From a virus: a stretch of DNA of 36,874 nucleotides. The notes beneath the pieces were generated by a model. That model was not told the origin of the DNA. It was given only the letters and a program-made list of their open reading frames with translations, and searched no databases. Shown here in pieces: positions 1-36,874 of this stretch. Each line of letters opens with the position of its first letter. Within the stretch, counting starts at the first letter, position 1. The DNA lies in the IMG/VR virus record IMGVR_UViG_3300017730_000033, positions 1 to 36,874 of that record; one strand, given 5' to 3'. The translations under genes were made by a program, and so were the position numbers.

Positions 1-471
1 AAGAAATTTTTTCGATGTAGCCGTCAGTGCTTCTTGAAAAGACATAGTTCTCATCATGTGTTTAATAGAAGCATCGTTGTAAAACTTTTCTTTTTCCAAT
101 GCTGATAAATGACCACCAGCCAAAGCCTGATTTAACTTGTATATTCTTTTTTGAACTTTCGACCTATTCTCTAAAGTGTCTATCATTTTTTGTTCTTCTT
201 TAAGGTCTTCATTTCTTGCTACGGATATGTATTTAAACACCAATAACATAGAAGAAAGTTGTTGCATTAATTGATAAACTGAGGGAATACCTGCCGTAGC
301 CCTTGTAACGATACTTCTTACAATACCTTTTTTATTACCAATAGTTCCTAAAGCCGCTAAACGACTAACTAAATCTTCCGAAGCGGTTTCAGTATCTAAA
401 AGTAGTCTATTAATATCTTCCATTCCACCCTTGATTGAATCAAGTTCTCGGCGTAATTTATTCATATCCAT
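1..471 (-). CDS. Probable tail tape-measure protein, N-terminal part (cut by window edge)
   Basis: An open frame starts at ATG 471-469 and runs off the left edge, so only the first 157 residues are seen. They are mostly helical and charged (start MDMNKLRRELDSIKGG), with a Gly/Ala-containing stretch near residues 40-65 (GIVRSIVTRATAGIPSVYQ) and a possible coiled coil near 85-110. The start lies 4 nt after the stop of the frameshifted tail assembly chaperone. In long-tailed phages the gene directly after the chaperone pair is normally the tape measure, which sets tail length and is wrapped by the chaperones. The assignment rests mainly on this position; the visible part has no diagnostic motif. 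Another minor tail protein is possible. Confidence 0.55.
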   Translation of the reverse strand, partial: MDMNKLRRELDSIKGGMEDINRLLLDTETASEDLVSRLAALGTIGNKKGIVRSIVTRATAGIPSVYQLMQQLSSMLLVFKYISVARNEDLKEEQKMIDTLENRSKVQKRIYKLNQALAGGHLSALEKEKFYNDASIKHMMRTMSFQEALTATSKKFL

Positions 472-475
472 ATAA

Positions 476-1038
476 TCACTTCAATTTATTTTTGTTTAAT
501 TGTTTTGATTCCTCTTCCTTTGTTATAGAAAACATAATCATAAAATCCCTAACCATAGAATAAGGCATTTGGTATGCCTCGGCGGGACTAATATGTAATT
601 CCTTAGCCAAGATATATAAAGTTATCCGAGAAGCGATAACAGGGGAATCTATTCTACCCCCACTTAAGGCTGTTCGGTAGACTCTTTTAAATCTTCATCC
701 CCCTCAAGAGCGAAGGGGTCGGGAAGGATTTCTTTAATTTGATTTCCAACATACGGAGTAAGTCTAATAAATTCAACCGGTGAAAGTTGAGGTTCAGTTT
801 TATCTACAAATGCTTCCCAAAGGTAGCGGAATAGCGTGTCCATTTCAAGAGAAATATCTTGAGTGCGAGAGTTTAAGTTAATGAGTTTTGCCTGTGCTTT
901 TTCTAATTGTAAAAAAGTGGGTTCCTTAATCCAAACCTTGAGGTACTCATCACTATCGGGGGCTACACGAATATAATGTAGGGTACTTTCAGTTGTCGCA
1001 AATAGGCTACTCTTATTCTTTACTGTCTTTCTATCCAT
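476..1038 (-). CDS. Tail assembly chaperone, -1 frameshift fusion (gpG-T type)
   Basis: This is the predicted product of a -1 ribosomal slip near the end of the 124-aa chaperone gene. Residues 1-118 are read in the zero frame. Ribosomes then slip on T TTA AAA (691-685) and read 69 more residues in the -1 frame to the TGA at 478-476, giving about 187 aa. The extension includes ASRITLYILAKELHISPAEA and then YQMPYSMVRDFMIMF, which looks like the T-domain of siphovirus chaperones. That frame has no Met until residue 106 of the fused reading and no ribosome binding site, so it is unlikely to be a stand-alone gene. In phage lambda, gpG and gpGT chaperone the tape measure. Position between tail tube and tape-measure genes fits exactly. 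Confidence 0.82.
664..1038 (-). CDS. Tail assembly chaperone, short form (gpG-like)
   Basis: A 124-residue protein with start ATG 1038-1036 preceded by an AAGGTGAAT binding site. Residues 20-60 look like beta strands (TESTLHYIRVAPDSDEYLKV, then WIKEPTFLQLEKAQ) followed by helices, as in phage tail assembly chaperones that help load tube subunits onto the tape measure. The last codons contain the slippery heptamer that yields the longer fusion. It sits directly downstream of the major tail tube gene, the usual location. I see no family-defining motif in this half alone; the call depends on position, size and the frameshift architecture, which together are strong. Confidence 0.8.
   Translation of the reverse strand: MDRKTVKNKSSLFATTESTLHYIRVAPDSDEYLKVWIKEPTFLQLEKAQAKLINLNSRTQDISLEMDTLFRYLWEAFVDKTEPQLSPVEFIRLTPYVGNQIKEILPDPFALEGDEDLKESTEQP
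685..691 (-). promoter_or_regulatory. Programmed -1 ribosomal frameshift slippery heptamer
   Basis: On the minus strand the sequence reads GA T TTA AAA G in the chaperone's reading phase. T TTA AAA is a canonical X XXY YYZ heptamer, allowing both tRNAs to re-pair in the -1 frame as TTT AAA. The zero-frame stop TAA follows at 666-664, and the -1 frame stays open for 69 codons. A G4/C4 complementary pair (661-658 with 645-642) lies 23 nt downstream, too far to be a confident stimulatory hairpin. Confidence 0.82.
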
Positions 1039-1083
1039 AGGTATTCACCTTGTTAATAACTACGCAAGGGTTGGTCTTTAAAC

Positions 1084-3339
1084 TTATCCTTGAATAATCC
1101 AATTTGTTGCATGAGTACACGAATGTAACTCAAGAGGTTGAATGGTCCAATTAACTGTAATCGGTCCTTTGTCATTTGTAAGTGGGAAGTCTGCACTTGT
1201 TACCATGTAGTCCTTGAAAACCATTGACAATGTTTCATCATTGGTTGCGGTGTCTTTGGTAAAGGTAAGTTTAATTTGATTGCCGTCAGTTCCATTGAGA
1301 GAGGTAGCGGCATTGTTTCGCAGTTCTTCAAAGAGGAGGTTGTCAGTGACTAATCCTGTAAAGGAGAGATTATACACCCTTTGACCTGCAATATGAGTTT
1401 GACTGTTCTTATCATAGCGGCCAATAAATCTCTTTGGTTGTAGGCTGTTTGAAATATCCAAAGTCATGTTCTCAATGCGAATATATTCCTGTCCAAACAT
1501 TTCAATAGTGCCATCGGAGAAGAAAAATGGTCGTAAATTTTCTTCACTAATAGATGATTGTCCTCCTGCTGGAGAACCAAAGTTCACCCATTCTTGAAGG
1601 TCGGTAGTTTTGTTTGCTGTCACATAATTGTTTGGTGCTGTGAAGGTATTTTTCGAGTTAAAATTAACTGTCATTTTCATTTCCTGTCCAGCATCTGCTG
1701 TAAGATTAACACTTTCAACTTGACAACCGGGGTAAATCTTAGAATAAACTGTTTCCGAAATATTTCTTGTTACACCATTTACAGTAGTTGAAGTAATATC
1801 AACTTCTTCCGTAGCCATACTTGCTGGCTTTTTAAGTGTATATTCAAGTGCAAATGAAGGTAGGTCTGCTGTATTATTTTCACTAAAGGTGTAAGTAATT
1901 TTATTTGTTTGAGTAAGATTAACACTTTTAATATTTGTATCATCCATACCCTTTTGTTTATTTAGTGGAGGGCAGACTACATTATCAATTGTTCGGTGAA
2001 AACCTGCTGTATTTACATTAGAATCATAGATAAAATTATTTCCAGTAAGGTTGGTTGAAGTAAAGAAATCATCTGCGGCCATTGTTACCGAACCTTCATT
2101 AGATACCGTGGTAATTTCTTTTGAACCTAATGCGTAGTAAAGCCATGAAAAGTTATTTGCAGATAGGGAAAAATTACCACCGGAGGTAGTTTCTGCACCC
2201 TTAAATTGATAAGCCATATTTCTACTACCTGAAGAAAGTGCAATTTGTTTCATCTCAATTTGTGTTTGAGGAACTTGCACTGAGTCAGTAAGTCCAATCC
2301 AAGTATCGGAAAGAAGTCGAGGATTAGAACCGTCTTTAGGTGCTGGAACAGGTGCGCCAATATGTTGAATTACACCGTAGTAATTTGTTGCTGTTGATAT
2401 AATTGCTGAATCAATAGTATTTGCCACTGAAATTGTAGTAGCCGTATTTGAAACAATCATGGCCTTGTCAGTAAAGGTGTCACCACTGTTTAAATAAATT
2501 TCTAAAATGCACCCACGATACAGATTAGGAACAAGAAGAAGTTCTCCTGTAAAAGAAGAGTTAAGAGTAAAAACTGCATTAGTGGCAGGAACTGTGACGA
2601 GAGTAATTTCAATAACAGGGTTTGTTCCCGATGAAGTAAATGTCACTTCATCTCCAACAGAAGTAATATTATAACTACTACCTCCCGCTACAACTGTGAC
2701 GGCTGTAACTGCACCACCAGCAGTATTTGAATTTACGGTCACACCACCGTTAACATCTTCTGTTGTATCTGCAACAAAACCACCTACGGTATTTGTAATA
2801 GTAAGAACACCTAATGCTCTTGAAACTGAAACATCTTCACCACTTAGGGCTTGAAGAACCATTTCTGCAATTTGACTTCCAGAGGTTCCCGAAGCAATTG
2901 AAGTAGAAACCGTAATATCTCTATCTGCGCCTGTGGCTTTAGGAGATTGGTCTGCATCATTTAAAATAACTGCAACTGTTTCTGTTCCATCAACACCTGC
3001 AATTGAAAGAGTAAAAAATCCATCCTGTCCAGCATCTCCGTCTTCGTAATTAGTTCCGGTAGCATCTATAAAAGTTAAAACTGTTGTATGTGCTGAAAGC
3101 GTTAAAAGTAATTCTCCACCTGTTCCTGTTGTAGGTTGTCCAGCAACAATACCATCACTATCAATTGTTGTTTGACTTGCTAAAATTTGAGTTCCCGCCG
3201 TTTTAACAGTAGCAGAAGCAATTGCACCCGTAGATGTTGAGGAATTTGCCACACTCGCAAATGTCCCTAAAAATATATCTTGTTCAGGTATCATAGATAC
3301 CATCGCCCCGCTGTCCATCCAAACTTCATTACTTACCAT
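1084..3339 (-). CDS. Major tail tube protein with large beta-rich insertion
   Basis: A 751-residue, Thr/Ser/Asn-rich and almost Cys-free protein. The start ATG follows a clear AAGGTGAT site. The C-terminal half (about 340-751) has alternating strands such as QMKQIALSSGSRNMAYQFKG and VESVNLTADAGQEMKMTVNF, typical of tail tube beta-sandwich subunits. Residues about 30-330 form a low-complexity beta-rich region, including VSRALGVLTITNTVGG, which recalls Ig-like or decoration modules. Tube proteins are usually 150-400 aa, so this one is unusually long. It precedes the frameshifted chaperone gene and follows the tail-terminator candidate, the standard position of the tube gene. An alternative is a tube fused to a surface-exposed adhesion or decoration domain. 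Confidence 0.74.
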   Translation of the reverse strand: MVSNEVWMDSGAMVSMIPEQDIFLGTFASVANSSTSTGAIASATVKTAGTQILASQTTIDSDGIVAGQPTTGTGGELLLTLSAHTTVLTFIDATGTNYEDGDAGQDGFFTLSIAGVDGTETVAVILNDADQSPKATGADRDITVSTSIASGTSGSQIAEMVLQALSGEDVSVSRALGVLTITNTVGGFVADTTEDVNGGVTVNSNTAGGAVTAVTVVAGGSSYNITSVGDEVTFTSSGTNPVIEITLVTVPATNAVFTLNSSFTGELLLVPNLYRGCILEIYLNSGDTFTDKAMIVSNTATTISVANTIDSAIISTATNYYGVIQHIGAPVPAPKDGSNPRLLSDTWIGLTDSVQVPQTQIEMKQIALSSGSRNMAYQFKGAETTSGGNFSLSANNFSWLYYALGSKEITTVSNEGSVTMAADDFFTSTNLTGNNFIYDSNVNTAGFHRTIDNVVCPPLNKQKGMDDTNIKSVNLTQTNKITYTFSENNTADLPSFALEYTLKKPASMATEEVDITSTTVNGVTRNISETVYSKIYPGCQVESVNLTADAGQEMKMTVNFNSKNTFTAPNNYVTANKTTDLQEWVNFGSPAGGQSSISEENLRPFFFSDGTIEMFGQEYIRIENMTLDISNSLQPKRFIGRYDKNSQTHIAGQRVYNLSFTGLVTDNLLFEELRNNAATSLNGTDGNQIKLTFTKDTATNDETLSMVFKDYMVTSADFPLTNDKGPITVNWTIQPLELHSCTHATNWIIQG

Positions 3340-3355
3340 TTTTAATCACCTTTTA

Positions 3356-3949
3356 TTACAAACTGTTGGCGAATCTCTTCATAGTCACATTTATTCTATA
3401 TCCAAATATTCTTGATTTTTTGTCATTAGCGTCAGTTCGGCTTCCTAATACGAGATGTTTAATGTTTTCTTCTAAACTTCCTGCACTTCGGAACCAGCCC
3501 CTTCGGTTTGTTTCAATGATGTATCGCACTATCTTATAAAGGTTTTCTATTCTATCTCTACCAAAAGTAGAACCCGAAGGTGCAACTCTCGCATTATCAT
3601 TTGTTCGCCTATCATCTTGTTTTGTTCTAATTGAAATAGACATTTCGTGAGTTTCGTTTCTTACAGACCAATCACGAGTAGGATATTCCACAGTTTGAGA
3701 GTTTTGCATTACTGCAATAACATCTAAAGAAGGTGTAGTATTATCCCCAGCAGTTTCTCGTGCGGCACTAATTCTTACTCTATTACCACCTCTTCCGGGT
3801 TTTGTAGTATTGCGAGCAGAACTCATATCTCGTATATCCATAATTTGTGGTTTAACTCTATGAATTGCAGGAATAGCAGAACCTAATGCTATTACGGCAG
3901 TTTCCCAATATTCATCAAGTAATGTAACTAAATATGTAACTTCATCCAC
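3356..3949 (-). CDS. Tail terminator / tail completion candidate
   Basis: A 197-residue protein apparently starting with GTG 3949-3947; no in-frame ATG lies near, and the frame overlaps the end of the upstream tagged gene by 8 nt. A purine-rich GGGGGAGAAG tract lies about 6 nt upstream. The N-terminus is helical (YLVTLLDEYWETAVIALGSA), followed by strands with VRISAARETAGDN and EMSISIRTKQDDRR, and the protein ends FGYRINVTMKRFANSL. This helix-plus-sheet layout with a C-terminal strand resembles gpU-like tail terminators, which cap the tube. Position just before the tail tube gene supports this. No motif proves it; a neck protein is the main alternative. Confidence 0.5.
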   Translation of the reverse strand: MDEVTYLVTLLDEYWETAVIALGSAIPAIHRVKPQIMDIRDMSSARNTTKPGRGGNRVRISAARETAGDNTTPSLDVIAVMQNSQTVEYPTRDWSVRNETHEMSISIRTKQDDRRTNDNARVAPSGSTFGRDRIENLYKIVRYIIETNRRGWFRSAGSLEENIKHLVLGSRTDANDKKSRIFGYRINVTMKRFANSL

Positions 3950-5129
3950 GATTTCTTCTCCCCCTTAATCCTTCTTCTAACCTTTCCTCTTGTAAATCAC
4001 CTTCGGCTAAATTATCTTGATAATCATTCATTTCATCCCAATCTTCTTGGTCATAATCGTATATATCGTCGCCTTCATAATCCGAATAAAAATCTTCTAT
4101 CCATGTATCAAGAATACCTTCTAATTTCTTACCTTCGGAAAATTTATCTTCTATAAGTTCTTCTAAACTTATTGTTTCTAATGCAGAAATATTCCCAATC
4201 CAATATTTTCTTTTTTCATAATAATCATAAAATTCTTCCTTTACCTTTTCGTACAATTCTGGAGATTCAAACTTCCAATCCATACCATATGTTCTTTTTG
4301 CTAAATCTACTTGTGCTTCAAAAATTTTGTCCCCAAATGTAATTTGTTTCTCCGCCGTAACTTTAACACGATTTATAAATTCCGAAAAAACACTTTCCAT
4401 TCGTGAAATTTGCCTTCTATCATAAGTAATATTCGTTATATACACTTTAAGTTTTTCTGAAAGTTTTGAAAATCTATCAATAAAATCATCTAAAACAGAA
4501 TACTCTTGTCTTCTTCTGCGGTTTTGATGTTCAAATAGTAACATTGTTAATTCTTTTTTGTTTGCTACTAAAGTTATAATTGGTAATGTTAAAGCCAAAT
4601 ATCCGTCATCAGTTTGTGTCTTATTGTCTATAATAAAATCTGTTTCCCATCTGTCATTTCCAGTAAAAATTAAATTAAGTTCAGGAACTTTATCCATATC
4701 TGAAGTTAAATCATTATAAATTGTTTCTTCAATAGTCGTAATTAATTTTTCAGGAATTTCTGGAGGGTTAAATTCGTCCGATAGTGGGTTATCCTTCGGT
4801 TCTATTTTAAGAATACTTTGCCATGTGTTAATTTTATCATTAGATAATTTAAAAGAACCTTGCCCTCTACGCTTTCTTCCCGAAAACACCTTTCTTACCT
4901 GAGAAACAAAATTTTTGATGGCCCTGTTATTTCTACTCGCTGTAAATGGGGTTTCTACCGTTTCCATTGTTTCTGGATTTTTTATAACAACTGATGCGTG
5001 TTTTGAAAACTTTGAATTTCCTTTTGTTTTGTATTCAACTAATTCATACCCGGCTTCATTGAGTTTTACCTCTAAATCCTTTACAAATTTAGCATCATTT
5101 TTTTTATAAATTGCATCAAACCAAGTCAT
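3942..5129 (-). CDS. Tagged protein of unknown function between neck and tail genes
   Basis: A 395-residue, highly charged protein beginning MTWFDAIYKKND, a version of the recurrent tag (Trp3, Asp5, Ile7, Lys9). After the tag, residues 10-75 form an alpha/beta segment (VKDLEVKLNEAGYELVEYKT) rich in Lys. The middle is helix-rich and the C-terminus very acidic (YSDYEGDDIYDYDQEDWDEM) before a basic tail GLRGRRNRG. The start ATG overlaps the upstream stop (ATGA) and follows a GAGGCG site. I do not recognise a family. Its place between the adaptor region and the tail-terminator candidate could suit a neck protein, but the tag suggests instead a prohead-targeted cargo. Confidence 0.72.
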   Translation of the reverse strand: MTWFDAIYKKNDAKFVKDLEVKLNEAGYELVEYKTKGNSKFSKHASVVIKNPETMETVETPFTASRNNRAIKNFVSQVRKVFSGRKRRGQGSFKLSNDKINTWQSILKIEPKDNPLSDEFNPPEIPEKLITTIEETIYNDLTSDMDKVPELNLIFTGNDRWETDFIIDNKTQTDDGYLALTLPIITLVANKKELTMLLFEHQNRRRRQEYSVLDDFIDRFSKLSEKLKVYITNITYDRRQISRMESVFSEFINRVKVTAEKQITFGDKIFEAQVDLAKRTYGMDWKFESPELYEKVKEEFYDYYEKRKYWIGNISALETISLEELIEDKFSEGKKLEGILDTWIEDFYSDYEGDDIYDYDQEDWDEMNDYQDNLAEGDLQEERLEEGLRGRRNRG

Positions 5130-5332
5130 TCAAACGCCTCCTCAATTCTTCTTTGAATAACTTGGACAACTTCTTGTTCGATAACCTGTTCCATTATCTC
5201 GTCGCTCATTTTTTCACCAAGAGTTCTCTCAGTGTAATCTTGTATGTCTTCATTTTGCTGAACGACGGTTTCTAAAATACTTTCCATGTCGAGTTGAACC
5301 AAACGCATCTTTTCTAAAATTTTACGGAACAT
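5126..5332 (-). CDS. Small acidic helical protein with weak tag
   Basis: I place the start at ATG 5332-5330 (MFRKILEKMRLVQLD), giving 68 aa. A GAGG site lies 8 nt upstream, and this start limits overlap with the preceding gene to 11 nt. An upstream in-frame start at 5404 would overlap that gene by 83 nt with no better site. The N-terminus M-F-R-K-I-L-E-K resembles the recurring tag with Phe for Trp (hydrophobic-x-x-I-L-x-K). The rest is Gln/Glu-rich and probably one or two amphipathic helices. The stop overlaps the next gene start as ATGA. Function unknown. Confidence 0.62.
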   Translation of the reverse strand: MFRKILEKMRLVQLDMESILETVVQQNEDIQDYTERTLGEKMSDEIMEQVIEQEVVQVIQRRIEEAFE

Positions 5333-6059
5333 CTTTACGACCTCGTTTTCCTCTTGTAGGTTTAATATTTGATACAGAAAACTTCTTTCTTTTTCTTTCC
5401 GCAAGTAAATCCTTTAATTTATCTGCCTTTTTCTTTGCCTTAGCACCCAATTTAGCCGCTTCTTCTAAATTTAAATTTCTAGGTAATTCTTCTTCCGGAG
5501 GGATTTCTTTGGGAACTAACATCGCTCGTTCTTTATCCCAATAAGAATCAGGATTAGCGGCTTCTAATTGACGAATATTTTCTTTTTCGGTAAGTTCTTC
5601 CTCTTCCTTTTCTCTTAAATCGTATTCTTCTATTTCTTTTTCATAGATTTTTTCAACTTCTTCCGAAATTCTTCTTCTTAAATCAAATTCATTTCTTACA
5701 GTTTCTGTATCATTCATAATAACATGACCTTCCACATTTGTAAATACATAGTTTCCATCATCTTCGACAAAATTTACATAAACATATCTTCTATCTCCTT
5801 GCCCTGAACGAAAAGAAATATTAATAGAAGTTTTAATACCAACAGTATTTCCATCAACTATTCTTACATGAGTTTTACGACCATTAATATCATCAGGAAC
5901 TACTGCATCGAGTGTATTTCTTAAATTTCTTTTAAATTTTTCCCAATCTCGAAGTATTAATCTTTCTCCCGATTCAGTACGAAGTTTTTCAAGGTCTTTT
6001 TCAAGGTCTTTTTCAATCTTTACACTGTTTCCTTTGGCTTTAATAATATCTTCCCACAT
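5322..6059 (-). CDS. Tagged charged protein of unknown function
   Basis: A 245-residue protein starting MWEDIIKAKGNSVKI: the tag in its short form, with Trp at position 2. The ATG at 6059-6057 follows GGTGATTTAA, a usual binding site in this window. Residues about 45-125 look like an alpha/beta domain with strands VDGNTVGIKTSINISF and RRYVYVNFVEDDGNYVFTNV. Residues about 140-235 are a long Lys/Glu helix or coiled coil (YEKEIEEYDLREKEEEELTE). The tail is basic (TRGKRGRKDVP). No known family is evident. It sits in the second tagged cluster, between genes that also carry the tag. Confidence 0.75.
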   Translation of the reverse strand: MWEDIIKAKGNSVKIEKDLEKDLEKLRTESGERLILRDWEKFKRNLRNTLDAVVPDDINGRKTHVRIVDGNTVGIKTSINISFRSGQGDRRYVYVNFVEDDGNYVFTNVEGHVIMNDTETVRNEFDLRRRISEEVEKIYEKEIEEYDLREKEEEELTEKENIRQLEAANPDSYWDKERAMLVPKEIPPEEELPRNLNLEEAAKLGAKAKKKADKLKDLLAERKRKKFSVSNIKPTRGKRGRKDVP

Positions 6060-6064
6060 TTAAA

Positions 6065-6388
6065 TCACCAATCCTTACAAGCCATACATCGGGGGGAATA
6101 ATCGGAACCGGTACAAGTGCTACATTTATGTCTTGCGTTAAAAGATTTTTTACGCTTAGTATTTCCACTCTTTCCCGTAACCTTAACTCCTGCTTGACCC
6201 CAATGAACTCTCTTGTATTTTCCCTTTTTACCTGCGGGAACACATGCCATCCATTTTTTACCTTTACGATTAGAAGATGTTTTGCCTGTCCTCTTAGTGC
6301 ATCTACCGGACTTGGCCTTTTTTCTTTTCTTACGGGCCTTCTTACCTCTTCTACCGGACTTTCTTTTTAGAATATCTTCCCAGCCCAT
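6065..6388 (-). CDS. Tagged basic Cys-containing protein (marine-virus ARHKC domain)
   Basis: The start is ATG 6388-6386 with AGGAGTGAT upstream, giving 107 aa that begin MGWEDILKRKSGRRGKK; a longer frame upstream lacks a site and overlaps the previous gene. A highly basic linker (residues 9-45) follows the tag. The second half reads RVHWGQAGVKVTGKSGNTKR, then KKSFNARHKCSTCTG and SPRCMACKDW. I recall similar (S/F)xARHxC...CKxW domains in many uncultured marine phages, of unknown function. The Cys pairs could bind zinc, and the basic tract could bind nucleic acid. Fusion of the tag to a basic domain fits a DNA-associated virion-interior protein, by inference. Confidence 0.8.
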   Translation of the reverse strand: MGWEDILKRKSGRRGKKARKKRKKAKSGRCTKRTGKTSSNRKGKKWMACVPAGKKGKYKRVHWGQAGVKVTGKSGNTKRKKSFNARHKCSTCTGSDYSPRCMACKDW

Positions 6389-6392
6389 AGTA

Positions 6393-7286
6393 TCACTCCT
6401 CATCTTCGTATAAATAATAGTCACCAAACTCATGTCTTGCCAACCAATCATCATGGTCCATCGCATCGCTAATAACATACTTTAATGTTCTTTCTTTGAA
6501 TCCCCTATATTTTTCTCCGGCATCAATAAAGTTTTGCATACCCGCCGCACCACCTTCATCTTCTAATACCTTTTTAATAAATTTAACATAGGTATTGTAT
6601 TGTGCGTTTCTTACAGCAGGTACTTTAGCCTTAGCGACTTCCTTACCATCACAACCACAACCGCAACCAGAATCCATATCTTCTATATCATCATCTTCAA
6701 TTTCTACATTCGTTTTAATACCGGGGAATCTTCTATTAAATTCTCTAATGTCTTTTTTAGTTCTTGCCGGTTTTCCTTCAGGAGTTTCCATTAAAATATG
6801 TTTAATCTTATCGGAAAGTTTGTTGCTAACCGCAAATTCATTATCAGCAACAGCACTATCAATGTCTTCTTCCATTTCCGGAGTTAATTTTTTATGTTTA
6901 GGTTTAGGCTCCCAACCCTTAGATACAATTTCATCAAAGTTATATTCCTTCATTGTGGAATTGCGAGTATATCTTTTACCTCTCCCCATTTGTTCATAGT
7001 CAACAATACCAGCATTATAACACATTAAACCTCCCTTTTGGCCTACTTGAGCGGGTCCTCTATGTTTTAAATAGCCACCTATCCCTCCTGTTTGCATTCC
7101 CCTTGATAAACTAAAATGTTTTAAGGCGAATGATTTTATTTGTTCAAATGGTTCTCCCATACTCAATTCCTTAAAAGATATAACCGTTCCTTCGGGTATA
7201 TTATCGTTAACATATTTAAGAATACCATATTTAATAGAAGGGGTAAATTTTACCGTTCTCGATTCCTTTAATACTTCTTTCCACAT
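6393..7286 (-). CDS. Tagged protein with CGCGC motif, unknown function
   Basis: I choose ATG 7286-7284 (MWKEVLKESR, 297 aa) rather than the in-frame GTG 9 nt upstream, because this puts the tag at the N-terminus and the ATG directly follows the adaptor stop (TGA-T-ATG), suggesting coupled translation. Residues 10-130 contain a Gly-rich segment with RGMQTGGIGGYLKHRGPAQ. Residue 208 starts an unusual C-G-C-G-C motif in an acidic stretch (DDDIEDMDSG), a possible metal site. The C-terminal 70 residues form a helical domain (YNTYVKFIKKVLEDEGGAAG) ending acidic. I do not recognise the family. Confidence 0.75.
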   Translation of the reverse strand: MWKEVLKESRTVKFTPSIKYGILKYVNDNIPEGTVISFKELSMGEPFEQIKSFALKHFSLSRGMQTGGIGGYLKHRGPAQVGQKGGLMCYNAGIVDYEQMGRGKRYTRNSTMKEYNFDEIVSKGWEPKPKHKKLTPEMEEDIDSAVADNEFAVSNKLSDKIKHILMETPEGKPARTKKDIREFNRRFPGIKTNVEIEDDDIEDMDSGCGCGCDGKEVAKAKVPAVRNAQYNTYVKFIKKVLEDEGGAAGMQNFIDAGEKYRGFKERTLKYVISDAMDHDDWLARHEFGDYYLYEDEE

Positions 7287-7287
7287 A

Positions 7288-8376
7288 TCAATCACTGTCC
7301 AAATAATACACCACTCGGCGTTTCATGCGTAGAATTTTATCCACATCTGCTTTATAAGAATCGTATTTACTTTTTAAATCTATACCATTAGAAGAATCAT
7401 TTCCTAACAAAACATAAGAATCATCACTTGTGATAAGTTCACAGGCGGTAAGTTTTGTAGCCGCATCTTCAATAACGGCAGGAACGCGAGTTTGTCCACA
7501 AGTATATGTAACCTTTACTGAATGCTTATGGTGTGTAGGAAATTCGCTACGGAAAAAAATATCGCCCGTATCTTTCATATTCCACCATGCCGCATTACGG
7601 TCATAGTCTTCTTTATTTGTAAATTGAGTGCGAGAATTAGTTCCCCCGTTAACTGTGAGTGTGCAATTAGAACCATCCGAACCGGGGAGTAAAGAAACAA
7701 TTGTAATTGTTTCATCTTCTTCTAAATTAGCATAAAAAAAGTCGGATATATTATATGTATCAGTTCCATCTGTTAAAGCCTTTTTACCGGTTCCACCTGT
7801 AAAGGGGGCGGTGATTGTAGGCACTTGTTCATTGATAAGGTAGCAAATTTCCTGTGCAGTAGTTCTTTGCCCGTAAGCCTTGTTAAACTTATCATTATCG
7901 GTTATTCCGGTACTGTCCGGAGATAGGGTCCAAGTTAACCCCCCACCTGTAATAACAATAGATGTAAGATTGGTAAAATCATCTACTGTTAATGTTGCTA
8001 CTACTGAGGCAATGTCTGTATAAACGGAACCATCCCAAATAGCAATTCGTAAAATTTTACGAATATTTTCATGGTGAAGTCTAATCTTACCTATGTAATC
8101 TTCATAAGAATAAACATAATTATTACTTCTCGTAAAATCGTGAAATTCATTTTCGACTAAATTATCTCTCCATGAAGAGTTTGTAAATTCATCAATAAAA
8201 TCTTCGGACCTTCTCATCAAATCTCCTACTTCCGAAAGAGTAGGGGAAGTCGAGGAAGTAAAATCAGCAATACCTAATAATGCGGCTACCTTTACAGCCG
8301 TAGTATAAGCCCCACTTCCTAATCCGTAGTTAACTACATTCAATCCTGAATCCGAAGGTGTCATTATTTTTACCAT
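7288..8376 (-). CDS. Head-tail adaptor (connector) with beta-rich insertion
   Basis: A 362-residue protein. Residues about 45-75 (LSEVGDLMRRSEDFIDEFTN, then SSWRDN) and the C-terminal helices (VPAVIEDAATKLTACELITS) match the helical-bundle pattern of gp6/gp15-type adaptors, which bind the portal ring and start the neck. About 110 residues of beta-rich sequence (roughly 125-235, including ETITIVSLLPGSDGSNCTL) interrupt the two helical parts; classic adaptors are about 100-150 aa without it. The start overlaps the previous stop (TAATG) and follows AGGAGAG. Location downstream of head genes and upstream of tail genes agrees. The helical signature is moderate and the neck position good. Confidence 0.68.
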   Translation of the reverse strand: MVKIMTPSDSGLNVVNYGLGSGAYTTAVKVAALLGIADFTSSTSPTLSEVGDLMRRSEDFIDEFTNSSWRDNLVENEFHDFTRSNNYVYSYEDYIGKIRLHHENIRKILRIAIWDGSVYTDIASVVATLTVDDFTNLTSIVITGGGLTWTLSPDSTGITDNDKFNKAYGQRTTAQEICYLINEQVPTITAPFTGGTGKKALTDGTDTYNISDFFYANLEEDETITIVSLLPGSDGSNCTLTVNGGTNSRTQFTNKEDYDRNAAWWNMKDTGDIFFRSEFPTHHKHSVKVTYTCGQTRVPAVIEDAATKLTACELITSDDSYVLLGNDSSNGIDLKSKYDSYKADVDKILRMKRRVVYYLDSD

Positions 8377-10802
8377 TAAATTACTCTCCTTAATCTTTGT
8401 AGTTTATCGTCTATATTATCTATAAACTTTTTTCTGTCTTCATCCACAGCCTTACCGGATGAAACAATTTTTTTACCCTCCAATGTAATATTATACGACC
8501 TAACTTTGCTGGCTTTATCGGTTTGACTTCTTTTTTTCTGTGCAGTAGAATATAAATCTCCACCTCCAACTCCTATGTTAAAAATTAATTTAACTTCGTG
8601 TGTTTGTTTATATGTAGAATTAACTTTAATTATATCTTTAGTAGAAGAATCTACAACAGTAATTTTAAAATTAATTTTTCCTGCTGAAGACCATTTTGTA
8701 GCCTGTCCCCATTTGCGAGTATTAGTTTCGTTATTAGTAATAGTGTTAATAATTAAATCCACTATTTTTTGTTGAGATGGCTTTTCGCTATTAGGTAAAA
8801 AAGAAATAATTTTATTTCTTATTTGTTTTTTGGAAAGAGATTTTTTATTTTTAGTTTTTTCGGTCCTATTAAAAATTTGCGACAATGAAACTTTAATATT
8901 GTCAATATCTTCACTAACCAAAACTCCTTTATTTTCTTCCCTTTCATTTATAATTCTGTCATAACTATTTTTAAATCTCAAGACATTTTCAACCAAAGCC
9001 TCTTCATGTTCCAAATCTAAAAAGGTTTCAATATAGTTTTGTATTTCTTTTAATGTAAGGGGTTTTTTTATATTTGTGCTAAATTGTTTTAAACATTCTT
9101 CGAGAGTATCTATAATTCTATCTAAATCCATTTTATCATTGTCACTTAAATCGTCTTCCTGTAAAGAATTTTCATAAGTAGAAAACATTTCAATAATTTC
9201 TTCTATACCGTCTTTTAAATTCTCAAACTTTTCATTAAAGGTTTCATTGTTTTTGTTTGATAAATTAGTAATCACATTTTCTTTATCTGAAAGTAATTCA
9301 GTAATACCTTCCTCTAAACTTTCTTTGATATTTTCAAATGATGATTCTTGAATTTCTATTGAATCGCTTTCTTCTTCGTCTTCTTCATCTTCTTCGTCTT
9401 GTGGATTTTGAGAAATTAAATTATAAATTTTTTCAATTTCATCCATACTTAACGAAAGGGTGTTAGCGGCTTCTATAACATTTTTAATTTTATTAGAAAA
9501 TTGATTAGGGGGTACTAATTGAGCCATAAGTATATCAACTTCATCCGAAGTCTTAACTTGGGTTTCTGTTAGTACAGGTATTTCATCAAAGTTTTCATGT
9601 GTAGAAGTAGAAGTTATTAAATTGTAAGGTGACCTTCCTGCTCTAATTTTAAAATTCTTATCAGCAAGTTTCCATTCACCAAATCCTGTTTCCATCGAAT
9701 ATTTTCTACCCTGTGTAGAAATTTCATCGGAATAATTTATCTTAGAGTTAGTTAAAAATTCTTCTATGGCTTCTCGTAATACTTGCAAATCGACTGTTTC
9801 CTTTCTATCTAAAATTTGTCCTCTTTGTGTTTCCACCAAAGAATTAGGAGGTTTTAACTCATCAATATATTGTTCTATATCTGCTATGTGTGTATCGGGT
9901 AATGTTAATAATTCTTGTAATTTTTTATTATCAATTTCATCATCTTCGGTAGCCGCCCTTTCTCTATCGGCTTTAACCCACTTTCTTGCTAATAATTTTA
10001 AATATGTTTTCCACTTAATCGGGTCTGCCCCTGCAATAATATTTAAAAATTCATAAAAGTTTTGGTCGTCCATATTTTCAACTTCAATTTTTCTCGATGA
10101 TGGTAGATATTTTAAATCATTTTCTTCGAGCCAATTAGATATAATGTACCCCCATCTATTTTCTTGAGCAGGAGTAAGAGTCATATCCTGTCTAAGATTA
10201 AAAAATTCTTCAGGATATTCGGAATCAATACCATCTAAAGTCCTGTAAATGTCCCTTAATTTTGCTTGCATAAAACCCTGTCTAACTTGTTCCGAAGCAA
10301 ATGCTTCCTCAGCAACATCATTACCTTTTGGATTTTTAAATCTTGAAGTTTTCCCAACTACTCTTGAAAGTTCACCAAGAATTTTACCTCTTTGGTTAAT
10401 TTTTTCATAGGCGAGTTCTCCTAAACCCTCCCTTACAGCATCATTTTCTAAATCTAATACTGTAAAAAAATTCGTAACTTCATTATCAAGAACATCTTGT
10501 AAAGTGTAATCACTTTCTTCTTTGTTTAATTCTTCACTTATCCTTTGTCTTACATCGGGTTCGTATAAAGTGTCTAATTTTATTTTTAAGGTATCTTCCA
10601 AAGCAGTTTGATTTATTTTATCAAATTCTTTATCATCATAATTTATTAACTCTAAAGTGTCTTCGTGGTTTGTGCTGATAAAATCAAGATAGTTGTCTCT
10701 ATTGATTTCACCCATTAGATACTCCATCATTAACTCTCTTGCCAATGCTACTGTATATTTAGTATTAGTGACATTGTTTTCAAATGCTGGTATATTTGTC
10801 AT
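8376..10802 (-). CDS. Large acidic helical protein of unknown function (808 aa)
   Basis: The protein starts MTNIPAFENNV after a GAGGTGG site. It is mostly alpha-helical and rich in Glu, Asp, Asn and Lys, with an acidic run DEEDEEDEEES near residue 475 encoded by an imperfect GAA/GAC repeat. The last 160 residues differ: strands with KINFKITVVDSSTKDIIKV and HEVKLIFNIGVGGGDLYSTA suggest a C-terminal alpha/beta domain. No enzyme motif or transmembrane segment is visible. It lies between capsid accessory genes and the adaptor, where ordinary phages have short connector genes. It may be a structural or internal virion protein; function unknown. Confidence 0.7.
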   Translation of the reverse strand: MTNIPAFENNVTNTKYTVALARELMMEYLMGEINRDNYLDFISTNHEDTLELINYDDKEFDKINQTALEDTLKIKLDTLYEPDVRQRISEELNKEESDYTLQDVLDNEVTNFFTVLDLENDAVREGLGELAYEKINQRGKILGELSRVVGKTSRFKNPKGNDVAEEAFASEQVRQGFMQAKLRDIYRTLDGIDSEYPEEFFNLRQDMTLTPAQENRWGYIISNWLEENDLKYLPSSRKIEVENMDDQNFYEFLNIIAGADPIKWKTYLKLLARKWVKADRERAATEDDEIDNKKLQELLTLPDTHIADIEQYIDELKPPNSLVETQRGQILDRKETVDLQVLREAIEEFLTNSKINYSDEISTQGRKYSMETGFGEWKLADKNFKIRAGRSPYNLITSTSTHENFDEIPVLTETQVKTSDEVDILMAQLVPPNQFSNKIKNVIEAANTLSLSMDEIEKIYNLISQNPQDEEDEEDEEESDSIEIQESSFENIKESLEEGITELLSDKENVITNLSNKNNETFNEKFENLKDGIEEIIEMFSTYENSLQEDDLSDNDKMDLDRIIDTLEECLKQFSTNIKKPLTLKEIQNYIETFLDLEHEEALVENVLRFKNSYDRIINEREENKGVLVSEDIDNIKVSLSQIFNRTEKTKNKKSLSKKQIRNKIISFLPNSEKPSQQKIVDLIINTITNNETNTRKWGQATKWSSAGKINFKITVVDSSTKDIIKVNSTYKQTHEVKLIFNIGVGGGDLYSTAQKKRSQTDKASKVRSYNITLEGKKIVSSGKAVDEDRKKFIDNIDDKLQRLRRVI

Positions 10803-10812
10803 TTACACCACC

Positions 10813-11286
10813 TCAATTGTGTAGTGTAAAGACTTCTAAATTAGACCAATCGGTTGCTACAACCTTAATACCATTTCTACAAATTATATTAAATCCCCTG
10901 TAAAAGTATGTAGTATCTGCGGCTATATGAAATTTACATAAAGTGTTAGACAAAGAAATAAATTCTAAGGGGCCGGTAATATTTCCACCCGTAGTGCTTG
11001 CTGTGAGTTCAATATTGTTAGCATCTGTAATAGATGAAATCTTAGTATCGACAGGAATACCTGTTCCTGTAACTAAATCTCCAACAGAAAATTGTGAAGA
11101 ATCTTCAACAGTCACAGTTGGGTCATTATTATATGTGCAATTTTGCGCTATCGCTTCTGTTGTATTATCAGCAATATAAATAATAGAAGCCGTAGCCCCA
11201 TTAAAAACATTTATTCCTTCAAAATTACCACCTTTGGTGGAAATTGTTTTACTTACCGTGTCTACTTTAGTCGAATTGAATGGCAT
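10813..11286 (-). CDS. Probable capsid decoration or accessory structural protein
   Basis: A 157-residue, beta-rich protein starting MPFNSTKVDTVSKTIS after GAGGGAAA. The middle contains VEDSSQFSVGDLVTGTGIPV followed by DTKISSITDANNIELTAS, a turn-rich motif (VGDxVTGxGIP...T.I..I) that I recall from many marine phage structural proteins. It is third after the major capsid gene, in a group of small beta-rich products, so it is probably on the outside of the head. No catalytic residues are evident. Confidence 0.55.
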   Translation of the reverse strand: MPFNSTKVDTVSKTISTKGGNFEGINVFNGATASIIYIADNTTEAIAQNCTYNNDPTVTVEDSSQFSVGDLVTGTGIPVDTKISSITDANNIELTASTTGGNITGPLEFISLSNTLCKFHIAADTTYFYRGFNIICRNGIKVVATDWSNLEVFTLHN

Positions 11287-11331
11287 ACTTTTCCCTCTTA
11301 TTTATCGTTAAGAAGCATTAGGTATTAAACC

Positions 11332-11652
11332 TTACTCTTCTTCTATCACAGTTAAACCAAGTAATGTAGCCTTATTGTCCGAAAATTTATAAGAAATTCC
11401 TTGCTCCTTTAACCAAGCCTGTAATTCACGCTTAGTCATTGAAGAGAAATCAAGGACTTCCGTTTCATCGACTTCTTCAACAACGGTTTCTTCAACCAAT
11501 GTTTCTTCTGCCTCAACGGAGTCCAAGATTTCAAATCCATTCTTAATAAAAAATTCCAACAAACGCTCATCAACCTCGTAAGTCAATCCACCTAAGTATT
11601 GACTACCAAAGATTGTTTTAGTTCCACCTGTGATATTTTTTACTCTTAACAT
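11332..11652 (-). CDS. Head accessory protein with C-terminal HeH/SAP-like helix pair
   Basis: A 106-residue protein, start MLRVKNITGGTKTIFG after GAGGTGAACCC. Residues 1-45 form a small beta domain (YLGGLTYEVDERLLEFFIKN) as seen in short phage head proteins. An acidic linker (residues 46-68) follows. Residues 72-101 (MTKRELQAWLKEQGISYKFS then DNKATLLGLT) look like a HeH/SAP-type helix-extension-helix, a fold often linked to nucleic-acid or protein binding in phage head accessory proteins. Between two probable decoration proteins. Role inferred from position. Confidence 0.55.
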   Translation of the reverse strand: MLRVKNITGGTKTIFGSQYLGGLTYEVDERLLEFFIKNGFEILDSVEAEETLVEETVVEEVDETEVLDFSSMTKRELQAWLKEQGISYKFSDNKATLLGLTVIEEE

Positions 11653-11661
11653 GGGTTCACC

Positions 11662-12021
11662 TCAAAGTGTTCCCCAAACTCGTAGTCTTACCATTCCTAA
11701 ATCAGTAAGTCCGTCTGAGCCTGTTGCCATAGCATCAGCGTCGGAACCACTTGGGTTAATCACTAAAATGGTAATACTACTACTACTTGTATATGTTCCA
11801 TCGGTATCAACCTTAATCTTAGGAACATAAGCCACACTTTCATAGCCACAAATCATAGCCTGTGTAATACTACTTAATCCCAAAGATGCGGCTGTAATAA
11901 CTTCTCCAGCAACTGCATATTCAGTAATATTTAGTGTAGCATCAACGCAGTAATGGTGTCCCATAACAGTAGGTGAACTTTGTCCATGATGGTCGTTTAA
12001 TAGTGCTAATGTACTTGCCAT
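11662..12021 (-). CDS. Probable capsid decoration protein
   Basis: A 119-residue beta-rich protein starting MASTLALLNDHHGQSSPTVM, with a clear GAGGTGATTT site. It follows the major capsid gene by 11 nt, the classical place for a decoration (gpD-like) or structural stabilising protein. Strands such as TSSSSITILVINPSGSDADA and LGMVRLRVWGTL fill most of the length. There is no enzyme motif. Assignment is by position and composition. Confidence 0.55.
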   Translation of the reverse strand: MASTLALLNDHHGQSSPTVMGHHYCVDATLNITEYAVAGEVITAASLGLSSITQAMICGYESVAYVPKIKVDTDGTYTSSSSITILVINPSGSDADAMATGSDGLTDLGMVRLRVWGTL

Positions 12022-12032
12022 ACTAAATCACC

Positions 12033-13271
12033 TCATTGAAGGTCAATTAACTTGCCTTGTCCACGCACATAAGTACACATTGTTTCTGCAATTGTTCGGT
12101 AAAGTCCTCGGTGTCCCAAGAATCCGTGACCGAAAATCTCCTTAGTATTCATACCACCTTCAAAGTATTCAGTTGGCTTAAGAGTACACAAGAACAAATG
12201 GTCGGTATCAAGAATAAGAATATCCGAAATTCCGCTACCACCTGTTGGCATATCCTTAGTAGGAATAATAGGAATGTCGTGATAGGTAGCAACCTTAAAT
12301 CCGACTTCTCTTCCCTTAACTCCCTTAATACCACTGTGAGAAGGAACAACTTCAGTTCGACCCATGAATCTTTCTTGGGCTTGGAGAAGTTCTCCTAATG
12401 TTTGAATGGTGTCATATCCGGTTAGAATAACCTTTGGTGAACCGCCACGAGCCATCAAGTTTCGTAGGGCGGTATTAAGCATATTAACAGTCAAATTTCG
12501 AGCAGTTCCCGAATTTGAATCAACATATGCTTCAAGATATTCAGTTCCCGAAGAAGCACGAGAAACACCAAAAATGTTATGTCTGTCTTCTGCTCTTGGA
12601 GTTTCTGTCAAAGCGGCATTAATTTCTGCATAGGTAGTGACAATCTTGTAAAGTGAAAGCAAAGAGCGTTCTGGATTATCGTAATCCTTTCCACTTCCAG
12701 CAGGTGCGTTTAAACCATTAGCAGTTAAATCGGTAAGAACCATCTTGTTCATCGCTTCTGCGTGTGAAATACCAACTTCTTCTCGGTATGTAGACATAAT
12801 ATCTCCAATACCATCATCCATTCCACCAAGAAGTTGAGAAATCTCCGAAAGTTCGAAGGTGTGTGCAATTGTCTTAGGGGAAATACTTAGGTTTGCGAAA
12901 GAAGGTGCAATTTCATCAATAGCGGAAATCTGTGCGTTTTCTGCTTGTCCACCCAAAAGGTCTAAATCAGCAAGTTCAAAAGTATCACCGTTTCCACCAA
13001 TAGAACGACCCTTCAAAACTCTCCAACCACTTGACTTCCACGGTTTCTTAGGAAGCATTGAAAGTGCGTTAATTTCTCGGTTAATCATAGACCAAACTTT
13101 TTGTCCATAAACCAAGTTATACAAAGTAGCATCTCCACCTGTTAATCCTGCATCCGAGCCATCGTGAACAGGATGAATACCCGTAAGTGCTGCTTTCATA
13201 ATATTACTTCCACCGGATAGTCCGTAGGTCGCTCGCTCTAAGTCTTCAATTGTTCTAAAATATCCTGTCAT
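12033..13271 (-). CDS. Major capsid protein, HK97 fold
   Basis: I take ATG 13271-13269 as start (MTGYFRTIEDLERATYG, 412 aa), with GAGGTG 6 nt upstream overlapping the end of the scaffold gene; an in-frame GTG three codons earlier lies inside that site. The protein has no long N-terminal coiled-coil delta domain, in keeping with a separate scaffold. The middle (YGQKVWSMINREINALSMLP) and C-terminal part (VILTGYDTIQTLGELLQ, YHDIPIIPTKDMPTGGSG, ILILDTDHLFLCTL) match the P-loop and A-domain patterns of HK97-type capsid proteins. It assembles the icosahedral shell. Directly after protease-scaffold and before decoration genes, the canonical order. Confidence 0.9.
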   Translation of the reverse strand: MTGYFRTIEDLERATYGLSGGSNIMKAALTGIHPVHDGSDAGLTGGDATLYNLVYGQKVWSMINREINALSMLPKKPWKSSGWRVLKGRSIGGNGDTFELADLDLLGGQAENAQISAIDEIAPSFANLSISPKTIAHTFELSEISQLLGGMDDGIGDIMSTYREEVGISHAEAMNKMVLTDLTANGLNAPAGSGKDYDNPERSLLSLYKIVTTYAEINAALTETPRAEDRHNIFGVSRASSGTEYLEAYVDSNSGTARNLTVNMLNTALRNLMARGGSPKVILTGYDTIQTLGELLQAQERFMGRTEVVPSHSGIKGVKGREVGFKVATYHDIPIIPTKDMPTGGSGISDILILDTDHLFLCTLKPTEYFEGGMNTKEIFGHGFLGHRGLYRTIAETMCTYVRGQGKLIDLQ

Positions 13272-13281
13272 TTTAAGCACC

Positions 13282-13905
13282 TCAGTTGTATTTGTCCATT
13301 AATTCGTGAACTTCGTTCCATGACATTTCTGAAATGTTACCAAAGTCCTCACTAAGTTGATTGGACACAGATTGAGTTTCTGCGGCCTTAGCGATTGTGT
13401 TGTTCTCAAGAGACTTCTTCAATTGAGAAAATTCTTCCTTAAGAGAAAGAACAGCATCTGCGGCATTAAACTTGCTCTTAGCAATTTCGTCTGCTTCAAC
13501 TGCAAGTTCGTTCTTATATCGGGCTTCAAATTCAGCCTTGATAACCTCGTAAGCACGAGCCTCTTCTCTTTCAGCCTTAAATTGTGTATAAGCCTTTTCA
13601 ATATTTTGTCGGGAAAGGTCGAGTGTATTAATTTCCTCAGCCTTATGTTCAACAAATTCCACAAAATCCTCGGACTTTGCTTCCTTGTCTTCATAGTCTT
13701 CTTCCTCAACATCATCATCTTCCGATTCTGCCTTCATTTCTTCGCCAGCCATTCGCTCGACGGACTCCTCTTCCATTTCATCCATCATCTCAAGTTCTTC
13801 CTCTTGTTCAAGAGTGTCCATTGTATTCTTGAGAACCGTGGATTCACGGAGTTCAGCCATTACTTCATTAAACTCATTTAGAGCCTTTTCAATTTCTGTA
13901 TTCAT
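13282..13905 (-). CDS. Nested in-frame scaffold protein (Nu3-like)
   Basis: An internal ATG at 13905-13903 begins the scaffold domain alone (MNTEIEKALNEFNEVMAELR, 207 aa). AAGGAGGATA lies 7 nt upstream, one of the best binding sites in the window, although it is inside the protease-scaffold coding sequence (encoding NLIKEDKK). This strongly suggests the scaffold is made separately and in excess of the protease fusion, as lambda Nu3 is within gene C. The product is a coiled coil rich in Glu and Lys. Its C-terminal helix, ISEMSWNEVHELMDKYN, may contact the capsid lattice, as scaffold C-termini often do. Confidence 0.82.
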   Translation of the reverse strand: MNTEIEKALNEFNEVMAELRESTVLKNTMDTLEQEEELEMMDEMEEESVERMAGEEMKAESEDDDVEEEDYEDKEAKSEDFVEFVEHKAEEINTLDLSRQNIEKAYTQFKAEREEARAYEVIKAEFEARYKNELAVEADEIAKSKFNAADAVLSLKEEFSQLKKSLENNTIAKAAETQSVSNQLSEDFGNISEMSWNEVHELMDKYN

Positions 13906-14442
13906 TTTTTTATCCTCCTTAATTAGATTAAATTTTGCTTCAGGGTTTATACCCTCTTCGCATATGGTGATTTCATGCAATTCAAGTTTATCAATTTCCT
14001 TATAACTACCGGTATCGGCATCATATCTGTTTGTCTTGTTTATCGCTTGTCCACCTATTGAAAAGGAACGAAGGTTGCCCTTTCTTATATCTCGTGCAAC
14101 CTCTTTAGCCTTTTCAATATCATTTCTTAATTTTATCACTACAAAAAACCCTGTATCATCAACGCCTGTTTTTAGGACTTTACCATTGGAATCTGTATAT
14201 TGGTCTACAACCTCTCCGACCTGAACATTTGAATGTGTAATCATTACATTTCTATAACGGTCTTGCTTCATAAATTTATCAGCCGCTTCACGAATTGCAC
14301 CTAATGTAATTTTGTCATTTTGCTTATCCACTACATCAACTGATGCGTAGCCAGCAATAACACATTCGTTATTTGACTTAAGAATTATAAGTTCTCCGCC
14401 GCTATTTGGTTCATTACCAAACATAGGAGTTTCTAATTGCAT
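13282..14442 (-). CDS. Prohead protease (S78-type) fused to scaffold
   Basis: A 386-residue protein. Residues about 15-175 form an HK97-family prohead maturation protease: ECVIAGYASVDVVDKQNDKI, catalytic His70 in VMITHSNVQVGEV, Ser128 in RSFSIGG, and the closing strand LELHEITICEEGINPEAKF. Residues 180-386 are a Glu/Lys-rich coiled-coil scaffold with an acidic block (DDDVEEEDYEDKEAK). The end reads MSWNEVHELMDKYN, echoing the cargo tag. The protease would cleave scaffold and probably other prohead proteins on maturation. No strong ribosome site is seen at ATG 14442; the scaffold part also has its own internal start. The arrangement matches lambda gpC/Nu3 logic. Confidence 0.9.
   Translation of the reverse strand: MQLETPMFGNEPNSGGELIILKSNNECVIAGYASVDVVDKQNDKITLGAIREAADKFMKQDRYRNVMITHSNVQVGEVVDQYTDSNGKVLKTGVDDTGFFVVIKLRNDIEKAKEVARDIRKGNLRSFSIGGQAINKTNRYDADTGSYKEIDKLELHEITICEEGINPEAKFNLIKEDKKMNTEIEKALNEFNEVMAELRESTVLKNTMDTLEQEEELEMMDEMEEESVERMAGEEMKAESEDDDVEEEDYEDKEAKSEDFVEFVEHKAEEINTLDLSRQNIEKAYTQFKAEREEARAYEVIKAEFEARYKNELAVEADEIAKSKFNAADAVLSLKEEFSQLKKSLENNTIAKAAETQSVSNQLSEDFGNISEMSWNEVHELMDKYN
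13911..13920 (-). promoter_or_regulatory. Internal Shine-Dalgarno for nested scaffold start
   Basis: The minus strand reads AAGGAGGATA, seven nucleotides before ATG 13905-13903. It is inside the protease-scaffold reading frame and stronger than the site at that frame's own start, so it decides the internal initiation call. Confidence 0.82.
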
Positions 14443-14484
14443 AATAGGTTCTGTATTCTAAGGACTATATTAAGGTATCTAATC

Positions 14485-16575
14485 CTAAGAATCATCTTCA
14501 TAGATATTTATTAGTCCAGAATCACTTGACTTAGGGGCAGGTTTTGTTTCATAGCCTGTCCAAGCGAGCCACATTTCTTTACCCCCAACAGGTAAATATC
14601 TACAATGTATTTTGGTTTCAACTTCCTTACCGTTTAAAATATATTCATGGTAGCCCTTTCTTTGTGCGCCTAAAACTAGTGGTCCTCTTTCGATTAATGT
14701 TTCTGCATCGGGAGTTCTAACTTGCTTACACGGATATTTACCAGCCTCGCCTAAGAAGTCATAAATTTGTTCATCACCGCTTACCTTAATTTCCCAAGTC
14801 ATTTTCTTACCTTGATAAACAATTACAAAATGTAAGTAATTATCACTTGTAATCCAAAGTTCAAATTTACCCTTTCTTAATTCAGCCTTGTTTAATATAT
14901 CGTCGTTGTGATTAAATTTTCCAGCAGAATATTCAATGCCATAATGTTTCCCGGCCTTCATTAAACGCTCCTTCATTTTATTTTCAGATTTTTCATCATC
15001 TCCAAAAAGACGGCTCATCATCTTAGGGTCATGTTTTTTTGTTCTTTGAAAAATGTCATTTGCTGATAAAGTTCCGTAGTCAATAAGTAGTTGTTTTACG
15101 AAAACAGAAAACCTTCCATTATCTTTCCCATATGCGTCTTTTAACTCTTCTTTCCAAAAATCTATATCTAAAGAAGCATTTTTAGACATTAAATTATCAT
15201 CTTTAAATCCGTGAAAAATGAAGCCATCTAAATTAAGTTCTGTATCTAATTTTACAAGACCGTGTATTCCGTCGCTAATTTCATAAGACTTTGTAAGAGC
15301 CTCAATCTTGTAATCCCCAAGACTTTTCTTACCTCCCGTTGTTAAAAACTCAAGAGTAATTAATTTGTCAGGTAATTTTACTTCGGGAATTTCGTGAAAT
15401 TTAGAATTAAATAATGAAAACCCCTTTTTGGGATTACCCATTATTTCATCAGCCATAACTCTAATAATAGTTCCCACCTCAACATCTTTACTAGTATTCG
15501 TCGTTTTTCCTACATTCATGTAAAAGTCCCCATTCATTTCTGTTGCCTTAATAGTATCTTCTTCGACAGGACCTATACCCATACTATACCCAAAGGTTCC
15601 ATTTTTATTTTCCTTCTTTTCTAAAACCATAACATCTAAGTCAACAAATTTCTTCCACTTAATCCACTTAGGGTTTTTCTTTTTCCCGATAACATAAGAA
15701 GACTTGGCATCTTTAATAACTACTCCTTCCGAAGCGGGGTTTTTCATTATGTCCATAGCATATTCTTCTATTTCTTCCAATGAATCGGCCTCTCTTGTAT
15801 TATTTTTGTTTGGAAATAAAACAAATTCATCGGCATTTGCTGAAAAGTTTTTCATAAGAATCATTAATCGTTCTTCTAATTTATCAGTAGCGACAGACTT
15901 ATCTTCAAAATACATTATATCAAAAACATGGGCTTTTATATTTGCCTCTTCTGTTATCTTTTTATTAATATGTGCAAGTGTATCAGCACGAACTAATGCT
16001 TCGTCGTCTTTATACATTACTGCTTCTGCGTCTAATATACAATTAGGAAACACTCGGTCTTCTAATACCTTTACGCACTGAGGCATTTTATCTGTAATAT
16101 CTCTTGCATTAAATGTATAAATTTTAACATTATTATCAAATTTATGAATCTGTATTCTTAAACCATCATATTTCTCTTGAACAATATAGTCATTCGTAAG
16201 CCCCCTGATTTCCTTCATATCATCTATTTCAAAAATACGGTACATTGGTTTATTTGGTTCAATGAATTTTTCAGGTTTATCCTGCTTTACTATTTCAATT
16301 TGCGAAGGCTTATTTTGAAAATACCCGTATAGTTGGGTAGCCTTTTCTCCCCCTATACTTAAGGTATCATCGGAAAAAAGAACACTATCATCTATATTTG
16401 AAAATTGATTTTTGATTTGTGGGTCGGATAAAATTTCTCTAAGTTCAACTACCAATTTTTCCCAATCTTTTTCATATGCCTTTGGGTTATCCCTTGCACT
16501 TAAAAAGGTCGCACGAACCATATTTTTAACAGAAGAGGCATTCTTCACTATGCTGTCGAATTGAGTAAATATCAT
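14485..16575 (-). CDS. ATP-dependent DNA ligase with extra C-terminal region
   Basis: A 696-residue protein. Start chosen at ATG 16575-16573 with GTGAGGG upstream; a GTG three codons earlier lies within this site. Nucleotidyltransferase motifs are clear: motif I EKYDGLR with Lys135 as the AMP-accepting lysine, LDAEAVMY (Glu184), VFDIMYFED, EGVVIKDAKSSY (Glu283, Lys288) and PKWIKWKKF. An OB-fold-like segment follows (about 310-395). The final 250 residues, including LHFVIVYQGKKMTWEIKVSG and CRYLPVGGKEMWLAWTG, are not typical of ligases and I cannot assign them. Only about 110 residues precede the core. It joins nicked DNA using ATP. Unusually it sits among head genes, before the prohead protease. 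Confidence 0.9.
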   Translation of the reverse strand: MIFTQFDSIVKNASSVKNMVRATFLSARDNPKAYEKDWEKLVVELREILSDPQIKNQFSNIDDSVLFSDDTLSIGGEKATQLYGYFQNKPSQIEIVKQDKPEKFIEPNKPMYRIFEIDDMKEIRGLTNDYIVQEKYDGLRIQIHKFDNNVKIYTFNARDITDKMPQCVKVLEDRVFPNCILDAEAVMYKDDEALVRADTLAHINKKITEEANIKAHVFDIMYFEDKSVATDKLEERLMILMKNFSANADEFVLFPNKNNTREADSLEEIEEYAMDIMKNPASEGVVIKDAKSSYVIGKKKNPKWIKWKKFVDLDVMVLEKKENKNGTFGYSMGIGPVEEDTIKATEMNGDFYMNVGKTTNTSKDVEVGTIIRVMADEIMGNPKKGFSLFNSKFHEIPEVKLPDKLITLEFLTTGGKKSLGDYKIEALTKSYEISDGIHGLVKLDTELNLDGFIFHGFKDDNLMSKNASLDIDFWKEELKDAYGKDNGRFSVFVKQLLIDYGTLSANDIFQRTKKHDPKMMSRLFGDDEKSENKMKERLMKAGKHYGIEYSAGKFNHNDDILNKAELRKGKFELWITSDNYLHFVIVYQGKKMTWEIKVSGDEQIYDFLGEAGKYPCKQVRTPDAETLIERGPLVLGAQRKGYHEYILNGKEVETKIHCRYLPVGGKEMWLAWTGYETKPAPKSSDSGLINIYEDDS

Positions 16576-16580
16576 TACCC

Positions 16581-17000
16581 TCACATCTCGTCACTTGGAG
16601 TTAATGCTTCTTCCTCACCTACTGTCAAGGTGTGTTTAAGTCGCTTTAATTTTCCTAATGCTGTTTCTAAAGCCGCCTCAGCATCATTATCTTGTGAATC
16701 CGGAGCATCATCAACAGACTCAACTCTCACTTCTTCTGCATCAGGTTCTGCCTTATAGGTCATATTATCCGGCATTAATTTATTTTGGTAATTTCTTTTA
16801 ACTAAAGAATTTCCCTTTGTAATTGGTTTAGCCGCCAAGCGTTCAACATCAACTTGCTTTCCAGCCTTTTCATCTTTTTGTGCATCTGCTGGTTCATAAC
16901 CTAATGCGTTTGTAAGTAATACCGTAAGTTCGGTTAGTTGTGTTAAAACTTCTGCACCTCTAATATCTGCATCGTCGGCTATCATTTTTTCTTTGCTCAT
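16581..17000 (-). CDS. Small acidic protein of unknown function
   Basis: A 139-residue protein starting MSKEKMIADDADIRGAEVL after a GGAGGG site; its start overlaps the preceding stop as ATGA. Residues 10-40 are probably a helix (EVLTQLTELTVLLTNALG). The middle is Lys-rich and possibly disordered, and residues 85-110 are acidic (RVESVDDAPDSQDNDAEA) before another helix (LETALGKLKRLKHTL). No family is recognised. Its small size and place among head genes suggest a morphogenesis or minor head component. Confidence 0.62.
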   Translation of the reverse strand: MSKEKMIADDADIRGAEVLTQLTELTVLLTNALGYEPADAQKDEKAGKQVDVERLAAKPITKGNSLVKRNYQNKLMPDNMTYKAEPDAEEVRVESVDDAPDSQDNDAEAALETALGKLKRLKHTLTVGEEEALTPSDEM

Positions 17001-17233
17001 ATTGTTCCCTCCAAATTTTTCACAAGTGAATCTAAATCACTCCAATCCATCTTTGAAATTACATCACCGTTTGGCATACCTGCTTGGGTTTTTGCACTCG
17101 GTCTTGGACTTCGGACAAATCCAGCCTTCATAATTGCCGTGTCCGAGTCTTCTAATTTTCTCTCTAAATCCTTAACCTTATCGGACAGGGCCTTCAATAT
17201 TTCTAAAATTTCAATTGTTGTTTCTTCTTCCAT
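16997..17233 (-). CDS. Small coiled-coil protein with tag-like C-terminus
   Basis: A 78-residue protein with start ATG after GAGGAGGAAT. Residues 3-32 are a coiled coil (ILEILKALSDKVKDLERKLE). A Pro/Arg-rich linker follows (FVRSPRPSAKTQAGMP). The C-terminus reads MDWSDLDSLVKNLEGTI, a Trp-acidic amphipathic helix resembling both the cargo tags and the scaffold end. Small coiled-coil proteins in head operons can be scaffold or assembly factors. Function unknown. Confidence 0.68.
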   Translation of the reverse strand: MEEETTIEILEILKALSDKVKDLERKLEDSDTAIMKAGFVRSPRPSAKTQAGMPNGDVISKMDWSDLDSLVKNLEGTI

Positions 17234-17236
17234 TTT

Positions 17237-19192
17237 TTATTCCTCCTCATATACCATATCGTATAATTTTTTATATAAATTTTCATATTTCTTTCTTAGG
17301 GATGCGGCTGTCTTTACCATTTGTAGGTTTTTGACCCCCAACTTTTCTAAGAGTTCGGCCTCTTCATCTTCCGCTAAACCGTCAATTATATTTATAACTT
17401 TTCCTAAACGAAGGTAGTCCTCACCAAAGTATTCTGTTGGGTGGGCATTTTGAAGTAGGGCCTTTACTTCTCTTCGCTTCTTTGGTGGGAGAGAAGATAT
17501 ATCTGCCTTTTCTAATGACATTTTAGACATAATTTTATCCTTTAGTGTCTTTACTTTAGGTTTAGAAGGAACTATAAACTTAGTGTCTATAACCGATAAA
17601 AGATGTGTAAGAATACTTTTACCATCTATTTTAACAGACAATAATTCTTCTACCTCCTTTACTTGTTTTTCAGTGAGAAGATTTTTTGAAGACTCGTCAA
17701 AAATATATTTCTGCATAAGTGGTATGAAATTTTTATTTTTATATTTAGCACTATTCAATAAATTAGAAATTCTTCTTACTCTTTCTTTAGGGGATAAACG
17801 CTGTCCGGCTACTGTAAGTATTTTTCTTAATTCCGATTCAAGTTTATTATCTATCAAAAGCCATTCAATCATGTAATTTAGAGATATTTGGTCAACACCA
17901 GCACTACCCCCAGCACTTCTTAGTTCTTCATTTGTAGGTACTCCGGTTGCCCCGTAAATATCAGTTGTTAACCTTTTCATAAATAAATTCTTATTACTTA
18001 CCTTTGGTATAGGGGAGTAATTTGCTTCCATAAAAGTCTGAAATTTACTAAAATCATTATCAGTAAAATCGTGAGTTAAGGGTAAAATTGCATTTGCTTG
18101 ATTTATTGTAATATTTCCACTTTTTACAACTTTAATCATAGCAGGGATTTTTTTATTAGGTCTATTTAATTTAATTGACTTAATAACACCAAGAGTTTTA
18201 TCTCTTCTACTCTTTACCATTGAAACTAAATTTCTTATATAATTGTCAACAGGGTTATTTATTGCATCCGGTACAGACTCAATAATTTCTTTTATTCTTT
18301 TAAGTTCGTAAGGTTTTAGAAGTTTTTCAACATCTATTGGGGTAGGAAGATTGTTTAAATATTGCCCAAGTCCAATTAAAATTGTTTTTATTTCTTCCTC
18401 ACTTCTTGGATAAAGGACTTCGTATATTTGATTTAAAGTAGTAGCATCTAACGGTAAAGCCCTTGATTCTTCTACCCTAAGAGATGTTTTTGTTTCAACA
18501 TCTTCAATTATTTGTGATTCTAATTCCTTTATCTCACTACGAAGTCTTAAAATCATCGCTTCATCATTAGAAGTTCTTCTATCTTCAATTATATTTTCAT
18601 AATAATATAATCTATCCTTTGCTTCTTCTAAATCTTTAACATCTTTAGAAGGTTCAATATCCTTAGATTCTACCTTTTGACCATAAGGTGCATCATAAGG
18701 TTTATCATCAGGCATAACCCTATTAACATTTACTTCATCGTAATCAACTATTTCTTTCTTATAGTGTAGAGCCGCTTCTTCTATCGTAAGAGGTGTTTCG
18801 GGGTCTATTATTTTCTTTCCACTTTCCCCTCCTAAACCCGGCCTTTTACCCGATGGTAAAGCGTATATCGGATAAAATTCGTTTCTCCCGTAACCATCAT
18901 CAATAATTTTTTTATCTTCATCAATTTTAATATTACCCTTTCCACCAAAGGCTACGAAAGGATTTGATTTTTTGTAAGCCTCTATGGTTTTTTCATCTTC
19001 TTTAATTTTTTTTCTTAATTCTTGAATTTCTTCCTTATATGCTTTAGAGTTTGGGTAGGTATCAAGTGCAATTTTATTTGAAGAAACAACCTGTTCTAAA
19101 ACAGGAACTTGTATAGCCTGTCTTAATTTAATTTCAATATCTTCAAGAGTAGCGTTGGGCTTAATACTTCTCTTTAAAATTTTTTCTTGCAT
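17237..19192 (-). CDS. Large helical protein of unknown function (651 aa)
   Basis: The start is ATG 19192-19190 after AGGTGT; the protein begins MQEKILKRSIKPNATLEDIE, whose M-x-x-x-I-L-K-R resembles the tag without Trp, too weak to count. The sequence is mainly helical, with charged segments (YKEEIQELRKKIKEDEKTIE) near residues 50-80, a Pro/Gly-rich stretch near 85-135, and a C-terminal helical region (VKTAASLRKKYENLYKKLYD). No enzyme motif or membrane segment is evident. Between portal and protease genes, it is probably a virion or assembly protein. Confidence 0.66.
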   Translation of the reverse strand: MQEKILKRSIKPNATLEDIEIKLRQAIQVPVLEQVVSSNKIALDTYPNSKAYKEEIQELRKKIKEDEKTIEAYKKSNPFVAFGGKGNIKIDEDKKIIDDGYGRNEFYPIYALPSGKRPGLGGESGKKIIDPETPLTIEEAALHYKKEIVDYDEVNVNRVMPDDKPYDAPYGQKVESKDIEPSKDVKDLEEAKDRLYYYENIIEDRRTSNDEAMILRLRSEIKELESQIIEDVETKTSLRVEESRALPLDATTLNQIYEVLYPRSEEEIKTILIGLGQYLNNLPTPIDVEKLLKPYELKRIKEIIESVPDAINNPVDNYIRNLVSMVKSRRDKTLGVIKSIKLNRPNKKIPAMIKVVKSGNITINQANAILPLTHDFTDNDFSKFQTFMEANYSPIPKVSNKNLFMKRLTTDIYGATGVPTNEELRSAGGSAGVDQISLNYMIEWLLIDNKLESELRKILTVAGQRLSPKERVRRISNLLNSAKYKNKNFIPLMQKYIFDESSKNLLTEKQVKEVEELLSVKIDGKSILTHLLSVIDTKFIVPSKPKVKTLKDKIMSKMSLEKADISSLPPKKRREVKALLQNAHPTEYFGEDYLRLGKVINIIDGLAEDEEAELLEKLGVKNLQMVKTAASLRKKYENLYKKLYDMVYEEE

Positions 19193-19194
19193 AC

Positions 19195-19410
19195 TTACAC
19201 CTGTTTAAATTTCTTGGACATTTTAGGACCGGGCCTAATAATTCCGGGAATAACAGGGTCTGCCTCAAAGTTATCCGGAGGAACTTCGGGAACATTCATT
19301 GATAAGTCCACAGTCTTCTTAGGCGTAGGTTCAGGTTTATTAGCCTTTCGTTCTAAATCTGCCAATTGTTGTTTTGCTTCATCTAATTTTCTTCTTATAA
19401 TATTGCTCAT
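19195..19410 (-). CDS. Small helical/Pro-rich protein, unknown
   Basis: A 71-residue protein starting MSNIIRRKLDEAKQQLADLE after an AAGGAGAAAT site. An N-terminal amphipathic helix (1-25) is followed by a Pro-rich tail (PEPTPKKTVDLSMNVPEVPP; PGIIRPGPKMSKKFKQV). It ends 2 nt before the start of the 651-aa gene. Possibly a short adaptor peptide; no family recognised. Confidence 0.62.
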   Translation of the reverse strand: MSNIIRRKLDEAKQQLADLERKANKPEPTPKKTVDLSMNVPEVPPDNFEADPVIPGIIRPGPKMSKKFKQV

Positions 19411-19428
19411 ATTTATTTCTCCTTTTAC

Positions 19429-22095
19429 TTATCCGTGTTGTGCCAATGTTGGTACATTAGGTTTATTTTTTGAAAAGTATTCTCTATATACTTCATTAGT
19501 AAGGTCTGTCATTTCTTCAACAGACATTGCGTTAAAATATTGTGAATGTATTACTGCGACTTCCTTAACTGTGAAATTTAATGTATCAGTATTATATGCT
19601 TGCGGTGCATCAAATCTGGGAACGCCCCCCATCGCTGGAACATTAGGATTTATAGGGAAGGGATTGTCACCGCTAATCTTACTTCCAAAAAGAGCCGCAA
19701 AATCGGTGGCTGGAGCCTTGCTTTCACCTAGATGAATACATCTTGGGCTTCCTATGCTTACCGGAGGATATTTTTCTAAACAATCTAAGGCAAGTTCTTT
19801 CAGCATTTCACCCAAACTTTCGTTAAGTGGCTTACTACCCATCAATTTCTCAGCCCAGCGATATATTATTACTTGTTCTAAACTTTCTTTTCGTGTGTAG
19901 TCGCCTAATTCTTCATTCATCCTATACTCTTTAGGTATAATTTTATCTAATTTTGTGTTTCTCGGTATGTTGTTTATTATTTCTTTAATATATAGGTAAA
20001 ATTGATTTCCGAATGGGTGTGTAATAGGAGTTAAACATAAATTTGCTCTATCTAAACCGTGTCCATGTCTATCGTGATAGAACGCACTGTAAGGGAATAT
20101 AAAATAAGATGCTTGGTCTGGGCCGTAGTATATAGTAGAGCCTCCAACCTTTCCTGATGCTATATCACCTGTAATTTTGCTAGTATAGACTACATTAGAG
20201 TTATTAACCCAACTTGGGTTTTTATGTAATTGAGCAGCAAAGGCTGTTGCTTGCTGTTCGGGGCTACCTGACATGTATCTGTAGTTTCCTCTATATCTCG
20301 AAGAATCACCAAATGCCTTTCCTTCAGGTTCTCTAAGTGTTCTATTAATTGCATTTATTAAATCGACCCTTAAATCATAATCTTGAAATTGACTAGTAAA
20401 AACATTAGTATCATCTTTAACACCGGCCTTAACTACTGTAATTTCTCTTTTAATTAAATCTACATAAAAAATATATACACTTCTAAATGAACCCATTTCA
20501 TAAGCAAGTGTAAATGCAAAGGCATTCTCACCTATTTCAGCGTCGTCTTCGGGTAATAAACCAACTCGTTGAAAATTCTCAACTCTTTGCATAGAATTAA
20601 AGTTCCCTATAACAAAACCCCTTTCATCTGAGGTTGAGTCGCCAAATTGTTCTTCTACCCAATTAGGCCAATATTTCGACACCTCTCGTAAATCCTTAAT
20701 TGGAACTAAGTCTATTGCTTTATTATTCATCAAAGTTACTATGTCTTTAATATTTTGTGGTAATTCAATAAGCCTTTTATTAATTTTACGAGTATCACCA
20801 ATTGTTGTATTCCCGTCTTTATTTCTAACAGGTCTCATTTGTTTTCCTGAATGAGTAGTTCTTGAACCCATAAAAATATTAATTTTTGCTCTTAGTGTTG
20901 AGAATAAATTAGACCTACCTTCAGCAAACTTTTTATCTGTAAAAAATTCCCTGCCCAATGGTCTATATTTTCTAGTATTGGTAAAAAATTCTTGAAAACC
21001 CTCTTTTACAAGATTAACTAAAACTTCGGGTTTATTTGGAGGTACTTTTAAAGGTCGAGTAAGAAAAGATTCTAAACTAGGAGACCTTTCATATCGTGTA
21101 CCCGTAGGAGTCATCGTTGGAGTAAAAACATGATTTAAAAATGCGTTGTCTACCTTTATTCCTAGAGGTGGGTTTTTTTCAATTTTATTTTTATTGAGTG
21201 TATAAATTTGAAAAACTTGTTTATTACCCATTCTTTTATTTATTGTTTTTCTTAACCATCTACTAAATAAATTAAATGCTTCGGGATTTAAAAATTTTGT
21301 AAAATCACCTGCGTTAATATCATACTCAACTCCTGAAATCGCTTTTAATTGGTATTTTTCCAACCAACTATATTCACTATTCAATGGTTCAATATTCAAG
21401 TTTCTTTTTTGTAAGTTATTAAGTCTCATTTTTGTTCTATAAAAACTTCTCGCTTCGATTTCAAAACCATAAGCATTAGAAGAGGGTTTAAAAATTAAAA
21501 AATGGGTATCTAATTCTCCGTCATAACGATTTGTCACACTTAATGATATATTTGCTAATCCCGTAATTCTTAAAAATTGCATTTCTTTATCGTTTTTATT
21601 TCTATCCTGTATTCTATAAGGCATATCATTCCTATTATTAGCATAAGTAGAATTTCTGTCGGGCCTTACCTTCATAGTTAAATTTTGTAGTTTTTCATTA
21701 AACTGAATTTCATTTAGATTTTTTCCAAATAAATTTATAAAGTAATAACCTTGTGGTGTCGCTACCATATCTATTTGTTTTTTTAAATAGTTAATAACAT
21801 TATTAGAAGTTGAACCCATACCTGATATTTTATAATCAGTTATCATTCTACCCTGCCCAAAAGAAGTTAAATCTAAAATTTCCGTCGAATTTTTATCACC
21901 TACTTCAGGCTTGTCAATACTCATAATTTCATTGTAAGTTTGAGCAGACATATCTATTTCTAATAATTCATCTTCTTTTAAAAACTGCCCATTGTTATAA
22001 TAACTACCTTCATACTTTTGATACCATCTAATATTAGGGAATTTTGTCAAAAGGTCCCTTACTTCTTCTCTACCCATCAATCCCTTGTAAATCAT
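19429..22095 (-). CDS. Large uncharacterised protein after portal (888 aa)
   Basis: The start ATG 22095-22093 overlaps the portal stop (ATGA), indicating coupled translation. The protein mixes helices and strands. Notable segments are KPSSNAYGFEIEARSFYRTK near 200, AFTLAYEMGSFRSVYIFYVD near 530, and a His/Gly-rich patch YHDRHGHGLDRANLCLTPIT near 680 with THPFGNQFYLYI after it. The C-terminus is rich in Pro (PFPINPNVPAMGGVPRFDAP). The gene directly after the portal often encodes a head morphogenesis protein, but I see no Mu-F-like signature. No confident family; the His/Cys patch could be a metal site. Confidence 0.68.
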   Translation of the reverse strand: MIYKGLMGREEVRDLLTKFPNIRWYQKYEGSYYNNGQFLKEDELLEIDMSAQTYNEIMSIDKPEVGDKNSTEILDLTSFGQGRMITDYKISGMGSTSNNVINYLKKQIDMVATPQGYYFINLFGKNLNEIQFNEKLQNLTMKVRPDRNSTYANNRNDMPYRIQDRNKNDKEMQFLRITGLANISLSVTNRYDGELDTHFLIFKPSSNAYGFEIEARSFYRTKMRLNNLQKRNLNIEPLNSEYSWLEKYQLKAISGVEYDINAGDFTKFLNPEAFNLFSRWLRKTINKRMGNKQVFQIYTLNKNKIEKNPPLGIKVDNAFLNHVFTPTMTPTGTRYERSPSLESFLTRPLKVPPNKPEVLVNLVKEGFQEFFTNTRKYRPLGREFFTDKKFAEGRSNLFSTLRAKINIFMGSRTTHSGKQMRPVRNKDGNTTIGDTRKINKRLIELPQNIKDIVTLMNNKAIDLVPIKDLREVSKYWPNWVEEQFGDSTSDERGFVIGNFNSMQRVENFQRVGLLPEDDAEIGENAFAFTLAYEMGSFRSVYIFYVDLIKREITVVKAGVKDDTNVFTSQFQDYDLRVDLINAINRTLREPEGKAFGDSSRYRGNYRYMSGSPEQQATAFAAQLHKNPSWVNNSNVVYTSKITGDIASGKVGGSTIYYGPDQASYFIFPYSAFYHDRHGHGLDRANLCLTPITHPFGNQFYLYIKEIINNIPRNTKLDKIIPKEYRMNEELGDYTRKESLEQVIIYRWAEKLMGSKPLNESLGEMLKELALDCLEKYPPVSIGSPRCIHLGESKAPATDFAALFGSKISGDNPFPINPNVPAMGGVPRFDAPQAYNTDTLNFTVKEVAVIHSQYFNAMSVEEMTDLTNEVYREYFSKNKPNVPTLAQHG

Positions 22096-23762
22096 CCTAC
22101 TCGCCTCTCAGTTCTTTTATCCACATTTTTATTTCCAGCCTTACCGGGTAATCCACTAAACCTTTTATCAGGTGGGGAAGACATTCTTGGTTTTGATATA
22201 TAATCAGTTTTTTCAGAAACTTCTCCCGCTACTTGCCCTTTAGATTGACCGCTCATAAGGGCTTGTTCTTGTAATTGACCCAATTGTGAAGCGTCAATAT
22301 TAGTTCCAGCATATTTATCAACGGGTATCTGTTTATCTTTTTTATTCGAATTACTATCTACTTCCACCTTTGTTAATTCATCTGCTGGGAATTTTTTAAA
22401 CGAAAAATCACCGTCTTCATTCATATCAACTTCAAACCCAAGATTTTTCATTTGGACAGCAAGATTAATCTCCATTTCTCTTCTTCTTAAAACTGCCATT
22501 TCGTCTTCTTCTTCCGAACGCAAAAGTTGTACTCTCCAATCTGTAATTCCAAATTGGTCCATCATAAACGGGAACAAATATTTGTTATACACACTTTGAG
22601 CCATTTCAACAGCACGATTAGTGACCAAAATTTGCATACCTTCCGAATTAAGTCCACCTGAAGCAGTATTATCTGCCATAAATATATTACTCACACCGTA
22701 GAAAGCGGAGATTCTTGTTCTCAAATCTTCCTTCACGGCAGTATAATCCATTTCCTTCAAAGAGTTCATAAACGGAATCCATTCGACAGAACCACGAGAA
22801 CCACCTTCCGCTTCAATACCCATAATTGGAATATAATGAGGGTCTTGTTCTAACTTTTCTTTAACACCCTTCCAATACTTTACTAGAGATTCCATGTTAT
22901 TTGTTTGCACAGCAAGAATACCTTTTGGTGTTCTCATTTTTTGATATGAGGTACTAATATAAGACTCCATAGCCTGTAATGTAAAAATATAGTTAAACAA
23001 GGTAATTACAGGTGGGTGTCCGTATAAACGGGTAGGGCCATATTTACTAAAATGCACTACCTCTCCCGTAATATAATGTTGTTCGGACTGAGAAGTTTTA
23101 TTGGTAAATTCAATTGCGTGTAAATTACTACCACATATGCCACACTTTTCATATCTCTCTTCAGAAATAAAATCTCTATGTGTGACACAAGTATATCTTG
23201 AATGCCCCCTATCACCATCTTCATCAACTTCAATAAACATAGTCGTTGGGTCACCTCTATATATCTCGTTAATTTTAGACATGGCAATACACCCGTCTTC
23301 TTCTAAAAAGTAATCTTTAACAAGAATTAAAAAGGCATCATCCATTACATTTAAGTCTGTTTCCAATTCCTTAAGAACATCAATAAATAATTGATGAGAT
23401 TCATTTACATGGTTCTTAAAAAAGTTTTCAGCATAAACCTTTTGTTTATAACTTGGCTTTCTTAAATCTTGTGACCCACAGTTCATACATTCATCAACAG
23501 TTTTTTGGTGTTCATATCCACAAGAATTACACTTAAGGTCAAAAGCCTTCTTCCATTCATAACCTCTACGAAAAACTTCATTCTTAAGTTGAACTAAACA
23601 AGTTCTTACAACAGTTGAGTTTTTAGCAGTATCATAAAGATAACGCCCTGCGTAATGCTGGGGGAATCTACGCTCTTGAATACCTAAATTGTAAACATCC
23701 TTTTCAACAGGGATAGGTGTTCTTCTCCTAATCAACTGTCTAAATCTATCTCTTAGTCCCAT
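22092..23762 (-). CDS. Portal protein with zinc-knuckle insertions
   Basis: A 556-residue portal, start MGLRDRFRQLIRRR after AAGGAGGAAT. Portal features include YDTAKNSTVVRTCLVQLKNE near 45, GEVVHFSKYGPTRLYGHPPV near 235, then the long stem helices and DLRTRISAFYGVSNIFMADN near 350. Unusually, four Cys at 78, 81, 92 and 95 (CNSCG...ECMNCG) and C192/H195/C207/C210 (CVTH...KCGIC) make two zinc-ribbon-like sites in the N-terminal third. The dodecameric portal forms the DNA entry vertex and docks terminase and adaptor. Flanking TerL-side genes and head genes fit. The C-terminal 70 residues are polar and probably disordered. Confidence 0.93.
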   Translation of the reverse strand: MGLRDRFRQLIRRRTPIPVEKDVYNLGIQERRFPQHYAGRYLYDTAKNSTVVRTCLVQLKNEVFRRGYEWKKAFDLKCNSCGYEHQKTVDECMNCGSQDLRKPSYKQKVYAENFFKNHVNESHQLFIDVLKELETDLNVMDDAFLILVKDYFLEEDGCIAMSKINEIYRGDPTTMFIEVDEDGDRGHSRYTCVTHRDFISEERYEKCGICGSNLHAIEFTNKTSQSEQHYITGEVVHFSKYGPTRLYGHPPVITLFNYIFTLQAMESYISTSYQKMRTPKGILAVQTNNMESLVKYWKGVKEKLEQDPHYIPIMGIEAEGGSRGSVEWIPFMNSLKEMDYTAVKEDLRTRISAFYGVSNIFMADNTASGGLNSEGMQILVTNRAVEMAQSVYNKYLFPFMMDQFGITDWRVQLLRSEEEDEMAVLRRREMEINLAVQMKNLGFEVDMNEDGDFSFKKFPADELTKVEVDSNSNKKDKQIPVDKYAGTNIDASQLGQLQEQALMSGQSKGQVAGEVSEKTDYISKPRMSSPPDKRFSGLPGKAGNKNVDKRTERRVG

Positions 23763-23764
23763 AT

Positions 23765-25138
23765 TTATTCCTCCTTAACAATAGAATCCATTTCGTTCAT
23801 CAATTCCCATTTACAATTATCCTTATATTTTGAAATGTTGTCTACTTGTATGTCATATTTTTCAAACTCAACAGCACCTTGATTACGAGCGTCCTTCCAA
23901 TTTTCCCACTTAATAAGTTTAAAAATTTCTACCATTCTATCCTTTGCCCACGGTTCTTTTTTATAGAATTTTTTAATCTTGATGGCTTCTTGTAAAAGTC
24001 GCCCTTGTTCCTTTTTCATTCTTAGATGAGGTAGGCACTTATCTAATAGTTTTGTAATATCATTTTGGCTATAAAAATTTAATCTATGTTGACTACGGCT
24101 ATTTTCCCCTACCTTTTGGTCTAAGTGTAGGCGACCAATTTTAAGTTCTTTTTCCATTTCTTGAAAAAATGCTCGACCTCTATCCCCTGTGGCAATCATA
24201 CCAACACGGGGAGAATAAGACGAATCCATAGTAATATAACCATCCGAGTCAATAAACCCTGCTACATATCCATAAAGGTCCTTTTTAATTTCATCACTAA
24301 GAATGTAATAATTTCCATTTACATTGGTTGCATTAATTTTTCTTAGCATTTTAGAAATAGTCTGAGGAGTTGTAGAACGATGATAACTTTTAGGCATCAT
24401 AGAATGAATAGCGTTGCTGGAAATACCGGGATTATTACATATTGTTTTAATTATTAAATTATCCAAAACTTCCTGCCTTGACTTGCGAATTGCCTGATGA
24501 GATATTTCTTTTAAAATGGACCTGATGCTTTTTTTACTTTCCTTGAATACTTTTGTGTAATCAGCATATTCTTTACCATAATCTAATTCATTCTTAAAAA
24601 TATCGGCTTCCCACATTTTAACCAAATTGTCAATAATTTCTTGGCGTTGACTTCCATCCTTAATATGTTCTAATTTCCTCAATGTGACTAAATCGGGAGT
24701 AAGCATCTTAACTGCTGATTTATACGGAGAAAGCCAATATACAGAATCAATGCACTTATTCAAATGGTCACCATAAGCATTGATAAGATGGTCAATAGTT
24801 TTACTCATTTTCATTCTTGTGTCACCCTTTAATTTTCTACGCATATTTCTTAAATCTTTAACAATGTCCGGTATAGACTTATTATCAATAAGAGGTTCTT
24901 CGGGAAATGAGGAAAGCATATTTCTCGCATCAGTTAGATTAACTGAATAAATTTTAGAAATATCTTTAATTACTTCAGTTTCGTCAAATGACTGATACGG
25001 AAGCCATTGGCTAAGTTTAATTTCCCCTAACAAATTTTCTTTCTTTTGTTTTGCTTCTCGCTGTGCTTGGTCTAATTCTTCCAACTTTCTACGAAGTTCA
25101 TTTGTGTCAATTTCATCTTCCTTACATATTAATTCCAT
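23765..25138 (-). CDS. Winged-helix plus LAGLIDADG-type protein
   Basis: Start chosen at ATG 25138-25136 (MELICKEDEIDTNELRR, 457 aa) with GAGGTGG 5 nt upstream; an earlier frame start lies deeper in TerL. Residues 1-40 are coiled coil and 45-215 helical. Residues 222-280 look like a winged helix (LDNLIIKTICNNPGISSNAI; TPQTISKMLRKINA; NGNYYIL). Residues 289-301 (YGYVAGFIDSDGY) match the LAGLIDADG homing-endonuclease motif, followed by beta strands and IGRLHLDQ...HRLNFYSQND and LLDKCLPHLRMKKEQGRLL. One LAGLIDADG copy implies a dimer if it is nuclease-active. It may be a free-standing homing enzyme, or a domesticated packaging partner between TerL and portal. Confidence 0.75.
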   Translation of the reverse strand: MELICKEDEIDTNELRRKLEELDQAQREAKQKKENLLGEIKLSQWLPYQSFDETEVIKDISKIYSVNLTDARNMLSSFPEEPLIDNKSIPDIVKDLRNMRRKLKGDTRMKMSKTIDHLINAYGDHLNKCIDSVYWLSPYKSAVKMLTPDLVTLRKLEHIKDGSQRQEIIDNLVKMWEADIFKNELDYGKEYADYTKVFKESKKSIRSILKEISHQAIRKSRQEVLDNLIIKTICNNPGISSNAIHSMMPKSYHRSTTPQTISKMLRKINATNVNGNYYILSDEIKKDLYGYVAGFIDSDGYITMDSSYSPRVGMIATGDRGRAFFQEMEKELKIGRLHLDQKVGENSRSQHRLNFYSQNDITKLLDKCLPHLRMKKEQGRLLQEAIKIKKFYKKEPWAKDRMVEIFKLIKWENWKDARNQGAVEFEKYDIQVDNISKYKDNCKWELMNEMDSIVKEE

Positions 25139-26537
25139 ATATACCACCTCCGAAATCTTGCCTTGAGGGACTTCCAAATAAGCCCCCTCCATCTATGTCT
25201 ATGAAAGCATCATTAAAAGACTTTGTGGCGTGATTAGCCAATGCGAGCGCAATAACAATATCATCGTGTGCGCCTAATCCTTCAATTTTTCCCGTACTGC
25301 TAATACCGAATGCTTCAAGTTCTTGTATAATTGAATCCGAAACAGCCTTTGCCTTTTCATCCGCATAGGGTAATATAATTTTATCATTTTCTAAATTCAT
25401 TTGCAAGTTAAGAATAATTTCTTCTTTCTTCTTACGGTGCATAGTAAATTCCTTAACAGGAAAATCAGATATATCACGCAGTTCCATAGCAAAAGACTTG
25501 GCAAATGTATTAGTTTCAATCATTACAACTTCGGGTTTATATCTTTCACAAAGGTCTGTAATGCGTGTGATGTGTGAACGAAAATCCATATTTTTTTCTC
25601 TTACCATCCATACCACCTTTTTATTCATATCTTCATCTACTTCTATAACCATCATCACTGTGTAGTCGCCGTCTGCTGAAAGTGAAGGGTCGTAACCAAT
25701 GTAGTATTTGAATGCCTCAGTATTACCATGATAAGACAACTTACTTGTACGGTCTTTAGACTTGTCGATAAATTCCTTTCCAAATAACATCGTATTGGAT
25801 GAAATTGGTATGCAAAGATATTCTCTTGTAAACTTAGAAGAACCGATTTCTCGCCTTCTCTTTTCTAAAGAATCTATATCCCAACGGGAAGGCCAAAGAG
25901 CATCACCTGTTTGATTTATTGCTGGATAGCGTTGCACATCATATTCAGGGTTTTCCTCCAATGCGGCGAATATATCAGTATATGTGAAAGGTGTGCCGAC
26001 CATCCGTAAAGTAGCGGTGTGGTGGAGAGTAGGAATCATGTCACCCCAAAACCAATCTGTAACTCGCTGTATAGCGGCTACGGAGAACTCCTTCATAGGG
26101 TCGTCAATAATAATCTCTTGAGGGTGAAGTCCACGAATCTGTGAACCAACGGAACGCTCAAGTATTTCATTCCCGTTTGTTAATCTCATTGAACCGACAG
26201 CCCAACCTGCTTTAGGTTTGTATTTTCTTAGGGCAGGAATGTTTGTGAACATTCGGTCAATATCTTTCATGTGAACCATTGTCTGTTTTTGGTTTGATGA
26301 AATGTAAATCATTTGATATGGTGGAGGCTGAAAAATTAATTGGTAGATACACCAAGAGTGAAAGAATACAGACTTTCCGTGGTCACGGGAACAAATGATT
26401 ACAGTTCTTTGTGTGTCGTGAACTGATTGTAGCCAATCACGGTGAAAGTCTGCCATTTCCATTCCAAGAATTTTTGTAAAGAAATATTCAAAATTACCAT
26501 CGGAGGCTTTCATATCCATTTCTGTGAGTAAATCCAT
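25122..26537 (-). CDS. terL: Terminase large subunit
   Basis: A 471-residue ATPase-nuclease. The ATPase domain has a Walker A variant at 49-56 (CSRDHGKS), coupling strand QMIYISSNQKQ, Walker B EIIIDDP (141-147, with Asp145 and Asp146) and MVGTPF as the motif III region. The nuclease domain shows Asp283 in IGYDPSLSADGDYTV, Glu341 in VVMIETNTF, and HDDIVIALALA (Asp425/426) for metal binding. It pumps viral DNA through the portal into the prohead and cuts concatemers. Start MDLLTEMDMK follows CAGGAGGAAC. The C-terminal 40 residues are Gly-rich (IDGGGLFGSPSRQDFGGG). The upstream neighbour is a tagged repeat protein rather than an obvious small subunit. Confidence 0.96.
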   Translation of the reverse strand: MDLLTEMDMKASDGNFEYFFTKILGMEMADFHRDWLQSVHDTQRTVIICSRDHGKSVFFHSWCIYQLIFQPPPYQMIYISSNQKQTMVHMKDIDRMFTNIPALRKYKPKAGWAVGSMRLTNGNEILERSVGSQIRGLHPQEIIIDDPMKEFSVAAIQRVTDWFWGDMIPTLHHTATLRMVGTPFTYTDIFAALEENPEYDVQRYPAINQTGDALWPSRWDIDSLEKRRREIGSSKFTREYLCIPISSNTMLFGKEFIDKSKDRTSKLSYHGNTEAFKYYIGYDPSLSADGDYTVMMVIEVDEDMNKKVVWMVREKNMDFRSHITRITDLCERYKPEVVMIETNTFAKSFAMELRDISDFPVKEFTMHRKKKEEIILNLQMNLENDKIILPYADEKAKAVSDSIIQELEAFGISSTGKIEGLGAHDDIVIALALANHATKSFNDAFIDIDGGGLFGSPSRQDFGGGIYGINM

Positions 26538-27265
26538 TATTGTTCCTCCTGTTCGTGTTCGGGTGAATAGAATACAGGTAGGCTACTATTTCTTCTTAAT
26601 CTATTATATTGTCTGTTGTGAAACCGCACTAATTCTAAATTATTATTTCTTGCTGCCCTTGACCTCATACGATTATGAAATTTACGCCTATCTATATCAT
26701 CCATATTATAGTATTCTTCCTTTGTGGTTGTTAATCCTAAAACAGATTTTCCACCATGTTTTAAGGAAGCAAAGGTAGGGTGTTGACTTTTTTGTCTAAG
26801 ACGGCTATACATTCTACTATGAAATAATTTTTCTTCTCCTTCTGTTTTATGGTACATACTATGATGATATTTTATCTTTTCACTATCCGATAATGTTTCA
26901 TAAACATCTTGTGACAGTTCCGTGTATGGCATAGGATTGCCTTGTGGAGTGACATTGCCTTTATGTTTTCTTCTATTAGTTTCTAATTCTAAGGAATAGA
27001 AATCCTTATGGTTTCTCCCTTTCCCTCTCAGCCTATATATTTGTCTTTTATGGAACCTATACAATTCCTGTAATTCTACCATTTCTTTATACATCGGTGA
27101 TTCTTCATTAGTGACATTATGAGTTCGTTGTAATTGTTTTAATCTTACTTCATAGGCCCTAGTCTGTCTATTATGCCATTTTCTTCTATCATCCGAAGAC
27201 GCCCTTTCGTATTCCTCAGCATTACGAATATCCACACGCTTTAGTATTTCCCAAGCCTTCTTCAT
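26537..27265 (-). CDS. Tag-variant protein with three Arg/His repeats, beside terminase
   Basis: A 242-residue, very basic protein starting MKKAWEILKRVDIRN, a tag variant with one residue fewer between Trp and Ile-Leu-Lys. Three degenerate repeats follow, at about 18-90, 121-170 and 184-237. Each has a segment like DDRRKWHNRQ / SEKIKYHHSM / DRRKFHNRMR, then YRFHKRQIYRLR / KLFHSRMYSRLR / VRFHNRQYNRLR, ending in FYSLE / FASLK / FYSPE. High Arg, His and Tyr suggest nucleic-acid binding. It ends next to the terL start, so it could be a DNA-binding packaging factor or small terminase, but no small-terminase HTH is visible. Function unknown. Confidence 0.75.
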   Translation of the reverse strand: MKKAWEILKRVDIRNAEEYERASSDDRRKWHNRQTRAYEVRLKQLQRTHNVTNEESPMYKEMVELQELYRFHKRQIYRLRGKGRNHKDFYSLELETNRRKHKGNVTPQGNPMPYTELSQDVYETLSDSEKIKYHHSMYHKTEGEEKLFHSRMYSRLRQKSQHPTFASLKHGGKSVLGLTTTKEEYYNMDDIDRRKFHNRMRSRAARNNNLELVRFHNRQYNRLRRNSSLPVFYSPEHEQEEQ

Positions 27266-29859
27266 CTAAATAGCCCCTTAACCTTGTAAATAACATCAGT
27301 GCTTACTCCAAAAATAACAGATAAACTATTAAAGGATGAATTAGAATTTACGATACCTTCTACATCACGAGCATACAAATCTATTCTATCTTCTTTAGCG
27401 ATTAAATCTAATACATACTCCATATGTTCAACATTTTCTGTTTCTAAATAAGCCTTATATATTAATTGACTATCCTTATCCCTTATCAAATCTAATGCCT
27501 CTAAGTAGGATTTATACATATTTTCCACATCACCCATTTCTTGTTTAACTCTCAATGGGTTATTTTTCATAGTATTAATTAATTTTTTACGCTCTCTATC
27601 CATTCCGGATTCTAAGGAATACTGTATAAAGTCTTCGTCTTCTAAAATGTCAAACAATTGCAATTCTGAAAAATCAACATTTGCTTCTTTATATGAACCG
27701 AGAGGTTTTCCAAATACCTTTACCTGTTCATCTAAATTTATTTCAGTATTAAAAGTACCGGCAGAAGTCAAGAGTTTAAACATTAATCCACCCAATGAAT
27801 TTTTAATTTTCTTGGTTATGTCAGTAACTATATTTCTTTTATTCTCATCATCACCAATTACTAAATCTGCCATATATAAATCTCTAAAGATAGGTTGAAC
27901 TTGTTCAAAATATTTTTTAGCATCTACACTTGAAAGTCTACTATAAAATTTTATTTTATCAAAAAATTCATTAAGAGAAATTAAATCTTTCTTTGTAATT
28001 GGGATATTACTTGTAGTGGTGATTCTTCTTTGCATTCCCGATAATACAGATTTTCTTGATTTGGTAGAAAGAGAAATAATTTTCTTATAATTTTTATCTC
28101 TTGTAAAGTCGGGAGCATCTGTCTTAAAAAACATTCTTGCATCCATCGCTTCATAGTAATAACCGTTAACTATTCTAACAAGTTCATCGTAAATAAATAC
28201 TAATTGCTGTCCAACATCATCAGGGTTTGCTTCTGCAAATTTACCTGCTATTGGCGGGTAGTTTCTACCTTGAGTAAGTGTTGTTTGTGCGCTACCCTTC
28301 ATACTACCTCTTGCTCGATTTCTATTAAATTTAGTAGGATTAGAAATATTTTTTCCACTTTCAATAATTTTAAATAAATCCTTAGCCATTTTATTTACTT
28401 CATCAACATACTGAATGTATGATGATACGGGTTTTTCCATTTTTGTAAATTCGACGGTGGCAGGAGTACCCATTTTAAATTCTAACTGATAGTATTCTAA
28501 GTTAAATATAAAGCGACCATCCTCTCCTTCTAATTTATTTAAAAAGTATTTATTTTTTGAATCATCTATAATAGAAAATGTGTAACTATCTCGATTTACT
28601 AAATCAGTAATTAATTCCTCAGTAAAGGCCCTAATTTTAATCAATCTACTTTCTATAATTTCTGGCCTCACATTAGTCAATACACTTTCTAGTTCTTTCT
28701 CAATCATTTCTCTTAACTGTTCTGCAAGATTTTCACTAATATAAAATCCACCTTTATTATAAGCACTAAGAAGGGAAAGGGGGTCGCCTATTCTTTTTAT
28801 TTTTCTTATATCTTCTAATACACTTTCGGAAGTATTTACAGATATATCCATAGAAGCACCCTGCGTACTTTCAACACCTGTGTCTGTTTCGGAATATTGC
28901 CTTTCTTCTCTCATGTTAACATCTTCGGCTTCTTCAAAATACCTTTCGTAGTTAGCAGTATTTCCTAAAATGGGTTTAATAAACTCATTTGCTAACTTAA
29001 TTAAGGTGACTTTATTTTCAAACTGTTCCATCGAAGGATTACCTTTATATGTAACTGTAAATTTAGGAATTTTAATATTCTTCTTTAGAAGATTATTTAC
29101 TAATTTTTCTAATTCACGGTCATCTCCTTGATTGTCTTGTATTGATTGTAGGTCAACCTTTTTGGGTTTGCCGGTTTCTTCGTCTATACCAAATACATCT
29201 CTAAATTGTAAATTATCCATATAAATAGGGAGACTTATATTATCAAGAGAATTGAATAAAGTGTCTGTTTCTTCCCAATATTTATAAATACCCTCTCTAT
29301 CATTCTTATCATCTAAATCGAATTTTCTAAAAAATTGAATAATTTTATCTAAGTCTTTGTCAACTTCAATTTCAGGGGCTTCCTTAGTTTCACCTAAAGC
29401 ACTTACTAATTTCTGTAAAAATGTTTCTATTTCGGGATAGTCTCTTACATATTCAAGATTTTCTATACTCGACAATTCGTTAATAAATTGTTCCCCGCCT
29501 TGAGCACCTATTTGGTTTATTTGTTCGTCAGACAATTTTAATAACTTTAAAACTTGTTCAGCAAATTTATAACCCGTAGATAAATTAATTGAATCTCTAG
29601 CGGTAAATACTTGTCTATCTCCAACACTAATACTAGGAAGTTCAGTACCGAAGTCTATCAACGCAACGACTTTTAGCATTTCTTCAGGTGTTTTAACATT
29701 ATTTTTTTCACCTCTTCTTTTCATACTTCCATAAAAATCAATTTTAAACATATTATCAATAGAGGTAAAATCCGGTCTATTCCCACTTCTCTTTTTAGGA
29801 AGTTCGTTGAAAAAATTCTCCAACATAGTTCCAAATTCATCTTCACTTATAATATTCAT
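27262..29859 (-). CDS. Large uncharacterised virion-module protein (865 aa)
   Basis: The start MNIISEDEFGTMLENFFNEL at 29859-29857 overlaps the upstream stop, and its own stop overlaps the next start; GGTGG precedes the ATG. The protein is helical and charged, with acidic middle parts (RYFEEAEDVNMREERQYSET) and a basic linker near 515 (NRARGSMKGSAQTTLTQGRN). A segment FVYDELVRIVNGYYYEAMDA-like (residues about 545-570, FIYDELVRIVNGYYYEAM) is helical. The last 60 residues may be a small helical domain ending IFGVSTDVIYKVKGLFR, HTH-like. No recognised family or catalytic motif. Confidence 0.68.
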   Translation of the reverse strand: MNIISEDEFGTMLENFFNELPKKRSGNRPDFTSIDNMFKIDFYGSMKRRGEKNNVKTPEEMLKVVALIDFGTELPSISVGDRQVFTARDSINLSTGYKFAEQVLKLLKLSDEQINQIGAQGGEQFINELSSIENLEYVRDYPEIETFLQKLVSALGETKEAPEIEVDKDLDKIIQFFRKFDLDDKNDREGIYKYWEETDTLFNSLDNISLPIYMDNLQFRDVFGIDEETGKPKKVDLQSIQDNQGDDRELEKLVNNLLKKNIKIPKFTVTYKGNPSMEQFENKVTLIKLANEFIKPILGNTANYERYFEEAEDVNMREERQYSETDTGVESTQGASMDISVNTSESVLEDIRKIKRIGDPLSLLSAYNKGGFYISENLAEQLREMIEKELESVLTNVRPEIIESRLIKIRAFTEELITDLVNRDSYTFSIIDDSKNKYFLNKLEGEDGRFIFNLEYYQLEFKMGTPATVEFTKMEKPVSSYIQYVDEVNKMAKDLFKIIESGKNISNPTKFNRNRARGSMKGSAQTTLTQGRNYPPIAGKFAEANPDDVGQQLVFIYDELVRIVNGYYYEAMDARMFFKTDAPDFTRDKNYKKIISLSTKSRKSVLSGMQRRITTTSNIPITKKDLISLNEFFDKIKFYSRLSSVDAKKYFEQVQPIFRDLYMADLVIGDDENKRNIVTDITKKIKNSLGGLMFKLLTSAGTFNTEINLDEQVKVFGKPLGSYKEANVDFSELQLFDILEDEDFIQYSLESGMDRERKKLINTMKNNPLRVKQEMGDVENMYKSYLEALDLIRDKDSQLIYKAYLETENVEHMEYVLDLIAKEDRIDLYARDVEGIVNSNSSFNSLSVIFGVSTDVIYKVKGLFR

Positions 29860-31553
29860 CTTACCACCTTTATTAACATCATCTTTAAAAATTCATGAGG
29901 ATTTAATTTATCTCCATCATAATTTACCATTATATAATTTCCTTTAGATTCGATTTCTTCAGCCTCTAATGTTAAAAGTGCCTCTACAATAATATTTTTT
30001 ATTTTTAATGGTAAAGACTCTAATAGCATTTCAACCCCTTCTTCTAAATCTTTACTGTATTGTTGGTAATCTTGTTCCTTTAATTCAAACCAATAAGTTC
30101 TAGGTGTATCATCGGGGTCTTTAGAAATTAAAGGCAGGGTTGCATTTATTTTTGCCATACCTTCATTAGAAAAACTTGAAGCAAAAGAAATAATATTCAA
30201 TAATTGTAGGGTCTTTTGTTCGATATTTGATGAATTAGTATCTAGTATAGAAGGGGTGTAATTTGGAGGCACTATTAGCGGTTCGTCTGTAAGACTTGTA
30301 TAAACTGTAAAAAGTTCTAAAATTCTACCCATGTCTTTAGGCATATCCCTTGTCGCTATGTTTTTAATATCTGCTTCCGGTATTGCTAAACTACTTTTCC
30401 ATTTACTAAATTCTTGATTTTCTGAAGTATTTGGTTTTTTACTCTCAGTCATTAAATAATCCTCGGCTTCTTTTTTAGCACCTTGTAATAAAATAAATTT
30501 ACCATTTTCATCTCTTTCTGAAGAAACTAATATATTACCTATTGAAAATTCTGTCACTAAATCCACGGGTTCGTTTTCAGTTATTTTTAATAATTTATCA
30601 AAATAAGAAGATGCCCATTCCGAGGTACTTCTTCTTGTTATTAAGGATTGACCCACACCAACTCTTTTTTTCCCTCGGTCTTTGTAAGTTAAAATATTAG
30701 AAACTAAAGTTTCTATTGCGTCGGAACCTGATTCGGAATCTAAGTTTAAAATTTTATTCAAAAAAAGAGTTTTAACCACAAGATTTTTTCCATCACCTAT
30801 AAAGTACACCAATGGACTATCTAATTTTTTATCCGTTCTATTTATTAGATGGGCGTATATTTTAACTATGTTTTCAATTTCTTCATTACCTAGAGGGGTA
30901 TTGAAAATTTTTCTCACTTTTTCAGGCTTTACCTGAAAGACCCTTTCTTTCTCTTTGTGTATTTTTTGTAAAGAGGTAAAAAAGACTTGAGTATCTATGT
31001 CACTTTTATCTAATTTATTCCACCTTTCATTGTCCGGTGTAATAAGTGAAAATAAATTTTTAATTTTATTAGTAAACTTTGATTTTTTACTCTGTGAAGA
31101 AGAAGAGTAAGTACCAATTATATTCATACTATTAACTAAAGGGAAAAAATTACCCCTAAGAGTTTCTTCATAAATTTCCTGTATATTACCTTCCACCCAT
31201 TGTGAAGGTTCTTCACCGTTAATTCTATCACTAAAAAATTGACTATCGTTATATTTTAAATTTAATACCCTTTCATAAGACTCCGGGTATAAGCGATTAT
31301 AGGTTTTTTCCGCTAGTGATTTAATTTTACTAATGTCGTGGGGAGGTCTATTAAACTCCTTTCTGGTTTCATTAACTTCCTCAACATAGTTATAAAAAGT
31401 ACCGCCCCTTTCTAAACCGTCTATAAATTCTACTTTAAATAAAAGCATATTTCTAACACTAAGTTTTTTTAACCTATCTTGATAGGTAGTAGAAATTTCT
31501 TTACGAACAGGACTTAACTCCTTACGCACACTATCTAAACGCAATTGGTCCAT
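29856..31553 (-). CDS. Large uncharacterised virion-module protein (565 aa)
   Basis: The protein starts MDQLRLDSVRKELSPVRKEI and is mainly helical and Lys/Glu-rich. A moderately conserved-looking part near residues 225-275 (EIENIVKIYAHLINRTDKKL; LVYFIGDGKNLVVKTLFLNK) and another near 410-470 contain mixed strands and helices. Its stop overlaps the start of the 865-aa gene, so the two are probably co-translated and may act together. No transmembrane segment, signal peptide or enzyme motif is seen, and no family is recognised. Confidence 0.66.
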   Translation of the reverse strand: MDQLRLDSVRKELSPVRKEISTTYQDRLKKLSVRNMLLFKVEFIDGLERGGTFYNYVEEVNETRKEFNRPPHDISKIKSLAEKTYNRLYPESYERVLNLKYNDSQFFSDRINGEEPSQWVEGNIQEIYEETLRGNFFPLVNSMNIIGTYSSSSQSKKSKFTNKIKNLFSLITPDNERWNKLDKSDIDTQVFFTSLQKIHKEKERVFQVKPEKVRKIFNTPLGNEEIENIVKIYAHLINRTDKKLDSPLVYFIGDGKNLVVKTLFLNKILNLDSESGSDAIETLVSNILTYKDRGKKRVGVGQSLITRRSTSEWASSYFDKLLKITENEPVDLVTEFSIGNILVSSERDENGKFILLQGAKKEAEDYLMTESKKPNTSENQEFSKWKSSLAIPEADIKNIATRDMPKDMGRILELFTVYTSLTDEPLIVPPNYTPSILDTNSSNIEQKTLQLLNIISFASSFSNEGMAKINATLPLISKDPDDTPRTYWFELKEQDYQQYSKDLEEGVEMLLESLPLKIKNIIVEALLTLEAEEIESKGNYIMVNYDGDKLNPHEFLKMMLIKVVR

Positions 31554-31558
31554 TTACA

Positions 31559-31744
31559 TCACTTAAGCATCATGTAAGTTGTAACTGCGCCACCTATGAC
31601 ACCTGCCAAAGTAGGCAAGATTTTTTGAATTAAAGCCTTATATTTTTTTTCTTGGCCTTCAGAAATAAGCCCTAAGTCTTCTGCTAATTCTACAATGTCC
31701 TCAGCAATATCAGCGGCATCTTCTATTTTTTCTTCTGTACTCAT
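31559..31744 (-). CDS. Small C-terminally anchored membrane protein
   Basis: A 61-residue protein with an acidic helical front (MSTEEKIEDAADIAEDIVEL) and a single hydrophobic C-terminal segment at about 42-61 (ILPTLAGVIGGAVTTYMMLK) with Gly-x-x-Gly spacing, suited to packing in a membrane. It could be a holin-like or virion membrane-interacting peptide; one predicted segment and no lysis neighbours make the holin idea weak. It is the first gene after the longest gap in this part of the window, behind a TATA-like box. Confidence 0.62.
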   Translation of the reverse strand: MSTEEKIEDAADIAEDIVELAEDLGLISEGQEKKYKALIQKILPTLAGVIGGAVTTYMMLK

Positions 31745-31777
31745 ATGAATCCCTATTTACCTGTTAGAGGAATGGGG

Positions 31778-31785
31778 TATTTATA
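31778..31785 (-). promoter_or_regulatory. Possible archaeal TATA-box promoter
   Basis: In the 50-nt gap before the small membrane-protein gene, the minus strand reads AAACTATAAATACC. TATAAATA lies 33 nt before the ATG, so initiation about 25 nt downstream of the box would leave a leader of roughly 8 nt, as is common in archaea. The box marks the boundary between the tagged cargo cluster and the packaging/head module. An 8-nt AT motif in AT-rich DNA can arise by chance. Confidence 0.35.
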
Positions 31786-31794
31786 GTTTATTGA

Positions 31795-32292
31795 TTAATC
31801 GTTTTGTAATTGATATTGGATTTTATACATTATGTCCTTTAATTCATCCCAAGAACCCATTAAAGTAGAATATTGACTTGCGATTTCTGTTTCAAGATTA
31901 CCCTTAACCCCCATGGGGATATTTGGTGCGACTAAATCCATTCCCTTGATAAGTTCTAATAATTTTTTTAGACCTTCAACAAGTTCTTTAATTACATCTG
32001 CTCTTAAATCGGTATCACTAACTTCCGACTTAGTAAAATTCTTAACATTTGATTGTGTTGTTGTATTGTCTTCTTCCGGCGGTTTTTCTTCAGGAACTTC
32101 TTCCCCCCATTTTTCTGCCGGAATTGTAGAAACGGTGGCCCCCTGCGTTAATTCTTCGGGAAGTTTCGATTGTTTATTTTTTGGGATATTTTTTGTTTCT
32201 TCGGGAATAGGTGGTTGTACTTTCTTTGGAGTAGATTCTAAATTTATAGGAAGTTTAGATTGAGTTTTCTTTAGGCTATTTTTCCAATTCAT
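31795..32292 (-). CDS. Tagged protein with Pro-rich linker and helical end
   Basis: A 165-residue protein starting MNWKNSLKKTQSKLP after GGAGGGATAG. The tag form is M-N-W-K-N-S-L-K-K, with Ser where Ile is usual. QSKLP occurs twice, at residues 11-15 and 41-45. A Pro/Lys/Glu-rich, probably disordered linker covers about 10-85. Residues 95-165 form a helical domain (RADVIKELVEGLKKLLELIK; SQYSTLMGSWDELKDIMYKI). Function unknown; the linker-plus-domain layout fits a tethered cargo. Confidence 0.72.
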   Translation of the reverse strand: MNWKNSLKKTQSKLPINLESTPKKVQPPIPEETKNIPKNKQSKLPEELTQGATVSTIPAEKWGEEVPEEKPPEEDNTTTQSNVKNFTKSEVSDTDLRADVIKELVEGLKKLLELIKGMDLVAPNIPMGVKGNLETEIASQYSTLMGSWDELKDIMYKIQYQLQND

Positions 32293-32295
32293 TTT

Positions 32296-32643
32296 CTATC
32301 CCTCCACTCTTTCGTAAATAGTTTCTTTTTTTCCCGATGGTAGTTTTTTTCTTCGGGTAGTATGACGATGAACCCCTAGATTATTAATAATCCTACCAAA
32401 AAATCCCGCGGCTCTACCACGGGTTCTAAAAACTGTTGTAGCATGACGCTCGGCATGGGTAGGATTAGTATAAATGCCATCCCTAAGTAAATACTCTTTA
32501 TATAATTCTTGTGCAAGTGGTAAAATTTCCGGAAGAGTAAATGTGTTTAGGGAAGCCGAAGCGGTTCCGAGGGCTTCTCTAAAAAGAGACATATTAACTT
32601 TTACTCGACCTCCACCCCTTTTTAATATGTCTTGCCAAGTCAT
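32296..32643 (-). CDS. Tagged small basic protein, unknown
   Basis: A 115-residue protein starting MTWQDILKRGGGRVKVN, a near-consensus tag, after AAGGAGGAAGGG. The Gly-rich hinge at 10-12 separates the tag from a body with a helix (LPEILPLAQELYKEYLLRDG) and a His/Arg-rich part (NPTHAERHATTVFRTRGRAA; NLGVHRHTTRRKK). The basic, His-containing C-terminus suggests nucleic-acid contact. Its start overlaps the PAP2 gene stop (ATGA). No family recognised. Confidence 0.75.
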   Translation of the reverse strand: MTWQDILKRGGGRVKVNMSLFREALGTASASLNTFTLPEILPLAQELYKEYLLRDGIYTNPTHAERHATTVFRTRGRAAGFFGRIINNLGVHRHTTRRKKLPSGKKETIYERVEG

Positions 32644-33539
32644 TTTCCCTTCCTCCTTTTGTAAGTTTTACAAGCCGCACAAGTTGGGCGGCATCTTCTC
32701 TTTCTACCCTTTGAAGCGTCTTTTCTTCCACAAGGTTTAGGTCCGTTTTTCTTTCCACATGAAGAACAGTCAATCCATCCTCCCTGTGTTTTCTTTCCTT
32801 TACCTTCCTTTCCACCTCTTCGAGAGAACCACCCATGTAAGCCTTCTGACTTCTCTCTCTTAAAGTTATCGCCACTTCGACGCTTTTTCTTCTTATATTT
32901 CTTAGAAGACTTTTTACGACGAGCCTTACTTTTCTTTTGTAAAATATCTTCCCAAGATTTAGAAATATCCAAATACGCATCGGCAAGCATAAGTCCTACT
33001 TTTTTACCTGCTTCTATATCACTTGGGTAATGATTTCCCATTTGAACACGGGAGAGAGAAATTGAATCTGCCATAGTATTAAGTTCTTTTTTCTTATCGG
33101 GATATTTCTCACCGAGAACTTTAGCCAACGCATGTGCTTCAATAGCGTGGCCGCTTGGAAAAGAAGGTGTATCGTCTGTATTTGTCACAGACTTAATTTT
33201 ATCCGAGATTTCATATGGTCGCTTTCTACCGTATTTCATTTTAAGTCGTATGGTATGAATGTCCACATCTTCTATAAAATCTTCCCATTCGGACATTTTT
33301 TCACCAACAATGTCGAGCAACATTTTATGGTTATTTTTATCTAAATCGTTAATAGTTTTTTTATCTAAGTCTTGACCTTCCATGATTTTTAGAACCTTTG
33401 GTAGTTCCTCTTCGTTATCGGGAAATGAAAGTTTAGGAATGTCTACTTCAAAAGAAGGTTCGGAATCGAGAAGTTTTTGCTTACTCGCAGAAAGACTGTT
33501 CATCCATTTGGATTCTTCCTTGAGTATTTCCCGCCACAT
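32640..33539 (-). CDS. Tagged PAP2-family phosphatase fused to second tag and Cys-rich basic domain
   Basis: A 299-residue fusion; start at ATG 33539-33537 places the tag MWREILKEES first, and a longer upstream start would overlap the previous gene. The PAP2 acid-phosphatase signature is complete: K100-x6-R107-P108, P128-S-G-H131, and S163-R-x5-H170-x3-D174. No transmembrane helices are visible, so it looks soluble, unlike most lipid phosphatases. Residues 194-202 repeat a tag (KSWEDILQK), followed by a highly basic tract and a domain with HGWFSRRGG, GGWIDCSSCG, KPCGRKDASKGRKRRCRPTC and CAACK. I recall that last domain from other marine and algal viruses. The enzyme would remove phosphate from a small or lipid substrate. 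Confidence 0.88.
   Translation of the reverse strand: MWREILKEESKWMNSLSASKQKLLDSEPSFEVDIPKLSFPDNEEELPKVLKIMEGQDLDKKTINDLDKNNHKMLLDIVGEKMSEWEDFIEDVDIHTIRLKMKYGRKRPYEISDKIKSVTNTDDTPSFPSGHAIEAHALAKVLGEKYPDKKKELNTMADSISLSRVQMGNHYPSDIEAGKKVGLMLADAYLDISKSWEDILQKKSKARRKKSSKKYKKKKRRSGDNFKREKSEGLHGWFSRRGGKEGKGKKTQGGWIDCSSCGKKNGPKPCGRKDASKGRKRRCRPTCAACKTYKRRKGK
32934..32960 (-). other. Internal copy of the cargo tag within the PAP2 fusion
   Basis: Residues 194-202 of the PAP2 fusion read KSWEDILQK, matching the M-G-W-E-D-I-L-K-R start of the gene at 6388 apart from the initiator. It lies exactly between the PAP2 domain and the basic Cys-rich domain, as though two separately tagged genes had been fused. 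It also marks the domain boundary and a possible protease site. Confidence 0.8.
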
Positions 33540-33543
33540 GTTA

Positions 33544-33771
33544 TCACTTCTTTTTTGAATTACCCCAATTAGCCGCACCCTTTTTACGACATTGGACTAA
33601 AGCACCGGAAGCGTAGGCAGAAGGCCATTTTTTATAACGACTTCTTACTTTGCGATAACAAGCGTCTTTCTTGGTCTTGGATTTCTTTTTCTTTCTGCCT
33701 TTTTTCTTAGCCTGTTTTGAACCCTTCTTGCGGCGAGACTTACTTTTCTTACGCAATGTATCGAACCACAA
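33544..33771 (-). CDS. Tagged small basic protein with marine-virus WPSAYASGA domain
   Basis: A 75-residue protein starting MWFDTLRKKSKSRRKK, a tag with Leu-Arg for Ile-Leu. Residues 8-34 are almost entirely Lys and Arg. The C-terminal 40 residues (ACYRKVRSRYKKWPSAYASG then ALVQCRKKGAANWG) match a small domain that I remember as common in marine phages, cyanophages and algal giant viruses; its function is unknown to me. The basic linker suggests DNA association. Its stop lies 5 nt before the PAP2 start. Confidence 0.85.
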   Translation of the reverse strand: MWFDTLRKKSKSRRKKGSKQAKKKGRKKKKSKTKKDACYRKVRSRYKKWPSAYASGALVQCRKKGAANWGNSKKK

Positions 33772-33780
33772 GTTAATCCC

Positions 33781-34005
33781 TCAGTCTAATTTTGTTGGAA
33801 ATCCCCTTGCTCGTGATTGTTCCTTTTGCTTCATAGGGCAACTTGGTCTTGCTGGATATTCTTTCAAGTTTAATGGACACATACTGTATAGAACAACACT
33901 TTCTTTACATCTTGGACAAACACCTGTTTTCTTAACACCTTCCGATAAACTTCTCTTTTGGGCATCGCTAAGGTCTTGTTGTTTTACAATATCTTTCCAT
34001 GTCAT
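33781..34005 (-). CDS. Tagged zinc-ribbon-like protein
   Basis: The start ATG 34005-34003 (MTWKDIVKQQDLSDAQKR, 74 aa) follows AGGTGA at a 5-nt gap; an in-frame GTG three codons upstream lies within that site. The tag is followed by a short helix, then Cys30, Cys33, Cys43 and Cys56 (GVCPRCKESVVLYSMCP; RPSCPMK), a plausible zinc-binding set with unusual spacing. The tail is basic. Function unknown. Confidence 0.76.
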   Translation of the reverse strand: MTWKDIVKQQDLSDAQKRSLSEGVKKTGVCPRCKESVVLYSMCPLNLKEYPARPSCPMKQKEQSRARGFPTKLD

Positions 34006-34020
34006 AATAATCACCTAATT

Positions 34021-34266
34021 TTAAACGGGGTTTTCTTCCATCATAATTAAACTTAAAGCACGAAGGGGGGAAATTTTCTCCCTACTTGCTCGGCTCATTG
34101 CTCTTTGTAATTGGTCTTCGCTGGCGTTAAAGAATAGAATCTTGTCTACAACCATTTCAATTACATCTTGTGTAATACCGTAATCGTGAAATAGAGTTGC
34201 TGTAATAAAATCCCTCGGCCCCATTGTCATTAAACTTCGTTTTTTAATCTCGTCTTTCCATGTCAT
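34021..34266 (-). CDS. Tagged small helical protein
   Basis: I start at ATG 34266-34264 (MTWKDEIKKRSLMTMG, 81 aa), which overlaps the upstream stop by 4 nt; an earlier in-frame ATG would overlap the upstream gene more. The tag has Glu-Ile-Lys in place of Ile-Leu-Lys. The rest is helical (ITATLFHDYGITQDVIEMVV; EDQLQRAMSRASREKISPLR) without Cys. Function unknown. Confidence 0.7.
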   Translation of the reverse strand: MTWKDEIKKRSLMTMGPRDFITATLFHDYGITQDVIEMVVDKILFFNASEDQLQRAMSRASREKISPLRALSLIMMEENPV

Positions 34267-34469
34267 TCTTTCACACTCCATAAGTTTGTCCATAATTTAT
34301 GTCTTTCGTAATTCTCTTCTAAATAGTCGATAACCTCATCTTGCGATGGTGCGTTATAACCAAGACTGTTCGTAAGATGTTTATAAATGTTTTCAAATAA
34401 ACTGTCTTCCGTAATATAAGAATCAAGCATTTCACGCCAATCAAGTTTAAGTATATTTTGCCATGTCAT
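34263..34469 (-). CDS. Tagged small acidic helical protein
   Basis: A 68-residue protein starting MTWQNILKLDWREMLDSYIT, a consensus tag immediately followed by a second Trp-containing helix (DWREML). The remainder is helical and acidic (YNAPSQDEVIDYLEENYERH) with further Trp near the end (LWTNLWSVKE). The stop overlaps the next start (ATGA). No family recognised. Confidence 0.73.
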   Translation of the reverse strand: MTWQNILKLDWREMLDSYITEDSLFENIYKHLTNSLGYNAPSQDEVIDYLEENYERHKLWTNLWSVKE

Positions 34470-34473
34470 ATTA

Positions 34474-34941
34474 TCAACCCCTTATACTATGAATATCCAT
34501 ATATGTTCTTAAAGCAAATCTTACTTCTTCGATAAGACGAGATGTATCTCCGAATATTTCCATAAAAACCTTAAAAATATTAAAATACATTCGGGGTGAA
34601 TCAACGGGTTTTCCTCTATGCAGGTCATCGAGCATTTCTGCAATTTGATTTTCTGCTAATTGTTGTTGACCTCTAAATCCACCAACTCTATCCAATAATG
34701 TTTTATTAGTATTGCTTTTCCAATTCAAATGATGGTTTTTAAAATCTCTAATTGTTAATTTTCTACCTATCGCTTCTTCAATATCTTCAATATCCATAAA
34801 TCTATCACCTTCGGTTTCTCCTAATATTCTACCTCCGGCTTGTCTGTATATATCATCGTTGACTAAAAAGGTATCTTGACCGTGTAATCTTTCAGGTGTT
34901 TCTTCATTAGTTCGCACCTTTAATATATTTTCCCAACTCAT
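34474..34941 (-). CDS. Tagged protein, unknown (155 aa)
   Basis: Begins MSWENILKVRTNEETPERLH; the first 23 nt of the gene are identical to those of the gene starting at 36261. The body is mixed, with GQDTFLVNDDIYRQAGGRIL, an acidic helix (FMDIEDIEEAIGRKLTIRDF) and a C-terminal helix bundle (MYFNIFKVFMEIFGDTSRLI). The front half resembles small domains found in chromatin-like or histone-fold-sized proteins only superficially, so I assign no function. Its start overlaps the preceding stop by 4 nt. Confidence 0.74.
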   Translation of the reverse strand: MSWENILKVRTNEETPERLHGQDTFLVNDDIYRQAGGRILGETEGDRFMDIEDIEEAIGRKLTIRDFKNHHLNWKSNTNKTLLDRVGGFRGQQQLAENQIAEMLDDLHRGKPVDSPRMYFNIFKVFMEIFGDTSRLIEEVRFALRTYMDIHSIRG

Positions 34942-35297
34942 GTATATTCCTCCCTTACCGCTAAGGCTTCACTAATTTTATCAATCAATCCACCGACAGT
35001 TGCATAAAATAAAGTATTACCATCTTCAAAGGCTTCATCATGTCCCTCATCTTCTGTAAATTGGTCTTGCTTTTCACCAATTCTTTTCATTAGTGTTCGT
35101 AATACTCCTTGAGTTCTTGGTTCGGAATACATAGGACTTTCTAAATAATCTCTTAAATTAAATATAATACCTATAACTGAATTTGGTTGGTTCACATTAC
35201 CGATATAACGAGGTGGAAAGTATTCTACGATTTCTCTACGCAGGTCTTCAAACATAGCCGGTAAGTCGTCGTATTTTAAAATGTCTTGCCACTTCAT
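34938..35297 (-). CDS. Tagged protein, unknown (119 aa)
   Basis: Begins MKWQDILKYDDLPAMFEDLR, a consensus tag. Helical segments (VLRTLMKRIGEKQDQFTEDE; YATVGGLIDKISEALAVREE) flank a Pro/Tyr-rich stretch (VEYFPPRYIGNVNQPNSV). Its ATG shares a base with the stop of the metalloprotease gene, a sign of translational coupling. No known domain. Confidence 0.73.
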   Translation of the reverse strand: MKWQDILKYDDLPAMFEDLRREIVEYFPPRYIGNVNQPNSVIGIIFNLRDYLESPMYSEPRTQGVLRTLMKRIGEKQDQFTEDEGHDEAFEDGNTLFYATVGGLIDKISEALAVREEYT

Positions 35298-35917
35298 TAT
35301 TCCACCTGCTCTCTTCTTACAAATGAAGTCGCTATTCTATCTATGAGAGGATTTAAAAGTTCTACAAGTATGGTTTCAACATATGAATATCTTTCATCAT
35401 TCATTTCCATAATCCTTCTAATTGCCCTTGTTCTTTGAGTAATATCTTGTATCATAGTATTTACTAATTTAATTCTAAATTGTCTATCATCTAAATTATA
35501 AGAAGTTGAATATGCTTGTATTTCTATCGTTAAAAGCATTTCAAAATACATCTTAAGATTTCTTTCCATTTCGGGTTGCAGTTCTCTCCACAACGCTATA
35601 AAATCTTCATGTTCTAATACCTCTATATCTATGTTATTTATCTGTGATATAAATTCTATAAAAGTGGCCGAAGTTTTTTTTGCTGTTTCAATTAATTCTG
35701 GTTCCGTATTATATTGCGCTTGATGAGTTGTTTCATGTGCTAATGTGTTCGCTATTTTTTCGGGAGTTACATTGGGATTAGGTGAAATATTTATTGAATC
35801 AGTCCTATAATCATAAGTACCATCGGCTGTTTTATCAGGTCTTAGTTTAATATTAGGTGCAGGTCTATCACGGTCTACCGGTTTGAATTTAATTTTTAGA
35901 ATGTCAAACCAACTCAT
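35297..35917 (-). CDS. Tagged zinc metalloprotease (HExxH)
   Basis: A 206-residue protein starting MSWFDILKIKFKPVDRDRP. After the tag and a Pro-rich linker comes a short beta region (TYDYRTDSINISPN) then the active helix KIANTLAHETTHQAQYN with H61-E62-x-x-H65, the zinc-binding and catalytic motif of gluzincin-type peptidases. Glu132 in the later helix IEIQAYS is a candidate third zinc ligand. The last 70 residues are helical. No signal peptide is visible, so it acts in the cytoplasm or inside the virion. It may process virion or host proteins; the substrate is unknown. Confidence 0.82.
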   Translation of the reverse strand: MSWFDILKIKFKPVDRDRPAPNIKLRPDKTADGTYDYRTDSINISPNPNVTPEKIANTLAHETTHQAQYNTEPELIETAKKTSATFIEFISQINNIDIEVLEHEDFIALWRELQPEMERNLKMYFEMLLTIEIQAYSTSYNLDDRQFRIKLVNTMIQDITQRTRAIRRIMEMNDERYSYVETILVELLNPLIDRIATSFVRREQVE

Positions 35918-35931
35918 GCTAATCTACCCTA

Positions 35932-36261
35932 TTATTCTACTTGACTATCTTCCGAAGCAATTCTTGAAGAAATTAGTTCATAAAGTTCATTTACTAAGTC
36001 CCCTCTTTCTAAAGAAGTTTCAAACATTCTGTTTGCGATTTGATATTCCCTTGAACTTTTATCATCTTCAAAGGCTCTCTTGACATGGTTCATAAAAATA
36101 TACATTAAATTATTATCGTGAACGCTACCTTTAGGGTGTTTTTTTCCACTCATTACAGCCATAAACCAATCATAAAATTCTCTTACTGATTTATTCATAT
36201 ATTCATCCATTTTAGGGTCACCTTCATACACATCTCTTTTTAATATATTTTCCCAACTCAT
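35932..36261 (-). CDS. Tagged helical protein, unknown (109 aa)
   Basis: Begins MSWENILKRDVYEGDPKMDE, the most typical tag form. The body is helical with aromatic residues (SVREFYDWFMAVMSGKKHPK; NLMYIFMNHVKRAFEDD) and an acidic C-terminus (LVNELYELISSRIASEDSQV). It has no Cys and no enzyme motif. It is separated from both neighbours by only 12-14 nt. Function unknown. Confidence 0.75.
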   Translation of the reverse strand: MSWENILKRDVYEGDPKMDEYMNKSVREFYDWFMAVMSGKKHPKGSVHDNNLMYIFMNHVKRAFEDDKSSREYQIANRMFETSLERGDLVNELYELISSRIASEDSQVE

Positions 36262-36273
36262 TGTAATCTCTCC

Positions 36274-36465
36274 TTATCTTGGACTATCTATTGATTCTGT
36301 GCCTTCATCTTCAGTATATCCACATTTAGTACAATATGAAACTTCGTCTTTACCTGTTAGTGAAGCCGCTTTATTAGGAAAAGTAGTCATCATTTTTGAA
36401 CCGCATCTTGGGCATTCTTTATCCCCGTAAAAGGGTTTATTTTTTAGTATATTTTTCCAATTCAT
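36274..36465 (-). CDS. Tagged zinc ribbon protein
   Basis: A 63-residue protein, MNWKNILKNKPFYGDKECPR at the start. Cys18-x2-Cys21 (CPRCG) and Cys45-x2-Cys48 (CTKCGY) form a classic zinc ribbon like those in archaeal transcription and translation factors such as TFIIS-type proteins. The C-terminus is acidic and short. Its ATG overlaps the upstream stop (ATGA). It could bind nucleic acid or RNA polymerase; there is no evidence for which. Confidence 0.8.
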   Translation of the reverse strand: MNWKNILKNKPFYGDKECPRCGSKMMTTFPNKAASLTGKDEVSYCTKCGYTEDEGTESIDSPR

Positions 36466-36874
36466 GCTAATCTCTCCGCTATATCATCTCGTATCTCAGT
36501 CCATACTTCGGGGTATCTTTCTATAAGAACCTTTTGTATAACTTCAATCTGTTGAATCACCACTGTTTCCTCTCGCTTATGTACTAATTTACCCTTAAAT
36601 TCCAGCGCATACTTTAGCGACTCACGAATTTCTTTACTAAGTTTTACCAAAGAATCCACTGTCTTAAAATCTAAATCATCGTTATCTATAATAAATTGTT
36701 GAATCTTACCTTGAAGCATTTGAACATTTTGAGAAAGTAATTCAATTTCATTTAATTCTACACGGGCTACATCCAAAGCCGCCGATTGTTGTACGATAGG
36801 TTTGAGGTGCTTTTTCATATGTAAATTAATTAAATCCACACCGACTTCTAAATATGCGGCCACTTTACTTGGTC
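36462..36874 (-). CDS. Partial N-terminal HTH and coiled-coil protein; small terminase candidate
   Basis: The frame runs off the right edge: the codons before GTG 36863-36861 stay open (PSKVAAYLEVGVDLINLHMK), so the true start lies outside the window. The first visible part resembles a recognition HTH of the type S-K-V-A-x-Y-L-x-V-x-x-x-x-I, followed by long helices (ELLSQNVQMLQGKIQQFIID; ALEFKGKLVHKREETVVIQQ). HTH plus oligomerising helices is the layout of phage small terminase subunits, which select viral DNA, and it is the gene upstream of the whole late module. An alternative is a regulator. It carries no cargo tag. Confidence 0.6.
   Translation of the reverse strand, partial: PSKVAAYLEVGVDLINLHMKKHLKPIVQQSAALDVARVELNEIELLSQNVQMLQGKIQQFIIDNDDLDFKTVDSLVKLSKEIRESLKYALEFKGKLVHKREETVVIQQIEVIQKVLIERYPEVWTEIRDDIAERLA

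Follow-up and report, generated by a model that had tools for sequence, protein, structure and literature searches.

A viral phosphatase gene formed, in all probability, by fusion of two tagged genes, and a short peptide tag that may direct proteins to the head of a marine tailed virus

The gene at 32640-33539 of the viral DNA studied here is almost certainly a fusion of two separately tagged genes, to judge from comparison with its relatives. It encodes a PAP2-family phosphatase with a short peptide tag at its N-terminus and a second tag where the enzyme meets a basic Cys-rich domain. The whole stretch that was analysed (36,874 nucleotides, IMG/VR record IMGVR_UViG_3300017730_000033) is referred to as the window. 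The tag, with consensus M-x-W-x-x-I-L-K, is common to a large and varied set of proteins in this virus and its relatives, and by analogy with the capsid targeting sequence (CTS) of T4 its function is most likely that of a head-targeting signal. Comparison of sequences establishes the fusion origin of the gene, the modularity of the tag, its conservation at the level of the peptide, its location on the structural strand and its co-segregation with the head module.

The fusion gene is read from an ATG at 33539 to a stop codon at 32640-32642, and has the following parts.

32640-33539, minus strand: double-tagged fusion gene (tag, PAP2 phosphatase, tag, basic Cys-rich domain), 299 aa
33519-33539, minus strand: N-terminal tag MWREILK, of low confidence in the AF2 model
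32982-33245, minus strand: PAP2 catalytic region, residues 99-186, with three motifs; best match in sequence and fold 7f17/7f18
32937-32960, minus strand: internal tag KSWEDILQ, residues 194-201, at the fusion junction
32877-32936, minus strand: basic linker KKSKARRKKSSKKYKKKKRR, common to the standalone protein of L016 and missing from the fusions of L001-L005
32643-32876, minus strand: basic six-Cys domain (GDNFKREK..LHGWFSRRGG..C..C..CGRKDASKGRKRRCRPTCAAC), which in relatives also occurs alone and tagged

The phosphatase matches PF01569 (PAP2) over residues 99-186 (E=5.8e-13; 49.2 bits against a curated cut-off of 27.2) and its motifs are complete: K-x6-RP at 100-108, PSGH at 128-131 and SRx5Hx3D at 163-174. 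The highest 19-residue hydropathy is 0.56, which points to a soluble enzyme devoid of a membrane helix; the same scan found no hydrophobic segment that might mark a signal peptide. The last 105 residues are 39% Lys plus Arg, contain six Cys and carry a net charge of +33. An earlier note, made from the DNA letters alone, had described a soluble PAP2 enzyme with all three motifs and an N-terminal tag, joined to a basic Cys-rich C-terminal domain, and these measurements agree with it on each count. It had also placed a second tag at the join: the tag is present, but as KSWEDILQ at residues 194-201 and not as KSWEDILQK at 194-205. In the AF2 model the PAP2 core is confident (blocks up to pLDDT 97) while confidence is low at residues 1-11 and 196-262; as modelled, therefore, both tags behave as flexible linear motifs.

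Evidence that the gene is a fusion came from 17 related viral loci, read as open frames. The same union of PAP2 and Cys-rich domain is present in L001-L008. In L010, L011 and L012 the PAP2 half stands alone with its own N-terminal tag (MSWMDILK or MNWMDILK), and in L014-L017 it is the Cys-rich half that occurs without a phosphatase, again tagged at its N-terminus (MSWKEVLK, MTWQDILQ, VSWKEVLK); further standalone tagged copies of this half are found in L028, L031, G006 and G008. The junction itself is telling. The standalone protein of L016 starts with MTWQDILQKKSKARRKK, which is nearly identical to the internal tag plus linker of the window, and its first 28 residues, MTWQDILQKKSKARRKKGSKKYKKKKRR, match the window junction, KSWEDILQKKSKARRKKSSKKYKKKKRR, almost letter for letter. 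The claim that two tagged cargo genes had been fused, and the proposal that their halves be sought as separate tagged genes in relatives, are thus borne out for both halves. The same boundary without a tag is absent: every homologue keeps a tag-like string between PAP2 and the Cys-rich domain, degenerate in four of them.

Gene order suggests how such a fusion might come about. In each compared locus that has a Cys-rich gene, the window among them, the start of the following gene lies within the stop of that gene (ATGA), and the last codons of PAP2 in L011 and L012 contain the start of the tagged gene that comes next. Because tagged genes overlap in these two loci, a small frame change could join two of them with the second tag at the join. 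We envisage that the fusion arose from two neighbours in a tandem array of tagged genes with overlapping ends, merged by such a change at the overlap, and that the second tag would have stayed where the two were joined. The gene next after the Cys-rich or PAP2 gene is tagged in all but one of the 17 loci and its protein varies among relatives. The slot following the Cys-rich gene (32296-32643 and its equivalents in L001-L017) holds varied tagged genes and looks like a site of cargo exchange. Other tagged genes of the window lie on both sides of the structural module.

33544-33771, minus strand: upstream tagged basic gene (MWFDTLRK..DACYRKVRSRYKKWPSAYASGALVQCRKKGAANWG), fused before PAP2 in G003, G007 and G009
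32296-32643, minus strand: downstream tagged gene (MTWQDILKRGG..), whose start overlaps the fusion stop (ATGA)
33781-36465, minus strand: further tagged genes, beginning MTWKDIVK, MTWKDEIK, MTWQNILK, MSWENILK, MKWQDILK, MSWFDILK, MSWENILK and MNWKNILK
5322-7286, minus strand: tagged genes beyond the other side of the structural module, beginning MWEDIIK, MGWEDILK and MWKEVLK
3942-5129, minus strand: a second double-tagged fusion, with start MTWFDAIYKK and internal INTWQSILK (4806-4826) at residue 103

The tagged protein at 35297-35917 (MSWFDILK) has a HETTHQ motif and weak SprT-like or metallopeptidase matches, and is possibly a second packaged enzyme. The tagged basic protein at 6065-6385 matches DUF5754 below threshold and is distantly related to a protein of Roseobacter phage CRP-3. 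The protein encoded at 23765-25192, between terminase and portal, has a LAGLIDADG-like stretch (YVAGFIDSDGYI) and may be what remains of a homing endonuclease.

Fusion is not peculiar to the phosphatase. A G001 homologue of the gene at 3942-5129 starts at the position of the internal tag (MIWESILK), and a G009 gene (76053-76904) bears the tags MSWEDILK and KKSWENIIK; the second half of its product shares 93% identity with a G010 protein (4686) that is standalone and tagged. A rearranged Cys-rich domain comes after PAP2 in G003, G007, G009 and G010, at a junction whose tag has drifted (KSWEEKIFK, KSWEDFIFK, KSWEGIIFK and KSWEDQLSK, respectively). In the first three of these genomes a homologue of the upstream basic gene (33544-33771) is fused in front of PAP2, and at that junction the PAP2 tag is gone (GNSVKKSESKW); the unfused PAP2 of G010 begins MWQLILKKESKW, with its tag kept. 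Drifted and lost junction tags beside intact starts indicate that internal tags may persist, degenerate or disappear, whereas the one at the N-terminus is retained in every case. Throughout the nine fusions of group A the internal tag has the same W, I and L, despite synonymous changes. The ratio of nonsynonymous to synonymous change in this group is 0.32 for the internal tag and 0.31 for the N-terminal tag (a weak comparison, with six codons); given their similarity, the internal tags of group A may have a role of their own. The notion that the internal tag is a purely neutral fossil finds no support in group A, given its retained W, I and L; in group B the tag drifts. Two rearrangements are seen elsewhere. 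The L014 gene at 9506-9940 resembles that of L015 at 4026-4283 with a piece inserted between tag and Cys-rich domain, and retains a decayed second tag as an SLLK remnant (SLLKGGDNF). The Cys-rich domain is permuted, with the LHGWF part after the Cys part, in L009 (10001-10822) and in the G007, G009 and G010 homologues.

The tag extends well beyond this gene. In its strict form, W-x-[DEKNQS]-[ILV]-[ILV]-[KRQ], it occurs 15 times on the coding strand of the window and not once on the other. A survey of this type-1 tag in ten relatives (G001-G010, near-complete or partial) and the window found 177 tagged proteins in 88 sequence clusters. The core consists of W (100%), I at +3 (79%), L at +4 (81%) and K at +5 (94%), and the profile of the 177 proteins holds little information beyond W+7. 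At internal positions the 11 tagged genomes have 16 tags of at least 16 bits – two or three of them mis-called start sites – where reversed proteins give 0 and shuffled proteins 0.4. The codons at conserved tag positions vary, which argues that selection acts on the peptide; a signal at the level of translation or DNA is ruled out by the same variation. The view of the tag as a mobile module, put forward in the earlier note, accords with its presence on proteins of so many clusters and with the differences between relatives in the tagged gene downstream. Among 82 cluster representatives PAP2 is the sole clear enzyme family, accompanied by a few weak zinc-ribbon and DNA-binding matches. In the part of the literature that we covered we found no description of a WxxILK tag.

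The placement of tagged genes is equally uneven. The structural strand carries 176 of the 177 tagged proteins (the remaining one is a doubtful match), compared with about 53-65% of open reading frames of at least 100 aa. Tagged genes flank the head and tail genes, and the family B polymerase (PolB) is on the opposite strand. A second type of tag, M-x-x-F-[DN]-x-A-W-x-x-L-K (FDxAWxxLK), is present on several proteins of a related clade of viruses (L145, L149 (G013), L153 (G012) and L064-L090), and in the loci scanned is never found together with WxxILK. Head clade 1 (45 loci) has 53 type-1 tags and 0 of type 2, and head clade 2 (25 loci) has 0 of type 1 and 12 of type 2; many loci within a clade are near relatives, which means that the tags counted do not stand for independent events, and the contrast is one between two clades. 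The type of tag follows the head module, and thus fits a tag that is read by a head protein.

A single account can be given of these data, in which array neighbours fuse, the tag targets the head, the Cys-rich domain binds DNA and the phosphatase is ejected, and as a whole we think it rather probable. During prohead assembly a head component – a capsid or scaffold protein – would bind the flexible N-terminal tag, and the protein so bound would be carried inside the head before DNA is packed. Packaged DNA would be the ligand of the basic Cys-rich domain, and on ejection the phosphatase would leave together with this DNA; early in infection the enzyme may act upon phosphorylated small molecules or lipid carriers. 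Packaging, ejection and substrate are what we infer, and that the phosphatase is virion-borne is plausible by analogy and from indirect evidence. No WxxILK-type tag was found in HVTV-1, which has a related capsid protein; the signal is therefore not general to this capsid lineage.

A critical issue is whether something other than entry into the head would account for the tag. The tag could direct proteins elsewhere in the infected cell – to a site of replication or assembly, a membrane or a shared partner – and the fact that most tagged families have no assigned function is compatible with this. Yet tagged genes lie on the structural strand by head and tail genes, opposite those for replication; tag type tracks the head module; and the tag has three hydrophobic residues only, with acidic or polar residues between them. 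Such targeting appears improbable to us. The earlier note raised another option, that the tag is a protease recognition site separating the domains. The fusion would then be a polyprotein in which the prohead protease (peptidase S78) separates the phosphatase from the Cys-rich protein when the head matures. The window does encode a prohead protease (PF04586, E=2.8e-12), the targeting sequences of T4 are themselves removed by the head protease (PMC5694885), and the junction is flexible in the AF2 model, with W, I and L kept in group A fusions. Nevertheless no conserved prohead-protease cleavage site follows the tag in the 177 tagged proteins, where nothing is conserved past W+7, the junction between basic domain and PAP2 has lost the tag that the unfused G010 protein keeps, and the tag after PAP2 has drifted in the four genomes named above. 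The sequences thus speak against this option, which we regard as unlikely and would give little credence. Less credible still is that the phosphatase is an ordinary auxiliary metabolic gene (AMG) that serves host metabolism during infection. By sequence and fold its closest solved relatives are the class A acid phosphatases 7f17/7f18 (for 7f17, sequence E=8.6e-11 and fold E=3.8e-6). Enzymes of this class are periplasmic and have signal peptides. The window protein shares the PAP2 catalytic motifs of the class A non-specific acid phosphatases (PhoN); unlike them it lacks a signal peptide, starts with a viral tag and is fused to a basic Cys-rich domain. PhoN is listed among the AMGs of magroviruses, under riboflavin metabolism (PMC10160649), and the window phosphatase is probably the "PhoN" so reported. 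Against a metabolic role stand the tag, common to dozens of non-metabolic proteins, the position of the gene in a cargo array on the structural strand, its DNA-binding-like partner domain and the missing signal peptide. Tag and fusion argue for virion cargo over a plain metabolic gene.

If head targeting is correct, the tag might dock where the scaffold's C-terminal peptide (MSWxE[VI]) normally binds, and cargo would thus mimic scaffold. This would be a special form of head targeting, and concerns two motifs of the head module.

13285-13326, minus strand: C-terminal motif MSWNEVHELMDKYN of the prohead protease-scaffold (gene 13282-14442), kept in all homologues read
17000-17050, minus strand: similar C-terminal motif MDWSDLDSLVKNLEGTI of a 78-aa head-module protein (gene 16997-17233)

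Tag and scaffold motif have in common the core [ST]-W-x-[DE]-[IV]. All 57 of the 57 complete protease-scaffolds read end in the Trp motif, M[ST]Wx[EQ] or a close variant (MDWSDIHK in G004), and the second small head protein, 78 aa long in the window, ends in MDWx[DE] in most genomes. Motifs of this kind, MSWxEVH or MDWxDL, are conserved in the two head-module proteins of nearly all relatives. But the tag profile gives the scaffold motif about 2-4 bits, compared with 15-24 for true tags; where ranked, the motif comes 28th of about 30,000 positions, with a score due mostly to its Trp, and it has no counterpart of the conserved L-K. Clade 2, moreover, keeps the scaffold motif yet has a different cargo tag (FDxAWxxLK). 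The likeness is suggestive, a weak lead, and docking of this kind seems to us a tentative idea that is rather unlikely to be right. Similarly doubtful is the broader conception of a lineage-specific packaging code, in which a short scaffold-mimicking N-terminal peptide would admit to the head dozens of interchangeable proteins, some of them enzymes. Each of the two tag dialects (WxxILK and FDxAWxxLK) would evolve in step with its own head module, and adjacent cargo genes would merge repeatedly into cargo with several domains and several tags.

Should the tag prove to be a packaging signal, many uncharacterised proteins of abundant marine viruses would become candidate virion cargo for delivery to cells upon infection, and a gene published as a metabolic AMG would be reclassified. 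T4 capsid targeting would gain a counterpart among viruses of archaea, and the tag could serve as a transferable peptide with which enzymes are loaded into shells of HK97 type. Fusions that recur with a tag at the junction are a natural record of multi-domain viral cargo born from tandem tagged genes.

The virus is a marine head-tailed virus, with archaea as its probable hosts. Its capsid protein shares 26-28% identity with the capsid proteins of HCTV-1 and HVTV-1. Like the magroviruses (Magrovirales, viruses of Poseidoniales) and Druskaviridae, its group has genomes of 90-100 kb with low GC, a family B polymerase, structural genes on the strand opposite the replication genes and an HCTV-1/HVTV-1-related capsid protein; it agrees with magroviruses in genome size, composition, PolB and the opposition of the gene clusters (PMC10768690). 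No MCM, PCNA or TFIIB profile rose above cut-off in 11 relatives, where these proteins may be divergent; among Magrovirales an MCM helicase and a sliding clamp are described for Aobingvirus, in contrast to the lack of matches over cut-off here. Genome bins were set aside as a guide to the host, since capsid relatives fall in bins of both Altibacter and Maricaulis and the bins disagree.

Parts of the cargo have counterparts in phages of bacteria. More than 360 records of marine phages, almost all of them cyanophages, contain a domain with 74-86% identity to the upstream basic domain (33544-33771; DACY..WPSAYASGALVQCRKKGAANWG); among the proteins that contain it, that of S-E7 carries the annotation structural. 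These matches suggest that the DACY domain is a virion module transferred between viruses of very different hosts. The phage proteins with this domain also contain an LHDWF/Cys-rich module resembling that of the PAP2 fusion, and both types of module are likewise joined in Flavobacterium phage immuto, which indicates that they tend to travel together in virus proteins. The GC119 proteins of T4-like cyanophages are like those described here in uniting DACY..WPSAYASGA (74-86% identity) and LHDWF/Cys-rich modules in one polypeptide; unlike them, those examined have neither a WxxILK tag nor a PAP2 domain, and their genes lie near terminase and neck genes or within other cassettes.

As regards the tag, encapsulin cargo-loading peptides offer one parallel: a short linear peptide brings an enzyme into a shell of HK97 fold (PMC8346489). 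The setting here differs in being a tailed virus with scaffold, protease and DNA, in the N-terminal position of the peptide and in the many cargos per genome, and binding of the tag to the shell is putative. T4 provides the other parallel, diverse internal proteins of that phage sharing only the capsid targeting sequence that takes them to the scaffolding core (PMC3012670; PMC5694885). WxxILK seems to differ in sequence from the T4 CTS and shows no conserved cleavage site, and the present virus, unlike T4, has an HK97/SU10-type head, an S78 protease and a probable archaeal host. What the two systems have in common is a short N-terminal peptide on diverse small, often basic proteins of a large tailed virus, together with a rapid turnover of the cargo that bears it.
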